Virus record (IMG/VR): IMGVR_UViG_3300045970_000884
Location: 1 to 56,763 of that record
Reading direction: 5' to 3' (one strand)
DNA from: a virus
DNA: 56,763 nucleotides
Shown here piece by piece: positions 1-56,763 of the stretch; the first letter of the stretch is position 1; each line of letters opens with the position of its first letter. The notes beneath the pieces were generated by a model that worked only from the letters and a program-made list of their open reading frames with translations, had not been told where the DNA came from and did not search any database. The position numbers and the translations under genes were made by a program.

Positions 1-296
1 TCGAGGAAGGTCTCGTACCCGTACTCCTTCCCCTTGTGCATCAGGGCTTCCCAGGGGAAGAAGTCGGAGTTCACGTTGGCGCCGTAGTACTCCCCGGCGC
101 CAAGAGCGGTCACGAGGACGTAGCAGTTCTTCTTCCGGTCCTCTGGCTTCAGCGTCTTGATGAGCTTCTTGATCGGCTCGGCGGTGTCCCACGCTGGCCC
201 CGGCACGCCGGCAGTCTTCTCCATGGCCCCACTGAAGAGCCCTTGAGCGAAGACGCCCTGCTCGGACTTGCCGAGGAAGTGGGACCGCTTGATCAT
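1..296 (-). CDS. Partial gene, possibly prohead protease or head maturation protein
   Basis: The gene starts at ATG 296 and runs off the left edge; 98 codons are visible. Around residues 60-80 it reads GAGEYYGANVNSDFFP, which resembles the small-residue and N-x-N-x-D/G-x-FP block seen near the start of prohead protease-like proteins in large phages. I know this family only loosely, so the function is an inference. The TAG stop of the upstream gene directly precedes the ATG. Residues 25-29 (MEKTA) match the short motif shared with other late proteins here. A major capsid gene might be expected just outside the window. Confidence 0.4.
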   Translation of the reverse strand, partial: MIKRSHFLGKSEQGVFAQGLFSGAMEKTAGVPGPAWDTAEPIKKLIKTLKPEDRKKNCYVLVTALGAGEYYGANVNSDFFPWEALMHKGKEYGYETFL

Positions 297-1034
297 CTAC
301 TTCTTGGCAAGAGAGTCGACCTGCTTGCTGAAGGCCGAGGTCTGCTTCTTGAGGGCCGCCGCGAGCTGCTTCGGATCCTTCCGCAGATCCTTGTCTCGGT
401 CGATGTTCTGCATCAGACCCTTGTGCAGTTCTCCGACCGCACGGAGCTTGGCGTCACGAGAGACCTCGCCGGCGGTCGGGCCCTTGTGCACCTCGGGCTT
501 GTCGTACTTGATCGACTCGCCCGGCCGGAACGGATTGACCACGTTCTTCCGCATGTCGATGATGTTCTTGATGGCCACGCCTTCGTTGCCCGAGACGTCG
601 GCCACGCTCTTCAAGAGAGCGCCGCCCACCAGCGGGTCAGCGGTCATCTCCGGAGCGTAGCGGTGGATGGCGTCGAAGGACATCTGGAGACGATGCTTGT
701 CCATGGCCTTCAAGTCGGGGTTGACCTTCATGATGGCCCGAAGGTTGCGGCTTTTGGAGAGTCCTCGCTTGGCCGAAGAGTAGAGGTCGCCGGCCAGGTC
801 GTTGGCGATGCCCGCCGCGACTCCGGTACCTACGGCCAGCCCCCACTTCCCCCAGGCACCCATCTCCGCGATCTTGTCGAAGGTGTGCTCGGAGATGGCG
901 TCGAGCTCGCGAGCCACCCAGGCCACGTCTTCGGGAGACTCCTGCTCCACCTGGACCAGCACCGCGGCCGTCTTCTGCATCAGGGCGGGGGCCGTCTCAC
1001 CGGCGTACTGCACGAGGGCTTCCTTGGTCAGCAT
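297..1034 (-). CDS. Putative head or virion structural protein, unknown function
   Basis: This 245-residue protein is not one I recognise. It is rich in Ala, Lys and charged helices, with one glycine-rich hydrophobic stretch around residues 85-105 that could be a membrane or packing helix. The ATG at 1034 is preferred over the GTG three bases upstream, because AGGAG lies about seven bases away and the ATG overlaps the upstream stop as TGATG. The motif MQKTA lies near residue 20 and FDKIA near residue 54, matching motifs in neighbouring late proteins. It sits between a possible protease gene and other head genes, so a structural or scaffold role is inferred. Confidence 0.6.
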   Translation of the reverse strand: MLTKEALVQYAGETAPALMQKTAAVLVQVEQESPEDVAWVARELDAISEHTFDKIAEMGAWGKWGLAVGTGVAAGIANDLAGDLYSSAKRGLSKSRNLRAIMKVNPDLKAMDKHRLQMSFDAIHRYAPEMTADPLVGGALLKSVADVSGNEGVAIKNIIDMRKNVVNPFRPGESIKYDKPEVHKGPTAGEVSRDAKLRAVGELHKGLMQNIDRDKDLRKDPKQLAAALKKQTSAFSKQVDSLAKK

Positions 1035-1309
1035 CACGAAACTCCTGGGGGGACTGGCGTGTCCCCGAGCATGGCCTTCTGGACGTTCGGATCGAACCCG
1101 GCCTTGTGCTGCCGGTAGCTGCCCACGGCGCCAACACCGCCGAGACCTGCGGTGATTGCGGTGCCGGGGTTCTTCACGGCCAGCTTCCCGGCCCCGGCTG
1201 CGGCACGCCCCAGCATCCCGGCGATGGCGCCGACGACTGCTTCCTTCTGCATCTTGGCGTCCAGCCGGCGAGCCGTGGCCGCCAGCTTAGCGAGCCGACG
1301 TGCCGCCAC
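1034..1309 (-). CDS. Small glycine/alanine-rich virion protein, unknown
   Basis: A 91-residue protein with a basic N-terminus (many Arg, Lys and Ala) followed by a Gly/Ala-rich hydrophobic region at about residues 25-65 that could insert in a membrane or form a packed helix. Translation starts at GTG 1309, with GGAGAA six bases upstream. The start overlaps the end of the preceding gene by 23 bases and the stop overlaps the next gene as TGATG, so translation looks coupled. MQKEA near residues 20-24 resembles the short motif in neighbouring late proteins. I do not recognise a family. Confidence 0.55.
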   Translation of the reverse strand: MAARRLAKLAATARRLDAKMQKEAVVGAIAGMLGRAAAGAGKLAVKNPGTAITAGLGGVGAVGSYRQHKAGFDPNVQKAMLGDTPVPPGVS

Positions 1310-2231
1310 AGAACTTCTCCTTGATGAAGGAGTTCACCCGGCCCAGCTCGACCTCGACGTCGGTCAGCCCGCTCGCCACCTTCTGGATCTCGGAGTCGAG
1401 CGAGAGGTAGGCGCGGAAGGTGGTGACCAGCGGGTGGTTCTCGTTGAGGATCCGGTGGGCCACCTTCTCGAAGCCCTTCACCTGCTCCTGCATCTGGGCA
1501 GGGGAGGCCACCTTGTCCTTCAGGAGGCGCACCACGAAGGGCTGGAGAGCCGAGGAGATCTTCTCCTGCTCGACGCCGGGGATGCGGGAGGAGGCCACGA
1601 CGTCCGCGAGCGAGCCGCCGTTCAGCATGTGGCGGCGCACGTGGTCGTAGTAGTCCTCCTGCGCCTCCTTCCACAGCGTGTCGAGCGTGGAGGCGGTGTG
1701 GGTGAGGTGGTCGCGCAGGGAGGTGAGGTCCTCCTTCACACTGACGATCTCCTCCACCACGGCGTCGCGGGTGTGGGCGACCTCGGCGGTCTTCTTCACC
1801 TGGAAGAGGTCGGCCAGGAGGTTGTCCGCCACGGTGCCCTCGATGGAGGCCCGCTTCTCGACGCTCGAGCTGTAGTCGGTGTCGACGGTGGGCGTCCGCA
1901 GGGGGCTTGCCTCTTCGCCGAGGCTGCCCAGGATGACGGTGGAGTCGGCGAGAGCGAACTGCGGGTAGCTCTCCTTCGCGCCGGCCGTCTTCGCCTTGTC
2001 GTGGAGGCCGAGGTAGGTCGCCTTGTTGGCGAACTCCACCACCCGACGCACCTGGTCGGCGTTGATGTCGGCGTGCTCGCTCGCGAGCTTGGCGATCCCC
2101 TCGTTCAGCGGGATGCCTTCGTCGAGGAACCGGTTCGCCGCCTGCTTCCCCATCAGCTCGAGAGCCTCGGGAGAGAGGGACGGCCGGTGCTTCCGGTCGC
2201 TGATGAGGTACGTCGTCAGGTCGTCTCGCAT
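1287..2231 (-). CDS. Putative virion protein, unknown function
   Basis: This is about 314 residues from ATG 2231, which has GGAG eight bases upstream. A longer form from ATG 2297 (336 residues) is also open and has GGGGA upstream, but it would overlap the divergent HTH gene. The first 80 residues, including a stretch like NADQVRRVVEFANKATYL, resemble conserved uncharacterised proteins I associate with structural modules of large phages; that is recollection, not a search. The rest is helical and coiled-coil-like, with repeated KTA, KVA and KRA motifs. It is followed directly by three more minus-strand late genes. Confidence 0.6.
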   Translation of the reverse strand: MRDDLTTYLISDRKHRPSLSPEALELMGKQAANRFLDEGIPLNEGIAKLASEHADINADQVRRVVEFANKATYLGLHDKAKTAGAKESYPQFALADSTVILGSLGEEASPLRTPTVDTDYSSSVEKRASIEGTVADNLLADLFQVKKTAEVAHTRDAVVEEIVSVKEDLTSLRDHLTHTASTLDTLWKEAQEDYYDHVRRHMLNGGSLADVVASSRIPGVEQEKISSALQPFVVRLLKDKVASPAQMQEQVKGFEKVAHRILNENHPLVTTFRAYLSLDSEIQKVASGLTDVEVELGRVNSFIKEKFCGGTSAR

Positions 2232-2256
2232 GAGGTATGCTCCGGATTCAGCGTAG

Positions 2257-2973
2257 ATGGAGGGTCGCCACTTGGGAAGCACTTTCACCCAGCTCATGAC
2301 CGTCCCCGAGGCCGCCGCGCGGCTCGGGTGCTCGAAGCGCTCCGTACACAACTACCTCAAGAAGGGCTTCTTGAGGAAGGAAGCAATCCGCAACCGAGCC
2401 GTCCTCGTGAAGTCCGAGGACGTGGAGCAGCTGGCTGAAGAGCTCGGCACGGACTTCCCTGTCGTGAATCGGCGCACCGTCTTCCAACTCAACAGGCGCA
2501 TCACGCAACTCGAGGAAGAGATGCGGGTGATGAAGACCATGTGGGAGGCAATGGGCATCCAAGAGAAGCCCCTCAAGATGGATGACAAGGAAGCAGCCAG
2601 CCTCCACAGGGCCGTCATCGATTACCTGACCCTGCCCAAGTACCAATTGAAGGAACTCGACTCCTGGGCAGGCATCTTCAATCAGGTGGACGAGAAGGCC
2701 ATCGAGCATTTGGCTGCCGTCACGGGGAGCGCACAGCCCTGGAAGCCACTCTTCGACCTCGTGACCCGGATGTCGGACTTCCTCTCACCGAAGAAGGTGA
2801 AGGACGACCTCTCCCTCCAGGCCCTCAAGGCCAAGATGGAGCAGGGCCGCAAGAAGGTCAGGGCGGCGGCCCTCTTCTGGATAGAGTCTGGGAAGGGCAC
2901 CATCCCCCAGGCCCTCTTCCAGGCCCTGGATACCCCCCAGGACGAACTGCGCCGGGCCCTCACCGGCCGGTAG
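2257..2973 (+). CDS. Helix-turn-helix DNA-binding protein
   Basis: A protein of about 238 residues. The region MTVPEAAARLGCSKRSVHNY is a typical MerR/excisionase-type helix-turn-helix, which should bind DNA. It is followed by a charged coiled-coil segment (about residues 75-100) and a helical C-terminal half I do not recognise. The start is uncertain. ATG 2257 has no ribosome site, TTG 2272 has GGAGGG seven bases upstream and is my preferred start, and ATG 2296 would still keep the HTH. It diverges from the minus-strand virion gene with essentially no spacer, so it could regulate that junction. A terminator follows at 3031. Confidence 0.7.
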   Translation: MEGRHLGSTFTQLMTVPEAAARLGCSKRSVHNYLKKGFLRKEAIRNRAVLVKSEDVEQLAEELGTDFPVVNRRTVFQLNRRITQLEEEMRVMKTMWEAMGIQEKPLKMDDKEAASLHRAVIDYLTLPKYQLKELDSWAGIFNQVDEKAIEHLAAVTGSAQPWKPLFDLVTRMSDFLSPKKVKDDLSLQALKAKMEQGRKKVRAAALFWIESGKGTIPQALFQALDTPQDELRRALTGR

Positions 2974-2993
2974 CACCAATTCCCTCCAGACCC

Positions 2994-3004
2994 TTGGCAT
3001 AAGG
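2994..3004 (+). promoter_or_regulatory. GGCATAAG motif, candidate phage promoter (copy a)
   Basis: The sequence TTGGCATAAGG lies in the gap between the HTH gene and the membrane-protein gene at 3083. The core GG(C/G)ATAAG recurs at 5727, 19384, 27606 and 33041, always between genes and always reading toward a plus-strand gene. A small inverted repeat GGTCA/TGACC and a terminator-like hairpin lie between this copy and the gene. Confidence 0.4.
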
Positions 3005-3030
3005 ATTTGCTGGTCAGTAATGACCTGTCT

Positions 3031-3054
3031 GCCACGACTATCGTGGCTGTTTTC
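3031..3054 (+). terminator. Rho-independent terminator after the HTH gene
   Basis: A perfect 7-bp stem (GCCACGA/TCGTGGC) with a CTA loop is followed by TGTTTT. It can end transcription from the HTH gene at 2973. Because it also lies downstream of the GGCATAAG copy at 2996, it could instead act as an attenuator for the gene at 3083. Confidence 0.65.
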
Positions 3055-3082
3055 CCTTGCAAGGGGAGGAGACGAGTCCACC

Positions 3083-3529
3083 ATGAAGCAGACCCCGAAG
3101 AAAGGCATCGCTCTCGATGCCGCCGCAGCCACCGCCGCAGAAGCCGCCGGTGCCACGGCGATTCCGCACCCGCCGTTCGCGCAGACCCCCCCGCCGGCGC
3201 CGACGATGCCGGCTCCGACCATCGCCATGAAGGCCAAGAGCCGGGAGGCCGTGTTCCAGCACCTCCTCAACTTCCGCAAGGAGCTGCCGGAGGAGCTCCG
3301 CGCGGAGACGGCCAACGCGCTGTACAACTCCGGCAACCTCGCCATGGCGGACCTCATCTCCGAGGGCAAGCACGAGGACGGCGCCTGGAACACGTCCCGC
3401 CGCTTCGCGGCCACGAACATCAAGGTCTGGCACATCCCGGTGATGGTCGCTGTCGCCGTCGTCGGCGTGCTCGGCTACAACTGGCTGGCCGACCGCTACG
3501 GCTGGCCGGAGTTCAGGGTGATGAAGTAG
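3083..3529 (+). CDS. Small membrane-anchored protein, unknown
   Basis: A 148-residue protein. The N-terminal 45 residues are Ala- and Pro-rich, suggesting a flexible segment. A helical middle domain follows, and a hydrophobic stretch near residues 118-134 (VMVAVAVVGVLGYNWL) looks like a single transmembrane helix close to the C-terminus, so the bulk of the protein is probably cytoplasmic. ATG 3083 is chosen because GGGGAGGAG lies upstream; an in-frame start at 3020 lies inside the terminator region and is less likely. The gene is isolated within the late minus-strand block by terminators on both sides. No family is recognised. Confidence 0.6.
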   Translation: MKQTPKKGIALDAAAATAAEAAGATAIPHPPFAQTPPPAPTMPAPTIAMKAKSREAVFQHLLNFRKELPEELRAETANALYNSGNLAMADLISEGKHEDGAWNTSRRFAATNIKVWHIPVMVAVAVVGVLGYNWLADRYGWPEFRVMK

Positions 3530-3550
3530 CTCACCGCTGAACGTAGTGAG

Positions 3551-3585
3551 AACTGGGCCCCTGGAGTATGAGGGGCCCAGTTTCT
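3551..3585. terminator. Bidirectional terminator between convergent genes
   Basis: A perfect 12-bp stem (AACTGGGCCCCT/AGGGGCCCAGTT) has an 8-base loop and is followed by TCTT on the plus strand. It lies between the convergent membrane-protein gene (stop 3529) and the terminase gene (stop 3592), so it can serve both strands. Confidence 0.85.
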
Positions 3586-3591
3586 TACCTA

Positions 3592-5403
3592 TCAGTCGAT
3601 CTCGGACGAAGCTCCCGTACGCGCAGACGGGTTGAGCACATCGTGCCGCGGCACGCGAAGCATCGAGACGAGGAAGCAAAGCAGCATGGAGTGGAAGGTA
3701 TCGTCCGTGCGGTCGGGTGCGTGCTTGTATTCGATCTGCCGAGTCTGCTCGTTGTACTCGCTGAAGATGTTCAGCATGTCGGCGCCGAAGGGTTCCTTGA
3801 AGTGGCTCCAGTCGGGGAAGCGGAAGACGTTCCTTCGCTTGATGGCGTTGAACACATCGCTCATCACTTCGGTGCGGTGGACGAGGAACCTCTTGAGGGG
3901 ATCCTCCCACTTCACCTTCTGGCCCGGCTGGCTGTACTGGTACTTCCAGATGCGGCCCTGCCCGAACTTGCGGGTGAGGTGGTCGTTGCGATCGAAGCCG
4001 CCGCCGTAGTCGGCTCCCACACACTCGACCTGCCAGTTCCGGATCAACTCCTCCACAATGCCCAACTGGATGGGCGGCTCGAGCTCCTGCCCCTCGAAGC
4101 GGTGGACGTAGAAGATGGTGAAGAAGCCGTTGATGTAGGTGCCCAAGGAGAGGACGGTGTACGTCCCTTCGCCGGTGCCCCAGTCGATGCCGCAGAAGAT
4201 GGGCGAGGTCCCAGAGGCATCGTGCTTCACCTTCGCCAAGGTCTGCGGCGACATGTAGAAGCCCTGGATGCAGTTGTCGATGATGTCCTGCTGCATCAGG
4301 GGACGGGTGCCAGAGTCATACGAGAGCCCGAGCACCTCGTTGTAGAAGCGGCCGCGCGGGTACGTCTGGAACTTCACCAGGATGTCGTCCCACTTCAGCC
4401 ACGGCACCATCAGCTGCGGGATGCGGAAGCCCTCGAAGGCTTTGTCTCCAAGGCCACCGTCCTGCGCCGGCCTGCGGATCTCCGGGTAGAGCGAGGCCCA
4501 CTGGGCCATCGGGTGCGTGGGGTTGATGACCTCGTTGCACTTGTCGCAGACGAGGCCCTTCTTCCCGATGCTGTCTTCCGTGAGGATGTTCCAGTGCCAG
4601 CTCGAGGAGTCGCCCGGCGTGCCGTGTCTCTCGCAGGGAACCACCCATTCGTTCTGGGTGCTGAAGTCGTTCCAGTACTTCTCGATGGCGTTGTCGAGAG
4701 TCTTCGGCGTCCCTGAGTAGGTGAAGATCTTGTAGGGGGAGTGGGAGGCGCACTCCTCGATGATGGGGATGTTGTCGGTGTTGATGTCCTGGATCTCGTC
4801 GATCTCGATCATGTCCGCTGGGATGCCGCGGACTCGGTCGGCGTGGTGGTACGCGTAGCGCAGCGTCACCTTCGACCGGTTGATGAACTGCTTCTCGAAG
4901 ACGTTGTCCGAGAGCTTGGTGGTGGTCCAGCTCTTCAGAACTTCGCTGGTCTCCATCGGCTCCTTGAGCCGGTCTCTGGAGAAGGTCTTGGTCTGCTGGT
5001 TGGTGGGCGAGACGTAGAGGACGTTGAAGGCGTTGATGACGCAGCAGTAGGAGAGCGTGCGGTTGCCCAGCAGCGTGCTCTTCTCCACTTGGCGGCCGCA
5101 CTTGAAGAGGGTGCGCCTGGCTGGTGTGTCGTAGGGGAGGCGGAGGTACTCACGCCCATCGAAGCTGAAGTTGACGTGCTTCTGGCTTTCCTTGTCGGGG
5201 ATGCGGACAGCGAACTCAGTGAACCGGGAGGGGGAGATGTTGATGAGATCGGCCCGTCTCTTGGCGAGCTCGTCCTGGTCGATGTACTCCTCGGGGATCG
5301 CCGGCTCGTAGTCCCACTCCTCGGGGATCTCCGGTTCGCCGTTCACCATCACGACGTTGCTGCTGTAGTTCCGCATGAACTCTTCTGCACTGAGGACTTG
5401 CAT
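3592..5403 (-). CDS. terL: Terminase large subunit (DNA packaging ATPase/nuclease)
   Basis: A 603-residue packaging motor protein. It should power DNA entry into the prohead and cut the genome. The Walker A-like P-loop is CGRQVEKST at residues 102-110 and Walker B is MIEIDEIQD at 198-206. The nuclease domain begins at GIDWGTGEG (405-413), with further acidic residues in GADYGGG and in DRTDD near the C-terminus. An insertion with C257, H260, C286 and C289 looks like a zinc knuckle between the ATPase and nuclease halves. ATG 5403 is preferred over GTG 5406 because GGGAG is better spaced. No small terminase subunit is recognised nearby. Confidence 0.9.
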   Translation of the reverse strand: MQVLSAEEFMRNYSSNVVMVNGEPEIPEEWDYEPAIPEEYIDQDELAKRRADLINISPSRFTEFAVRIPDKESQKHVNFSFDGREYLRLPYDTPARRTLFKCGRQVEKSTLLGNRTLSYCCVINAFNVLYVSPTNQQTKTFSRDRLKEPMETSEVLKSWTTTKLSDNVFEKQFINRSKVTLRYAYHHADRVRGIPADMIEIDEIQDINTDNIPIIEECASHSPYKIFTYSGTPKTLDNAIEKYWNDFSTQNEWVVPCERHGTPGDSSSWHWNILTEDSIGKKGLVCDKCNEVINPTHPMAQWASLYPEIRRPAQDGGLGDKAFEGFRIPQLMVPWLKWDDILVKFQTYPRGRFYNEVLGLSYDSGTRPLMQQDIIDNCIQGFYMSPQTLAKVKHDASGTSPIFCGIDWGTGEGTYTVLSLGTYINGFFTIFYVHRFEGQELEPPIQLGIVEELIRNWQVECVGADYGGGFDRNDHLTRKFGQGRIWKYQYSQPGQKVKWEDPLKRFLVHRTEVMSDVFNAIKRRNVFRFPDWSHFKEPFGADMLNIFSEYNEQTRQIEYKHAPDRTDDTFHSMLLCFLVSMLRVPRHDVLNPSARTGASSEID

Positions 5404-5531
5404 CACTCTCCCTGCTACCCTGTGGTCGTGCTGCCGCCGTCCCTATCTTGGCTCCCCAGTGTGACTGACTCTCTTGGGAGAGCCGCTGGAACGCCAGCAT
5501 CCCTCGAGACTCACAAGAGCGTCAACGCACT

Positions 5532-5538
5532 AGTGTAC
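5532..5538 (+). promoter_or_regulatory. AGTGTAC motif in the terminase 5' gap
   Basis: AGTGTAC occurs in the gap upstream of terL. The same 7-mer is found in gaps at 32447 and 39063, and the related AGTGTA at 27555. The copies at 32447 and 39063 are embedded in inverted repeats, which suggests a protein binding site, but this copy is not palindromic. Confidence 0.25.
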
Positions 5539-5583
5539 TCGATACGCATCCATTTCGCGTCCACCCTTCCCCCAAAGAGCCGG

Positions 5584-5727
5584 ATGCTGGCGTGGAACAT
5601 CGTCTGCATGTACGCGGCCAAGAACGACTGCATCATGGTCGGTCGGCCCACCTTCTCTGCCCTCGACATGCGCTTCGACGTAGGAATGAAGCAGCGTTTG
5701 GGCAAAGAAAGGAACTCGGAGCCGTAG
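5584..5727 (+). CDS. Possible small protein, unknown
   Basis: A possible 47-residue product starting at ATG 5584; a GTG start at 5533 would give 64 residues. Its codons favour G or C in the third position like real genes here, and it is the only reading frame on the plus strand that fills this 346-base gap between terminase and the next plus gene. The ribosome site is weak and I recognise no family. Its TAG stop directly abuts a GGCATAAG motif. It may be a relict or a genuine small gene. Confidence 0.35.
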   Translation: MLAWNIVCMYAAKNDCIMVGRPTFSALDMRFDVGMKQRLGKERNSEP

Positions 5728-5734
5728 GCATAAG
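5727..5734 (+). promoter_or_regulatory. GGCATAAG motif, candidate phage promoter (copy b)
   Basis: GGCATAAG lies 18 bases upstream of the ATG at 5753, the first gene of the RNase HII operon. It is the closest of the five copies to a start codon. An AGAGGAA ribosome site follows it. Confidence 0.45.
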
Positions 5735-5752
5735 CTCTTAGAGGAATCACAC

Positions 5753-5857
5753 ATGACCTTTGCTGATGGAATCCTGATTGGACTCCTTCTTGGCACCATC
5801 AACGGAGCTCTCTGGGGATACCTGGATGGCTTGGCTGCCGGAAGGAAGAAGGCGTGA
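5753..5857 (+). CDS. 34-residue single-span membrane peptide
   Basis: A tiny gene that begins MTFADGILIGLLLG and ends with the basic tail GRKKA. One hydrophobic helix with small residues spaced like a glycine zipper covers about residues 6-24, and the basic end should stay in the cytoplasm. AGAGGAA upstream is a good ribosome site. The stop overlaps the GTG start of the RNase HII gene (GTGA), so the two are translationally coupled. Its role is unknown; small phage membrane peptides of this sort can be holin-like or superinfection factors, but nothing here proves that. Confidence 0.55.
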   Translation: MTFADGILIGLLLGTINGALWGYLDGLAAGRKKA

Positions 5858-6465
5858 CCTACGGGAAGGGTACCGGAGGAATCGACGAGGTCGGCTACGG
5901 AAGCTGGGCCGGTCCCATCATCTCCGTCGTAGCCGTCTTCAACGACAACACTCGAGGCTTGCTCCCTGCGGGAATCAAGGACTCGAAGCAGACCACCGAG
6001 AAGCAGCGCGCCGCCGCCTACCCCGTTCTCATCTCCGCCTGCGAGGACGTGGGCATGGGCTGGGCGTGGCCCTGGGAGATCGACACCCTGGGAGTCAGCT
6101 CGGCACTCCAGCTCTGTTACGCCCGGGCACTCGCAGAGCTGAAGGTGCCGCCCGCCACCCTCATCGTAGACGGCAGCAACCACGTCGGCAGGTACGGCGG
6201 CAAGCAGATCGTCGAGCCCAAGGCCGACGTGAACCACATCGAGGTCTCCGCGGCCAGCATGATCGCCAAGCACCTGAGAGACACGATGATGGTGGACTAC
6301 GGGAAGCAGTTCCCCGAATACGGCTTCGAGAACCACAAGGGCTACGGGAGCCCAGACCACGAGAAGGCCATTCACACTTACGGCCTCCTCATCAACAAGC
6401 AGGACACCACCAAGTACCTCCACAGGTGGCGCTACTGCCGGAAGGTAATGGGAAGGAAGCCATGA
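5854..6465 (+). CDS. rnhB: Ribonuclease HII
   Basis: A 203-residue RNase HII, which nicks RNA in RNA-DNA hybrids, for example primers and misincorporated ribonucleotides. The four acidic metal ligands appear as D11 and E12 in GIDEVGYG, D106 in LIVDGSN and D143 in the LRDTMM helix. The block YGFENHKGYGSPDH matches the conserved C-terminal GYG region. The gene starts with GTG, overlapping the stop of a tiny membrane peptide, and its stop overlaps the next gene by ATGA. It is expected to help finish phage replication, although it sits far from the main replication block. Confidence 0.92.
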   Translation: MTYGKGTGGIDEVGYGSWAGPIISVVAVFNDNTRGLLPAGIKDSKQTTEKQRAAAYPVLISACEDVGMGWAWPWEIDTLGVSSALQLCYARALAELKVPPATLIVDGSNHVGRYGGKQIVEPKADVNHIEVSAASMIAKHLRDTMMVDYGKQFPEYGFENHKGYGSPDHEKAIHTYGLLINKQDTTKYLHRWRYCRKVMGRKP

Positions 6466-6929
6466 CAGATAAGCAGATGCCACCCGCCGAGATCGACGCC
6501 CTCGTCCAGAAGGTCTGGGACGAGTCGCAGGCCAAGATCAAGGAGAACATCGAGTACGCCATCCGCTCTGAGCTGACGACTCGGGCGCAGACCACGACTC
6601 GCAAGAACATGGACGCGCTGTTGGCTCCCCTCATCAAGAAGGTCGTCGAGGAGCGTGCGGACTTCATCAAGGCCGCCCTCGTGAAGCGAGGCGAAGAGGT
6701 CGTCGAGAGGGCGCTCGACCGCTTCGACCAGGCGTTCAGGTTTCAGATGCAGCAGTCCCTGGCACAGGCAGTCCGAGAGCCGTTCGATACCCTCGGGGTC
6801 AAGCTCTCCGACATGATGTTCCACATCGTCGAGGACGTCATCCAGGCGCGGGCCAGGGAGCAGGAGAAGAAGCGCGAGGCGGAGCGGTGGCGGAAGCGCC
6901 AGGCCGAAGAGGAGGGCAAGGCGCCATGA
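6462..6929 (+). CDS. Coiled-coil protein, unknown
   Basis: A 155-residue, strongly helical and charged protein with almost no cysteine or aromatic residues. Long amphipathic stretches (about residues 10-60 and 60-110) and a very basic and acidic C-terminal tail (about 128-155) suggest a coiled coil that oligomerises. Its start overlaps the stop of rnhB by ATGA and its own stop overlaps the next gene in the same way. No family is recognised, so the only functional hint is co-translation with RNase HII. Confidence 0.65.
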   Translation: MTDKQMPPAEIDALVQKVWDESQAKIKENIEYAIRSELTTRAQTTTRKNMDALLAPLIKKVVEERADFIKAALVKRGEEVVERALDRFDQAFRFQMQQSLAQAVREPFDTLGVKLSDMMFHIVEDVIQARAREQEKKREAERWRKRQAEEEGKAP

Positions 6930-7210
6930 GCAACTGCGTGCAGCCCTGCCTCCTCTGCGACGCTCCAGTAGAGCTCGCGCAAGAGAACTGGGTCTCGAAG
7001 GAAGCGCCACTCGCCCTCTGCGAGGACTGCTGTGCCGCCGAGAAGGGAGGGCTTCTGAACTGGCCTCTCATCAAGATGATCTACATGATGCGCTGTCAGA
7101 TCGGTGCGCTCTACCAGCGCACGGACAAGCTGGACGCGCATCTGAGAGAGGTCCTGAGGACGCAGCAAGAGATGGAGCAGGCGCTGCTCGGCAAAGTCCG
7201 AGCGGCGTAG
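6926..7210 (+). CDS. Small zinc-finger-like protein with helical tail
   Basis: A 94-residue protein. CVQPCLLC near the N-terminus and CEDCC near residue 35 form a probable zinc-binding pair set, followed by a long helix ending in a coiled-coil-like segment (about 55-94). The start ATG at 6926 overlaps the previous stop. It is the last gene of the 5.7-7.2 kb plus island and is followed by a terminator. It may bind nucleic acid or a protein partner; no family is recognised. Confidence 0.65.
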   Translation: MSNCVQPCLLCDAPVELAQENWVSKEAPLALCEDCCAAEKGGLLNWPLIKMIYMMRCQIGALYQRTDKLDAHLREVLRTQQEMEQALLGKVRAA

Positions 7211-7212
7211 GC

Positions 7213-7234
7213 GGGAGGGGCGGCGACCCCTCCC
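7213..7234. terminator. Hairpin terminator between convergent genes
   Basis: A perfect 8-bp GC stem (GGGAGGGG/CCCCTCCC) with a CGGCGA loop lies between the convergent stops at 7210 and 7239. The T-tract is weak on both strands. Confidence 0.6.
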
Positions 7235-7236
7235 CC

Positions 7237-7875
7237 TTAGCCCTCGAGAGTCTTGTCAGTGACGAGGGCCGCAACCGGCACGAGGTGCGGGGACCTCATC
7301 ACCTCGGCGGGAGTGGTGACCACCCGAGGCGCGTCGGAGAACTTCCTCCGAGCGTAGGCATTGGCGACGAGAGCGGAACAGATGAGAGCATCTGCCTCTT
7401 CCGGCTTTCGCCCCTTCCGCTTCCCACGGAAGGGGTTCAGGGTGTTGGCAAGCGCCGTCATGCTGAAGGGCTTCCCCTTCTGCGACTCGACGTAGGCGAT
7501 GGCCTCACGCCGCTCCTTCGGGGTGACGTTCGGGCGCATCGCCACGATCTGCTGCTTCTTGGCGACCGATGCCAGGGAGACCGCCTTGGTGGTCTCTCCC
7601 ATCCGAGCCTCCACCACCTGCCCGTCCCCAACGTACATGGCGGCATGGCCGAAGTCGGTCCCCTGCACGGCCTTCGAGATGGGCTTGTAGAAGTACTTCC
7701 CGAAGGTGCTCTGCATCTTCTCGCGGATGGGGGCCGTGAAGAGGATGTCTCCCGGCTTGAGGCTCTTCTTCAGCCTCTGGACGTTGGCAACGGCGCGCTG
7801 CTTGGCTGCCTCGACCTTCTCGGTCTCAGCGATCTTCTCCAGCTCATCGGCGAAGGAGGAAAGCCAAGCGCGCAT
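7237..7875 (-). CDS. Permuted papain-like peptidase/amidase (YiiX/NlpC-P60 type)
   Basis: A 212-residue protein with the circularly permuted NlpC/P60 fold signature: GDILF at 42-46, a catalytic His in FGHAAMYVGDG (H77), a conserved E89 in VVEAR, and the nucleophile Cys in ALICSALVANAYA (C166). Enzymes of this group cleave amide or thioester bonds. In a late phage gene it may act on cell wall or lipid at infection or lysis, which is an inference. Residues 8-16 (FADELEKIA) match a motif repeated in two other late proteins. The gene converges on the plus-strand island. Confidence 0.75.
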   Translation of the reverse strand: MRAWLSSFADELEKIAETEKVEAAKQRAVANVQRLKKSLKPGDILFTAPIREKMQSTFGKYFYKPISKAVQGTDFGHAAMYVGDGQVVEARMGETTKAVSLASVAKKQQIVAMRPNVTPKERREAIAYVESQKGKPFSMTALANTLNPFRGKRKGRKPEEADALICSALVANAYARRKFSDAPRVVTTPAEVMRSPHLVPVAALVTDKTLEG

Positions 7876-7878
7876 GGG

Positions 7879-8343
7879 TCATGTCCCGCCGAGCGAGTAG
7901 TGCAGCTTCTCGCAGGCGACCTTCACGAGGTCCCTGTAGAAGTGCTTCTCGCCCAGGCCCTTCACCTGAACGAACCAGGCGCCCATGGTGTCACGGTCGT
8001 TGTGGAAGCCGACCTTGTCGACCCCGAACTCCGCCACCATGATCGACTTCAGCTTCAGCTCAAAGCCCGTCTTGAAGGGAGGCAGCGGCTTCTCGTCCCT
8101 CTTCGCCTGGTTGTACCCGGGCGGCCAGAAGTGGAGGATGACGTCGCCGTCCCTCTTGGCGAACTGCGCTTCGTAGCAGCCGGGGCTCCGCACCGGGGTG
8201 AAGCGAACGGGCTCGAACGGCATCGCGCCCTTGTCCGCTTCCTTGGTGATGATGGGGAGACCCGCCAGCCTCTCGGCGTCGAGATCCTTCGAGTCCTTGG
8301 ACCCGGTCTTCCCTGTCGCTTCGTTACGTTCCACCCAGCCCAT
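7879..8343 (-). CDS. Late protein, unknown function
   Basis: A 154-residue protein with mixed alpha and beta character and no recognised domain. The N-terminal 45 residues are charged and probably flexible. ATG 8343 has a good AGGAGG ribosome site seven to ten bases upstream. The gene is packed between an unknown 285-residue late protein and the papain-like peptidase, so it probably belongs to the same late operon and may be a virion or assembly protein. Confidence 0.6.
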   Translation of the reverse strand: MGWVERNEATGKTGSKDSKDLDAERLAGLPIITKEADKGAMPFEPVRFTPVRSPGCYEAQFAKRDGDVILHFWPPGYNQAKRDEKPLPPFKTGFELKLKSIMVAEFGVDKVGFHNDRDTMGAWFVQVKGLGEKHFYRDLVKVACEKLHYSLGGT

Positions 8344-8351
8344 GTCGCCTC

Positions 8352-9209
8352 CTAGTTCTTGAGGTCTGACTTCTTGTCTTCCATGCCCGAGCCAGAGAAG
8401 TTACCTGCCGGGGCCAGCTTGAGCAAGGACGGAGGCGTGATCTGCGGGTGCTCCATGCGCCACTGCTCGAACTGCTTGAGGGTGTCCTTCAGCGCCATGT
8501 CGGAGGTGGCGAGGGCGTTGTGTGCCTCGATGACCACCTTGCCCAGCAGGTTGATGCTCTTCACCTTGTCGATGGGGACGCCCGGCTTCTCCCTCACCTC
8601 GAGGAGCGCCTCGTGAGCGATGCGCTGCACGTCCTCGATCATCTTCTTCGAGTCGATCTGCTGGTCGAGTCGGAGGTGGTAGAAGGACAGCTTCGGCGGC
8701 GCCGTGAGCAGGCTCATGTATCTCTCGTAGTAGGAGGTGCGGCTGAAGAGGAAGCGCCCCCACTCGTCGAAGGTCATGGACGGCACGTTCCAGAAGTAGT
8801 GCCGGTACATCGAGAGGCCCTCTTCCGTCAGGTGCCAGTTCTGCTTGGCGTTCACCAGCTTGCAGGTGAGCTTGAGGTCGAGACGGGAGAGCAGCAGCTG
8901 CTCCGCCACCAGCCGCTGGTCAGGGAAGCTGAGCAGGTCGAGCGCCTGGTTGAGCGCGTCGTTGGGGTGGAACATCTCGTAGACCTGCTGCTCGCGCAGG
9001 TACCGCACGCTGGGCCGGTGCGTGCGGTCGGCCGGGTTGAACCCCGCCGGCGCGGCGGGGATCTCGGCCTTCATGATGGGCAGCAGCGTGGGGTCTGCTG
9101 AGAGGAAGCCCCACTCCTCCAGCCGCCTCTGGATCATGGCGTCTGGGATGGTGCGGTCCTGGATGATGAGATACCGCAGGAAGTTGGCGGCTGGATGCTT
9201 AGAGGGCAT
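8352..9209 (-). CDS. Late protein, unknown; start rebuilt by HNH insertion
   Basis: A 285-residue protein, mostly helical and with no domain I recognise. It begins MPSKHPAANF. Its first codons overlap the end of the HNH endonuclease gene. A second, differently coded MPSKHP start lies upstream of that endonuclease at 9658, which indicates that the endonuclease inserted at the 5' end of this gene and supplied a new start. The present start has only a weak GGAAGG ribosome site very close to the ATG. Co-transcription with the 722-residue virion protein is likely. Confidence 0.65.
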   Translation of the reverse strand: MPSKHPAANFLRYLIIQDRTIPDAMIQRRLEEWGFLSADPTLLPIMKAEIPAAPAGFNPADRTHRPSVRYLREQQVYEMFHPNDALNQALDLLSFPDQRLVAEQLLLSRLDLKLTCKLVNAKQNWHLTEEGLSMYRHYFWNVPSMTFDEWGRFLFSRTSYYERYMSLLTAPPKLSFYHLRLDQQIDSKKMIEDVQRIAHEALLEVREKPGVPIDKVKSINLLGKVVIEAHNALATSDMALKDTLKQFEQWRMEHPQITPPSLLKLAPAGNFSGSGMEDKKSDLKN

Positions 9210-9633
9210 GGGCCTTCCGAAGGTAGAGTGCTGCCTTCCAGAGCAACTTCGGGCTGTCCTTCATCGCCCCGATGACCCTGTTGCAGCGGTTGCAGAGAAG
9301 ACCGCGGACCTTGCCAGTCTTGTGGTCGTGGTCGACCGCCAGGTTCTTCCAACCCTTCACCTGCTTACCACGACAGATCGCGCAGCGGTTCTTCTGCTTC
9401 TTCTTGAGCGCCTCGTACGCTTCCTTCGTGAGGCCGAAGCGATACCCCACCATGTAGACGCGACGAGCCGCCCGGTTCTTCTTGTTGTACTCCTTCTGGT
9501 AGGCCAGCTTCTGCTTCCGCGTCTTCTTGTAGTGGGCTCGCTGCTGCGCCTGGGTGCGTCGCTTGTTCCGACGCACCCATCGCTTGGTGTACTGCCGAGC
9601 GTTCTCTCTGGCTTCAGCGGTGACGGCGCCCAT
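9199..9633 (-). CDS. HNH homing endonuclease (endonuclease VII-like)
   Basis: A 144-residue free-standing endonuclease. A very basic N-terminal half, rich in Arg, Lys and Gln, should bind DNA. The C-terminal half carries the endonuclease VII-like zinc/HNH core: CAIC near residue 95, the catalytic block VDHDHKTG near 112-119, and CNRC near 126-129. Such genes cut alleles that lack them and spread by repair. The start has no visible ribosome site, consistent with weak expression. It separates the 722-residue protein gene from the 285-residue gene and is flanked by duplicated, recoded starts of the latter. Confidence 0.85.
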   Translation of the reverse strand: MGAVTAEARENARQYTKRWVRRNKRRTQAQQRAHYKKTRKQKLAYQKEYNKKNRAARRVYMVGYRFGLTKEAYEALKKKQKNRCAICRGKQVKGWKNLAVDHDHKTGKVRGLLCNRCNRVIGAMKDSPKLLWKAALYLRKAHAL

Positions 9634-9640
9634 AGTGCAC

Positions 9641-9658
9641 GGGGTGCTTCGATGGCAT
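9641..9658 (-). pseudogene. Relict six-codon start of the 285-residue gene
   Basis: ATG at 9658 opens six codons for MPSKHP, followed by unrelated sequence leading into the HNH gene. The same six residues start the functional gene at 9209, but with four of the five codons after ATG changed at the third base. It lies seven bases after the stop of the 722-residue gene, the place expected for the original start. This looks like the pre-insertion 5' end. The match is short, so chance is not fully excluded. Confidence 0.6.
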
Positions 9659-9664
9659 GTGTCC

Positions 9665-11833
9665 TCAGTCCTCTCGGGGGCCCGTCTCCGCCACGCTCTT
9701 CAGGCCGGAGATGACGTTCTCGATGTTCTTGATGCTGCGCTCCATCGGCCCTTCGGGCAGCTCGTTCATGCCGAGGTAGGAGAAGAGTAGCATCTCGGAG
9801 AGCTTCTCGCTGGTCTGCGCCAGCTCCGGGATGTAGTCGATGAAGGTCGACAGGTTCTCCGGGTTGATGAAGTTCAGGGCCAGCACGTTGTTGACCGAGC
9901 TCTGGTCCTGAAGCTCCGCCGCCTCCTTGATGAGGTCGACCCGAAGGTTCGGGATGTCGGCCATCAGCGCGGCCGCGGTCTTGGTGGCGCCCTGGTACCG
10001 CTCGCCGAGGGTGGTGATGGTCTTCAGCCCTGCCATCTTCACAGAGCCAGTACGACGTGCTTCCGCGACCTTCTTCTTCGCGACGAGGCCATCAACTCCA
10101 AGAAGACCAAGCATGCATTCAGCATCAACCGGGGAAAGATCATGGCGGAACTCCGTGGCCAGCTTGTCGAGGCCGCAGCCGCCCACCAGCTGGAAGGCGC
10201 CGTTGTAGAAGAGGGTAGCAGAGGTCTTCTCCTTCTTGGCCGCCTCGCCCACGTTCACCTGCACGGTGGGCTTCTCCTTCTTCTCGGCCGGCTTGCCCTC
10301 CTTCTTCTCGGGCTTCTTCTCGCCACCCGGCTTCTTCTCCCCGGGCTTGCCGGCAGCCGGCTTCTTGGCCGGAGGCTTGGGAGCGCCGTCGCTCTGGCCA
10401 CCCTGGCCCTCCTGCATCGCCGGGTCCTCGCCCATGTCCTGGCCACCGCCCTGGAGCTGGGTCTGGTTGTTCAGGCGCATGAAGTTCCAGGTCTTCGGGA
10501 AGGCGTACTCCACATCGCTGATGCGCTGCGGTTGGGAGAGGCCGTCCGTGAAGGAGATCTGGAGGTGCTGGCCCATCATGTCGAGGGCGACCAGCGTCGG
10601 GGAGCCGTCGGGGCCGGACATGGCCGAGCGGATGGTGATGGGCTGGGTGCAGATGGCGTTGCCACCCTGCGTGGTGAAGAGAACGCCCTCACCCACCGGC
10701 TTGGACTCGCCCGGCAGGTTGGTGCTCTTGCCCACCATGTCGCCCACGATGGAGTCCTGGAGCGCGTAGGCGGAGCCGTTGGTGAAGAGGGCCAGCGGCT
10801 GCTTGGTGAAGTTGCCGTCCCAGGCGAGGGTGAAGGGGAAGACCCAGCCCATGAGCTGGTTCTCCATGGTGTCCATGACCTTGTACTCGCCGAAGGACTC
10901 GACGGGCTTCGCCACCTGCTCGAAGGCTTCCTCGAGCTCGATGGGCTCCGCCGTCATGGTCGCCGTCTGCCCAGGCACCATGGCCTGCGCGGCATCTGGG
11001 CCGATGGCCTCGGCGGCCTCCTCGCCCGGCACGGCTTCGCCGCGCAGGGTGACGGGATTCACCGCCCCGACGTTGGCGTGCTTCACCAGGAACTCCCCAC
11101 CGGGGAGCTTCTGGAGGGTGACCACCGTCGGCTGGATCTGCTCGGCGATGTAGGCGAAGCGGTCGTTGGCGGAGGCGCGCTTGGTCTTGTCGAAGATCTC
11201 GACCAGGTCCCCAACCACGCCGGAACGCTTGAAGCCGGAACGGATGGTGGCGTCGGTGGCGACCTTCTCGATGAAGGCTGTGGCATCCCGCTCGGAGATG
11301 GTGGGGGCGATGGCGTGCAGCAGGCTTCGCGCCGACGCCATCTTCGTCTCACCGCCCTGGCCCATGCTGGAGCGCTGCGGGGGCATGAGCGGCTCGATGA
11401 GGCTGGGATCGCGGGGCACCGTCGCCGAGAGGTCGAAGGTCGAGGGATTGAAGAGGGTCTCGCGGACCCGCTCCTCGGTCAGCGGGAAGACGCTGTCGCC
11501 GTCGAGGAAGACCGAGAAGGGCTTCACCTGGCGCTCGATCCCGATGACCGGGATGCGGAGGTGTGGGATGCCCATGTCGCCGTGCTCGATGTCAGGGCGC
11601 TCGGTGCGGCTCGACACGTCAGCGTATCCGAAGGCGAAGCCGCGCGTAGGATCGGCGCGGTCGAGGTTCACGTTCAGGTCGTAGTCGGAGAGGTACGGGA
11701 GCTGCTTGAAGAGCTCGCTCGTCAACTCCTGCGGCCAGTTCTCCGCGGACTCCGAGAGGCGTGCGGCGAAGGCCGACGTCTTCTCGTGGCCCTCTTCCTT
11801 CTTCTCCGGGGTCTGGTCGAGATACAGGTCCAT
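9665..11833 (-). CDS. Large virion structural protein, unknown
   Basis: A 722-residue protein with no named domain I can recognise. The N-terminal third contains mixed folded sequence with LDGDSVFPLT-type beta segments. The middle holds a long low-complexity linker rich in Gly, Pro, Lys and Glu (about residues 460-530), and the C-terminal part is helical. HEKTS at 16-20 and several later KTA/KVA motifs match other late proteins. It lies directly downstream of the spike gene, so a baseplate, tail or internal virion role is plausible but not shown. Confidence 0.6.
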   Translation of the reverse strand: MDLYLDQTPEKKEEGHEKTSAFAARLSESAENWPQELTSELFKQLPYLSDYDLNVNLDRADPTRGFAFGYADVSSRTERPDIEHGDMGIPHLRIPVIGIERQVKPFSVFLDGDSVFPLTEERVRETLFNPSTFDLSATVPRDPSLIEPLMPPQRSSMGQGGETKMASARSLLHAIAPTISERDATAFIEKVATDATIRSGFKRSGVVGDLVEIFDKTKRASANDRFAYIAEQIQPTVVTLQKLPGGEFLVKHANVGAVNPVTLRGEAVPGEEAAEAIGPDAAQAMVPGQTATMTAEPIELEEAFEQVAKPVESFGEYKVMDTMENQLMGWVFPFTLAWDGNFTKQPLALFTNGSAYALQDSIVGDMVGKSTNLPGESKPVGEGVLFTTQGGNAICTQPITIRSAMSGPDGSPTLVALDMMGQHLQISFTDGLSQPQRISDVEYAFPKTWNFMRLNNQTQLQGGGQDMGEDPAMQEGQGGQSDGAPKPPAKKPAAGKPGEKKPGGEKKPEKKEGKPAEKKEKPTVQVNVGEAAKKEKTSATLFYNGAFQLVGGCGLDKLATEFRHDLSPVDAECMLGLLGVDGLVAKKKVAEARRTGSVKMAGLKTITTLGERYQGATKTAAALMADIPNLRVDLIKEAAELQDQSSVNNVLALNFINPENLSTFIDYIPELAQTSEKLSEMLLFSYLGMNELPEGPMERSIKNIENVISGLKSVAETGPRED

Positions 11834-11844
11834 GTTGTCCTCTC

Positions 11845-12930
11845 CTACGATGCCTTCAGGTTCTTGGCTGCCTTGGCGGGCGGGGGCTCAGGCGGCGTGC
11901 CGGTGGTGATGCTACCGGGCGGATTCTGGATGTGCACATGCGTCGTGAGCCACTTGATGAGGTCCGAGGTCCCCAGCATCACCGGCTCTGGAGTACCGGC
12001 CCCTACAACGAGAGCCGGGCCGGGCCCAGACGTTGAGACCACCATCCCGCCGGCGGCCGCAACAGCCACAGCCCCGGTCTTGGAGATGATGTTCACGAGA
12101 CCGCCCGTCATCTCGGCGACCAGCGTGCCGACGAGAGACGCCTTCTGCTTGGCGGTGAGCGTGATGTTCTGAGCATCCACCTTCACATCTCCCGTCACCT
12201 TCCAGGTGATGGCGCCCTTGGATGTCAGGTCCAAGTCTCCGGACTTCTTCCCCGTGACCGTGAGATTGGCGACTGCGCCCTTCTCTCCTGACGCACGGAG
12301 AACCAGACTCAGGATAGTGGCATCGTCACCCTTGTGGGAACCGATTTGGACCGTGGCCACATGTTCGGCATCCGTGGCCTTCTCCTTGGCGTTGATGGTG
12401 AAGGTCGTCTGCTTGTCCCCGTAGGAGTTGTCCTCCGGGATGCCGACCGTCCACTTCAGCTCTCCGCCCAACGTCTGGAGGGAGTAGTTGGCACAGAGGT
12501 CCTTGATCATGTTGTTGATCGGGAGGAAGAGACGCTGGGCCAGAGGCGTGGCCCCGATCTCTACCACACCGCCGCGGCGCAGGAGGATGTGGTTCTCGTC
12601 TCGGGTACCGAGGTAGATGTCCCCCGGGTTGAGGTCGAGTCGTCGGTTGCGGTGGCTGCGGTCCTTCCCAGGCAGGGACGTCCAGCCCACCACGAAAGGC
12701 ATCCCACCATCCGACGGCTCCATGAGCCAGCAGAGGGACCCCACCTCGGGCATGCAGTAGACCCCCTCGCCGTTGTGGGGGTGCATGTAGGGGGATGACC
12801 AAGAGACCCAAGCCAGCGTCTTCTGCGTCAGCTCCGTCTGCACCACGAGGGTGTAGTTGGTAACGTTCACGTCGAGCACGCGCGCCCGCTGTACGGTGGC
12901 TGCATCGAGCTGCCGGCGGAAGAGTGACAT
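11845..12930 (-). CDS. Baseplate central spike (gp5/VgrG-like, OB-fold plus beta-helix)
   Basis: A 361-residue tail spike. The N-terminal 110 residues look like the gp5/gpV OB fold, ending in GDIYLGTRDENHILLRRGG, and a repetitive beta-strand region with many T, V and K (about 190-310) follows. The C-terminal segment contains LTTHVHIQNPPGS, similar to the H-rich tip region of gpV-type spikes. Such proteins form a trimeric needle at the tail tip that pierces the cell envelope. No lysozyme domain is visible. The ATG at 12930 directly follows the RNA polymerase stop at 12933. Confidence 0.75.
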   Translation of the reverse strand: MSLFRRQLDAATVQRARVLDVNVTNYTLVVQTELTQKTLAWVSWSSPYMHPHNGEGVYCMPEVGSLCWLMEPSDGGMPFVVGWTSLPGKDRSHRNRRLDLNPGDIYLGTRDENHILLRRGGVVEIGATPLAQRLFLPINNMIKDLCANYSLQTLGGELKWTVGIPEDNSYGDKQTTFTINAKEKATDAEHVATVQIGSHKGDDATILSLVLRASGEKGAVANLTVTGKKSGDLDLTSKGAITWKVTGDVKVDAQNITLTAKQKASLVGTLVAEMTGGLVNIISKTGAVAVAAAGGMVVSTSGPGPALVVGAGTPEPVMLGTSDLIKWLTTHVHIQNPPGSITTGTPPEPPPAKAAKNLKAS

Positions 12931-12932
12931 GG

Positions 12933-15900
12933 CTAGTACACGTGCGGCTTCTTGGACTTCAGGTCAGCGGGTGGCCTACCAAACTCCGCACCATACGCCA
13001 GCCCGGGGATGGGATGGCTCCCGTGAATGTTGGACTTCTGGGCCATGGCGGCCGCACCACGAACCGTCGAGTGGAGGTTCTGGTAGTTGAGCCTGGCCAT
13101 CCAGTCGGTGGTGATGTTGCGAGGGATCTCTCCGACGCCCTTGAGCACCGGCTCGTGGATGACGGGGGCTTCCTTCTCCCCCTTCGTCCTGTTGTGCTCC
13201 TCGACCACGGAGCGAGGAAGGATGTCCCCTGGCAGCCACTCCGAGTGGCCCGGGTCCTTCACCTTGGTCAGGTTGGTGATGTTGCGAACCGCCACCTCGA
13301 TGTTCCTGCGTCGCACCCCGAGCCCCTTGAACAGCCCATCGTGGAGTTCATCGGTCAGGTAGTTCTGCACGGCGTGGATGCTCTTCGTCGACTCGAGGAG
13401 CCGGTGCGGGTTGACGAACCCACCAGAGAGCTTGTCGCCCCTCTTCACCTGCGACCCCACCTTGATGTCCTCGTTGATGAGGTGCCGGGGGATGTAGTGC
13501 TTCGTCTCCACCGGCTGGTCGTTGTGGTAGCTGGTGACGATGATGTCGGCGCCGCCGGCTGGGTCCTTGCGGACCGCGCTGACCTTGCCGGTCGCCATCG
13601 ACACCGTGGCCTCATCCCGGATCCGCTTCGGCATCTCGAGGAGGTTGCGGAGACGGGTGATGGCGTCCATCGACTTGCCGGCCGCTGACCCGGCGACGCC
13701 GCCCGTGTGGAAGGCCCGCATCGAGAGCTGGGTCGACGGCTCTCCCATGGCCTGGCTGGCCAGGATGCCGATGTTGGTCCCGTTGCTGTGGAGAACTCCG
13801 GACTCATTCAGGCCGAAGCACTTCGCGCACATCCCATCTCCGTGAGCGCACTTCAACGCGCTGCGGACGGAGACCGTCTCGATCTTCGAGTTCTTGAGCC
13901 GAGAGAGCACGGCAGGCGTGAGAAGTTCTCCAGCCTTGATGTGGGTGCCGTCCTTCAGCTTGTAGGGAGCCGCCAAGTAGCGGTCGTGGATGTCCTCGTC
14001 GTTGACCTTCATGTGAACACCTTCCTTCGTCCCGCAGTCCGGAGAGACGATGAGGGTCGACATGGAGGCGTTGATGATGTCCTTGGTGATGGCGCCAGGG
14101 TCTGCTGTGCCGCGGCCCTTCTGGATCATGCCCTTGCGGGCGCCGTGCTGGTACATCCAGAAGTCCCCGATGTCGAGACCCTCTGCGAAGGAGCGCTTGA
14201 GCGGGTAGGGCACCACCTTGCCGGAGGAACTCTCCACCAGCATGGGGGCTGCGATCATCTGGCGAAGCTGGGAAGCATCACCTCGAGCACCGGAGAAGAC
14301 CATCTGGGCAAGGCGGTGGTCTCCCTGCGTCGGCCCGCCGTGTAGGAGTTTCTGGGCTTCCTCGATCTCTCCCGTGGCTCCCTGGTAGATGCGGATGACG
14401 TCGGCGTCGTGGGCCTCTCCCTTGCTCGACAGCTCATGCACCTTCTTCTCGGCCCTGCCGATGATGGCGTCACGCTGGGGGATGGTCTTCAGATCCTTGA
14501 GGCCGATGGAGAAGCCCAGCTTGTAGGACCACTCGTTGCCGAGGTTCTTCAGGGAGTCGACGGTGTTGGCGTAGTGGTCCCGGTGCTTGTTGGCGATCTC
14601 CGGGGCCATCTTCTTCAGCTCTCTCTTCGAGAACTCGAACTCGCTGTTGTGGAGGACCTTCGAGTTCTGGGAGTAGCCACGAGGGAGGCGCGACTCGAGG
14701 AGTAGCCGGCCCAGCGTGGTGGGCTCCTTCATGCCCTTCAGGTGGACGACGTCCGTGACATCTGCATGGCCTTCGTCCACGGCCTTGTTGAGTTCGGTCG
14801 TGTTGGCGAACGTCTTGCCTGTCTTCTTGCCCCACTTCGAGAGGAGGTGGAGCCCCAGCAGGGCCTCGTTGGCCGGCAGGTACATCGCCCCGTAGTTGGT
14901 GGGGCTGAAGAGGTTGTTGGAAGGGAAGAGCTTCTTCGCTTCCTCCACGGCCTCTCTGGACATGGGGATGGTGCCGGCCATCGTGTCTCCGTCGAAGTCG
15001 GCGTTGAAGCCACCGCAGACCAGCGGGTGGATCTGGATGGCCTTGCCCTCCACCAGCTTCGGCTTGAAGGCCATGACTCCGAACTTGTGCAGCACCGGAT
15101 CACGCTTCAAGAGCAGAGGACGATCCACCACGACCTTCTCCAGCGCGCGGAAGGCGATGGGGGTCATCTTCTTGATCTCGTCCTGCGCCGCCAGCGGGTG
15201 GAAGTTCCACTTCTGGAGCTGGGCCACGACGTAGGGCTTGTACATCTCCATCGCCGCGCCCTTGGGGAGACCGACCTCGTCGATGCCCAACTTCGGTTCA
15301 GGGACGATGGTCGAGCGGACAGAGAGGTTCTGCCGGCGCTTCACCAGCTTCGACTGGAAGTAGCCCTCCTTCGGCTGCTCCACTCCTGGCTTGCCGCCGA
15401 TGATGTCGAGGATGCCCTTCAGGGCTCGGTCGCCGCTCTGGTCCGTGTCGTAGACCTCTCGATGAGTGCCCACCGCCTGGAGCGCCTTCATGGCGTCCCA
15501 GAGCTGGGTGCGGAGCGGCTGCTTGTGCTTGTCGTCGAAGTGGGCCGAGTCGAAGTTGCGGAGGTGCTCGTTGATGAGGCTGATGTTCTTGTAGTGCCCG
15601 TTGAGCGGGGAGTAGTTCACGTCGCCCGAGGGGGTGGCCGAGGCCGGACGGAACTTCGGAGGCACCACCGGAACGTAGTGCATCATGTAGGCGTCGTGGG
15701 GCTTGAGGTCCAAGTCCTTCAGCGCGAGCAGGTACTTGAGCTTCTTGTTGGCCCGGTCCAGCTCGTCGGCGCGCAGCCCTGGCAGGGCTCTCTTCAAGGC
15801 GTCGACTTCCTTGTGGACGTCGACCTTCTTGAGGGCCGCCTCGACGGCTGCGCCACCGGTCAGCCCTCCGATCGAGTGCTTCCCCGCCATGACGTCCTCG

Positions 15901-18900
15901 AACTCCTTCATCTTGAGGCCGAGGAGAACAGGCACAGGTCCGGGCTGGTTGCCGCCGCCACAGAAGATGGGGTTGGGTACCGGCTCGTCGAGCTTGATGT
16001 GGGACCACTTGTCGCCGTCGAGGCCACCGGTGAGCTGCTCATCGAAGAGGCCGCCCGGGACAGGCTTCAGGTCCTTGGAGCGGAGGGTCTTCGCTGCGTC
16101 CTTCAGTTCCCGGTTCCCGGTGAGGCGCAGGACTTCCTTGTTGGTGATGGGATGGATGCGGACGGAGGTCCCGTCCTTCGTCACGTTGACGCCAAGCCCA
16201 CGGAGCAGGCCCTCGAACTTCCGGTAGCTGAAGGGGACAGTGGGGGGCGGCGGCTCGTGCCCGTTCTGGATCATGTTCCAGAAGAGCATGTCCTGGTTGT
16301 CGCTCTTGTAGGTCGACATCTCCCGGATGTTGTGCCGGGCGTTGTGGCCGAGCAGCGAGTACATCTCGAGAGCGCCGAAGCCCTGACCGCCGTGCTCGCC
16401 GCCCTTCACCGGCTGCTGGTCGGTGTCGACGGCGAGCTTCCGCCCGTTGACGTCCGTCCCTCCGCCTCGAGCCGAGACCTTCTTCTCCACCTGGTGCTTC
16501 AGCTTCAGGACGTACTGAGGACCGACCAGCACGGAGCCGAGGGCGCGGCGAGTATCGCTCGGGTCGTAGACAGTCTCCTCGTCCGTGATCCCGTGAGCCT
16601 TCAGCTCCTTCTCCAGCTTGGTGCGGTGGTCGGAGTGGGCGTCACCGAAGTTGTCGACGATGTAGGGCTTGCCCGTCTTCTCGGCGATCTTCCCTGCGGC
16701 AGTCTCCAGCATCTGGCCGGGGTTGATGCGGGAGGGGATGCCTGACGGATTGAGGAGGACGTGCAGCGACTCCCGCTCCCCCTTGGCGTTCTTCGTGAAG
16801 GGCATCTCGTGGTCAGGCAGGATCAGCGAGACGATGCCCTTGTTGCCGTGCCGGCCGGTGAGCTTGTCGCCGATGACGACGGGCTCGTCGGTGCGGACGT
16901 AGACGCGCACGCCGCGGCCCTGCGGGTCGTGCACCACCTTGGTGACGGTTCCCTCGTGGTCCTCGTCCCAGACCATCGACTTGTTCTTCACCGGCTTGAA
17001 GGCGCGCTTGTTGCCGTAGGCCGACATGAGCGACGCCTTCTTGGTGTCGTTCTTCCCGATGGCGGCGACGAGCACCTGGCCTGGCTTCACCTTGGTGCCG
17101 ACCTTCACGACGCCGTTGTCCTCGAGGGCGTCGAGGTACGCCTTGGGCATGGCCTGCGACTCCGAGATGGCCCACGCCTGGTACTTCGCCTTGCCGATGT
17201 GGTCGTTGTCGGGGTCGATCTCGACGATCTTCTTGTGCAGGTGCTCGGAGGTCAGTTTCTTCGCCGCGCTCTCCGAGATGACGATGCCGTCCTCGAAGTT
17301 GTAGCCCTTGTACGGGATGTAGCCGACCCGCAGGTTGGTACCGATGGCGAGGCTGCCGTCCTTGGTGAAGTTGTTGTCGGCTACCACCTGGCCCTTGCGA
17401 ACCTTGTCGCCGACCTTCACGGTCAGGTCCGAGTGCAGCATCCCCTTCGCATCGTTCAGGGGGAAGTTGTTGTAGAGGTGGACCTCATGCTTCTTGCCGT
17501 CGTCTCCAGCGATGTGAACGACGTCTCCCTTGATGGACGAGACCTTCCCCGCGGCGGGCGCACGGGAGGCGATGAAGTGCCCCAAGAGCTTCTCGAAGGT
17601 GTGCTCGGGATCGCCATGGTCCGTCTTCGACTGAACCAGCGGCACCTCTCGGTGCTTCAGGCCGATGGCCTGCTCCATCTGCTTGTCGGCCATCATGATG
17701 CGGTTGCCGTTGTCGGCCGACAGGAAGGGGACGAGGTTGGAGGCGTAGTTCCACATGCCCTTGGTGGAGGGCATGACGTAGCGCGAGTCCTTGAAGGGCT
17801 TGTTGACGATGTCGCCGCCAGAGGTCTTGGTGCGGACCGTGGCGGAGATGGGCTTGGGCTTGCCGTCGACCCAGGTCACCTGGTCCGGGAGCACGGCATC
17901 TGCCCCGTGGAAGTCGACGGCGTTCACCCAGGTGGACTTCCCTGTGTGAGTGTCGAAGACGGGGATCTCGAGGTCCTTCCCGTTCTTCCGGACGTGGGAA
18001 GCGAGGTGGAGGGTGATGCCGATCTTCTCGCCTTCCGGCGTGTGCATCGGGTCCAGGAAGCCGAAGTGGCTCTGGTTGATGGTCTGCATCCCCTCGGTGA
18101 GGGAGTTCTCGCTCTTGATGCCGCCGAAGTCCCGCGACATGAGCGTGGTCTTGCGGTGGGCTGAGAGCATCTGGATGGGGTTGGTCTGCTCGGACCGTTC
18201 CGCCACCGAGCCGCCCTTCGTGAAGAACTCGCCCACCGGGCGGCCGAAGAGGTTGGAGGCGACGATGTCTCGGACCGACTGCTTCTGGTCGATGGTCTGG
18301 CGAAGCCTGGGCCGGATGGTACGCGCGCCGGCGCGGAGGATCTTCTCGGGGATGAAGTCCTCGATGCTGGCAGTCTCCTTGAAGGCGAGGCTGTCGCGGT
18401 CGTCGGGCTGGTGCGTGCCGCGAGAGACACCGAGCAGCTTGTGCGCCGCCTGGAGCAGGGTCTTCCCGGTCACCGCCTCGTGCGCTTCCCCGAGCGTGAG
18501 CTTCGTGGTGTCGGGGCGGACGGAGAGCTGGTTGAAGAAGGAGTTGACGTGCTTGTGCAGGTCGTCGGGGGAGAGGTCAGCAGGTACAGGCTCCTCGGAG
18601 ACCAGCTTCACGAGCTTGGCGAGAGAGCCATTGAACTTCTCGTCGGTCTTCGGCTTGTTGGCCTCGAAGAGTGCCTTGCCCCAGCTCTTCTCGATGTCGT
18701 CGTCCGCCACCCCGAGGCTCTTCATGATCGGGTAGAGCGGGATGTGGGAGTTGCCGTACTTCATCGACAGCTTGCGCTTCACGGGGTCGAGGTGGACCGA
18801 GAAGGGGCGACCACCCTTCGCCAGGTTGAACTCCGACTCGAGCTCACCGTTGTCCTGCACCCGGGCGTAGATGCCGCTCTTCAGGCGGAACAGGTGGTCG

Positions 18901-19244
18901 ACCTGGTACTCGCTGCCGTTGACGATGTAGCTGTAGCGGTTGGTCAGCTTGGGGAGCCGGGCGAGGATGGAGCCCTTCGTCTCGTCGATCACCTTGCCCG
19001 TGGTGTTGTCCACGAGCTTCATGTCGGCCTTGATGGGGACGCCCCAGGTTCCGTCCTTGTCCTTCACCTCGGTCTGCGAAGAGACGTCGTCGGACTTGAG
19101 GTTGTCCTCGACGCGCAGGTTGGTGAGGTGGATGCTTTGCTTCCTGCCAGCGTACTTGCCGTCTGGGAAGTAGGACTTGATGGCTTCGAGCGTGTTCTTC
19201 TTGAGCGACTCGAAGGCCTGCTCAGGCTGGATGTTCTCGTCCAA
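12933..19244 (-). CDS. Single-chain DNA-dependent RNA polymerase (fused beta-beta')
   Basis: A 2,103-residue protein that fuses a bacterial-type beta subunit (about 1-1030) to beta' (about 1045-2103) and should make phage RNA. Beta hallmarks are HTPEGEKIG near 403, GYNFED 647-652 and GRHGNKG 797-803, with LNPSGIPSR-type and GEHGGQGFG blocks. Beta' hallmarks are LLKRDPVLHKFG, the catalytic NADFDGD at 1414-1420 with D1416, D1418 and D1420, GEPSTQLSMRAFHTGG at 1834-1849 (trigger loop region), and a second zinc site of C1737, C1799, C1806 and C1809. The first zinc domain of beta' is missing around 1066. The start is TTG 19244 with a weak AAGGG; no ATG or GTG is available before an in-frame stop. 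No alpha, omega or sigma is seen. Confidence 0.93.
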   Translation of the reverse strand: MDENIQPEQAFESLKKNTLEAIKSYFPDGKYAGRKQSIHLTNLRVEDNLKSDDVSSQTEVKDKDGTWGVPIKADMKLVDNTTGKVIDETKGSILARLPKLTNRYSYIVNGSEYQVDHLFRLKSGIYARVQDNGELESEFNLAKGGRPFSVHLDPVKRKLSMKYGNSHIPLYPIMKSLGVADDDIEKSWGKALFEANKPKTDEKFNGSLAKLVKLVSEEPVPADLSPDDLHKHVNSFFNQLSVRPDTTKLTLGEAHEAVTGKTLLQAAHKLLGVSRGTHQPDDRDSLAFKETASIEDFIPEKILRAGARTIRPRLRQTIDQKQSVRDIVASNLFGRPVGEFFTKGGSVAERSEQTNPIQMLSAHRKTTLMSRDFGGIKSENSLTEGMQTINQSHFGFLDPMHTPEGEKIGITLHLASHVRKNGKDLEIPVFDTHTGKSTWVNAVDFHGADAVLPDQVTWVDGKPKPISATVRTKTSGGDIVNKPFKDSRYVMPSTKGMWNYASNLVPFLSADNGNRIMMADKQMEQAIGLKHREVPLVQSKTDHGDPEHTFEKLLGHFIASRAPAAGKVSSIKGDVVHIAGDDGKKHEVHLYNNFPLNDAKGMLHSDLTVKVGDKVRKGQVVADNNFTKDGSLAIGTNLRVGYIPYKGYNFEDGIVISESAAKKLTSEHLHKKIVEIDPDNDHIGKAKYQAWAISESQAMPKAYLDALEDNGVVKVGTKVKPGQVLVAAIGKNDTKKASLMSAYGNKRAFKPVKNKSMVWDEDHEGTVTKVVHDPQGRGVRVYVRTDEPVVIGDKLTGRHGNKGIVSLILPDHEMPFTKNAKGERESLHVLLNPSGIPSRINPGQMLETAAGKIAEKTGKPYIVDNFGDAHSDHRTKLEKELKAHGITDEETVYDPSDTRRALGSVLVGPQYVLKLKHQVEKKVSARGGGTDVNGRKLAVDTDQQPVKGGEHGGQGFGALEMYSLLGHNARHNIREMSTYKSDNQDMLFWNMIQNGHEPPPPTVPFSYRKFEGLLRGLGVNVTKDGTSVRIHPITNKEVLRLTGNRELKDAAKTLRSKDLKPVPGGLFDEQLTGGLDGDKWSHIKLDEPVPNPIFCGGGNQPGPVPVLLGLKMKEFEDVMAGKHSIGGLTGGAAVEAALKKVDVHKEVDALKRALPGLRADELDRANKKLKYLLALKDLDLKPHDAYMMHYVPVVPPKFRPASATPSGDVNYSPLNGHYKNISLINEHLRNFDSAHFDDKHKQPLRTQLWDAMKALQAVGTHREVYDTDQSGDRALKGILDIIGGKPGVEQPKEGYFQSKLVKRRQNLSVRSTIVPEPKLGIDEVGLPKGAAMEMYKPYVVAQLQKWNFHPLAAQDEIKKMTPIAFRALEKVVVDRPLLLKRDPVLHKFGVMAFKPKLVEGKAIQIHPLVCGGFNADFDGDTMAGTIPMSREAVEEAKKLFPSNNLFSPTNYGAMYLPANEALLGLHLLSKWGKKTGKTFANTTELNKAVDEGHADVTDVVHLKGMKEPTTLGRLLLESRLPRGYSQNSKVLHNSEFEFSKRELKKMAPEIANKHRDHYANTVDSLKNLGNEWSYKLGFSIGLKDLKTIPQRDAIIGRAEKKVHELSSKGEAHDADVIRIYQGATGEIEEAQKLLHGGPTQGDHRLAQMVFSGARGDASQLRQMIAAPMLVESSSGKVVPYPLKRSFAEGLDIGDFWMYQHGARKGMIQKGRGTADPGAITKDIINASMSTLIVSPDCGTKEGVHMKVNDEDIHDRYLAAPYKLKDGTHIKAGELLTPAVLSRLKNSKIETVSVRSALKCAHGDGMCAKCFGLNESGVLHSNGTNIGILASQAMGEPSTQLSMRAFHTGGVAGSAAGKSMDAITRLRNLLEMPKRIRDEATVSMATGKVSAVRKDPAGGADIIVTSYHNDQPVETKHYIPRHLINEDIKVGSQVKRGDKLSGGFVNPHRLLESTKSIHAVQNYLTDELHDGLFKGLGVRRRNIEVAVRNITNLTKVKDPGHSEWLPGDILPRSVVEEHNRTKGEKEAPVIHEPVLKGVGEIPRNITTDWMARLNYQNLHSTVRGAAAMAQKSNIHGSHPIPGLAYGAEFGRPPADLKSKKPHVY

Positions 19245-19383
19245 GGGTCTGCCCTTCGCGAAAGGGAGCTGACGTAGCTCCAGAGTACGCTACCTCGACG
19301 CATGCGAGGTCTTCGCGGCCTCTAGTTGCTTCGAGGATAGCGGCCAAGCGTTCGATACGTCAAACGAAATGCCCAGAACTCTA

Positions 19384-19392
19384 GGGATAAGG
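19384..19392 (+). promoter_or_regulatory. GGGATAAGG motif, candidate phage promoter (copy d)
   Basis: GGGATAAGG lies in the 194-base divergent gap between the RNA polymerase start (19244) and the first plus gene (19439). It is 47 bases before the ATG. The rest of this gap holds short GC-rich inverted repeats and no other feature I can name. Confidence 0.45.
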
Positions 19393-19438
19393 AGTTGTCG
19401 GAGTAGATGTTAGTCTCTCACGCCCGAAAGGAGGTGCG

Positions 19439-19630
19439 ATGCTTCCGACGCAGTCGTCGTTGTGGGAAGACGAGAAGCAGGACGCACTTCTCGGCAAGAT
19501 GTTTCCCCCCAAGCAACCCACACCCAACCCCGTATCTGAAGAGGATTCTTCCTCATGCGTCTCTTCGTGTTTACGTTCTTCGGCCGAATCTTCAGCATGC
19601 TCATCCAGCGCGTCACGCAGGCGATCCTGA
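19439..19630 (+). CDS. Small Ser-rich protein, uncertain
   Basis: A possible 63-residue protein preceded by an ideal AAAGGAGG ribosome site seven bases upstream of the ATG, which is the main evidence for translation. The first 38 residues are charged and Pro-rich. The last 25 are almost all Ser, Ala, Cys and Arg, and overlap another small reading frame, so that part looks like a shadow. Either this frame is the real gene and the overlap is tolerated, or it is a leader for the gene at 19555. Confidence 0.4.
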   Translation: MLPTQSSLWEDEKQDALLGKMFPPKQPTPNPVSEEDSSSCVSSCLRSSAESSACSSSASRRRS

Positions 19631-19665
19631 ACCTCATCGCCTCGAGGCTGGGCATCCCGGCCTAG
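19555..19665 (+). CDS. 36-residue hydrophobic peptide, uncertain
   Basis: A peptide beginning MRLFVFTFFGRIFSMLIQRV and ending LGIPA. It is an amphipathic or membrane-associated helix with Arg on one face. A GAGGA element lies about nine bases upstream. It overlaps the 63-residue frame in a different frame, and the next gene begins two bases after its stop. Small membrane-active early peptides are common in phages, but the function here is unknown. Confidence 0.45.
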   Translation: MRLFVFTFFGRIFSMLIQRVTQAILNLIASRLGIPA

Positions 19666-19666
19666 T

Positions 19667-20152
19667 ATGGACCACCCCACCAAGACAGCGGCCTGCCCTC
19701 TCTACTTCCGTTCCAATGGAGGGCAGTTCACAGCGCTCGGTCTTCCTATCGTGGGAGGTCGTGCACTCCTCCAGGAGAACGAACAGGTGGAGGTGGATGC
19801 AGAAGGCAACCCGCTGTACCTCGAAGAGCATCGAGTCTTCCAAGAAATGCTGTGCGGACAGGCCTTCGATTGCTTGAGCTGTGAGCTCCTTCAGCAGTGG
19901 ATCGCTGGAGAGGAAAGCAAAGGTTGGACCCCCAGCTGGGAGTGCTTCATCTGCCTCAATGAGTCCTGGAGGCACGAGAAGGACAACCCCAAAGTGGAGC
20001 GCAACATCGCAGGCTTCTACCACGCTGGCCGAGACCCGTCTCTGGACCCAGGTGACGAGGACTACGACCCAGACAAGCGCCTGCTCCCTGGCTGCATGTC
20101 TTGTGGTCGAGGCTCCTCACTCCTTCAACTCGTTCTACGGAGAGCACGCTGA
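19667..20152 (+). CDS. Cysteine-pair protein, unknown
   Basis: A 161-residue acidic protein with three Cys pairs: CLSC near residue 68, CFIC near residue 94, and CMSC near residue 145. These could bind one or two zinc ions. The sequence otherwise has no domain I recognise. It follows the small 36-codon frame by one base and is followed by a possible 19-codon frame through TGATG. It belongs to the plus-strand group downstream of the GGGATAAGG motif at 19384. Confidence 0.6.
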   Translation: MDHPTKTAACPLYFRSNGGQFTALGLPIVGGRALLQENEQVEVDAEGNPLYLEEHRVFQEMLCGQAFDCLSCELLQQWIAGEESKGWTPSWECFICLNESWRHEKDNPKVERNIAGFYHAGRDPSLDPGDEDYDPDKRLLPGCMSCGRGSSLLQLVLRRAR

Positions 20153-20211
20153 TGAGCAAGCCGAGTCGCAGGGTCTGGTTCCCTGCCCTACTCGCGGAGG
20201 CACATGGCTAA
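20152..20211 (+). CDS. Possible 19-residue leader peptide
   Basis: ATG 20152 overlaps the preceding stop as TGATG and opens 19 codons that end over the start of the next gene. It may only carry ribosomes into that gene. The evidence is positional and weak. Confidence 0.2.
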   Translation: MSKPSRRVWFPALLAEAHG

Positions 20212-20692
20212 CCCTCCGCCGTTCTACCCAAGGGCAGCAGGACAACCAGCACCCCTGCCTTCTGCCCCAGCACCGTACTACCCGCCTTCTGCTTACCTTC
20301 CGCCACCGCCGGCGCCGTGCCACCCTCCCCCACGGCCCGAGCTGTCCCGCCAGCCTGCTGTCGAGCAGCTGGAGTGTGACCACTGCGGCGGAGTCATCAT
20401 GCCGGAAGAGCAGGCGGTCGAGCTCTACATCGGGATGAGCGGAATCAACCAGCAGACGGGGCTAGCCGCCGTCGTCGATGATCCTCGGTGCGCCGATGAG
20501 ATGAACACCTTCCGCTTCCATGAAGGGCGCTGCATGGTCGAGTGGTACGCGGAGACCTACTGCCCCGACGAGTGGTACGAGACCATCAGCCAGCTGGCGA
20601 TGGAGATGGCCCAGGAGTCCCTGGAAGAGATGGAGGAAGAGAAACAGGAGGAGGCCAGGCTCAAGCAGCGACTAGAGGATCCTAGCGCATGA
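20204..20692 (+). CDS. Proline-rich N-terminus plus zinc-like C-terminal domain, unknown
   Basis: A 162-residue protein. Residues 2-52 are mostly Pro, Ala and Tyr, a disordered segment. A CDHCGG pair follows near residue 58, with single Cys residues near 96, 109 and 120 that could complete a metal site. The last 30 residues form a highly charged helix. A GGAGG ribosome site lies just upstream. The stop overlaps the next gene by ATGA. It resembles other phage proteins that pair a disordered tail with a metal-binding module, but I cannot assign a function. Confidence 0.6.
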   Translation: MANPPPFYPRAAGQPAPLPSAPAPYYPPSAYLPPPPAPCHPPPRPELSRQPAVEQLECDHCGGVIMPEEQAVELYIGMSGINQQTGLAAVVDDPRCADEMNTFRFHEGRCMVEWYAETYCPDEWYETISQLAMEMAQESLEEMEEEKQEEARLKQRLEDPSA

Positions 20693-20907
20693 GCCTCGGC
20701 GACCAGATCTGGAAGGAAGACATCATCGACCAGGGCGACTACATGAAGGACCAAGTGAAGGTCCTCAACGACCTCGTCCAACGAGCGAGCTACCAAGGAG
20801 CGCCTCCGGCCTTGGTAGCTCGACTCACCCGCCTTCGCGACCAGTCAGCAAGCCTCTACGACGACTTGATGGATCTGCTCCCCTGCTTCCCGCAGGAACC
20901 GAAGTGA
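20689..20907 (+). CDS. Small helical acidic protein, unknown
   Basis: A 72-residue, probably all-helical protein, with the ATG overlapping the previous stop (ATGA). No domain is recognised. It ends the 19.4-20.9 kb plus-strand group and converges with a minus-strand gene 30 bases later. Confidence 0.55.
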   Translation: MSLGDQIWKEDIIDQGDYMKDQVKVLNDLVQRASYQGAPPALVARLTRLRDQSASLYDDLMDLLPCFPQEPK

Positions 20908-20930
20908 GAGAGGAGTCGGAGGCTCTTCTC
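20908..20930. terminator. Weak bidirectional hairpin between convergent genes
   Basis: An 8-bp stem with one G-T pair (GAGAGGAG/CTCTTCTC) and a 7-base loop lies between stops at 20907 and 20938. T-tracts are short, so this is a weak terminator call. Confidence 0.35.
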
Positions 20931-20937
20931 TTAGCCT

Positions 20938-21417
20938 TCAGTAGAAGACAATGCGCTGCGGGGCAACCTCCGAGGGGAGGAGCAGATCGACGCACTCACG
21001 AGTCGCGTGGTCAGCGCAGAGATGGAACTGAGGCTGCCCTCCCACGAACTCGACCAAGAAGGTGGCCGGCTCCAAGCACACCTCACAAGGCCGGGAGGCC
21101 TTGAGTGGAGTGATCGAGAGCTCCTGGTCAAGGCGGTACTCTCGGTGGCAGAGCTGCGCGTACTCCCTCGTCGAGTGCCCATCGAGGTGGTACTTCTGCT
21201 GCCACTTCCGACGCGACTCCTGCTGATCGAAGAGGCTCTTGCCGTAGTACTTCCCGTGCTTCTTGTTGAGCTCGTCGAGGGTGTACTCGTCCCAGCCCGC
21301 ACAGTAGCCGGCCAGTACGACCAACCCGTCCCCCTGCTCGACGACGTAGTCCCAGACAGGGAGGTCCCCTTCTGACAGGGACCTCTCCCTGGCGTAGAAC
21401 ACTTCGGCCTTGGACAC
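20938..21417 (-). CDS. Small protein with paired cysteines, unknown
   Basis: A 159-residue protein starting at GTG 21417. A charged N-terminal domain is followed by CEVC near residue 111 and Cys/His residues near 133-137 (HLCADH), a likely zinc site in the C-terminal third. It is the last gene of a minus-strand group that begins at 27508. No family is recognised. Confidence 0.6.
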   Translation of the reverse strand: MSKAEVFYARERSLSEGDLPVWDYVVEQGDGLVVLAGYCAGWDEYTLDELNKKHGKYYGKSLFDQQESRRKWQQKYHLDGHSTREYAQLCHREYRLDQELSITPLKASRPCEVCLEPATFLVEFVGGQPQFHLCADHATRECVDLLLPSEVAPQRIVFY

Positions 21418-21426
21418 GCCCTACCT

Positions 21427-23487
21427 CTAGACGCCGACCGGAGACTGCCGCCTCTCGGGCTTCTGCTGCGGCAGCGGGCTCTGCACGGGATCGAGCGGCT
21501 TGGCCTGGGAACCCTGTTCGCTCTGGAGCATCCGGATGACGAGCGAGTAGAGCTGGGGGTTGGACATCTTCATCGTCTGGAGCGCGAGGCTCTTCTTCGC
21601 GCCGGAGGGGTCCTGCTTCTCCGTCTCCTGGATCGCGATCACGGCACGGCGAGCGAGGTAGAGGAGGTTCATCCCGCCACCCGTCTGGCCCTGCGTGATG
21701 GGGCTCTGCATCTCCTGCGGGACGCCCTCGGTCGGGGCCTGCTGGGCGTTTTCGGGGGAGACTGTGGCGTTCTCCGGCATCCCGGGAGCCGCCTGCTCCC
21801 CGCCCATCATCTCGCCCTGCTGGCCAGGCTGCCCACCCTCGGCACCCGGCTGTGCCCCGGGCTGGCCCCCAGGAGCGCCAGGCTGCCCGCCGGCTGCACC
21901 CTCTGCACCGGGCATCGCCATCCCCTTGGCCATCATCTCCTGCTGCACCTCGGCCTGGGCCTTCATCTGGATGGCCTGAGCCTCTGCCTGCACCTGAGCC
22001 TGCGCGATTGTCATCTTGCGCTGGTACTCGAGCTGGCGGTCCATCTCGATGTTCTTCCTCTGCTCCTCGACCGCTGGATCCTGGTCAGCCTCCTGGAGCA
22101 GGGTGACGTCGGAGATCTTCTGGGCCTGGTTGAGCTGGAAGAGGAAGGCGGTGCGCTGGAGGTCGTCCGCCATCTTGAAGCGCTTCATGTGGGCGCGCAC
22201 GGGCTTCCAGCCCATGTAGTTGGCGATGCGCCGGATCACGAAGTTGTTGAGCATGTTCTCGTGGTCGACGCGGTAGCCGATGAAGGAGTTCTCCAGCATC
22301 CGCATGGAGACGTTGGAGCCGCTGTACTGGAGGCCGCCGAAGACGAACTCCCGCGGCACGCCCATACCGGCCACGATCTGGTCGGACCAGGCCTGCATCT
22401 CCTGGTGCAGCATGAGCGCCTTCCCGTCGCCGCCGATGGTCTCGTTGCCAATGGGCAGGGGCAGGATGGGGATGTAGTTGTTGTCGTACTTCCACTTCGC
22501 GATCTCGCCCTCGACCCGGCTCTTCCAGGAGTCGAGGTTGATCGTGGTGTAGGGGTCGGAGGTGTTGGACCCGGCCTGCGGGAAGAGGATGCGCAGCGGG
22601 ACGATGTGCTCCTGCGCGATGGCCTCCTGCGCCTTGCGCAGCACCTGGAGGTAGAAGGTGTCCTTGAGGACGGGGAAGATGAGCGGCATCCCCCAGCCGT
22701 TGTCCTTCTGGCTGATGATGGGGCGCTTGAAGACGAAGATGTTCTCGTCGGCGAAGCGGACGAACTTGTTGCGCCGGAGCGCCTCGACGAAGACGTCGGG
22801 GATGGTGTCGAGCAGGGTCTTCTTGCCGAGCAGCAGGTCGTTGCGGACCTGGAGCGGGAGCTCGAAGGTGTAGATGGGGTCCGTGCCAGCGAAGCCAGGG
22901 TCGACGTGGACGTACTCCGGATTCCACCGCATGAGGCGGATGCGGCGCAGGTCCTTCTCGTAGAAGTCCTGCACCTTCGCCGGCGCCGTCGTCCCGCACT
23001 TGTCGCACTGGATGATGTAGTCCAGGTTGCGCCACTTGTAGACGGTCTTCTTGGCCTGCACCTTGTGCTTGCAGTGGCGGCACTGGAGCCACTTCGTGAA
23101 GGGGAAGTGGATGGTGGTGATGCAGATGCCGTAGGCGAAGTAGTCGATCCCCACTTCGATCTGGAAGGGCCGGTAGCGCAGGTGGCTGCCCAGCATCTCC
23201 TCCCACTTCTCCTTCACCTGCTGGTCCTTCTCGTCGATGATGATCTCGGTGATGGGGTACTCCGCCATCTTGTGCACGACCGAGTTGATGAGCGGGTTCG
23301 TCAGGTAGTAGAAGCGGCACCAGTGCAGCAGCTTCTTCTGGTCCGGCGGCAGGTAGGTCTGGCCGAGGTCGAAGAAGGGCGACGGGTAGCGGACGCCGCT
23401 GCGCCCCATGCCATCGGCCGTGCGGCCGCGCTGCCCGCTGAAGCGGGAGGTTCCACCGAAGCCGAGGCTGAGGTTGTCGTAGGCCAT
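21427..23487 (-). CDS. Portal protein
   Basis: A 686-residue protein that should form the ring through which DNA enters the head and to which the tail attaches. The body has the order of a phage portal: an N-terminal alpha/beta domain, a long central domain with MLHQEMQAWSDQIVAGMG followed by VPREFVFGG, and a helical stem. An inserted zinc knuckle, C136, C139, C161 and C164, lies in the wing region. The C-terminal 150 residues are Gln-, Pro- and Gly-rich and probably disordered. The ATG at 23487 overlaps the upstream stop as TGATG. Assignment is from the overall pattern and from the terminase and head neighbours. Confidence 0.8.
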   Translation of the reverse strand: MAYDNLSLGFGGTSRFSGQRGRTADGMGRSGVRYPSPFFDLGQTYLPPDQKKLLHWCRFYYLTNPLINSVVHKMAEYPITEIIIDEKDQQVKEKWEEMLGSHLRYRPFQIEVGIDYFAYGICITTIHFPFTKWLQCRHCKHKVQAKKTVYKWRNLDYIIQCDKCGTTAPAKVQDFYEKDLRRIRLMRWNPEYVHVDPGFAGTDPIYTFELPLQVRNDLLLGKKTLLDTIPDVFVEALRRNKFVRFADENIFVFKRPIISQKDNGWGMPLIFPVLKDTFYLQVLRKAQEAIAQEHIVPLRILFPQAGSNTSDPYTTINLDSWKSRVEGEIAKWKYDNNYIPILPLPIGNETIGGDGKALMLHQEMQAWSDQIVAGMGVPREFVFGGLQYSGSNVSMRMLENSFIGYRVDHENMLNNFVIRRIANYMGWKPVRAHMKRFKMADDLQRTAFLFQLNQAQKISDVTLLQEADQDPAVEEQRKNIEMDRQLEYQRKMTIAQAQVQAEAQAIQMKAQAEVQQEMMAKGMAMPGAEGAAGGQPGAPGGQPGAQPGAEGGQPGQQGEMMGGEQAAPGMPENATVSPENAQQAPTEGVPQEMQSPITQGQTGGGMNLLYLARRAVIAIQETEKQDPSGAKKSLALQTMKMSNPQLYSLVIRMLQSEQGSQAKPLDPVQSPLPQQKPERRQSPVGV

Positions 23488-24020
23488 CAAGTGCTTTCAG
23501 GCGGTGGGGCCTGCACAGCGCCCGGCGCGTGGCTCTTCATCTTGTCGAACCGCTTCCCGACCTTCCCGCCAGCGTAGCTTGCGGCGAGCCCGGTAGCCAG
23601 AGCTGGAATGATCCCATGCTTCATGGTGATGAGGCCAGAGGCCGTGCCAGCGATGGCGCTGCCGAGGCGCTGACCTCTACCGCGCCCGCGCCCCTCGGGG
23701 TCCTTCTTCTTGAGCGCGGAGGCCCCTTCCATCCCTGCACCAGCAACCGTCAGCCCCTTCATGCCCCACCACTTGGACTTGTTCCAACTGTCCTTCATCA
23801 TCGCCATGGGTTGGAGATGGTCCTTGAATGCGGCACCTGTTGCAGCCGGCTGGGCCTTGGCCCACTGAGCAGCGTTGCGCCCAGTCTGGACGATCTTGGT
23901 CCCGACATTGGCCAGGAAGCCGGCAGAGATCTTCTCCAACTCATCGGCGAAGCCGGCGTACTGGGCCTTCTTCACCAGCTTGCCCTTCTCCGTGTACTTC
24001 ACCATGGAGGCGATCTTCAT
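23487..24020 (-). CDS. Putative head protein with FADELEKI motif
   Basis: A 177-residue, basic, Gly/Ala-rich protein. Residues 24-32 (FADELEKIS) match the motif in the papain-like peptidase and in the 142-residue late protein. A glycine-rich hydrophobic region near residues 130-150 may be a membrane-associated helix. It starts by ATGA overlap with the relict 3' end left by the HNH insertion and overlaps the portal start, so it is translated with the head operon. No domain is recognised; a scaffold, internal head or ejection role is a guess. Confidence 0.55.
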   Translation of the reverse strand: MKIASMVKYTEKGKLVKKAQYAGFADELEKISAGFLANVGTKIVQTGRNAAQWAKAQPAATGAAFKDHLQPMAMMKDSWNKSKWWGMKGLTVAGAGMEGASALKKKDPEGRGRGRGQRLGSAIAGTASGLITMKHGIIPALATGLAASYAGGKVGKRFDKMKSHAPGAVQAPPPEST

Positions 24021-24097
24021 GCAGCACCGAGCCAGGACTTGAGCGAGGTGAGCTGGTCAGCCAGCTGGCGACGACGAAGGTTCATGTAGCGCGTCAT
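24017..24097 (-). pseudogene. Relict 3' end of the 304-residue gene
   Basis: A 26-codon frame from ATG 24097 to stop 24017. Its product ends RRRQLADQLTSLKSWLGAA, almost the same as the end of the intact gene upstream, RRRQLADQLTSLKTWLGSNG, but most codons differ. It lies immediately after the HNH gene, overlapping both its neighbours by ATGA. It is best explained as the original 3' end displaced when the HNH gene inserted. It may still be translated but should have no function of its own. Confidence 0.8.
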
Positions 24098-24588
24098 GCC
24101 GTCACCTTCCCGCCGCTGTGGATGAAGGAGATGACCTTCTTGAGGTGGGCAACCCATGCGTCCACATCGTAGTGGCGCTTCATGAGGTTGCACATCTCGC
24201 AGCACGGAACGACGTTGCCAGCGTGGTAGCCCTGAGCACTGTCGATGCGATCGACCCCAACGCAGATCTTGTCCTTGGAGAAGTCGCCGCAGTAGGAACA
24301 CCGCTTGGTGGTGATGTCTGCGAACTCTTCCTTGGTGAGCAGCATCTTCTGCTTGCGTGCCTTCGCCTGGGCCTTGAAGTGGCTCCAGCGCCCATCCAAG
24401 GTCTCGCCCTGCCACCTCTTCGAGTACGCCTTGATGTCGGTGACGTTGCTTTCGTAGTAGGCCCTGACCTGCTTCGAGATCTTCGCCTTGTTCTTCCGGT
24501 TGTAGACCTTCAAGTAGTGCTTGGCACACAGGCCCTTGGCCCGGTGCTTTCCAAGACACCCCTTCCTTGTGCATGTGCGCTCGGTCAT
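24094..24588 (-). CDS. HNH homing endonuclease inserted at a gene 3' end
   Basis: A 164-residue endonuclease. The N-terminus has CTRKGC and HRAKGLCAKHY, a zinc element. A basic middle is followed by an HNH core: CSYCG near residue 113, VDRIDSAQGYHAGN with the catalytic D and H, and CCEMC near 145. The ATG at 24588 has GGGAG upstream and overlaps the stop of the 304-residue gene (ATGA). The stop likewise overlaps the relict 3' end. The insertion supplied that gene with a new, recoded 3' end, which protects it from re-cutting. Confidence 0.88.
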   Translation of the reverse strand: MTERTCTRKGCLGKHRAKGLCAKHYLKVYNRKNKAKISKQVRAYYESNVTDIKAYSKRWQGETLDGRWSHFKAQAKARKQKMLLTKEEFADITTKRCSYCGDFSKDKICVGVDRIDSAQGYHAGNVVPCCEMCNLMKRHYDVDAWVAHLKKVISFIHSGGKVTA

Positions 24589-25499
24589 CCGTTGCTCCCG
24601 AGCCATGTCTTCAAGGAAGTCAGTTGATCGGCGAGTTGCCTTCTCCTGACATTGAGGTAGTCACGGGCCATGAGAAGCTTGGCGACCTGAGTACCCTCTG
24701 GAGTCTCGTCGAGCGAGTCAGCCACGTCCGCCGTCTTCTTGCCCTTCACCGTATCCCAGAGCTTCTGAGTCGAGTCGGGGTCGAAGCGCAGCACGGTCTT
24801 CAGGTTGTGGCCCTTGCCCTGGGCCAGCAACTGCGTGTCGGGACGGCCACCCATCGTCCCTCCGGTCCACTTCTCCGTGCAGGTGTCGCAGATGCCGTCG
24901 TGGAAGAGCGCCGAGTCCTCGTTGCCACAGTCCTGGCAGACGTAGTGGGGCTGACTCACCTCGACCTGCACGAAGTCGAGAGGGGCAGGAGCGAAGAGGA
25001 CGTCCTCGTTGTGGCACGCCGCGGCGATGTAGAGCTTCACCTCGTCGGAGAAGCCCCGCTTGTCCAGCGTGTCCATGATGTCGATTCCGGCATACAGCTG
25101 CTCGAGGCCCGGAGCCTGCATCAAGTCCCAGCGAGGCAGGTTGTTGTTGAGGACCTGGATGACCTTCTCGAAGACTTGCCAGCTCTCCCAAGGACCGGTG
25201 GAGACGTGGCAGGTCTTCACCGCCATCACCTTGGCCCGGACGATCTCTGAGATCTGGGACTTGAAGGCCCGGTGGATCTCCGCCCAGATGGTCTCGGCTT
25301 CCCAGCCGTGCCACGCCACCCCGAAGGTGCGGAGCAGGGCAAAGTCGAGGACCACCGGGTGGACGTCCTGGTGGAAGAAGAGCGTGCGGATGGTGACCGG
25401 GCTCGAGGCCTCTGGCTCCGCACTCCGCGCGGGCCCTTCCACCGGCGCCGTCGGCTTGGCGCCAGCCAGCAGGTCCGTGAGTCGCTCCTCAGGGGTCAT
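24585..25499 (-). CDS. Late protein with zinc motif, unknown; 3' end supplied by HNH element
   Basis: A 304-residue protein with no recognised domain. A zinc-type group CQDCGN and CDTC lies near residues 192-212. The N-terminal 30 residues are Ala- and Pro-rich. The last 24 codons are a recoded duplicate of the relict at 24017-24097, so the current 3' end was probably carried in by the HNH element. It lies in the head-protein operon upstream of the portal and overlaps the upstream gene by ATGA. A head or connector role is inferred from position only. Confidence 0.65.
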   Translation of the reverse strand: MTPEERLTDLLAGAKPTAPVEGPARSAEPEASSPVTIRTLFFHQDVHPVVLDFALLRTFGVAWHGWEAETIWAEIHRAFKSQISEIVRAKVMAVKTCHVSTGPWESWQVFEKVIQVLNNNLPRWDLMQAPGLEQLYAGIDIMDTLDKRGFSDEVKLYIAAACHNEDVLFAPAPLDFVQVEVSQPHYVCQDCGNEDSALFHDGICDTCTEKWTGGTMGGRPDTQLLAQGKGHNLKTVLRFDPDSTQKLWDTVKGKKTADVADSLDETPEGTQVAKLLMARDYLNVRRRQLADQLTSLKTWLGSNG

Positions 25500-25924
25500 G
25501 CGTGCCGAAGAGCCTTGCCTGCGAAGTTCTTCACAGCGCCGAAGCCCTTCTTGATCCCGGCACCCAGCTCTTTGTGGTCCTTGGCGAGGACGGAGCCGCC
25601 CAGTGTGGCGAGGCCGGCGGTCTCGTACTTCGCCGTGTTGCGCTCCTTCTTGTCCTGCTCGGTGCCCTTCGGCTTCTTCATCAGGTGCCGCACGCCAGGA
25701 ACGGCGAGGATGCCGAGGCCGGCGAGGTCAGCCGCCGGGGAGATGAAAGCGATCTTCTCGAGCTCGTCCGCGAAGGCCGAGTACATGGCCTTCTTGGTCT
25801 TCCCGTGCCGCTTCTCCACCTTGCGGATCAGCTTGTCCGCGAGGTAGGCACCACCGAGGGTGGCCGCGACACCCGCACTTCCTGCGAGCCCCGCCTTGGC
25901 GGCGAACCTCCAATCGAATGCCAT
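25496..25924 (-). CDS. Small late protein with FADELEKIA motif
   Basis: A 142-residue basic protein. An N-terminal hydrophobic Ala/Gly segment (about residues 8-30) may span or enter a membrane. FADELEKIA at 51-59 is identical to residues 8-16 of the papain-like peptidase. The rest is rich in Lys and Gly. It overlaps the next gene by ATGA and starts just after the stop of the 527-residue protein. Its function is unknown. Because it shares a motif with other late proteins, I infer that it is a virion component. Confidence 0.55.
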   Translation of the reverse strand: MAFDWRFAAKAGLAGSAGVAATLGGAYLADKLIRKVEKRHGKTKKAMYSAFADELEKIAFISPAADLAGLGILAVPGVRHLMKKPKGTEQDKKERNTAKYETAGLATLGGSVLAKDHKELGAGIKKGFGAVKNFAGKALRHA

Positions 25925-27508
25925 CTAAGCCTCCGAGGCCAGACGGGCCATGATGAGCTTGGTGTCGTCGGGCATCGAGGAGAAGATGGTGACCGGGTCC
26001 TTCTCGAAGGCCGTCACGATGTCGTCGGTGAAGTTGCCCTTGAGGACGCCGCTGGCGGCCGCCTCCTGGAGCTTCTCGGCGTCGACCGTGTAGCCGCCGC
26101 CCTCCCAGCCGAAGGCCGTCTTCTCGGAAGCAGTCGTGCCGCCGAAGGTGGCCAGCCAGGGGTCGGAGACCGCCCCGCCCCAGTGCCAGTTCAGGCCGGT
26201 GGTGACGTCGGCCTTGGAGAGCAGCGCGGCGAAGTGCTCCGGCTCGATCTCGGCCCGCTTCTCCTTCAGGGCGTCGTAGACCTCGTGGAACTCGGCGCCG
26301 CAGTTGGCCTTCCGGTTGGCGAGGTGGGCCTCGACGTCGGGGGCGTAGCTGGTGGAGCCGTAGCGGGCCATCAGCTCCGGCACCTCGAGGCCGATGGCCT
26401 CGGCCCGGGCAGCCACCTTCACGGCGAACTCGTGCCGCTCGGGAGGCTGGAAGTCCGGCCAGCTCTGCTTGAAGTAGTCGACGGCGGCCCGGATGTCCGA
26501 GTAGCTGTCGAGGGGGAACTTGTGGCCGAGAGCGTGGTGCTCGGCGGCTTGCTTCACGAAGCGGATCTCCGGCGTCTGGCCGGAGACGTCCACCGAAGCG
26601 TTCTTCGACATGCGACCGGCCACGATGCCGGCGCCCGCGGCGCCCGCGGCGAGCCCGGGGTTGGCCTTCACGGCCTCCACGGCCTTGGCCGCGTGCGGCT
26701 TGGCCCAGTCGACGGCCTTCTTGCCGTGAGCCGCGATCTGCTGCATCACGCCTGGGGCAGCAGCCGTCTTGGTGTTGAGGTTGGAGAGAGCCTCGCCCAC
26801 CCGGCCTGAGGACGGCCCGCCGGCCTGGATGGACCGGAGGTTGGTGCGCTGTGCCCAGTCTGCCTCGTCGCCGGCGAAGGGCTGCTCCATCGGGTCGCGC
26901 TTGCGCTGGGGGTGCTTGCCAGTGCCGCGGGGCTCGTCCTTCTTGGGAGCCTCCTCCTCGTCCTCCTTCTTGACGGCAGACTTCTCGAGGGAGGCCTTCT
27001 TGTCCTTCACGGCCGCCTTCAGTCCCTTGGCCGCGAGCCATGCAGTCCCACCGAAGGCCGCACCGCGGCCGAGATGCCGCCCGTGCAAGTGCGCGTACAG
27101 CGCACCAGCCCCCGCCATGGCACCGAGGCCGTGCGTCTCGTTGAGCGTCTTCTGGGTCGAGGACTCGGCCTCCTTGTCGAGAAGGTCGAACTCCGCGGCG
27201 CGGGCCATGATGTTCGCGTAGGCCGCGTCCCGCGCTTCCTGCGGAAGGATGCCCGCCGTCTTCTCGAAGTAGACGAGGGAGAGGAGCGTGTTGCCGGGGT
27301 CCACGCATGCGAACTTGCGGAAGACCTGCCCGTCGTTGTGCATCACGAGGGCGTAGGCCTCGTCGCGAAGGACGTCACGCTCCTCGGCGTTGAGGATGTG
27401 AGCGGTCTTCACGACCTCCGGAAGCTCTTCAGCATCCGGGAACACGGACTTCAAGACCGAACCTGTCGGGTCGTCGTAGAAGTCGAACATCACCCCTGCG
27501 GTCTTCAT
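25925..27508 (-). CDS. Large late protein, unknown (possible internal virion protein)
   Basis: A 527-residue protein, the first gene of the 20.9-27.5 kb minus operon. It begins MKTAGV and contains further FEKTA, SEKTA and LEKSA motifs. The region around residues 120-260 is Lys- and Glu-rich low complexity with a Gly/Ala segment, and the C-terminal half has a folded, Ala-rich helical domain ending in TKLIMARLASEA. No family is recognised. It may be an ejected or internal protein, but this is inferred from position and motif only. A strong divergent gap lies upstream. Confidence 0.55.
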   Translation of the reverse strand: MKTAGVMFDFYDDPTGSVLKSVFPDAEELPEVVKTAHILNAEERDVLRDEAYALVMHNDGQVFRKFACVDPGNTLLSLVYFEKTAGILPQEARDAAYANIMARAAEFDLLDKEAESSTQKTLNETHGLGAMAGAGALYAHLHGRHLGRGAAFGGTAWLAAKGLKAAVKDKKASLEKSAVKKEDEEEAPKKDEPRGTGKHPQRKRDPMEQPFAGDEADWAQRTNLRSIQAGGPSSGRVGEALSNLNTKTAAAPGVMQQIAAHGKKAVDWAKPHAAKAVEAVKANPGLAAGAAGAGIVAGRMSKNASVDVSGQTPEIRFVKQAAEHHALGHKFPLDSYSDIRAAVDYFKQSWPDFQPPERHEFAVKVAARAEAIGLEVPELMARYGSTSYAPDVEAHLANRKANCGAEFHEVYDALKEKRAEIEPEHFAALLSKADVTTGLNWHWGGAVSDPWLATFGGTTASEKTAFGWEGGGYTVDAEKLQEAAASGVLKGNFTDDIVTAFEKDPVTIFSSMPDDTKLIMARLASEA

Positions 27509-27605
27509 CGTCGGGCTCCTTAAGGCACGCGGAGAGGGACTCGTCCGTGGTCCGAGTGTAGGCGTTGGGGCCCTTCTATGACAAGGAAACTCTCTTTGAG
27601 TCGGT

Positions 27606-27614
27606 GGGATAAGG
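27606..27614 (+). promoter_or_regulatory. GGGATAAGG motif, candidate phage promoter (copy e)
   Basis: GGGATAAGG lies in the 146-base gap between the divergent genes at 27508 and 27655, 41 bases before the ATG of the first gene of the long replication block. AGTGTA also occurs in this gap at 27555. Confidence 0.5.
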
Positions 27615-27654
27615 CGTCTGACGTTGCGTAGTTACCCCAAAACCAGGAGGTGTC

Positions 27655-28218
27655 ATGTCGTATCAGTTTGGTGGGCAGCCCGCCCAGCAGCCGAGGTGCT
27701 TCGGGGACGAGAGGTTCCACAACCCCAGCACCAGAGAGTGCCGAGGCTGCACGGTCATGTCGTCCTGCCGGGACACCATCGTCCGGGCCAGGAACTATCA
27801 GGCCGTCGCTCCGCCGCAACCGGTGGGCTATCAGCAGCCGGCCGGGTACCAGGTCCCGCCGCCGGCGGTCCAGGCTCCCCTGCAAGTCCAGCCGTACCAG
27901 CAGCCGCCCCAGCAGGTGCAGGTCAGGCAGCAGCCGCAGCAGACCGGGATCTTCCCGGCGCCGCCACAGTACGGCTACGGCTGGCTGACCGACCCGATGT
28001 ACTACGCCATGGCGGCCTCCCCTCCGCCGATGATCCCGCAGCTCGGTGAAGAGTCCTTCATCGAGAGGCTCGGGAAGAACATCGCCATCGACGCCATGCG
28101 TAGCCTCACCTGGCAGCTCCACCTGGCCACTCGCCAGTGGATCTGGCCAGAGCCTTCTCCCGGTGCCGGAGAACCGATGGACGTCACGCCGATGTCTCCA
28201 GTGACGCCGCCCAAGTAG
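27655..28218 (+). CDS. Cys-motif protein with Pro/Gln-rich region, unknown
   Basis: A 187-residue protein. An N-terminal four-cysteine motif (C14, then C28, C31 and C37, ending CRGCTVMSSC) is followed by about 70 residues rich in Pro, Gln and Val, probably disordered, and a helical C-terminus with Trp-rich ends. AGGAGG is well spaced upstream. It is the first gene of the replication block and may be abundant early. The Cys pattern resembles those in the 460-residue and 74-residue proteins downstream. No enzymatic role is visible. Confidence 0.6.
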   Translation: MSYQFGGQPAQQPRCFGDERFHNPSTRECRGCTVMSSCRDTIVRARNYQAVAPPQPVGYQQPAGYQVPPPAVQAPLQVQPYQQPPQQVQVRQQPQQTGIFPAPPQYGYGWLTDPMYYAMAASPPPMIPQLGEESFIERLGKNIAIDAMRSLTWQLHLATRQWIWPEPSPGAGEPMDVTPMSPVTPPK

Positions 28219-28229
28219 TCTGTACAGAC
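28218..28229. promoter_or_regulatory. 12-bp palindrome, possible operator
   Basis: GTCTGTACAGAC is a perfect palindrome that begins on the last base of the TAG stop of the upstream gene, 32 bases before the helicase ATG. It looks like a dimeric repressor or LexA-type site, but there is no second copy seen to confirm it. Confidence 0.35.
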
Positions 28230-28261
28230 GATGTCCTCCCTCTCTGCTAGAGTCCGCCACC

Positions 28262-29725
28262 ATGGAACTTTCCTTCGTACCAAAAGAGCCTGGCAAGGCG
28301 TACCTGTCGAACAGCCTCTGGCTCCCGAAGAGCGGCATCAGGGAGGGGCCGGTTCAACGGGCGCTGGAGTTCACCATCTACAGTGAGGCGGAGCAGGCCA
28401 ACATCCTGCTCCGTCTGTGGGAAGAGTCTTCGACCCACATCATCTGTCCGAGAGAGTTCCTCCCGGCGGCGCAGTACGCTCTCTACGACTTCCCGTTCGT
28501 CGACCTGCGCCCCAGCTTCCAGCGGGTCGAGTTCGAAGACCTCGTCGTCCCTCGGGATGAGGAGCAAGTAAGGGCCTGGGAAGCCTTCAAGCTGCACGAC
28601 AACGGAATCCTCAACCTCGCCTGTGGTAAGGGGAAGACCAAGCTGTCGCTGAAGAAGGTTGCTCAGCGCGGCGTGCCCACCCTCGTAGTCGTTCCCGACA
28701 CAGGCATCCTCGAGCAGTGGGTAGAGTCCATCTACGGCAACGAGGAGAAGGGGTTGAAGCCGGGGCTGAAGTTCGATGGCGAGATGGGGCTGGTACAGGG
28801 TGTGGTCTGCAAGTGGGCACACCCGATCACCTTAGCTCTCGTCACCACCCTCTACCGGCGCATCGAAGATGGAACGCTGCCAGAGGAGTTCTTCCGCTAC
28901 TTCGGTCTCGTCATCTACGACGAGGTGCATCGCATCGGGGCGCCGAAGTTCTCCATCACGGCCAAGCCCTTCTACGGAGACCGCATCGGCCTCACCGCCA
29001 CTGCGGAGCGAGAGGATGGGCTCGACCCGATCTACCGCTACAACATCGGGGAGCCCTTCTACTCCGACCTCACCCAGCGCATCATCCCGGACATCTACTT
29101 CCAGCAGACGCCTTCCACCATCGACTACGAGAAGGCGCGGTCGGCGAGCAACACGATCAACATCTCCGTCCTGCGTACCCTGCTGGCGAAGGACCTGACG
29201 GCCAACACCTTCAGGTACTGGCACATCAAGACGGCACTCGATGCCGGCAGGAAGATCATCGCGCTGTCTCACTCGAAGGTGCAGCTCAGGATCCTTCACG
29301 CGCTCTTCCCCGGGTCGGGCCTCATCGTCTCCGAGACCAAGAACCGGATGGACGTTCTACGGGACAACCAGCTCGTCTTCGCCATCGCCAAGCTGGGGAA
29401 CGAGGGCATCGACGACGCGCGGCTCGACACCCTCATGCAGCTCACGCCGTACAAGTCGAAGAACGCGCTTCAGCAATCCTTCGGCCGCATCCAGAGGCCG
29501 CTCCCGGGCAAGAAGAAGCCGGTGGTGGTCATCTTCGAGGACTGGCTTGCGCCCCCACTGAAGAAGCTCTGCCAGTCCCTGAAGCACGAGCTGAAGACTT
29601 GGAACTACCCCTTCAGCACGGTTAAGCCCAACGACGCGCCTCGCCAGCTGCCGCCTGAGTTGGTTGAGGTCTACCGCAACACCATGATGGCACTAGCCAA
29701 GGAAGAGGACGACACAGATGAATGA
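28262..29725 (+). CDS. SF2 DNA helicase (UvsW-like)
   Basis: A 487-residue superfamily 2 helicase. Motif I is ACGKGKT at 120-126, motif II is DEVH at 220-223, motif III is LTATAERED near 245, and motif VI is QQSFGRIQR near residue 405. UvsW-type enzymes unwind or rewind branched DNA and help switch replication modes. The first 95 residues look like an added N-terminal domain. It heads the replication block, and the next gene overlaps its last codons. No nuclease motif is visible, so an RNA helicase role is less likely. Confidence 0.88.
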   Translation: MELSFVPKEPGKAYLSNSLWLPKSGIREGPVQRALEFTIYSEAEQANILLRLWEESSTHIICPREFLPAAQYALYDFPFVDLRPSFQRVEFEDLVVPRDEEQVRAWEAFKLHDNGILNLACGKGKTKLSLKKVAQRGVPTLVVVPDTGILEQWVESIYGNEEKGLKPGLKFDGEMGLVQGVVCKWAHPITLALVTTLYRRIEDGTLPEEFFRYFGLVIYDEVHRIGAPKFSITAKPFYGDRIGLTATAEREDGLDPIYRYNIGEPFYSDLTQRIIPDIYFQQTPSTIDYEKARSASNTINISVLRTLLAKDLTANTFRYWHIKTALDAGRKIIALSHSKVQLRILHALFPGSGLIVSETKNRMDVLRDNQLVFAIAKLGNEGIDDARLDTLMQLTPYKSKNALQQSFGRIQRPLPGKKKPVVVIFEDWLAPPLKKLCQSLKHELKTWNYPFSTVKPNDAPRQLPPELVEVYRNTMMALAKEEDDTDE

Positions 29726-30149
29726 CGCGATGATGCAGAACATCCTCGACGACCTGACCAAGAATGGGGTCGACCCCGAGAAGCTCTGCGTCCTGACCTG
29801 CGCCACCGAGCAGTACTTCGGGGAGCTCGTCGAGTACGTGGACGACGGGGTGGCCCCGGTCCGGGTGAAGCTGAAGGACCCCCGCCGGATCCTCCGTCTC
29901 CAGAAGGTGGAGCCCGGGAACCTGCGCATCGACATCCTCCTGCTGGACATCGACCTCGTCAGCTCGGGAGTGATCACCTTCTGGCCGGTGGTCTTCTACA
30001 AGCTCTCGGACGTCTGCGAGGACTCGAGGCTCCGGATGATGGCGCTCTACGCTCGCTACTTCAAGGAGCAGGAGCAGAAGAGGGCCGCCGCGGCAGGCAT
30101 CATCCTGCCCGAGCCGCAGACGCCTCCGGGTATCGGGCAGAGGGTGTAG
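29718..30149 (+). CDS. Protein of unknown function
   Basis: A 143-residue protein with a compact alpha/beta centre, including LVEYVDDGVAPVRVKLKD and SSGVITFWPVVFYKL, and a charged helical tail. Its start overlaps the end of the helicase gene by eight bases, so it is co-translated. It is not a family I recognise; an OB- or Sm-like barrel is one possibility given the alternating beta pattern. Confidence 0.55.
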   Translation: MNDAMMQNILDDLTKNGVDPEKLCVLTCATEQYFGELVEYVDDGVAPVRVKLKDPRRILRLQKVEPGNLRIDILLLDIDLVSSGVITFWPVVFYKLSDVCEDSRLRMMALYARYFKEQEQKRAAAAGIILPEPQTPPGIGQRV

Positions 30150-30155
30150 GGGACC

Positions 30156-31064
30156 ATGGGAGACTTCCCGTTCGTCATCCCCTACGCGCCACCGCGAGGG
30201 AAGAAGGGACGCGGCCGTCCTGCGAAGACCTTCGAGGCCAACTCCCCGATGGAGGAAGACCTCATCAAGGAGAACCCGCTCAAGCTCTACAACTTCCCCG
30301 GCCAGACCAACGAGGAGAAGCTCGAGCAGCTCTTCTCGATGTGGCACGACTGCCAGCGCTGCCCGCTGGGGCAGAACAAGCACGCCCTCGGCCACGAGGA
30401 CATCGTCTTCTTCTCCGGGAATCCAGACGCCCACGTTCTCATCGTGGGGGAAGCTCCTGGCGAAGAGGAGATGCAAGCAGCCATCCCCTTCATCGGGAAG
30501 TCCGGGCAGCTCCTCAACATGCTGCTCGCCTCCGTCTCGGATGACCCGGAGACCCAGAAGCTCTGGGAGGACTACCACGATGGTAAGAGGAGCCGGGACA
30601 CCACGGAGAAGTTCAACGCGCAGATCCTGGCGTGGAGAGAGAAGGAGTTCGCCATCACGAACGTCATCTCCTGCCAGCCTCCCGAGAACCGGCAGCCGAA
30701 CCTCCCGGAGATGAAGGCCTGCTGGGAGCGCCTGCTGAACATCATCTACATCGTGGACCCGCTCCTCATCATCGCCTGCGGGAACACGGCGCTCATGGCC
30801 GTGACGCGGAAGCTCTCTGCCCAGATCACCAAGGCGCGCGGGCAGGTCTTCAGCACCACGTACTACGGCAAGTCGGCCGAGATCCACTACCCGGTCATGC
30901 CCATCCTGCACCCAAGCTACCTGGGCCGGATCGCCGACTTCAGCAACCCCGATGGCCTGTACCAGAAGACGAGGAGAGATCTTCGCACGGCGATGCGAAT
31001 GGTTGACTTCCTGAGACTCCAATACTACGGCACCCCCATCCCCAAGCGCAGAGGTGGACGATGA
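30156..31064 (+). CDS. Uracil-DNA glycosylase, Fe-S family (family 4-like)
   Basis: A 302-residue enzyme that removes uracil from DNA. Four cysteines for a 4Fe-4S cluster are at C66 and C69 (CQRC), C173 (ISCQPPENRQ) and C189. The active-site block is VGEAPGEEE at 97-105, and HPSYL near the C-terminus completes the fold. An insertion of about 40 residues, compared with usual family 4 members of around 200, lies between the GEAPG block and the ISC motif, and a basic N-terminal extension of about 45 residues precedes the domain. It overlaps the next gene by ATGA. It suggests the phage keeps uracil out of its own DNA. Confidence 0.85.
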   Translation: MGDFPFVIPYAPPRGKKGRGRPAKTFEANSPMEEDLIKENPLKLYNFPGQTNEEKLEQLFSMWHDCQRCPLGQNKHALGHEDIVFFSGNPDAHVLIVGEAPGEEEMQAAIPFIGKSGQLLNMLLASVSDDPETQKLWEDYHDGKRSRDTTEKFNAQILAWREKEFAITNVISCQPPENRQPNLPEMKACWERLLNIIYIVDPLLIIACGNTALMAVTRKLSAQITKARGQVFSTTYYGKSAEIHYPVMPILHPSYLGRIADFSNPDGLYQKTRRDLRTAMRMVDFLRLQYYGTPIPKRRGGR

Positions 31065-31660
31065 CAGAAGCAGTGAAGACTCCGCACGACCTGGCCCTCG
31101 CGGCCTTCAACGCGGCGGACGCGAAGTACACGGAGCTCGAAGAGAGCTGGCTGCTGGGAACGTTCTTCGAAGACCTCGCGGGGCTTCCCGTGGAGGAGCA
31201 GAAGACCCAGTACGCTGTCCTCGTGGGAATGGTGAAGAAGGCCCTCGAGGAGCGCAACGTGGCGCTGAAGACGGCGCAGGACGAGCTCCGCCAGAAGGTG
31301 ACGCTGAACATCACCAAGCAGCGCGGGCCGGAGGGGGCAGGCACGGTGCTGACCGCGGGCCCCTTCAAGACCACCTCCGTTACCTTCCGAGCCTTCAACA
31401 CGGACGACCTCGTTCGCCTGTGCAAGGAGAACGGCATCTACGAGCGGCTCCTCGACCTGAAGCAGCTCGGGAAGGACGGGAAGGAGGAGAAGCTCGTCCA
31501 GCAGGTGATGGAGGTCGACTACCCCGGCGTCTACGCCTGGCTCAAGGGCAACGGCTTCCAGAAGATCATCGACGTGGCCTACGACGAGAAGGAGGGGACT
31601 CCCCAGGTGAAGGGGCCCAAGGTCCTCGCCTTCCTCGGAGACAAGAAGGCGGAGAAGTAG
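31061..31660 (+). CDS. Protein of unknown function
   Basis: A 199-residue protein. Residues 1-85 are helical and may form a coiled coil, followed by a more beta-rich section with a conserved-looking FKTTSVTFRAFNTDDLVRL. The C-terminus ends in Lys-rich sequence. It overlaps the glycosylase stop by ATGA and ends one base before the zinc-ribbon gene. I cannot place it in a family. Co-expression with DNA repair genes hints at a role in replication or repair. Confidence 0.55.
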   Translation: MTEAVKTPHDLALAAFNAADAKYTELEESWLLGTFFEDLAGLPVEEQKTQYAVLVGMVKKALEERNVALKTAQDELRQKVTLNITKQRGPEGAGTVLTAGPFKTTSVTFRAFNTDDLVRLCKENGIYERLLDLKQLGKDGKEEKLVQQVMEVDYPGVYAWLKGNGFQKIIDVAYDEKEGTPQVKGPKVLAFLGDKKAEK

Positions 31661-31873
31661 ATGGCCAAGAAGGTCGACCTCACCGACGAGCAGAAGAAGG
31701 GACACTTGAAGAATCCTTCGAGGTGTCCCTTCTGTCACTCTCCGGACATCGAAGGTCAGAGCGTCGAGGTAGACGGCTCCCACGCCAACCAGCGCGTCTC
31801 GTGCGTCTCGTGCGGGAGGCACTGGTACGACAACTACACCCTGACCAGCGTCGAAGCAGGAGACATAGATTAG
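31661..31873 (+). CDS. Zinc-ribbon protein, unknown
   Basis: A 70-residue protein dominated by a zinc ribbon: CPFC at about 22-25 and CVSC at about 46-49, followed by GRHWYDNYTL. This resembles zinc ribbons that bind nucleic acid or RNA polymerase, but it is too short to name. It follows the previous stop directly, and a second small zinc-finger gene follows two bases after its stop. Confidence 0.65.
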   Translation: MAKKVDLTDEQKKGHLKNPSRCPFCHSPDIEGQSVEVDGSHANQRVSCVSCGRHWYDNYTLTSVEAGDID

Positions 31874-31875
31874 TC

Positions 31876-32025
31876 ATGAAGACGTACCCGTGCCCCTACT
31901 GCAAAGAGCCGGCCCCGAATCTGTTGAAGCACATCGCTGAGAAGTGCGAGGCGACGGAGCCAGTCCGGAAGGCCAAGTTGAAGGTGCACGCACATGAGCC
32001 CCAACTCGACAGGAAGAAGACATGA
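31876..32025 (+). CDS. Short C2HC zinc-finger protein
   Basis: A 49-residue protein beginning MKTYPCPYCKEPAPNLLKHI. CPYC is followed by a His and a Cys spaced as in a C2HC finger, with a basic tail. Its stop overlaps the next gene by ATGA. It may bind nucleic acid. Confidence 0.6.
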   Translation: MKTYPCPYCKEPAPNLLKHIAEKCEATEPVRKAKLKVHAHEPQLDRKKT

Positions 32026-32405
32026 GCGAGGTCTTCAGACAGGACGTCAAGATCGTTGGCTCCCGAGAGGCAGTCAACAAGGACCACAACATCAGCTCGG
32101 GCGAGGCCTTCCAGGTCGAGCCGAGCGAGATCCCAAGGAGCATCATGGACGAGATCGCGAAGATTGCAGGAGACGGCAAGGCGCGGGTGACGGTGAGCTC
32201 CGACTTCGGCATCAAGGAGTACGGCAACGGCACCTCTGCCATGTGCAGCGTGTCCCTCACCTGCAACCAGGACGAGGTCAGCATCGACCGGGCCATTGGC
32301 ATCGCTGGGGATTTGGCCCGTAGTTACGCCCTCGAGCAGCGCGCCCAGGCGGAAGTGTCGTTCAAGCAACTTCTCGAGCAGAAGGCTCAGGGAACGTACC
32401 GGTAG
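32022..32405 (+). CDS. Protein of unknown function
   Basis: A 127-residue protein starting at ATG 32022, which overlaps the zinc-finger stop. The region VTVSSDFGIKEYGNGTSAMC, followed by Val/Ser strands, suggests a small beta sheet, with helices at both ends. No family is recognised. It ends the first replication sub-group and is followed by an 81-base regulatory gap. Confidence 0.5.
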   Translation: MSEVFRQDVKIVGSREAVNKDHNISSGEAFQVEPSEIPRSIMDEIAKIAGDGKARVTVSSDFGIKEYGNGTSAMCSVSLTCNQDEVSIDRAIGIAGDLARSYALEQRAQAEVSFKQLLEQKAQGTYR

Positions 32406-32486
32406 AAAAGAAACTACCCAATTGGGTGGAGCCGAGTACAGGAACTAGTGTACATACACTGTGTCACCAACCAATGGAGGTGACTC
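32406..32486. promoter_or_regulatory. Regulatory gap with two palindromes
   Basis: This 81-base gap holds ACCCAATTGGGT, a perfect 12-bp palindrome at 32416-32427, and AGTGTACATACACT, an inverted repeat at 32447-32460. GGTAG/CTACC flanks the first. The AGTGTAC half recurs at 5532 and 39063. These look like operator sites for a small regulator of the gene at 32487, but no regulator is identified. Confidence 0.4.
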
Positions 32487-32705
32487 GTGTCCAAGACCAT
32501 CATCATCGAGAGGTTCATTGAGAAGCGCGATGTGGACGCGGCCCTGTACCTCCTGGGCCGCATGCTCGATCTCGACCCGAGCCAGCTGCCAGACGGGCGC
32601 AAGCACCTGCTCGCCGGCATGAAGGATTCGCTCGAGCGCACGCACCACATCACGCCCCTGATCCGCAAGGCAGTCATCGCCAACTACAGGGAGGTCATTG
32701 GGTGA
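32487..32705 (+). CDS. Small helical protein, unknown
   Basis: A 72-residue helical protein from GTG 32487 with GGAGGTGA upstream. No domain is recognised. The gap upstream has two palindromes and may regulate it. Its stop overlaps the next gene as GTGA. Confidence 0.55.
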   Translation: MSKTIIIERFIEKRDVDAALYLLGRMLDLDPSQLPDGRKHLLAGMKDSLERTHHITPLIRKAVIANYREVIG

Positions 32706-33019
32706 TCACGGTTGCCGAGAAGTGCCGCATCGACTCCATCCAAGTCGGGGAGTTGCAGGTCAACGCCATCTCAGCACCGTCGGAGGCCTCCGGGCCGATG
32801 ATGACGGTGAAGTACGCCCTGGCGAGTGCGGCAGACGGCCTGCGCTTCGGTGCAGGCCACATGAACAGCGACTGGAGTGAGAGAACTCTGCGCCTTCTGG
32901 GCGAGCTCCTGAAGAGCGCAGAGCTCGACATCGCCCAGACGGTCTTCGCCGGGGTGCCCACCACGGGCAGTACCGACACGGTCATCGAGCCACCAGCCGA
33001 AGGGGTGACCAGTCTGTAG
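32702..33019 (+). CDS. Protein of unknown function
   Basis: A 105-residue protein from GTG 32702, overlapping the previous stop. Residues 1-50 look beta-rich and the middle helical. No family is recognised. It is followed by a hairpin-rich 88-base leader before the helicase gene. Confidence 0.5.
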   Translation: MITVAEKCRIDSIQVGELQVNAISAPSEASGPMMTVKYALASAADGLRFGAGHMNSDWSERTLRLLGELLKSAELDIAQTVFAGVPTTGSTDTVIEPPAEGVTSL

Positions 33020-33040
33020 TTCGAATCCACATTCGAAGGT

Positions 33041-33106
33041 GGCATAAGGGGGCTGACTTCCACACGAGGTCAGCCCCCAATGCTTTGATGGGTCCTTAGG
33101 AGGGAC
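33041..33106 (+). promoter_or_regulatory. GGCATAAG motif and structured leader of the helicase gene (copy c)
   Basis: GGCATAAG at 33041-33048 overlaps a perfect 10-bp stem (GGGGGCTGAC 33048-33057 with GTCAGCCCCC 33069-33078). A second hairpin, GGTCC/GGACC, then encloses the ribosome site TTAGGAGG. A preceding TTCGAA repeat at 33020-33037 may be part of a terminator. The leader could attenuate the operon or hide the ribosome site until it is opened. Confidence 0.5.
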
Positions 33107-33107
33107 C

Positions 33108-34541
33108 GTGCACGACAACAACATCGAACACGCATTGCTTTCCAAGGTCATCGAGACGCGAGAGTTCCGCATCCTCGAGAAGGCGAAGATCGACGAGTCG
33201 TACTTCTTCACGCCAGAAGGGCAGGAGGTCTACCGCTTCATCAGAGACATCTACCACGCGACCGCAACCGCTGGCAGTGTTCCAAGCCGAGAGCTGGTTC
33301 AGCAGCAGTTCCGTTCCTTCCCCTTCTTCAACTCGAATGACGACGTCGCTGTCCTCACCGAGATCCTGCGCAAGGGGAAGATCGCTGTAGAGGTTCAGAT
33401 GCTCGCCGAACGTCTGATGATGACGGTCGGCACGAACCCGCTGGAAGCTCTTGCAGATCTCCGAGCAGCAACTCCTGGCCTATCCGCGCTGGCGGATCAG
33501 AGCGAGGACTTCTCGATGGCGGCCGCCTACAACATGCTGAAGGCCCGCTACGAGATGGTGCAAGGCTCGAAGGGTGTCATCGGTATCCCTTACCCTTGGC
33601 AGCCGCTGAACGAAGCCACGCAGGGAATGAAGAGGCAGAACTTCATCGTGGTCTACGGCCGCCCCAAGTCGATGAAGACCTGGTGGGCCCTCAAGATCGC
33701 GGTGTCGGCCTACGTCGAGTCCCGGCGCAGGGTGCTCTTCTACTCCAGAGAGATGTCACATGATGAGATCCTGGGCCGCGCTGCATGCATCCTGGCCGAG
33801 GTCGACTACCACGAGTACCTCAACGGCCGGCTCCAGCCCCAGGTTCGGGACCACCTCTTCGGGGTTCTTGCAGACCTCGTCGAGGACGAGAAGTACGCCG
33901 GTGCCAACAACGGTGGTCGCAATCCGTTCTTCATCGTCACCACCGACCGCGATGCAGAAGATGGCGGTGGCGTCTCGTGGCTCCAGGCGAAGATCGAAGA
34001 GACCGAGCCCGACATCGCCTTCGTCGACGGCATGTACCTGATGAAGGATGACCGGACCAAGTCCCGCAGCATCGACTGGAAGAACATCTCCCACATCTCG
34101 CAGGACTTGAAGCTCACCGCCCGCCGCTTCGACATCCCTGTCGTGGGCATCACTCAGGCGAAGCGGTCCGCAGAGCAGTCGCACGGCGAGGACCTCACAG
34201 AGCTCGCCTTTGCCGACTCCATCGGCATGGACGCTGACTGCGTCTTCCGGGTCTCGAAGAAGTTCCACGTCGACCCGGTGCTGAAGAAGAAGGTGGTCGA
34301 CCTCCTCATCACCGCTCCTGGCGTTCGAGAGTCAGGAGTCTTCGAAGGCATGGTCATCCGGGCAGACCCCGGCCACACCTTCGAGTTGCGCAAGGTCCTC
34401 ACTGGGCTCGATGCCGACGAGAGGTCGAACTACGGAGAGGCACCCACTGGAGGATCTTCGACCCCGCGGCCAGTTGCCCGCTTCAGGTCGAGCTCCTTCC
34501 GCAACGATGGAACCCTGAAGGACCCCAAGGTTCCGTTGTGA
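33108..34541 (+). CDS. Replicative DNA helicase (DnaB family)
   Basis: A 477-residue ring helicase that unwinds DNA at the fork. The P-loop is GRPKSMKT at 184-191 and the ATPase core continues to a Walker B like DIAFVDGMYL near 307. The arginine-finger and C-terminal regions include PVVGITQAKR near 344-353. Residues 1-110 are a typical DnaB N-terminal helical domain. It starts at GTG with TTAGGAGG upstream, and the primase gene follows seven bases after its stop. The order helicase, primase, Zn protein, polymerase is a replisome block. Confidence 0.92.
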   Translation: MHDNNIEHALLSKVIETREFRILEKAKIDESYFFTPEGQEVYRFIRDIYHATATAGSVPSRELVQQQFRSFPFFNSNDDVAVLTEILRKGKIAVEVQMLAERLMMTVGTNPLEALADLRAATPGLSALADQSEDFSMAAAYNMLKARYEMVQGSKGVIGIPYPWQPLNEATQGMKRQNFIVVYGRPKSMKTWWALKIAVSAYVESRRRVLFYSREMSHDEILGRAACILAEVDYHEYLNGRLQPQVRDHLFGVLADLVEDEKYAGANNGGRNPFFIVTTDRDAEDGGGVSWLQAKIEETEPDIAFVDGMYLMKDDRTKSRSIDWKNISHISQDLKLTARRFDIPVVGITQAKRSAEQSHGEDLTELAFADSIGMDADCVFRVSKKFHVDPVLKKKVVDLLITAPGVRESGVFEGMVIRADPGHTFELRKVLTGLDADERSNYGEAPTGGSSTPRPVARFRSSSFRNDGTLKDPKVPL

Positions 34542-34548
34542 GCAAGCA

Positions 34549-35643
34549 ATGCGCGACAGGATCCTAGCGATCTTCCAGCGCCACCTTCCCAACAAGCTCA
34601 AGCCATCAGGGAGGGACAACTACACAACGACCTGCCCCTTCCACAAAGGAGGGGAGGAGAAGACCCCCTCGTTCTCGGTGAACGTGGAGAAGGGGGTCTT
34701 CCACTGCTTCACCTGCCACGAAGCAGGCTCGTTGAAGAAGCTGCTGAAGAAGGTTGGCCTCACGAGGGAGCAGATCGACTCCGCGACGCAGGGAGTCGCC
34801 GACATCCTCCAGAGGAACGTCGAGCAAGCAGAACGGAAGAAGAAGAACCTCTTCTCCATCAGCGACCCCTTCGAGGCCAAACCGATCCTCGAAGAGTCCA
34901 TCCTTGGCATCTTCGACAACGAACCGACCACCCTCATCCAAGACGGCTTCGACCCGAGGCTGCTCAAGGAGATGGACATCGGCTTCGACTCGAGGGCGCA
35001 GAGAGTCACGTACCCACTGCGTGACCTCTACGGGAACCTTGCGGGCATCTCTGGCGGCGCCATCAGCAAGGGCGTGCAGCCAAAGTACAAGGTCTACCAA
35101 GGAGGCAAGACGGTGAACGGCAGGTTCCTCGTCGGGGACTTCGGGGAGGGCTTCGACGAGATGCATCCGAACTACGTTTGCGAGAACCACAACTTCCTGT
35201 GGAACTTCGACAACGTCTACCCACGCGTCGTGTCGGCGTCAGACCCGAAGGCTAGGGTGTTCATCGTCGAAGGCTTCAAGGCCTGCCTGTGGATGCAGAT
35301 GGCAGGATTCTGGAACACGGTGGCGCTCATGGGCTCTTACATCTCAGAGATTCAGCAGCGCATGATCCACCGCTTCGGGTGTCCGATCGTTCTCTTCCTG
35401 GACAATGACCAGCCAGGCAGAGAGGCCACCCTCAACGTCGGCGAGCGTCTCTGGCTCCCGATGCGCAGCAAGGTACAAGTGATGCGGTACCCAGAGGCCG
35501 ACGTCCTTGCAGCGGTGCAAGACGAGACCCAGAAGACGCAGCCAGACGACTACGAGCTGGACGCTCTCCGCACTCTCGCGGAGAACACCATTTCGTATTC
35601 AGAACACTTCCACCAGACGAGGAGATCCACGCAATGCCGATGA
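34549..35643 (+). CDS. DNA primase (DnaG-type, CHC2 and Toprim)
   Basis: A 364-residue primase that lays RNA primers. The CHC2 zinc finger is C29, H32, C53 and C56, a compact N-terminal site. The Toprim core includes FIVEGFKACLW near 238 and LFLDNDQPG near 285, with the acidic metal ligands in place. It is shorter than bacterial DnaG and has no helicase-binding domain visible. The gene starts at ATG 34549 and its last codons overlap the next gene's start. Together with the helicase at 33108 it forms a two-part primase-helicase set. Confidence 0.92.
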   Translation: MRDRILAIFQRHLPNKLKPSGRDNYTTTCPFHKGGEEKTPSFSVNVEKGVFHCFTCHEAGSLKKLLKKVGLTREQIDSATQGVADILQRNVEQAERKKKNLFSISDPFEAKPILEESILGIFDNEPTTLIQDGFDPRLLKEMDIGFDSRAQRVTYPLRDLYGNLAGISGGAISKGVQPKYKVYQGGKTVNGRFLVGDFGEGFDEMHPNYVCENHNFLWNFDNVYPRVVSASDPKARVFIVEGFKACLWMQMAGFWNTVALMGSYISEIQQRMIHRFGCPIVLFLDNDQPGREATLNVGERLWLPMRSKVQVMRYPEADVLAAVQDETQKTQPDDYELDALRTLAENTISYSEHFHQTRRSTQCR

Positions 35644-37016
35644 CAACGCCGTTCCGCCGTTCGCTCCAGAACGACACCAAGAGGTCCGGAGGCAAGGGCC
35701 GCAAGGGGAACTTCTACGAGCAGCTGAAGCTCCCGACCACCTCCCCGACCCCGTTCATCCTCATCAAGTCCGAGTACGTCGACTCGAACCCGGCCCCCGA
35801 GGAGATCGAGATCGACCCCGCCACCGGGCGGCCGAAGGAGGTCAAGAAGGAGTACTACCGCTTCCTCGAGCACACCCGGCAGGTCATGAAGAACGGGACG
35901 GAGCGGTTCCCCAAGAGCATCTGCTCCGCGGGCACCAACCCTCACTCCCCGCAGCCCTGCGCCGGGTGCGCCGCCATCGACCAGGGTGACCGGTCCGTCT
36001 CGCCGGCGTCCTACCAGACGGTCATGGGGATCGTGCACCTCGCGCTGTACCACAAGCACCCGCTGCTCGACCGCCGCACTGGTGGCATCGTCATGAAGCA
36101 GGCCTACGGCAACCGCCCGGCCGAGCCCATGATGGTCGACAACGAGTGCGAGGGGCGCACCTGCAACTTCTGCCGCGTGCAGAGGGGCGAGCCGCCCATC
36201 AACGACCCGCAGAACCCGTGGCCCAACTACCGGCCGCAGGACATCCAGACGTTCTTCGGGAAGCGTCGGTACCTGAAGATGGGGAAGAACCACCTCCAGG
36301 CGCTCATCGGCTGGGATGCCACCATCTCCTCGCTGTGCGGCAACGACGGGTCGCAGCTCATCACGGACGGCTTCAAGTGCCCGAGCTGCCAGTCCATGGT
36401 CATCGACATGATCCAGGACACCCGGACCGACGAGCAGATCAAGGAGGCCGTCAGCCGGCCCTACCCGTGCCTCCGCTGCAACCGCCCCGTCTTCCTCGAG
36501 GAGGTCGTGGCCTGCGAGGTGTGCGAGGCGGCCAACCGGCAGCCGGCGCAGCACACGATGTTCAGCCGAGTGCTGTGGGGGATGCGTCAGGGCGAGCAGA
36601 CCGCCAGCACGATGGTCCTCCACCGCCACGAGGCCATCCAGGAGTTCTTCTCTCGGGTCCCGCCGCAGCTGCTCGCGGGCAAGACCCCGGACGCTCTCCT
36701 CGCCGAGCTCGCGAAGCCGTACGACTTCGCCGCGCTCTTCGCCCCGAAGACCCTCTCCGAGCAGATGAAGGAGCTGGACCTCCAGGGCAACGGTCCTGCG
36801 CCGGCGCAGGGCTACCAGCAGGCTCCGGGTGGGTACCAGCAGGCTCCGATGCAGCAGATGGGCCCGCCCCCGGGCCAGGGCTACGCGCAGCCCGGGGCGT
36901 ACCAGCAGGCTCCCTCACAGCAGCCGTACCCGCCGGTCGGTCCGCCTTCGGCGCCCGGCCCCGCGGCGCCGCAGCCGATGATGCAGCCCAACTTCGGGCG
37001 GCCGCCGGGGACGTAG
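35634..37016 (+). CDS. Zinc-rich protein with Pro/Gln-rich tail, candidate single-strand DNA-binding protein
   Basis: A 460-residue protein between primase and polymerase. It has several Cys pairs: CSAG and CAGC near residues 97-111, CEGRTCNFC near 170, CPSC near 248, and CLRC and CEVC near 282-302. About 85 C-terminal residues are Pro-, Gln- and Gly-rich and disordered. Its place in the operon is where a phage SSB often sits, and its strong codon bias suggests high expression, but no SSB motif is recognised, so this is inference. A terminator follows. Confidence 0.55.
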   Translation: MPMTTPFRRSLQNDTKRSGGKGRKGNFYEQLKLPTTSPTPFILIKSEYVDSNPAPEEIEIDPATGRPKEVKKEYYRFLEHTRQVMKNGTERFPKSICSAGTNPHSPQPCAGCAAIDQGDRSVSPASYQTVMGIVHLALYHKHPLLDRRTGGIVMKQAYGNRPAEPMMVDNECEGRTCNFCRVQRGEPPINDPQNPWPNYRPQDIQTFFGKRRYLKMGKNHLQALIGWDATISSLCGNDGSQLITDGFKCPSCQSMVIDMIQDTRTDEQIKEAVSRPYPCLRCNRPVFLEEVVACEVCEAANRQPAQHTMFSRVLWGMRQGEQTASTMVLHRHEAIQEFFSRVPPQLLAGKTPDALLAELAKPYDFAALFAPKTLSEQMKELDLQGNGPAPAQGYQQAPGGYQQAPMQQMGPPPGQGYAQPGAYQQAPSQQPYPPVGPPSAPGPAAPQPMMQPNFGRPPGT

Positions 37017-37035
37017 CACCGATGCAGTGAACCCG

Positions 37036-37072
37036 AAGGGACGGTCCGCAAGGGCCGTCCCTTCTTCTCTTC
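37036..37072 (+). terminator. Terminator after the zinc-rich protein
   Basis: A 12-bp stem with one G-T pair (AAGGGACGGTCC) closes on a GCAA loop and is followed by CTTCTCTT. It lies between the stop at 37016 and the polymerase start at 37082, so it may partly separate the two expression units. Confidence 0.75.
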
Positions 37073-37081
37073 CGAGGACAC

Positions 37082-39055
37082 ATGCCTCACGCCTTCGACC
37101 TCACCATTCCTGAGCCTCACTTCGTCGACACCGAGTATGAGGCGCGCCGGTGGATCGACCGCTACCTCATCTCCCACCGCGAGAACGGGGGACTGGGCCT
37201 CGACACCGAGACCTCTGGCCTCGACCGCCTCCGCGACTACGTCATCATCTGGTCGCTCTCGGACGGCAAGACTCGCATCTGCTTGGACCGGAAGTTCTTG
37301 GGCCTCTTCAAGGCGCCGATCCTCGAGAACCCTGAGGTCAACTTCGACCTCACCAACGTGAAGTTCGACATGCACATGCTCGCCAACTCGGGCATCGACA
37401 TCGTCAACGCCGGGGATCTTCGCTGCACCCTCACCCAGAGCTGGCTCTACAACGAGAACAACGTCGGACGGCACGGCCTCAAGGAGTGCATGTTCGACCA
37501 CTTCAACCGGCACGTCCCCACCTTCGAGGAGACCTTCGGCGAGATCCCCAAGGCGAAGAAGGGCGAGATCCGCAAGACCATTGGGCAGATCATCCGGGAG
37601 GTCGTCGAGGGACACAAGGGCATGGATGCCTTCGACCGAGCCATCGACTACGCGAGTCTTGATGCTTACGACTCCACCATCCTGCGCCACCACTTCGACG
37701 AGCTGCTGGACCGCACCAGCCTCCAGTGGGGCTCGCTGAAGGACTACTACTACCGCGTCGAGGTCCCCTTCGCGAAGGTGCTCTACAAGATGGAGCGTCG
37801 CGGCATCACGGTGGACAAGGGCTACCTGCTGTCCCTGAAGGGCCCGATGGAAACGCGGATGACCGCCATCGAGAGGGACTTCAACCATCTCGTGGGCGGC
37901 GTCTTCAACCCGAAGTCTCCGAAGCAGCTCCAGAAGCTCTTCTTCGATACCCTCAAGCTTCCGATCGTCTCGTACACCAAGGGCGGGAAGAGCGGGAACA
38001 AGCAGCCCTCCACGGACGCCGAGGCGCTCGAGGAGTGGGCTGGCCAGGGGAGCGAGTGGGCAGAGAAGCTCCTCATCTACCGGAGCATCGCCAAGATCTA
38101 CGGCACCTACGTCGAGGGCCTCTCCAACTGGCTCGACCCGTACTGCCGCATCCACACCACCCTGAACCAGACGGGCACCGTCACCGGTCGCCTCTCTTCT
38201 TCTGAGCCGAACCTCCAGAACATCCCTCGCCCCGACGAGGATGAGTTCAAGATCCGTGAGGCGTTCATCCCCGGCGCCAACAAGAAGCTCCTGGTGGCCG
38301 ACTACGAACAGCTCGAGATGCGCCTGCTGGCGCACTTCAGCAAGTCGAAGAAGATGCAGGACGCCATCAACAGCGGCATGGACATCCACAGCCTCACGAC
38401 GGCCGAGATCGAGGGCATCCCGTACGATGATGTGGTGCGTGCCAAGAAGGCTCCGAAGGACCAGTACACGCAGGAGATCATCGAGCTGCTCCTCAAGCGC
38501 CAGAACAACAAGTCCACAGGCTTCGGCATCGTCTACGGCATCGGCGGTCCCAAGCTGGCACGCAAGCTCACGAGAGAGACCAAGAAGCTCGTGACTGAAG
38601 AAGAGGGCTGGGGTCTCATCAAGAAGTGGCTGGCCGTCTATCCCGACGTGGAGACCCACATCGCGGACGTGAAGAACGACATGGCCAGGTTCGGCCAAGT
38701 CATCACCATCACGGGTCGTCCTCGCCGCTTCGGTGACCTCAACAACATGAGCCGGCGCGACCGAGCTGCTGCTGAACGTCAGGGCGTCAACTCGGAGATT
38801 CAAGGCACCGCTGCCGAGGCCTGCAAGTACTCCATGATCGTGGCGGAGAACGACCGGGAGCTGAAGGAGCTCGACTGCCAGATGCTCCTCCAGATCCACG
38901 ACGAGCTCATCTTCGAGGTCCCTGACGACCCGGAGATCGAGAGGCGCGCACTCAAGAGGGTCAACGAGATCATGTCGGACCCCTTCGGCACCCCACTGTC
39001 GGTCGGCCTTCCGGTGTCCGCGCACTGCGGCTACTCGTGGGCCGAAGCGAAGTAA
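37082..39055 (+). CDS. DNA polymerase, family A (with proofreading exonuclease)
   Basis: A 657-residue replicative polymerase. The 3'-5' exonuclease begins with LDTETSG at 40-46, with the other acidic ligands in FDLTNVKFD and in IDYASLDAYD. The polymerase palm carries motif A VADYEQLEMRLLAH near 409, motif B KSTGFGIVYG near 478, and motif C LLQIHDELIFEV near 605. The usual motif A Ser after Tyr is Glu here. No 5'-3' exonuclease domain is present. It should copy the whole phage genome. The ATG at 37082 follows a terminator hairpin. Confidence 0.95.
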   Translation: MPHAFDLTIPEPHFVDTEYEARRWIDRYLISHRENGGLGLDTETSGLDRLRDYVIIWSLSDGKTRICLDRKFLGLFKAPILENPEVNFDLTNVKFDMHMLANSGIDIVNAGDLRCTLTQSWLYNENNVGRHGLKECMFDHFNRHVPTFEETFGEIPKAKKGEIRKTIGQIIREVVEGHKGMDAFDRAIDYASLDAYDSTILRHHFDELLDRTSLQWGSLKDYYYRVEVPFAKVLYKMERRGITVDKGYLLSLKGPMETRMTAIERDFNHLVGGVFNPKSPKQLQKLFFDTLKLPIVSYTKGGKSGNKQPSTDAEALEEWAGQGSEWAEKLLIYRSIAKIYGTYVEGLSNWLDPYCRIHTTLNQTGTVTGRLSSSEPNLQNIPRPDEDEFKIREAFIPGANKKLLVADYEQLEMRLLAHFSKSKKMQDAINSGMDIHSLTTAEIEGIPYDDVVRAKKAPKDQYTQEIIELLLKRQNNKSTGFGIVYGIGGPKLARKLTRETKKLVTEEEGWGLIKKWLAVYPDVETHIADVKNDMARFGQVITITGRPRRFGDLNNMSRRDRAAAERQGVNSEIQGTAAEACKYSMIVAENDRELKELDCQMLLQIHDELIFEVPDDPEIERRALKRVNEIMSDPFGTPLSVGLPVSAHCGYSWAEAK

Positions 39056-39062
39056 ACGAACG

Positions 39063-39071
39063 AGTGTACAC
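39063..39071 (+). promoter_or_regulatory. AGTGTACAC, possible operator before the HU gene
   Basis: AGTGTACAC includes the palindrome GTGTACAC directly upstream of the HU-like gene's ATG at 39072. The AGTGTAC half matches 5532 and 32447. It leaves no room for a normal ribosome site, so a bound protein here would block translation or transcription. Confidence 0.3.
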
Positions 39072-39320
39072 ATGACTCGCTCAGAGCTGGTCGCAGACAT
39101 CGGGAAGAGGACGAAGCTCCCGAGGCGGATTGTCGCTGCCGTCATCGAGGTGCTTCCCGTCAGCATCATCGAGGCCATCAGGGCTGGGGAGTCTGTTACG
39201 CTCCCTGGCTTTGGTGCCTTCTACCCGGTCGACCTGAAGCCGAAGGAGCTGTTCGGGGAAGGCAAGAAGTCAGCCCTCCGTCGTAAGATTCGCTTTCGAC
39301 AGAGCCGCAGCCTGAGGTGA
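39072..39320 (+). CDS. HU/IHF-like DNA-bending protein
   Basis: An 82-residue protein starting MTRSELVADIGKRT. The HU fold is clear from the N-terminal helices and the signature ESVTLPGFGAFYP near 41-53, followed by a short basic arm with RRKIRFRQSR. It should bend DNA and help replication or recombination. It lies 17 bases after the polymerase and shares the block with RecA and a histone-fold protein, two further DNA-organising proteins. Confidence 0.88.
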   Translation: MTRSELVADIGKRTKLPRRIVAAVIEVLPVSIIEAIRAGESVTLPGFGAFYPVDLKPKELFGEGKKSALRRKIRFRQSRSLR

Positions 39321-39323
39321 CAC

Positions 39324-39485
39324 ATGGAGAAGCTAGGCGTTGAGCTGGATGAAGAGAAGACCAAGACAGCGGGCAAGGACCAGCAGTGCCCCAAGTGTGG
39401 AAGGGCGCTGGACCCCAGACAGGAGATCCCGAAGTGTCGGGTCTGTGGCACCGAGCCATGGGAGAAGGTCCCGAAGCAGCCGTAA
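39324..39485 (+). CDS. Small zinc-ribbon protein
   Basis: A 53-residue protein with CPKCGR and CRVCGT, a rubredoxin-like zinc ribbon, in an acidic and Lys-rich context. It lies three bases after the HU stop and is followed by the RecA gene. Its role is unknown. Confidence 0.6.
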   Translation: MEKLGVELDEEKTKTAGKDQQCPKCGRALDPRQEIPKCRVCGTEPWEKVPKQP

Positions 39486-39508
39486 CCAACCCCACCACAG
39501 GAGAGTAG

Positions 39509-40864
39509 ATGCCTCCCAAGAAGAAGACGGCTGAGGAGAAGGCTGCGCCCAAGGCAAAGGGCAAGGCACCGAAGCAGAAGGAGCCAACCGCAAGCAGGGC
39601 CAGCCGTGCCGCGGACCTGCTCCAGTACGTGGGCGACAAGATGGACGGTCGCGCCGAGCTCTGCCTCGCCAGCGACTACACGCTGCCGTACTACACGAAG
39701 AGACTGCCGACCGGCATCCTCTCACTCGACATCAAGCTGGGAGGAGGGTGGCCCGCTGGGGCCATCTCCCAGATCATCGGCCCCAAGAACGCCGGCAAGG
39801 ACTACCTCATCTGGCAGACCATCCGCCAGTTGCAGGGAATCCTGGGGAAGAAGCTCCACGTCCTCCTCGCCCAGACCGAGATGAGGGCCGACCGCACGCA
39901 GGCTCAGAAGGTGGGCTGCGCCGTGGCGCTCTCCGATAGAGACATCGAGACGCTCGACCGTGCCAACGTCGCCAACGGACGTCCTCCGTTCACGAAGGAG
40001 CACCGGGCCCAGCTCAAGCACTCCATCGGCGAGATCCACGAGGCTCACGGCTACGCGGTCGAGGACCTCTACGACATCATCCTCCGCGGCATCGAGAGCA
40101 GGGTGTACCACCTGGTCGTCATCAACTCCTTCGGCTCCATCATGTCGGGCGCCGAGGCGGAGTCGGAGTCGCTGCGGGAGAAGACCTACGCCGGCACGGC
40201 TGGGCCCAACACTCAGTTCCTCCACAAGCTGAACGCCCTCCTCACCATGCGGACCGAGGAGGGAGAGTCCCGAGACACCTGCGTTCTCGGCATCAACCAG
40301 ATCCGGGACGACATCAAGAACCCCAACAAGGCCTACAAGTCCTCGGGCGGCAACGCGCTCGAGCACGCGAAGTTCGTGGACCTGTTCATCACCTCCGGCG
40401 CCGCCCACGGCAAGGAGATGATGTTCCCCAGCGCCATCGGCCAGCAGCAGGCGAAGGACGTCTGGGGCAAGGACGTCAACTGGGAGATCAAGAAGGGTAA
40501 GGCCGGCATCCACGAAGGGGAGAGGGGCCGGTACATCTACCAGTTCTTCAAGGAGCGCTCTCACCCCTCCGAGCCCATCATCCCCGTCAACAACGCCAAC
40601 TTCTACCTCGACTACGCCACGGTGGGAGCGACGTACGGCATCGTGCAGGTGAGTGGCTCGTGGCACACGCTCGTCGGCCCGAACGGCGAGGAGCTGCTGA
40701 AGGCGAACAGCAAGGGCAAGTTCGCCATGATGTTGGAGGAGGACGTTCTCGCCAGAGCGGAGGCTGGCGACCCGAACAGCTACATGAACTACATCCGCAC
40801 CGTCTGCCTTCAGAGGGCAGACATCAACGTCAACTACGCAACCATGTTCGAAGGAGAGGACTAA
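39509..40864 (+). CDS. RecA/UvsX-like recombinase
   Basis: A 451-residue strand-exchange protein. The P-loop is GPKNAGKD at 91-98, in which the usual final Thr/Ser of GxxxxGK(T/S) is Asp. LSLDIKLGGGWPAG precedes it as in RecA, and YHLVVINSFGSI and VLGINQIRDDI correspond to Walker B and the conserved beta-strand. The N-terminal 30 residues are Lys/Ala/Pro-rich. It should drive homologous recombination and recombination-dependent replication. The atypical P-loop could lower ATPase activity. Confidence 0.85.
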   Translation: MPPKKKTAEEKAAPKAKGKAPKQKEPTASRASRAADLLQYVGDKMDGRAELCLASDYTLPYYTKRLPTGILSLDIKLGGGWPAGAISQIIGPKNAGKDYLIWQTIRQLQGILGKKLHVLLAQTEMRADRTQAQKVGCAVALSDRDIETLDRANVANGRPPFTKEHRAQLKHSIGEIHEAHGYAVEDLYDIILRGIESRVYHLVVINSFGSIMSGAEAESESLREKTYAGTAGPNTQFLHKLNALLTMRTEEGESRDTCVLGINQIRDDIKNPNKAYKSSGGNALEHAKFVDLFITSGAAHGKEMMFPSAIGQQQAKDVWGKDVNWEIKKGKAGIHEGERGRYIYQFFKERSHPSEPIIPVNNANFYLDYATVGATYGIVQVSGSWHTLVGPNGEELLKANSKGKFAMMLEEDVLARAEAGDPNSYMNYIRTVCLQRADINVNYATMFEGED

Positions 40865-40868
40865 CACC

Positions 40869-41054
40869 ATGCCTGTCAACATCGTCATCGAGACGCGGGT
40901 CAAGGAGTTCATCAGAGCGAAGGGCGGCGACGACATGCGCTGCGACGGGTCCCTCATGGACGCCATCAACGCCGAAGTCGAGTGCCTGCTCGAGGACGCC
41001 ATCACGCGCGCCAAGGGCAACGACCGCAAGACGGTCAGGCCGTCGGACCTCTAG
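40869..41054 (+). CDS. Histone-fold protein (bacterial-type histone)
   Basis: A 61-residue protein, the length of one histone fold: a short first helix with VKEFIRAKGG, a long central helix with DAINAEVECLLEDAITRAK, and the final RKTVRPSDL, which matches the conserved end of archaeal and bacterial histones. Such proteins dimerise and bend or coat DNA. It starts five bases after the RecA stop. I know this family from Bdellovibrio and archaea; a phage copy suggests it organises phage or host DNA. Confidence is from the fold pattern, not a search. Confidence 0.78.
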   Translation: MPVNIVIETRVKEFIRAKGGDDMRCDGSLMDAINAEVECLLEDAITRAKGNDRKTVRPSDL

Positions 41055-41061
41055 AGAGATT

Positions 41062-41134
41062 GGGAAGAGCTGGGTGAGCGTACCGCTACCCGAGTCGGAC
41101 TAACCCTCCAGAGACACACGGCCCAGCTCTTCCC
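41062..41134 (+). repeat. Long-arm inverted repeat before the resolvase gene
   Basis: A 13-bp perfect inverted repeat (GGGAAGAGCTGGG at 41062-41074 and CCCAGCTCTTCCC at 41122-41134) separated by 47 bases, followed by TTTCACC and the ATG at 41142. The stem could end transcription of the histone gene or occlude the start of the next gene, which has no clear ribosome site. Confidence 0.5.
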
Positions 41135-41141
41135 TTTCACC

Positions 41142-41486
41142 ATGGCCCGCACTATCCATCAGCGACGCAGCCAGAACCAGGAGCGTCGCACCGCCAAGGA
41201 TCTCGGCGGCCGCGTACAGAAGGGCAGCGGGGCAACGGGGTTCGCCAAGGGCGACGTCCGTGCCGCGCTCGATGTCCGAGCCGAGTGCAAGACCACCTCG
41301 GCCAAGTCGTACTCCTTGAAGCTCGCCGAGTGGCGGAAGATCCAGGAGGAGGCACACCAGGGCGGGGAGTCTCCCGTCATGCAGATCGAGTTCCAGGGCG
41401 CCGCCGGCATGCACACCAAGCTGGCCGTCCTCGGCTGGTACGACTACCTCTCGCTGCGCAACATGCAGAGCGGGAGCAAGTCATGA
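41142..41486 (+). CDS. PD-(D/E)XK nuclease, Hjc-like resolvase
   Basis: A 114-residue nuclease with the Hjc-type arrangement. A basic N-terminus leads to GSGATGFAKGDVRAALDVRAE, then ECKTT as the E-x-K core (about residues 47-51), and a C-terminal helix. Such enzymes cut four-way DNA junctions. The start has no ribosome site, and the gene overlaps the next by ATGA. With a RusA-like gene at 44633 the phage would have two junction-resolving enzymes of different folds. Confidence 0.7.
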   Translation: MARTIHQRRSQNQERRTAKDLGGRVQKGSGATGFAKGDVRAALDVRAECKTTSAKSYSLKLAEWRKIQEEAHQGGESPVMQIEFQGAAGMHTKLAVLGWYDYLSLRNMQSGSKS

Positions 41487-42352
41487 GCCGCCCCGTCGTG
41501 CAGCTCCACACCATCGAGCAGTGGGTGCAGATCAGCCCAGAGATCCGGTCCCTCATCCTCCAGAGCTTGAAGGTGAAGGACCGGCTCTACCGCTACCTCC
41601 AGGGCAAGAAGAACAGGCCGCCCATCCCTGACGAGGGGAAGTGGGTGCCCTGCAACAAGTGCGACAAGAAGGGCTGGCTCCTCAAGACGCCACGCCACGC
41701 CGGGCTCCACCCCTCGCAGATCATCAACTCCTGCCTCCTCAAGATCTACTGGCAGATGGAGGGCAAGGAGGAGCACGAGAAGCACAACAACCGCCTGCTC
41801 CTCATCTTCGACCTGGGCCACGCCGTCCACGGCATGTTCCAGAACTACGGCTTGGATGGGGCCTGGGGCGCGCAGTACGTCCCAGAAGTCCGGATGACGG
41901 AAGGTTCCCACCCGCTCGCAACTGAGCTCATGATCGAGGGATCCGCCGACGCCGAGTGCATCATGATCGTCGACGACATCCCCAACGCACCCATCTACGA
42001 GGTGGGGGTCGTTCACGAGTACAAGACGATGAACAGCAACAACTTCGCCAAGCTCACCAGGCCCAAGCCAGAGCACAAGCAGCAGGCGACTGTCTACTCG
42101 GCGGTCCTCAACAGGCCCGTCGTCGTCTTCCTCTACCTCTCGAAGAACGACTCCAACCTCGCCGACTTCCCTGTCGAGTTCGACCCCGCGATCTGGGGTG
42201 GCATGGAATCCAAGGCCCGGGTACTCGTCGACCACTACAACCGGCAGCAGGAGCCGCCGGCGACGACGGGCTACGGCTGCGAAGAGTGTGGGTTCGCATT
42301 CTCCTGTGAGGCCTACAAAGCCTTCCAGGCTCAACGCACCAAGCGGAGGTGA
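41483..42352 (+). CDS. PD-(D/E)XK nuclease with Fe-S/zinc cysteines (Cas4/RecB-like)
   Basis: A 289-residue protein. LIFDLGHAVHGMF gives the His motif, EGSADAECIM the Asp, and VVHEYKTMN the E-x-K, as in RecB-family exonucleases. An N-terminal CNKC, a Cys in INSCLLKIYW, and a C-terminal C-x2-C-x5-C (CEECGFAFSC) may hold a 4Fe-4S cluster, as in Cas4 and AddB. It may resect DNA ends for the RecA-like protein. It is translationally coupled to the resolvase by ATGA overlap. Confidence 0.72.
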   Translation: MSRPVVQLHTIEQWVQISPEIRSLILQSLKVKDRLYRYLQGKKNRPPIPDEGKWVPCNKCDKKGWLLKTPRHAGLHPSQIINSCLLKIYWQMEGKEEHEKHNNRLLLIFDLGHAVHGMFQNYGLDGAWGAQYVPEVRMTEGSHPLATELMIEGSADAECIMIVDDIPNAPIYEVGVVHEYKTMNSNNFAKLTRPKPEHKQQATVYSAVLNRPVVVFLYLSKNDSNLADFPVEFDPAIWGGMESKARVLVDHYNRQQEPPATTGYGCEECGFAFSCEAYKAFQAQRTKRR

Positions 42353-42353
42353 C

Positions 42354-42947
42354 ATGCCCGGCATCCTTGGAAGACTCGATCTCCTTCCTCCTGAATCCTT
42401 CGAGACCATCGACGAGAGCATGACCCTCGCCGTGAAGGATGGTCTCGAGGCTGTATCGAAGAAGGGGATCATCCACGCTGGAAGGCCCCAGGGCGTGACT
42501 GGGGAGCTGCCCGCCGATCTGTCGTCGCTGGACGACACCGCTCTCGGCGACCTGCTGAACAGCCTGTCTCGGTGGTGCGGCTACCTCGACACCGAGCTCA
42601 CCTTGGCCGCGGCCTACAAGAAGCAGGCTGAGGTGCATCTCGCCAAGACGATGGCCCGTGTGCGGCTGACCCTCAGGGTCGACAGCGACGGGAAGAAGCT
42701 GACCGACTCCGACAAGAACGATCAGGTCGAAGTCGACCCCCGTGTCGTCGAAGCCAGCTACCAGGAGCTCTACCACTTCACCGTCTGGTCCGTGGTGAGG
42801 GGCGAGAGGGACAAGGCCCAGAAGGACTGGGACACCATCTCTCGGCGCATCACGCAGCGAGGTCAGGAAGTGAACCGCAACCGACGTGACATCAACGTCT
42901 CCAACACTCCGGTACACGGGCGGGCGTTCGTGCGCCGGCCGCAGTAG
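42354..42947 (+). CDS. Protein of unknown function
   Basis: A 197-residue helical protein starting at ATG 42354, two bases after the previous stop and with AGGTGA upstream. It has long charged helices in the middle (about 75-150), a highly basic C-terminal tail, and one Cys. No domain is recognised. The gene sits between a RecB-like nuclease and the dNMP kinase group. Confidence 0.55.
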   Translation: MPGILGRLDLLPPESFETIDESMTLAVKDGLEAVSKKGIIHAGRPQGVTGELPADLSSLDDTALGDLLNSLSRWCGYLDTELTLAAAYKKQAEVHLAKTMARVRLTLRVDSDGKKLTDSDKNDQVEVDPRVVEASYQELYHFTVWSVVRGERDKAQKDWDTISRRITQRGQEVNRNRRDINVSNTPVHGRAFVRRPQ

Positions 42948-42955
42948 GGGGAATC

Positions 42956-43291
42956 ATGGGCGTGGTCAGCAACCGTGGGCAGGACCAGTTGTCGAAGATC
43001 ATCGAGTGGGAGCTGGTCGGGTCGGATGCGCCCATCGACCCCCACCGCATCATGCGGGACCTCTCCGACTCCGATCTGGAGAGCGCCTGGGACAACCTCC
43101 AAGGCGCCCCTCCAGACACGAAGAAGTTCGTCTCCTACCAGGTGGTGGAGCTCGAGAAGATCTACCGCCAGGGCCTCATGCACGGAGACTGGAACTGCAT
43201 TCAGGAGGGGAGCCGCGTCAGGCTCTCCTACTCCCCCAACAACCAGACCACCGCGTGGGCCAAGTCAGGCCCACAAAGGATGACAGCTTGA
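42956..43291 (+). CDS. Protein of unknown function
   Basis: A 111-residue protein with AGGGGG upstream of ATG 42956. It is mostly helical with a conserved-looking KKFVSYQVVELEKIYRQG block. The stop overlaps the TTG start of the next gene (TTGA). No family is recognised. Confidence 0.55.
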   Translation: MGVVSNRGQDQLSKIIEWELVGSDAPIDPHRIMRDLSDSDLESAWDNLQGAPPDTKKFVSYQVVELEKIYRQGLMHGDWNCIQEGSRVRLSYSPNNQTTAWAKSGPQRMTA

Positions 43292-44010
43292 GCAACAAGG
43301 GTCTCATCATCGGGCTGGCAGGACAGGCTCGAGTCGGGAAAGACACCTTCGCCGACTACATCGTGAAGAACTACCGCTTCACTCGAGTCGGTTTGGCCGA
43401 TCCGATGAAGCGGTTCTGCAAGGAGATCTTCTTCTTCTCCGACGAGCAGCTCTACGGCAGCAGCCGGGACGCCCCAGATCCTCGTTACCCAAGGCTCGAG
43501 AGGTGCCACGGCTGCCAGACCTGCGAGTTCCGCTGCGACCACTACATCGGTGAGACGCACCTCACGCCCCGCTACGCCCTCCAGACGCTGGGCACCGAGT
43601 GGGGACGGGACTGCTACCAGAGCGTCTGGATCGAGTACGGGGTTCGCATCGCCCAGGAGCTCATCAAGGGCTACTCGACCTACAGCGAGAAGGACGGCCT
43701 CAAGTTCACGGAGAAGGACGTCGGCGAGATCGGCGGCGCCGTCTTCTCCGACCTGCGCTTCAAGAACGAGTTCGAGGCGGTGAGGAAGGCTGGAGGCATC
43801 CTCATCCGCATCAAGCGCGAGGGCTACGAGGGAGCAGTGGGCATCTCCGGCCACGCCTCGGAGGCGGAGCAGAAGGAGGTCCCCGACTCCTACTTCGATC
43901 ATGTCATCGAGAACCCTGCCGGCCTCCTCTACTACTACCCGGCCATCGACAGCTTGATGCGCAAGATCCGTCCCCAATGGCCATGGGAGAAGGTAGAGTC
44001 TGCGGGATGA
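43288..44010 (+). CDS. Deoxynucleoside monophosphate kinase (T4 gp1-like)
   Basis: A 240-residue P-loop kinase, starting at TTG 43288 with AAGGA upstream. The P-loop is GLAGQARVGKDT at 9-20. The LID-like region contains four Cys (CHGCQTCEFRC near 72-82), probably zinc, and VFSDLRFKNEFEAVRKAGG is the conserved core that binds nucleotides. Such enzymes convert dNMPs to dNDPs to supply replication. An in-frame longer open frame upstream exists but lies in the previous gene. Its overlap with both neighbours shows coupling. Confidence 0.85.
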   Translation: MSNKGLIIGLAGQARVGKDTFADYIVKNYRFTRVGLADPMKRFCKEIFFFSDEQLYGSSRDAPDPRYPRLERCHGCQTCEFRCDHYIGETHLTPRYALQTLGTEWGRDCYQSVWIEYGVRIAQELIKGYSTYSEKDGLKFTEKDVGEIGGAVFSDLRFKNEFEAVRKAGGILIRIKREGYEGAVGISGHASEAEQKEVPDSYFDHVIENPAGLLYYYPAIDSLMRKIRPQWPWEKVESAG

Positions 44011-44222
44011 AGCAGACCGTTTGGACCCTCGCCTCCGATGGCAAAGAACTCAGGCTCTACGAGGTCGACTCCCTGACCCGGCACGCTCAAGAGCTCATCA
44101 CGCTCCAGAGCAAAGAGCCGATGACGGAAGAGGACGCCTTGCGGTACGTTGAAGCCAACTGGCCTGACAAGGGAGCCGTAAGAGCGGCTGCCGAAACCCT
44201 CGGATTGGGGATCAAGAGATGA
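44007..44222 (+). CDS. Small protein, unknown
   Basis: A 71-residue protein from ATG 44007, overlapping the kinase stop (ATGA). It reads as a small alpha/beta fold with a Lys-rich end. Its stop also overlaps the next gene. No family is recognised. Confidence 0.5.
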   Translation: MKQTVWTLASDGKELRLYEVDSLTRHAQELITLQSKEPMTEEDALRYVEANWPDKGAVRAAAETLGLGIKR

Positions 44223-44461
44223 AGGATTGGCTGAAGAAGTACTACGGCCCGCAGTATGTGCCCGTGCTCCGCCCCTCGCTCGTGCAGGAAGGGCGGAAGC
44301 ACGCGCTCGTTCGTCTGACCTCGGTGGCGGGGATCACCTACGTCTTCGTCCAGATGAGCGGGCAGCACGGGGTCACCCCCACCAAAGTGGCCTTCGAAGG
44401 CATCCCCGGATACAAGGACCTCGAACGCCTGCGCCAGGAGCTCGCTACTCTCGATGCCTGA
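44219..44461 (+). CDS. Small protein, unknown
   Basis: An 80-residue protein in the coupled row of small genes. VRLTSVAGITYVFVQMSG looks like a beta hairpin, with helices at both ends. The next gene overlaps it by eight bases. No family is recognised. Confidence 0.5.
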   Translation: MKDWLKKYYGPQYVPVLRPSLVQEGRKHALVRLTSVAGITYVFVQMSGQHGVTPTKVAFEGIPGYKDLERLRQELATLDA

Positions 44462-44645
44462 GCCTGTGAGATGCGAAGCGGCTACGTGCCGCGACAAGAA
44501 GCCAGCGGTCATTCAAGTGAGCGGAGTCGTGGAGGACCCCGCTGGTATCAAGATATCCAAGACACTCAACGTCTGTGCTGAGTGCGCCGGCCCCATCCTG
44601 AAGAAGGAGAAGCCGGTGATCATGGGGGCCAAGTGCCCACCCTGA
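44454..44645 (+). CDS. Small cysteine-pair protein, unknown
   Basis: A 63-residue protein with CEAATC and CAEC pairs, a likely zinc site around a short beta-rich core, and another Cys in its end. It overlaps both the preceding gene and the GTG start of the RusA-like gene. Confidence 0.55.
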   Translation: MPEPVRCEAATCRDKKPAVIQVSGVVEDPAGIKISKTLNVCAECAGPILKKEKPVIMGAKCPP

Positions 44646-45073
44646 AGATCGTCTACCCGGGCCTGCCGCCGACCTCAAATCATATCTACTTCCGCGGAAC
44701 GCAGCTCACCGCGAAGGCCCGTGAGTTCGCCGAGAGCTTCGCCAAGTACTCGGCCCAGAACCACCTCCACGAGATCAGCAGGCTGAACCGAGACGGCCTC
44801 TACGCCGTCCACCTGCGCTTCTTCATGGAGCTCGTGAACCTGTCCTGGAACAACCCCGATGTCGCCCCATCAAGAAGGGCGAAAGATCGGTATAAGAGAA
44901 TCGACCTGGACAACCGAATCAAGCTCTTGACCGACTGCGTGCGTGACGCCATCGACATCGACGACTCACGCTTCTTCGCAGGCAGCCAAGAGAAGCACCA
45001 TGACCCCATCCCCGAGAACGCACGGGTGGAAGTCTACGTTCAAGAAGTCGACCCTACCGACTTCGGCATCTAG
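44633..45073 (+). CDS. RusA-like Holliday junction resolvase
   Basis: A 146-residue endonuclease starting at GTG 44633 with GGGGG upstream. LPPTSNHIYF matches the N-terminal PPSxN motif, and DLDNRIKLLTDCVRDAIDIDD (91-111) has the conserved DLDN and second acidic cluster that bind metal and cut junctions. It resolves recombination intermediates. The longer in-frame extension to 44582 is less likely because it lies in the preceding gene. A PD-(D/E)XK resolvase is also encoded at 41142. Confidence 0.85.
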   Translation: MPTLKIVYPGLPPTSNHIYFRGTQLTAKAREFAESFAKYSAQNHLHEISRLNRDGLYAVHLRFFMELVNLSWNNPDVAPSRRAKDRYKRIDLDNRIKLLTDCVRDAIDIDDSRFFAGSQEKHHDPIPENARVEVYVQEVDPTDFGI

Positions 45074-45085
45074 GAGAGCCCTCAT

Positions 45086-45556
45086 GTGATCAACCCCTTC
45101 ACTCTGCTGCCAGAGAGTGACGAGGAGACGAGGGAGCGTCAGAGAGGCACTGGGATCCTGGGGAACGGCATCAACGTTTCGTGCCGCCCCAACCCCTACG
45201 ACCCCACGATCACGCAGGTGCAGCACCGGGCAGTCTGCCTCACGAGACCGTACCCGGCCTGCCCTACCTGCCTGCATTCGACGTTCACCTTAGTCTTCAA
45301 GTCGCAGCCTCTGGATCCCTACGAACAGCTAGCTTGCCCGCGCTGGCGGGCAGAGACAGACCGAATGAGAGGGTACCCTCCCGAGTACTACATGCCGGTG
45401 GAGAGAGCCCTCTGTTCCACGAAGCCCTACACGTTCTGCCCCAGCTGCCCCTCCTCCGAAGTCCTCATCGACATCGGCGCCAACAAGGTCAGTGCTGGAT
45501 GGTATGGACGGTGGCGTCGCTTCACGACAAGAGAGGATGAAGATGTCGACGACTGA
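45086..45556 (+). CDS. Tandem cysteine-motif protein, unknown
   Basis: A 156-residue protein from GTG 45086 with TAGGAGAG upstream. Two similar zinc-type motifs, RAVCLTRPYPACPTC and RALCSTKPYTFCPSC, lie about 57 residues apart, an internal duplication. The rest is charged and Trp-containing. The next gene overlaps its end. I do not recognise a family, and the repeated motif is the only clear feature. Confidence 0.55.
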   Translation: MINPFTLLPESDEETRERQRGTGILGNGINVSCRPNPYDPTITQVQHRAVCLTRPYPACPTCLHSTFTLVFKSQPLDPYEQLACPRWRAETDRMRGYPPEYYMPVERALCSTKPYTFCPSCPSSEVLIDIGANKVSAGWYGRWRRFTTREDEDVDD

Positions 45557-45881
45557 CCGGCTCACTGTAGAAGACACCGCGAGGATGCGGGCCTTCAACG
45601 AGACCGAGCTGCTCGAGATGATCAAGAAGTGCGGCATCGGGAGGGTCCGAAGAGGGCTCCCCCGTGACGTCCTTGAGGGCATCCTCGCTGGGAGGGTTGC
45701 CGTCACTGCGGACCACATCTCCCAGACCACCGAGACGAGGTTCAGACTCCAGAAGCACATCGAGGAGAACTGGGCCCGAGCCAGGAGCCAGCTGCCCGGA
45801 TGCGACGGGCACTGCACCACCTGGCCCTGCACCGAAGGACAGCACGCCGCCTGCTTCGGCGTGAACGAGGACCTCCTGTGA
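45543..45881 (+). CDS. Protein of unknown function
   Basis: A 112-residue protein from ATG 45543, which has AGAGGA upstream. It is helical, with Cys residues near the C-terminus (CDGHC, WPC, AACF) that may bind metal. It overlaps the previous gene by 14 bases and the next by GTGA. No family is recognised. Confidence 0.5.
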   Translation: MSTTDRLTVEDTARMRAFNETELLEMIKKCGIGRVRRGLPRDVLEGILAGRVAVTADHISQTTETRFRLQKHIEENWARARSQLPGCDGHCTTWPCTEGQHAACFGVNEDLL

Positions 45882-46102
45882 GAGCCGCTGTTGGGGAGTG
45901 CCTCGCCTGCACCAAGCTGGGGACCTGCCGAGAGACAAACCTCGAGCGAGTCCTCAGCGGCTACACCTGCATCCTGTTCAAAGCAGTCCCTGAGGCGGTC
46001 GACCGCGCCAGGGCATTCATGATGTCGAAGCACGGAGAGCGCGCTGCGATTCGCGGCATGCTCGACAACTCCACACCACTCGAAGGAGAAGACGATGTCT
46101 GA
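45878..46102 (+). CDS. Small cysteine-motif protein, unknown
   Basis: A 74-residue protein from GTG 45878. ECLACTKLGTC followed 14 residues later by another Cys forms a four-Cys motif like those of the 187- and 460-residue proteins in this block. An acidic tail follows. It overlaps its neighbours on both sides. Confidence 0.55.
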   Translation: MRAAVGECLACTKLGTCRETNLERVLSGYTCILFKAVPEAVDRARAFMMSKHGERAAIRGMLDNSTPLEGEDDV

Positions 46103-47054
46103 AGCCAACACCGAACTGTCGCCCACCCCGGGTATGACCGCGAGCCTGCGCAAGTCGCAGCTCGACAACGCCCGCTTCGTGGCCGTCCGCAACCTGGCCT
46201 ACATGGTCTACAAGGGGCCGAACGACCAGCCGCTGATGACGTACCAGCAGACCCTCGAGGACCGCGAGCTGGTGAAGACCACCATCATCGCCCACGAGAT
46301 CGCCAAGGGCCTCATCGTCGATGACCGCGGGGCTGCCCCGGCCGCGGCGCAGATGATGGGCGCCCCCACGCCCCAGATGGGGGGTGTCCAGGGCAACGGC
46401 GTGCCGCAGGCCGCGCCGCCGCAGTTCGCCCCCCAGGCCGGGCCGCCGCAGATGGCACCCGCCGCCGCCTACGCCGCGCCGCAGATGACGCCGCCGGCGC
46501 CCCCGTCGGCCCAGCAGGTGGCCCAGATGGGCACCCCGCAGCAGCAGGAGGCCCCGGCAGCCACCACGACCGGCCGCAAGCGCCGCGGCGCCGCGGGCGG
46601 GGCCCCCGCACCGGCCGGGCAGCCTCTGGCCGCGCCGCAGCAGCAGATGACCCCTGCGGCCGCGCCAGCGCCCGTCCAGGCGCCGCTGATGACCGCCCCC
46701 GGGGCGTACGTCCCCCAGGCGGCTCCGGCCATCCAGGCGCCCGCCCCGGCGCCGCAGTACGCCCCCACGGGCGGCGTGTCGAGCGTGGACCCGGCCGCCC
46801 TCCAGCGGCTGGAGGCCCTCGTGGTCGAGCTGGGTCGCGGGCTGACCGTCATCTCGGCTGACCTCGAGAAGCTGTCGCAGCGCGTCGTGACCATGGAGCG
46901 GAACGAGGCCATCACCGCCGGCCGGCTGCTCGCGGCGCTCCACCACATGTACGGCTCGGTCCCGAGCCTGGGACCGGTCCTGTCCGAGGCGAAGGTGACC
47001 AACATCACCGAGTTCACCCGCCACCTCGACAGGTACGCCGGAAACCCCCAGTAG
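46095..47054 (+). CDS. Ala/Pro/Gln-rich low-complexity protein, unknown
   Basis: A 319-residue protein. Residues 1-78 are a folded, helical N-terminal domain. Residues about 80-235 are almost only Ala, Pro, Gln, Met and Gly, so strongly disordered. A final helical domain of about 80 residues (VDPAALQRLEALV...) looks like a coiled coil. The strong GC-ending codon bias suggests high expression. It could scaffold or condense replication proteins, but this is speculation. Confidence 0.55.
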   Translation: MSEANTELSPTPGMTASLRKSQLDNARFVAVRNLAYMVYKGPNDQPLMTYQQTLEDRELVKTTIIAHEIAKGLIVDDRGAAPAAAQMMGAPTPQMGGVQGNGVPQAAPPQFAPQAGPPQMAPAAAYAAPQMTPPAPPSAQQVAQMGTPQQQEAPAATTTGRKRRGAAGGAPAPAGQPLAAPQQQMTPAAAPAPVQAPLMTAPGAYVPQAAPAIQAPAPAPQYAPTGGVSSVDPAALQRLEALVVELGRGLTVISADLEKLSQRVVTMERNEAITAGRLLAALHHMYGSVPSLGPVLSEAKVTNITEFTRHLDRYAGNPQ

Positions 47055-47086
47055 GGGCGTCGGCAGCCATCAGCCCCCGGGAGGAA

Positions 47087-47314
47087 GTGAAGGCCGAAGA
47101 GGTCCCACTTCCTCCCATGGGTCGGCGCCCCAACACCGTCGCCCCAACCACGTACCTGTCCCTCACCGACGCTGACCTCCTCGCGATGACGGAGCCACAG
47201 CTCGTTGAGTTCGCAGACAGGATCCTCGGCATCGTCATCCCGCTGGGCACGAAGAAGTCGACCATCATCACGAGGATCATCAACTCCTCGGTGACCGTCA
47301 GGGATGGCAGATGA
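47087..47314 (+). CDS. Small protein, unknown
   Basis: A 75-residue protein. The start is uncertain: GTG 47087 follows GGGAGGAA closely, while ATG 47117 has no ribosome site. It looks helical with a conserved-seeming SLTDADLLAMTEPQL segment. The stop overlaps the next gene by ATGA. Confidence 0.45.
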   Translation: MKAEEVPLPPMGRRPNTVAPTTYLSLTDADLLAMTEPQLVEFADRILGIVIPLGTKKSTIITRIINSSVTVRDGR

Positions 47315-47808
47315 GAATCGCAGTCACGAAGCACGCCGTCGACCGCTTCCGAGAGAGGGTCGAAGGGGCGAAGGGGTTCCAAGAGGAGTCCATCCGTCGA
47401 CAGGTCCGCAAGATCGTCGAGGATGGACTCCGTCTTGGAGTCGTGAAGGACCACCCCCTGGTTGCCAACAGGCGGGTGGTTCCCTTCAAGTCAGGCGAGA
47501 CAGTTCTCTTCCTTTCCATCGGGCCCAACACCACCGACTACGAAGCCGAGATGGCCGTCATCGGAGTTCTCTTCGAGAAGGAAGTCTCGGAAGGGAAGGT
47601 GGGGTTGGGCATTCAGCTGGGGGACCTGTTCCCTGCGCTGCAAGGCATGAGGATCGGAGAGAGGAAGCCTCGCTTCATCGTCTTCGTGGGGCCGGTAGGG
47701 ACCACGGTCGAGAAGTACCTGGTGGAGAACGAGAAGGAGTTGCGCTCCATCCTCAACACCAGGGCACCCAAGCACGACGAGGTCAGCCTGTATGGCCTCA
47801 TCGACTGA
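47311..47808 (+). CDS. Protein of unknown function
   Basis: A 165-residue protein. The start of the sequence (KHAVDRFRERV) resembles RelE/BrnT-like toxin families loosely, and the middle is beta-rich with two Phe-Val-rich strands. This similarity is weak. It follows the previous gene by ATGA and precedes a small Cys gene by six bases. The function is unknown. Confidence 0.5.
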   Translation: MRIAVTKHAVDRFRERVEGAKGFQEESIRRQVRKIVEDGLRLGVVKDHPLVANRRVVPFKSGETVLFLSIGPNTTDYEAEMAVIGVLFEKEVSEGKVGLGIQLGDLFPALQGMRIGERKPRFIVFVGPVGTTVEKYLVENEKELRSILNTRAPKHDEVSLYGLID

Positions 47809-47814
47809 GGGAGC

Positions 47815-48033
47815 ATGAAGGCCTTCTGGAGAAGAGGTGGAGGAGAGGACCGCAACTACCACCTCTTCACTCGCACCGCCAAGAACAGCAACCTGGGTAT
47901 GGTCTTCTCATCGCTCTGTTGGCGCGAGTGGATCAGCACCATCCAAGAAGGAAGACCGAAGCCCTACCCGCCAGAGGCAGAGCAGCAGTGCAAAGCCTGC
48001 CTCGCCGCCATTCCGAAGGGATGCAAGACGTGA
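47815..48033 (+). CDS. Small protein with Cys motif
   Basis: A 72-residue protein with GAGGGAG upstream of ATG 47815. A Cys near residue 35 and CKAC near residue 60 with a final CKT could form a metal site. It overlaps the deoxyribosyltransferase-like gene by GTGA. Confidence 0.5.
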   Translation: MKAFWRRGGGEDRNYHLFTRTAKNSNLGMVFSSLCWREWISTIQEGRPKPYPPEAEQQCKACLAAIPKGCKT

Positions 48034-48461
48034 GAGTTTACTGTGGTACCAAGTTCGAGAACACCAAGGCGGTCCACGAAGTGTACCTCGCCCTCAGGGA
48101 GGACGGGCACACCATCACCCACGACTGGACCGAAGAGAACGCAGAAGGTCTCCACGGCAAGTTCCTCGAGGCCTATCTCGAAGGCTGCGCCGAGAAGGAC
48201 GTCGATGGGGTTCTCTCCTGCGACGCCTTCGTGCTGTTGAACTACGCCGGAATGGCTGGGGGCTTCACGGAGTTCGGAATGGCCCTGGCCGCAGGGAAGT
48301 TCATCGTCGTTCTCGACGGTAAGCATCCCGAGAAGCCGAAGAACATCTTCTATCATTTGCACTCAGTTCATCACGCAAAGGACTTGGAAGATGCTAGGAA
48401 GATGCTGCTCGCTCATGAGCTCTTCTTGCAGGACGAGGAAGAAGCCCCAGTAGCAACGTAG
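48030..48461 (+). CDS. Nucleoside 2-deoxyribosyltransferase-like enzyme
   Basis: A 143-residue enzyme starting at GTG 48030. The nucleotide-binding N-terminus RVYCGTKFE, a central DAFVLLNYAG block, and GGFTEFGMALA with the conserved catalytic Glu (E81) match the deoxyribosyltransferase family. These enzymes exchange bases on deoxynucleosides and could salvage host nucleosides for phage DNA. It is slightly shorter than usual members, and specific substrates cannot be told from the sequence. Confidence 0.72.
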   Translation: MRVYCGTKFENTKAVHEVYLALREDGHTITHDWTEENAEGLHGKFLEAYLEGCAEKDVDGVLSCDAFVLLNYAGMAGGFTEFGMALAAGKFIVVLDGKHPEKPKNIFYHLHSVHHAKDLEDARKMLLAHELFLQDEEEAPVAT

Positions 48462-48510
48462 AACCGCACGGCCCGGATGGCCGTTCACTACCCCGAAGGA
48501 GAACTACACC

Positions 48511-48693
48511 ATGGCAAAGAACACCACGAAGCCCTCGCTGAACCAGAAGATCCGCGCCGCCTCGAAGGACCTGAAGGCGCTCACCAAGGCCGTCGAGAAG
48601 AGCAGCAAGACGACCGACCGCCTCTCCGCCAAGGCCGTGAAGGTCGGCGAGAAGCTGGCGAAGCTCCAGGCCAAGGTCGCCCCCACGGCCTAG
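48511..48693 (+). CDS. Small Lys-rich coiled-coil protein
   Basis: A 60-residue protein that is nearly all Lys, Ala, Ser, Leu and Val, with a probable long amphipathic helix. GAAGGAG upstream is a good ribosome site. It could coat nucleic acid or oligomerise. It is preceded by a short GC hairpin (48468-48484) and followed by a terminator. Confidence 0.55.
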   Translation: MAKNTTKPSLNQKIRAASKDLKALTKAVEKSSKTTDRLSAKAVKVGEKLAKLQAKVAPTA

Positions 48694-48716
48694 CCGAGAA
48701 GTAGCGGAATCACCCG

Positions 48717-48756
48717 GAGGCCCGCGCTAGTCTGAGGCGGGCCTCTTTCTTTCTTC
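48717..48756 (+). terminator. Strong Rho-independent terminator
   Basis: A perfect 9-bp stem (GAGGCCCGC/GCGGGCCTC) with an 11-base loop is followed by TTTCTTTCTTC. It ends the operon before the ParB-like gene. Confidence 0.88.
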
Positions 48757-48774
48757 TCGGGATGGAAGGTAACG

Positions 48775-49659
48775 ATGTCCTCCACGAACGTGATTGCCTT
48801 GAAGTCCGGCGTCCTCCGACAGGAGGTCGTCAACATCACCATGACCATCGCCAAGAAGTGGTTGGCGACGAACTCACACAACCGCAACTTCAGCCAGAAC
48901 CGGGTGGACACCTACGCCACCGACATGCTGGCCGACAAGTGGCACCTCACCCACCAGGGCCTCGCCTTCGACAACGCGGGAGTGCTGATGGATGGGCAGC
49001 ACCGGCTCATGGCGGTCGTCCTCGCCCAGGAGGTGGCCGGCGAGGAGAAGAAGATCAGCATCCCCATGATGGTGACCTGGGGCGTCCGCAGGGAAGCCAT
49101 GGTCGTCATCGATGGCATGCTGGTCCGGAAGATCGGGGACCAGCTCCACCTCTTCGACGGCCTGGAGAACGGCCGGCGCTACGAGGCCGGCTGCCGGGTC
49201 ATCCGCTTCATCGAGAAGAGGGAGTACGGCGGCAAGCTGACCGTCGACATGGCTCGCGACATCATCTCGAGGCACAAGAGCGGTCTCGAGTGGGCCATCG
49301 GTGTCCTCACCCGTGAGCCCCTGGCGCGTGCCCCCATCATCGGCGCCATGGCCTACGCCTACCCCACTGCCCCAGAGGAAGTGAACAACTTCGCAATCCT
49401 CCTGCGCGACGGCACGGGGGATGGGTGGCACAAGGGGAGCCCGGCGTACACGCTGCGCGAGTGGCTCATCCGTACGGAGGCCGCCAACAACCGGGAGCGG
49501 AACGGCATCGTCGTGGTGGTCCTGCGCGCCCTCATGGCTCACCTGAAGAAGCAGACCCTCCTCGTCATCAAGCAGGAGGCCATGACCGGCGAGGTGGCCA
49601 TCAACGAGACGTTCAAGTACTTCCACAAGGCCCACAATAAGAAGCAGCCGCAGGTGTAG
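48775..49659 (+). CDS. ParB-like (DGQHR) phage protein
   Basis: A 294-residue protein. NRNFSQNRVDTYATDM and DGQHRLMAVVLA (73-84) match the ParB/Srx-like nuclease fold seen in many phage proteins that recognise the DGQHR motif. The C-terminal half is helical and includes a conserved-looking FKYFHKAHN end. Its role may be DNA binding or a nucleotide-hydrolysis function. It is alone between two terminators and has a poor ribosome site. Confidence 0.7.
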   Translation: MSSTNVIALKSGVLRQEVVNITMTIAKKWLATNSHNRNFSQNRVDTYATDMLADKWHLTHQGLAFDNAGVLMDGQHRLMAVVLAQEVAGEEKKISIPMMVTWGVRREAMVVIDGMLVRKIGDQLHLFDGLENGRRYEAGCRVIRFIEKREYGGKLTVDMARDIISRHKSGLEWAIGVLTREPLARAPIIGAMAYAYPTAPEEVNNFAILLRDGTGDGWHKGSPAYTLREWLIRTEAANNRERNGIVVVVLRALMAHLKKQTLLVIKQEAMTGEVAINETFKYFHKAHNKKQPQV

Positions 49660-49821
49660 GATCTGCGGGTAAGCAGTTGCGGACCCTTCGGCTTAGGTGG
49701 CTCAGCTGATGTGGAACCGCTTTGTTCAGGAGCCGTAGGGACTGTGCAGCGAGGGTCAACCGGAGAGGCTGCAACTACCTAAACCTCCGCTCGCCGGCAC
49801 GACACACCTAAGAGGCAGAAC
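49660..49821 (+). ncRNA. Candidate structured RNA
   Basis: This 162-base span between the ParB-like stop and a terminator has no gene. Several pairings fit a folded RNA. CTTAGGT (49692-49698) can pair with ACCTAA (49777-49782) or with ACCTAAG (49806-49812). GGCTC (49699-49703) pairs with GAGCC (49730-49734), and TGCAGC (49745-49750) with GCTGCA (49768-49773). It resembles a small RNA or a switch between two closing stems. It is not a tRNA: the T-arm signature is absent. Confidence 0.45.
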
Positions 49822-49858
49822 GGGGAGGCACTCGGTCCTGAGTGCCTCCCCTCTTTCT
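49822..49858. terminator. Strong terminator after the candidate RNA
   Basis: A perfect 12-bp stem (GGGGAGGCACTC with GAGTGCCTCCCC) and a GGTCCT loop is followed by TCTTTCTTA. It ends the plus-strand block and can also end the convergent minus gene at 49865. Confidence 0.88.
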
Positions 49859-49864
49859 TAGCCC

Positions 49865-50170
49865 TCAGACGTCGACCGCTCCAGCGAAGTCCGGCAAGCT
49901 CTTCAGCCAGGTGTAGAGCGAAGAGCGCACCCCGGCAGCGAGTGCGTCGTCGATGTTGGGCATGTCGACGCCCGTGACGCCGCGGTAGATGCCCCCTGTC
50001 ACCGGGGACTTCTCTGCCTCCCGTGCGGCCGCGTCCGCGTGCACGTCGACGGCCAGAGTGACCTGCCCCGTCTTGGTGTCGAAGGCGAGGTGCACGATTC
50101 GAGCGTACGCCTCTGGGGCCGCGAGACCCACGGCGGTCCTATCAGCGGTGAGGTTGAGTTGCAGAGCCAT
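49865..50170 (-). CDS. Protein of unknown function
   Basis: A 101-residue protein from ATG 50170, with AGGAGAA upstream. It has a beta-rich N-terminus and Ala-rich helices. It closes the last minus operon. No family is recognised. Confidence 0.5.
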   Translation of the reverse strand: MALQLNLTADRTAVGLAAPEAYARIVHLAFDTKTGQVTLAVDVHADAAAREAEKSPVTGGIYRGVTGVDMPNIDDALAAGVRSSLYTWLKSLPDFAGAVDV

Positions 50171-50178
50171 GTGTTCTC

Positions 50179-50355
50179 CTACTTGGTCAGGTCGTTGATG
50201 CCCGGGTACTCGTAGATCTTCTCTTTCGCCACCCGCCAGGCCTGCTGGACGATCCAGGAAAGAGACCGGTCCTGCCGGTTGGCCTCCGCCTGCATCTCGT
50301 CGAGCATGTCTTCGGGGAAGTACAGCGACTGCTTGCGCTTGTCTGTTCCTGCCAT
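50179..50355 (-). CDS. Ribbon-helix-helix small DNA-binding protein
   Basis: A 58-residue protein beginning MAGTDKRKQSLYFPEDMLDE. The strand-forming KQSLYFP is followed by helices in EMQAEANRQDRSLSWIVQ, as in Arc/CopG-type proteins that bind DNA as dimers. It closely resembles a small family (TIGR04563 as I recall it) found almost only in Myxococcota, which supports that host. That match is from memory. It lies between a peptidase gene and a small unknown gene and may regulate host or phage genes. Confidence 0.7.
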   Translation of the reverse strand: MAGTDKRKQSLYFPEDMLDEMQAEANRQDRSLSWIVQQAWRVAKEKIYEYPGINDLTK

Positions 50356-50358
50356 GTG

Positions 50359-50835
50359 TTACCTCGGTCGAACGATGACAGCAGGCCGACGAAGTACACG
50401 ACCCCTGTAGACGTTGTCTCCGTCCCACCAGCGCTCATCGAAGTCCTTCACGGACAAGGTGCGCCAGTTGCCTGAGACGTTCGGGTCCATGATGTTGACC
50501 CGGCCGCCGCTCTCGTTCACGAGAACGACGTAGTGCCCGCTCCCCTTCTTCGTCCAGCTCTGCACATCGCAGATGAGGGGGACGTCCTGCTCGAGGAGCT
50601 TGAAGGCGTCCGACAAGCTCTTGAACTCGACTTGCTTCGCTGTGAACCCCAACGCCCGCGCCGCCCCCACGATCTGGTAGAGCTCGGCCCCGTAGTGCGC
50701 TACTCCGATGGCCTTCGCCAGCAAGGCCTCTGGGACATCCTTACCATGGTGCAGCAGCACGGCGCGAAGGCAGGCCGCAGAGCAGGTCCGCTGCGTCTCC
50801 TGTTGGTGAGGTCTGACCTTGGCGAGTTTCAACAT
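50359..50835 (-). CDS. C39-type cysteine peptidase-like protein
   Basis: A 158-residue protein with the C39 (bacteriocin-leader peptidase) pattern: Q12-x5-C18 in QETQRTCSAAC, a catalytic H101 in GSGHYVVL and D117 in NIMDP. Such domains cut after Gly-Gly leaders or act as amidases. It is a stand-alone domain without a transporter, so its target is unclear. It could cut a cell wall peptide or mature a virion protein. It lies in the late minus block with membrane proteins. Confidence 0.72.
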   Translation of the reverse strand: MLKLAKVRPHQQETQRTCSAACLRAVLLHHGKDVPEALLAKAIGVAHYGAELYQIVGAARALGFTAKQVEFKSLSDAFKLLEQDVPLICDVQSWTKKGSGHYVVLVNESGGRVNIMDPNVSGNWRTLSVKDFDERWWDGDNVYRGRVLRRPAVIVRPR

Positions 50836-50900
50836 GATTGGTGGTCGCAGATAGTGGAGGTCACAGGTCCCATTGGAAGGTTCCCGTTCGCCCCTAGTGG

Positions 50901-51206
50901 CTACTCATCCGGCCAGCACCAGTACATCCCGTGGGCGGGCTGCATCGTCTTGTGAATCACGCTGGTCTGGCGCTCCATCTGCCGACCACACGAGTCCTTG
51001 CGCTCCGGGTCCCCACTGATGAAGACCAGGTTGCAACCGGGCCATGCCGAGACCTGCTTCCAGACATCCTTGCCCTCGGCGTCCTTCTCCCAGCGACCCG
51101 CGTACTCGGCCACCTGATCCCACACGATGGTGACCAGCGCGTTGTGACGAACCGCCTTCGCATCCACGAAGATGATGCTGCTGCCAACCTCGAGCTTCCT
51201 GTCCAT
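50901..51206 (-). CDS. Protein of unknown function
   Basis: A 101-residue protein with an ideal AAGGAGG ribosome site upstream of ATG 51206. It is beta-rich (VGSSIIFVDAK, LVTIVWDQVAEY) with three Cys near the C-terminus. It lies upstream of the peptidase and downstream of the lysis-like genes in the same direction. No family is recognised. Confidence 0.55.
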   Translation of the reverse strand: MDRKLEVGSSIIFVDAKAVRHNALVTIVWDQVAEYAGRWEKDAEGKDVWKQVSAWPGCNLVFISGDPERKDSCGRQMERQTSVIHKTMQPAHGMYWCWPDE

Positions 51207-51251
51207 CTGCGACCTCCTTGTTACCCCGCAGGCCAATCCTGCGGGAGGCCG

Positions 51252-52016
51252 CTATCTCCACCGCACCCCGAGCTGGCCCTGTGCGGCAACGAATCCTTTG
51301 GCGCTGAAGGCGGCGCCAGCTGAACCATCCCACTGGAGCCCCCACGTCTCGAATGGAGGGAAGAGTAGAACCGGTCCCGCCCCCAGCTTGTCTGACGTAG
51401 CCACCACGGTGCCGCCAACTCCCCAGCGGAACGGTGTGGGCTCCTTCTCTCTCAATGCCACAGGCGCCTGTCCCTGCACAGCACTTGCCCAGAGCTTCCG
51501 GCCGGTCGGTGTGTCGCGCCAGCAGGAGCCCGTACCGATGAAGACGTGGTTGTTGTTCTTGGTCTCGTAGGTGACCTCGGAGATCTCGACGTGCCCCGTG
51601 TCGCCCTCCACCACCAAGATGTCCGGCTTCTTCCCATCCGGGCCCGCCACGGGACACTCCCGAGCCGGCGTGCCTGGCGCCGCGGGGAGGGTGGGGCTTG
51701 GGATGGTCCGCCACTCCACCACCGTGATGACCTTGGGCTTCTCGCCCAGCGCCTTCCAGAGCTTCGCCCGCTCCGCGGTGAAGTCGGCATCCTTGCTGGC
51801 GATGAGCTTCTCGGCCGCGGTGAGGTCCTTCTTCGACCTCTCAGCCTCCACGGTGAGGTTGGCCTTGAGCAGCTTCTCCCTCTCCTCCGCCTTGCCCAAC
51901 GCGTCCTCTGCGGAACGGGCCCGGTTGAGCGCGGAGACGAAAAGGAAGATGGCCACCGCCAGCAGTATCACCGGCACCCACGGGATGAAGGGCTTGACCT
52001 TCTCGAAGGAGATCAC
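51252..52016 (-). CDS. Membrane-anchored coiled-coil protein, possible spanin-like
   Basis: A 254-residue protein. A single N-terminal transmembrane segment (about residues 8-28, VKPFIPWVPVILLAVAIFLF) is followed by a charged coiled coil (about 35-90) and a Pro-rich linker. The C-terminus is a beta-rich domain of about 130 residues. This resembles an inner-membrane spanin or a phage membrane protein. Its start overlaps the next membrane gene by ATGA, supporting a lysis cassette. The long C-terminal domain is unusual for a spanin. Confidence 0.5.
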   Translation of the reverse strand: MISFEKVKPFIPWVPVILLAVAIFLFVSALNRARSAEDALGKAEEREKLLKANLTVEAERSKKDLTAAEKLIASKDADFTAERAKLWKALGEKPKVITVVEWRTIPSPTLPAAPGTPARECPVAGPDGKKPDILVVEGDTGHVEISEVTYETKNNNHVFIGTGSCWRDTPTGRKLWASAVQGQAPVALREKEPTPFRWGVGGTVVATSDKLGAGPVLLFPPFETWGLQWDGSAGAAFSAKGFVAAQGQLGVRWR

Positions 52017-52375
52017 CGGCTCCCCCAGAGCCAGGCCCCGAGGCCCATGAAGATGAGGCAGACCTCGAGGTGCGTGGCGGAGGGCACGCGGTCACGGAGG
52101 AAGAAGTCTCGGTAGATGACGAGGAGGGCGAGGCCGATGAGGATGAAGGGCCCCCAGGCGGGGCCGCCCTTGCTGCCGAAGAAGTGGCCGCAGAGGGTGC
52201 CCCAGAGCGCGGGCCACAGCATCCACCTCTCTGCACCACTCCTCATCGCGTCGGTGAGCGGCGGGTCGCCCCGGACGAGCGCGATGACCTCGACGATGAG
52301 CAGAGCGACGCCGAGGAACACCCAGGTCGCTTGGGTGTAGGTCATTCCCCAGAGGATGCGCGGAAGGTCTGCCAT
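52013..52375 (-). CDS. Multi-span membrane protein, holin-like
   Basis: A 120-residue protein with three or four hydrophobic segments (about 14-33, 50-65, 74-87 and 103-117), charged loops between, and a short C-terminal tail. This fits a phage holin or membrane accessory. It overlaps the spanin-like gene by ATGA and follows the 113-residue gene with one base between. No muramidase is found nearby. Confidence 0.5.
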   Translation of the reverse strand: MADLPRILWGMTYTQATWVFLGVALLIVEVIALVRGDPPLTDAMRSGAERWMLWPALWGTLCGHFFGSKGGPAWGPFILIGLALLVIYRDFFLRDRVPSATHLEVCLIFMGLGAWLWGSR

Positions 52376-52376
52376 G

Positions 52377-52718
52377 TCAGTCCTTGGGCAAGACGGGGGC
52401 AGGAAGAGGAAGCTCTCCGGTGGTCTCCACGCCGGCGGCCGCCTTCTTGGCCAGCTTCACGGCACGCACCTTCTCGAACATCTCCTCGTCGGTGGGGTTG
52501 GTGTCCCCACCCTTCATGAGACCCATGAAGCCGGGAATGGCGGCGACCCCGAGGGTGAAGGCCCACTTCTTCCAGGGCCAGGTGATGGCCGCGTCGTAGC
52601 CGCCCTGCGGGATGATCTGGAGCAGCAGACCGGAGAGCCAGCCCAAGAAGGCACGAATGCTCTGCTTGTAGGGCTTGATGCCCTTCTGGAACTGCTTGTA
52701 CGTCGCCTTGGCCTTCAT
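52377..52718 (-). CDS. Small membrane protein, possible holin
   Basis: A 113-residue protein with two hydrophobic segments (about 20-37 and 50-67), a basic N-terminus, and a Pro/Glu C-terminal tail. It lies first in the run of membrane genes, with AAGGAGG upstream. Holin or anti-holin are possible roles. Confidence 0.5.
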   Translation of the reverse strand: MKAKATYKQFQKGIKPYKQSIRAFLGWLSGLLLQIIPQGGYDAAITWPWKKWAFTLGVAAIPGFMGLMKGGDTNPTDEEMFEKVRAVKLAKKAAAGVETTGELPLPAPVLPKD

Positions 52719-52730
52719 ACTTCCTCCTTA

Positions 52731-55700
52731 TTAGCAGCCCGCGTTGAGGCCGCCGGGGCAGTGCGGGTTCGAGATGTTGTGCGAGAGGAGCCCATCGGAC
52801 ACGTAGGTCCTGGCCCCCGCCACGGTGATGGACACGGTCACGGCGGTGACCTTCTCATCCACGATCTGCTTCACCACCCCAGGCTGCGAGCCATCGAGGA
52901 TCTCTCCGGGCTCGAGGTCGTAGGCCATGAGCCAACCACCACCCGAGAAGAAGCGATGGCTCGGGGTGACGCGAAGGATGCGCCCGTCCTCGAGCTCCAC
53001 TCGAACGATGGGAAGCTTGTTGATGTTCACAGCCTTGATCGGGAAGGATCCCCAGACGTCGACTCCGGAGTCTGGCTTGGTCCAGACCTGGTCTCCCACC
53101 TTGAGGGTCTCGACCGCCACCACCCGATTGTCGGGCAGGAGGATTGGAGTGCCTGGCACCACACAGAGGCAGCAGTCCGTTACTGGGTCCGCGCCTGCGG
53201 CGGTGTCATTGACGGTGATGGTCGCGGTCGCCGTCTTGCCGTTGGCGTCGGTCACCTGGACGGTAGCGCCGGAGGGGAAGGACGCCGCAGTCGGCTGCCA
53301 CGATACCGACCTGCTCGCCGTCGGGCTGGACGTGATCCAGTGGCCATTCGCACCACCTGTGGGGGTGGAGAGAGTGAATGGACCAGTCCCTCCCACGATG
53401 GAGAGGAACGCGGTCTCTCCGTCGTTCTGCCAGACGGTCTGCGCAGCAGGAGTCAGGTAGACGTCAGGGAGTGGCGTCGGCAAGCCGGCGCCGCCCGGGA
53501 TCATGTAGAGCGTCGAGTCCGTCGTGGTGGTGACGAACCAGTAGGTGCTGGAGCCCCCGAAGGCGTTGTAGATGGTGATGCGGGCAGCCGGTACGGTGCC
53601 CGCTCCCATGGTGGGGAGGCACATGGTTGCCGTGATGCCGGTTGCGTTCACCGCATCCGATGAGGTGAGCGACGCGAAGAGCCGATCTGAGATCGAGTGG
53701 AAGGACTTGAGAAGCACCGCACTGACCGTGCCGTTCGTCCCTCCGGTGTCCTTGTACTGGGTCGGGTACGTGCTGCGGTCCCAGGCCCGGTCCATCGTGT
53801 ACCACTCGACCGTGGCGTGCCGCATCGCCTCGAGGTTGTCCGAGTTCGAGGAAGGCTGCAACGTGAGCAGGAGAGCACCCGCCTTGAGGGTGGTGTCCCA
53901 GACCTGCTTCGTGGCCGTCAGCTTGGTGATGTTGGGGCAGCCCCCCATGACCTGAGCCGAGATGTTGCCGCGCCAGAAGTACTGGACGCCGGCCGACCCA
54001 ACCGTCCCGTACCTGGCGATCCTTCTCCAGATCCGTTCGATGAGCTCCATGGACGTGTACTGGGAGCCGTTTTCGTAGAGGGTGAATCCGTCCTTGGTGA
54101 CGTCCATGACGGGCACGCTCGCGGCCACATCATTGGCGACACGGAAGAGCGGAGAGGTGTCAGTCTTCGGACCATCCTTTGGTGCCACGCGGACGGGCCC
54201 GTCCCCCACCGTGTTGGCCCGGAGAGTCAGCGGGGAGACCCCAATCGTGGCTTGGTTGGCCGTGAGGGTGTGCCCCGTCTCCCAAGACGTCCACAGCCCT
54301 CCAGGATCGGTCGTCACCCAGCCGGTGGAGTAGTTGATACCGGTGATCACGCCATGGTCATCTGCGTTAAGGGTGTCAGTGACAGTGTCCCCCGTCCGGA
54401 ACTTGGCGACATCGGTCAGGCTCATCTGGAAAGACTCGACAGTGAACGCGATGACCACTCCGCTCACGCTCTGCGCCGGCACGTAGCCGCTCTCGATCAC
54501 GGGGACCGTGAGCTTCGCAGAGAGGATCGCCTCTCCTGTAGCTGGGGCCGCTCCCGCGGCTCCGACGCGCAACCCCCTAGTGAGGATTGCGCTTCCGTCC
54601 ACGAGACTCACGGTGCCGTTGGCGTTGGTGACCGTGGCCGAGGAAGAAGAGATCGACTGGGTCACTGCCAAGGTTCCGGAAACCGTCGTAGACACCGCGC
54701 CAATGGCCACCAAGGTGGCGTTGGTCCCAAGGTAGACACCAACGTTGGAGACTCCCACGTACGTGTTGGCGGACCCGGTGCCCACGGTCGTGGAGGTTGT
54801 CCCGAAGAGGCTAAGCGTTCCCGCATAGCCCTCGACCACCGGAGTGGAGACCTTGGTGGTGCCGATGAGCGTCGACGCTTGGGCGCTTCCCGTGACCGTG
54901 ATGCTTGCTCCGGAGATCGACAACGTCACCGCCAGGGTGCCGAGGACCACCGTCGAGGTACTCGCGCCTCCGAGGCTCACCGTAGTGGCGTTGGTGCCGA
55001 GGTACACGGTGATGGACCCATCTCCGACGCGAGTGCTGGTCGCTCCGAAGAGGCTGAGCGTCCCCTGTCCGCCGTAGATGGCCACCTCTCCACCGACTCC
55101 GGTGGAGAGGTTTGCCATCGAGACGAGATCACCCGTGATCGAGTCGAAGCAGTCGACGGCGAAGATGGTGCTGCTGGGAGAGACGAAGAGCTCCCCAACC
55201 TTGGGGTCGGAGACCGGGAGGGTGAGGTTCTTGAGGATGACCTTCTGGGAGTCGGACGAGGTGAGGAGCGGACTGCTCCCGTTCCTCGCCAGAGAGATTG
55301 AAGGGTTCTCCCCCCGAATCATGATGGGATACCCCGCGGTAACCCATCCACCGACTGGGCTCGCTTGGTCGTAGGTGACGACGATCTCCGTCACGTCGAC
55401 AGCGCGCAGCGCGCAGTAGTAGATCGCCGTCTGGATGTCGGGGAGCATCGCGTAGGCCCCGCCCACGGTCACATGCTCCGTGACTTCTCCGGCGATGCGT
55501 AGGTCGTGCGTGATGGCGCCGCTGACCACCTTGGCGATAGGGATGCCGGTGCCGGGCAGCAAAGTGCCGGCGGATGTCGCAAGAGTCGCGGCACCAGAGG
55601 TTGTGAGGATGATGTAGCCGGTGTAGCTGCCCAGCCCTGTGAGCGTCGAACTCACGTCGTTACGGAACCCGTTCTTCCGGATCACCATCCCGGAGACCGT

Positions 55701-56763
55701 AAGAGTGCCCACGGTGAGCGACATCGTCCCCTTGGTGACGATGACATCGTTGTGGGGGAACCCTTGCGCGAGGATGTTCAAGGCAGGGTTGTTCATCCCC
55801 TCGCCGTGCGCTCGGGAACGTGGGGAGGAGGGAACGGCTGCCCACACCACAGTGCCAATGGCGGAGGGAGCCATCGGGGGTGAGACTACGAGCTTTGGAG
55901 CGTCGATGGTGGGGCCCGTCCAGAGGTAGAGCCCGCCGAAGTTCTCGGTGTTGCCTCGCGTGCCGTTGAGGCTGACGATCGGTTGGACCTCATTGGCCCC
56001 GGAAAGTCCCGCATCGGTGAGCTCTGCCTTCGACAGCGGAGCCAGGCTCAGCCCGTTCCCGATGACGGCCTCCACCTTCCAGCGAATGCCGTTGTTGGCC
56101 CACGGGAGCTTCGTGGTGTTGGCGTCGGGACGGATCTCTACGTAGTCGCCCACTCGCGCGGCGCCGAAACCGCCGGAGCGGTAGACGACTCGACCACCGA
56201 GGATCTCATCGATCTGGTAGGGGCCTGCCTTCACCAAGCTGAGCCCGAAGACATTCCCGGGACCGGCTGCGGAGGTGGCATTGGCGTAGGGAGCGGCCCC
56301 AGTGAGCTCGGACAAGAACGCGGCCTTCACCACACCGACCGCCTGGTGTGGGGACGGGTAATAGCCCGAAGCGGCGGTCAGGTAGAAGAAGGGAGCGATC
56401 GCGGCCTTGACGAGAGTGACCCCTGCACGCAAGGAGCCCAGGCCATTGGAGACGCCGAGCCCGACGTATGGAGCGTTCGGTGTGATCGAAACGAGAGAGT
56501 AGTTGCCGGAGGTGTCATCGATGGAGGTGACCGTCCCCCACTCCACGAACTGCGGGGTCGTCCTGTTCCCGTCCGACAGCAGGACGTCCAGGTTCGCTGA
56601 GAGGCGAGCCAGTGCGCGAACGAAGCTCTCAGAGTTGAGACTCTCGCCGGGGACGGGCATCACTGCGCCGAAGAGGTTGTTGATCCTGCCCTCTCCAGCG
56701 CCTGCCACATCACCAGCGTAGGTACGCAGTGCTCCCAGCCTCAGGTCGAATCCGAGGGCACGA
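52731..56763 (-). CDS. Tail fibre/adhesin with C-terminal Hint (intein-like) domain, partial at right edge
   Basis: The frame is open to the window edge, so the gene probably begins outside; a GTG at 56708 without a ribosome site would give 1,325 residues. The middle is a repeat-rich beta region (Thr, Ser, Val and Gly) with two 81-residue copies, followed by a domain similar to Ig-like or BIG modules. The last 144 residues are a Hint domain: the nucleophile Cys in CVVPGTPILL, LKVGDQVW, the block-B His in TPSHRF, and the C-terminal HN. A 14-residue tail with two Cys follows. The residue after HN is Ile, so ordinary protein splicing looks impaired. Confidence 0.85.
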   Translation of the reverse strand, partial: RALGFDLRLGALRTYAGDVAGAGEGRINNLFGAVMPVPGESLNSESFVRALARLSANLDVLLSDGNRTTPQFVEWGTVTSIDDTSGNYSLVSITPNAPYVGLGVSNGLGSLRAGVTLVKAAIAPFFYLTAASGYYPSPHQAVGVVKAAFLSELTGAAPYANATSAAGPGNVFGLSLVKAGPYQIDEILGGRVVYRSGGFGAARVGDYVEIRPDANTTKLPWANNGIRWKVEAVIGNGLSLAPLSKAELTDAGLSGANEVQPIVSLNGTRGNTENFGGLYLWTGPTIDAPKLVVSPPMAPSAIGTVVWAAVPSSPRSRAHGEGMNNPALNILAQGFPHNDVIVTKGTMSLTVGTLTVSGMVIRKNGFRNDVSSTLTGLGSYTGYIILTTSGAATLATSAGTLLPGTGIPIAKVVSGAITHDLRIAGEVTEHVTVGGAYAMLPDIQTAIYYCALRAVDVTEIVVTYDQASPVGGWVTAGYPIMIRGENPSISLARNGSSPLLTSSDSQKVILKNLTLPVSDPKVGELFVSPSSTIFAVDCFDSITGDLVSMANLSTGVGGEVAIYGGQGTLSLFGATSTRVGDGSITVYLGTNATTVSLGGASTSTVVLGTLAVTLSISGASITVTGSAQASTLIGTTKVSTPVVEGYAGTLSLFGTTSTTVGTGSANTYVGVSNVGVYLGTNATLVAIGAVSTTVSGTLAVTQSISSSSATVTNANGTVSLVDGSAILTRGLRVGAAGAAPATGEAILSAKLTVPVIESGYVPAQSVSGVVIAFTVESFQMSLTDVAKFRTGDTVTDTLNADDHGVITGINYSTGWVTTDPGGLWTSWETGHTLTANQATIGVSPLTLRANTVGDGPVRVAPKDGPKTDTSPLFRVANDVAASVPVMDVTKDGFTLYENGSQYTSMELIERIWRRIARYGTVGSAGVQYFWRGNISAQVMGGCPNITKLTATKQVWDTTLKAGALLLTLQPSSNSDNLEAMRHATVEWYTMDRAWDRSTYPTQYKDTGGTNGTVSAVLLKSFHSISDRLFASLTSSDAVNATGITATMCLPTMGAGTVPAARITIYNAFGGSSTYWFVTTTTDSTLYMIPGGAGLPTPLPDVYLTPAAQTVWQNDGETAFLSIVGGTGPFTLSTPTGGANGHWITSSPTASRSVSWQPTAASFPSGATVQVTDANGKTATATITVNDTAAGADPVTDCCLCVVPGTPILLPDNRVVAVETLKVGDQVWTKPDSGVDVWGSFPIKAVNINKLPIVRVELEDGRILRVTPSHRFFSGGGWLMAYDLEPGEILDGSQPGVVKQIVDEKVTAVTVSITVAGARTYVSDGLLSHNISNPHCPGGLNAGC
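54640..55071 (-). repeat. Two 81-residue beta repeats in the tail fibre
   Basis: Two copies of a Thr/Ser/Val-rich unit, each starting near GTLSLFG, have their LSLFG blocks 243 bases apart (55045 and 54802). They share the pattern YLGTNAT followed by SxTVxGTLAVTxSIS. They probably form a beta-solenoid or shaft segment of the fibre. Confidence 0.7.

What the first reader, a model, noticed from the sequence alone, without database searches (positions are those of the whole stretch)
12933..19244. Complete bacterial-type RNA polymerase beta and beta' in one phage polypeptide
One 2,103-residue frame holds nearly all beta hallmarks (HTPEG, GYNFED, GRHGNKG) and beta' hallmarks (NADFDGD 1414-1420, trigger loop 1834-1849, four Cys of the second zinc site) in order. 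The first beta' zinc domain is lost near residue 1066. Jumbo phages are known to carry split multi-subunit polymerases, and fused rpoBC exists in Helicobacter and Wolbachia. A full-length fusion of this kind in a phage is, to my knowledge, unusual or undescribed.
Basis: partly seen in the sequence, partly recalled or inferred. Interest (0 to 1): 0.93.

Follow-up and report, generated by a model that had tools for sequence, protein, structure and literature searches.

The report
Phage RNA polymerase in one chain
A large tailed phage carries both big subunits of a bacterial-type RNA polymerase fused into a single intact protein; the same fusion defines a widespread phage lineage whose genomes share a promoter-like DNA signal, so these phages probably transcribe their own genes with a one-piece version of the cell's central enzyme.

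Summary
Window 12933-19244, minus strand, encodes 2103 aa: complete RpoB followed seamlessly by RpoC, with all catalytic residues present and only the first beta' zinc domain missing. It is not an assembly artefact and not a one-off. I found at least 91 distinct full-length fusions in IMG/VR (34-100% identity), under purifying selection across the join, always one polymerase per genome, and set between portal and baseplate-spike genes. They form one deep clade beside Bacteria together with phages such as Salmonella phage Arash, whose polymerase is cut inside beta' and never at the beta/beta' border, so in this clade fusion came first and fission later. No alpha or omega homologue was found in any of 22 long contigs. 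GGnATAAG, usually with an A 17-18 bases upstream, is the first- to third-ranked intergenic motif in 8 of 9 genomes tested and lies about 90% on the strand opposite the polymerase. I infer an alpha-independent single-chain RNA polymerase reading phage promoters, possibly packaged in the virion. The lineage is probably part of the known mReC phages; I found no text describing the fusion.

The parts
12933..19244 (-). fused rpoB-rpoC gene, 2103 aa, TTG start
   Evidence: identical in a 198 kb contig
16173..19244 (-). beta part, residues 1-1024
   Evidence: Pfam/NCBIfam RpoB; model of residues 1-1130 (pLDDT 84) matches solved bacterial beta, E 1e-72
12936..16172 (-). beta' part, residues 1025-2103, joined without a linker through a predicted beta hairpin (strands 1019-1024 and 1027-1032)
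   Evidence: model of 905-2103 (pLDDT 87, pTM 0.85) matches bacterial beta', E 3e-68
15882..16181 (-). beta' N-terminal segment (residues 1022-1121) with the zinc-binding domain deleted at 1072-1075
   Evidence: hhalign to cellular beta' residues 14-148: Prob 97.7, E 1e-11
14985..15005 (-). NADFDGD catalytic Mg-binding motif, residues 1414-1420
   Evidence: three Asp 41/41
17289..17306 (-). GYNFED, residues 647-652
   Evidence: E and D 41/41
16836..16856 (-). GRHGNKG with catalytic Lys (K794 just before, K802 inside), residues 797-803
   Evidence: both Lys 41/41
13698..13745 (-). trigger loop, residues 1834-1849 (H1846)
   Evidence: His 41/41
13818..14036 (-). second beta' zinc site, C1737/C1799/C1806/C1809
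21427..23487 (-). portal protein, upstream of the polymerase in nearly all relatives
   Evidence: PHROG portal E 8e-10; synteny
11845..12930 (-). baseplate spike (gpV-like OB domain), directly downstream, often abutting or overlapping
   Evidence: Pfam PF04717 E 1e-4, just below cut-off; synteny
3592..5403 (-). large terminase
   Evidence: Pfam GpA_ATPase 6e-13, PHROG 675 9e-59
33108..34541 (+). DnaB-like replicative helicase, first gene after the promoter-like site at 33041
   Evidence: Pfam DnaB_C 2e-24
19367..19391 (+). promoter-like A-N16-GGGATAAG, divergent from rpoBC
33024..33048 (+). promoter-like A-N16-GGCATAAG upstream of the dnaB-like gene
27589..27613 (+). promoter-like A-N16-GGGATAAG
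5710..5734 (+). promoter-like A-N16-GGCATAAG
2979..3003 (+). promoter-like A-N16-GGCATAAG
44872..44896 (+). promoter-like A-N16-GGTATAAG (inside a predicted gene, may be chance)

Best explanation
A real, single-chain (about 230 kDa) DNA-dependent RNA polymerase of a roughly 200 kb tailed phage. SHOWN by sequence and fold: beta and beta' are joined end to end through what AlphaFold models as a tight beta hairpin; the active centre, trigger loop and second zinc site are intact; the first beta' zinc domain is deleted. SHOWN by comparison: the fusion was present in the ancestor of a deep phage clade; some descendants (Arash type) later cut the chain inside beta'. INFERRED: the covalent join takes over the role of the missing alpha subunits in bringing beta and beta' together, so the enzyme works without alpha and omega, with a phage-specific (not sigma70-like) initiation mode. 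INFERRED: it reads GGnATAAG promoters (usually with an A 17-18 bases upstream) that precede the non-structural genes on the other strand. LEAST CERTAIN (about 0.45): it is made with the structural proteins, packaged, injected, and starts early transcription.
For: Intact ORF with ordered RpoB/RpoC domains; both halves fold as beta and beta' (junction blocks pLDDT 94-95); all listed catalytic residues invariant in 41 of 41; dN/dS 0.085-0.13; at least 91 distinct fused ORFs; monophyly beside Bacteria; no alpha or omega in 22 long contigs while the searches ring in the control genomes; exactly one beta DPBB per genome; sigma-contact residues of the beta' coiled coil lost (R275 0/41); conserved gene order portal-RNAP-spike-TerL; GGnATAAG ranks 1-3 of thousands of patterns in 8 of 9 genomes, 152 of 167 sites opposite the RNAP strand, final G instead of the sigma70-like T seen in T4.
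Against: No biochemistry or virion proteomics. Some relatives encode sigma-like proteins (8 of 22), so sigma-independence is not general; a divergent sigma in the window's phage cannot be excluded. Alpha could be borrowed from the host. The motif could be read by host RNA polymerase with an alternative sigma; one of nine genomes (G018) shows it only weakly (rank 121), and its upstream element varies. Control genomes for the motif were only 50 kb each (T4, E. coli). Packaging rests on gene position and strand asymmetry alone. The phylogeny used a short tree search and only 11 bacterial and 2 archaeal rows.
Confidence: 0.72

Rival explanations
1. The fused enzyme is not packaged. Host RNA polymerase (perhaps with an alternative sigma) reads GGnATAAG early promoters, and the phage polymerase, made after infection, transcribes late structural genes, like the non-virion polymerase of phiKZ/AR9.
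For: Known jumbo phages use a separate non-virion enzyme for middle/late genes (PMC7598289); a second weak motif GGGCTAAG lies on the structural strand in two genomes (G001 5 intergenic/1 coding, G019 4/0); GGTATAAG in Arash and G004 resembles an extended -10.
Against: GGnATAAG ranks 1-3 in 8 phage genomes of 39-63% GC whose polymerases are mostly 34-61% identical, which fits a phage-encoded reader better than diverse host sigmas; in Arash (Salmonella host) 30 sites end in G and 3 in T, whereas the T4 sample has 7 T and no G; GGGCTAAG is absent between genes in three genomes and not above chance in the window.
Confidence: 0.3
2. The fused core recruits host alpha, omega and sigma and works as a hybrid holoenzyme.
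For: The phage genomes lack alpha and omega and mostly lack recognisable sigma; the fold is fully bacterial-type.
Against: The zinc-binding domain is absent and sigma-contact R275 is replaced in 41 of 41, E295 in all 26 fused; phage nvRNAPs work without alpha and omega (PMC7598289).
Confidence: 0.15
3. The polyprotein is cut after translation into beta and beta', so the fusion is only genetic.
For: Not excluded by sequence; Arash-type relatives encode the enzyme in 2-3 pieces.
Against: There is no linker at the join: a two-strand hairpin with pLDDT 94-95, under purifying selection; natural breaks lie inside beta' (P0001 ~1128 and ~1504), not at the join.
Confidence: 0.07
4. Assembly artefact, frameshift merging or captured host rpoBC.
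For: A metagenomic contig; some 'phage' records do hold host rpoB-rpoC operons.
Against: Same intact ORF in dozens of independent contigs from many metagenomes; 100% supported phage clade outside the sampled bacteria; phage genes on both sides in conserved order.
Confidence: 0.01

Closest known systems
mReC: multi-subunit RNAP-encoding Caudovirales (Weinheimer & Aylward 2020, PMC7481178)
   Same: Metagenomic tailed phages with readily alignable beta and beta' that branch outside, and sister to, Bacteria; RNAP among structural genes; contigs up to >200 kb.
   Different: The main text never says the subunits are fused and contrasts mReC with the fused crAssphage enzyme. Its 8 capsid proteins match PF07068, which I did not find in 22 fused/Arash-type contigs (that search had no positive control). 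Whether the fused contigs are among its 97 could not be checked (supplements not available).
Salmonella phage Arash and Vibrio phages D69/D148/D181
   Same: Homologous over the whole length (23-33% identity), same portal-RNAP order, same clade, same motif in Arash.
   Different: beta plus the N-half of beta' is one chain; the C-half of beta' is a separate gene (and in L131-L146 types beta' is cut again).
Fused RpoBC of Helicobacter/Wolbachia (NCBIfam PRK09603, PRK14844)
   Same: One chain, beta then beta'; PRK09603 is the best-scoring NCBIfam model.
   Different: Cellular, 2839-2890 aa models; the score is far below their curated cut-offs; the phage chain lacks the beta' zinc-binding domain and forms a separate deep clade.
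Jumbo-phage vRNAP/nvRNAP (phiKZ, AR9, PBS1; PMC7598289, PMC7824862)
   Same: Phage two-barrel RNAP without alpha or omega; weaker PHROG matches.
   Different: Those are split into 4-5 polypeptides with two enzymes per phage; here one chain and one enzyme per genome.
crAss-like phage RNAP and YonO
   Same: Both barrels in one chain.
   Different: Those are highly divergent from cellular RNAP (PMC7481178); this one aligns along its length to bacterial beta and beta'.

Membership tests
Bacterial-type multisubunit (two-barrel) RNA polymerase | beta' DPBB with NADFDGD and beta DPBB with two catalytic Lys | tested here: met
   D460/D462/D464 and K1065/K1073 equivalents 41/41
Bacterial-type multisubunit (two-barrel) RNA polymerase | Domain order of RpoB then RpoC conserved in full | tested here: met
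Bacterial-type multisubunit (two-barrel) RNA polymerase | beta' N-terminal zinc-binding domain | tested here: not met
   Cys 0/41 against 11/11 bacteria; flanks remain
Bacterial-type multisubunit (two-barrel) RNA polymerase | alpha and omega subunits | tested here: not met
   PF01000 and PF01192 absent in 22 of 22 contigs; host subunits could serve
mReC phages (PMC7481178) | Phage RNAP clade separate from and sister to Bacteria | tested here: met
   100% SH-aLRT, archaeal root
mReC phages (PMC7481178) | Capsid protein of PF07068 and terminase of PF03237 | tested here: inconclusive
   No PF07068 in 22 contigs, search without positive control; terminase matches PF05876 better, PF03237 only at E 0.0019
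mReC phages (PMC7481178) | Contig among the 97 published | not testable with these tools
   Supplementary files not available
Jumbo-phage vRNAP/nvRNAP | beta and beta' split into several polypeptides | tested here: not met
   single 2103 aa ORF
Jumbo-phage vRNAP/nvRNAP | Two polymerases per genome | tested here: not met
   one PF00562 match in each of 22
Virion RNA polymerase | Protein present in the particle | not testable with these tools
   only gene position and motif strand

The most novel reading that the evidence does not exclude
A one-chain, full-size, alpha- and sigma-independent RNA polymerase is packaged in the virions of a large phage lineage and starts infection by transcribing non-structural genes from an ancient phage-specific promoter (A-N16/17-GGnATAAG); within this clade today's fragmented phage polymerases arose by cutting a fused ancestor, the reverse of the proposal that split phage enzymes are primordial.
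Probability: 0.35. Interest if true: 0.88.

Novelty: new variant of a known kind. Interest (0 to 1): 0.75.

Why it matters
It offers a natural single-polypeptide version of the cellular RNA polymerase core, so whether alpha is needed for assembly becomes directly testable. It bears on an open dispute: PMC7824862 argues that split phage polymerases are ancestral, PMC7598289 recalls a proposal that introns split them; in this clade the break points inside beta' say fusion first, fission later. The conserved GGnATAAG element gives a ready-made promoter to test, including in culturable Salmonella phage Arash.

Tried and rejected
Artefact or host contamination (rejected). Residues 1030-1128 as a beta extension rather than beta' N-terminus (rejected by hhalign). 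Phage alpha or omega (none). Sigma factor as a general partner (only 8 of 22 by region 2, 6 of 22 over cut-off by region 4). Scans seeded with Carin-5/GN1 beta' and Rhizobium-phage beta' found no relatives in IMG/VR. Gp23 search found nothing but lacked a positive control. No literature found on an rpoB-rpoC fusion in phages and none found on the motif. dN/dS against L005 and L050 (0.40, 0.43) was set aside because synonymous sites look saturated. GGGCTAAG as a late promoter is weak.
Full report
OBSERVATION. The window is an IMG/VR virus record. The ORF at 12933-19244 lies on the minus strand, 2103 aa, TTG start. Pfam and NCBIfam give beta then beta' domains in order. The beta' zinc-binding domain alone is missing: residues 1022-1121 align profile to profile with cellular beta' 14-148 (Prob 97.7, E 1e-11), with the zinc ribbon cut out.

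NOT AN ARTEFACT. The same gene lies in a 198 kb contig identical over 26 kb, and relatives at 95, 86 and 65% identity are open through the whole frame. dN/dS against L003 and L004 is 0.085 and 0.13 for the whole ORF and 0.17 and 0.12 in the block holding the junction.

STRUCTURE. AlphaFold2 on alignments of 33 relatives gave pLDDT 83.7 for residues 1-1130 and 87.4 (pTM 0.85) for 905-2103. Their best solved matches are bacterial beta (E 1e-72) and bacterial beta' (E 3e-68). The join is modelled with high confidence as a hairpin: last beta strand 1019-1024, turn, first beta' strand 1027-1032 (my reading). So the fusion has no linker.

CATALYSIS. In 26 fused and 15 split phage sequences the residues equivalent to E. 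coli beta R678, E813, D814, K1065, K1073, R1106 and beta' R352, R425, D460, D462, D464, Q929, H936 are invariant. The second zinc site is kept in nearly all fused members. The beta' coiled-coil residue R275, known to contact sigma region 2 (my knowledge), is never Arg in the phages and always Arg in the 11 bacteria; E295 is lost in all fused members. The rifampicin-pocket residue H526 is also lost in the fused members, so resistance is predicted (inference).

DISTRIBUTION. An alignment-based scan found 323 IMG/VR relatives; the best 80 were read, and a second scan from a distant member added more. After removing exact duplicates, at least 91 distinct full-length fused ORFs of 2010-2874 aa remain. 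Two of the longest were read and carry intein-like inserts, in the trigger loop (L043) and in GRHGNKG (L084). One genome-collection hit (L100, a Deltaproteobacteria bin) is also fused. A second architecture (S1) joins beta to the N-half of beta' and separates the C-half at P0001 ~1504: Salmonella phage Arash, Vibrio phage D69 and IMG/VR contigs. A third (S2) has a further cut at ~1128, about 150 residues inside beta'. No member whose ORFs span the site is cut at the beta/beta' border.

PHYLOGENY. With LG+C20 PMSF and two archaeal rows as root, the phage sequences are one clade (100%), sister to all 11 bacterial rows; the fused (96%) and split (98%) groups are sisters. The LG+G4 tree of 74 rows agrees except that fused monophyly is weak (65%). 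Since beta-beta' are joined in every member and the outgroups have an uncut beta' (the two archaeal rows apart), one fusion on the stem, then fission after the catalytic barrel, then a second fission within S1-type phages, is the most economical history (inference). This contradicts, for this clade, the view that split phage enzymes are primordial (PMC7824862) and fits the splitting proposal recalled in PMC7598289. A homing endonuclease gene inside the D181 beta and the inteins show the kind of mobile elements that could cause cuts.

NEIGHBOURHOOD. Window genes include terminase, portal, a spike-like gpV and a replication module (DnaB-like helicase, primase, family A DNA polymerase, RecA-like). 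The order portal - RNAP - spike - 722-aa gene - 285-aa gene - terminase, all on one strand, recurs in most fused loci, and the portal-RNAP order also holds in the Arash-type loci. Each of 22 long contigs has exactly one beta DPBB and none has alpha or omega; sigma region 2 is found in 8, not in the window's 198 kb contig.

PROMOTER-LIKE SIGNAL. In the 198 kb contig GGnATAAG occurs 13 times between and 2 times within predicted genes (genes cover 93%), all intergenic sites on the strand opposite the polymerase, with A at -17 in 13/13 and C at -19 in 11/13. In the window itself the 6 sites are all on the plus strand and all have the A; the joint pattern is expected 0.29 times and no shuffle reached 6. 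Among all patterns of the form XX.XXXXX it ranks 1st in six genomes (including Arash and deep-branching G015), 2nd-3rd in two, and 121st in one (G018). Over nine genomes 152 of 167 intergenic sites lie opposite the polymerase, most with a median 46-59 bases to the next start. T4 and E. coli samples have no G-ending intergenic site. The genes were called with a simple codon-usage script, so the intergenic/coding classes are approximate; the window search does not depend on them.

MECHANISM. A single-chain core that needs no alpha platform, reads phage promoters on the non-structural strand, and, being encoded within the structural cluster, may be packaged and injected. The first clause rests on sequence and absence of alpha, the second on motif conservation across divergent phages, the third on gene position only.

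NOVELTY. The lineage is probably the known mReC or part of it (PMC7481178); a hydrothermal-mat phage polymerase at the base of mReC was also reported (PMC10159854), possibly of this kind. The complete fusion as lineage rule, the internal break points, single copy without alpha or omega, and the shared promoter-like motif are, as far as the searchable literature shows, undescribed.

Noticed in passing
L090 (IMGVR_UViG_3300022227_000020) 8950-15021; L087: The fused polymerase reads through 11 in-frame TGA codons aligned to mostly aromatic columns, two of them invariant Trp, suggesting TGA=Trp recoding; L087 has one such TGA.
   Followed up: partly
L043 8974-16380; L084 8956-16350: Intein-like inserts of roughly 340-390 aa interrupt the polymerase at the trigger loop (L043) and at GRHGNK (L084); L196, L207, L208, L214, L221 are also overlong.
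   Followed up: partly
G021:C2 (L112, L225, L228, L230), BPGB01000002.1, 211 kb: A contig binned as Woesearchaeota carries extra, divergent beta and beta' genes besides the archaeal operon on C7; perhaps a mis-binned jumbo phage.
   Followed up: no
window 52731-56708 minus: 1325-aa protein with weak Hint/intein matches near its C-terminus.
   Followed up: no
L009, L010 (OR846602, OR844998), L012 (CAKLQH020000005): Records labelled phage hold bacterial rpoB-rpoC genes that group with bacteria; likely contamination.
   Followed up: partly
L007 (Vibrio phage D181) 2785-8299: Homing endonuclease gene splits the Arash-type polymerase gene inside beta; D69 has it uncut.
   Followed up: partly
198 kb contig G001 (pieces L234-L243): Palindrome GGGTACCC is enriched between genes (10 intergenic, 2 coding).
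   Followed up: no
window 7236-7243 and 49857-49864, minus: GGGCTAAG on the structural strand; enriched in two genomes but not above chance in the window.
   Followed up: partly
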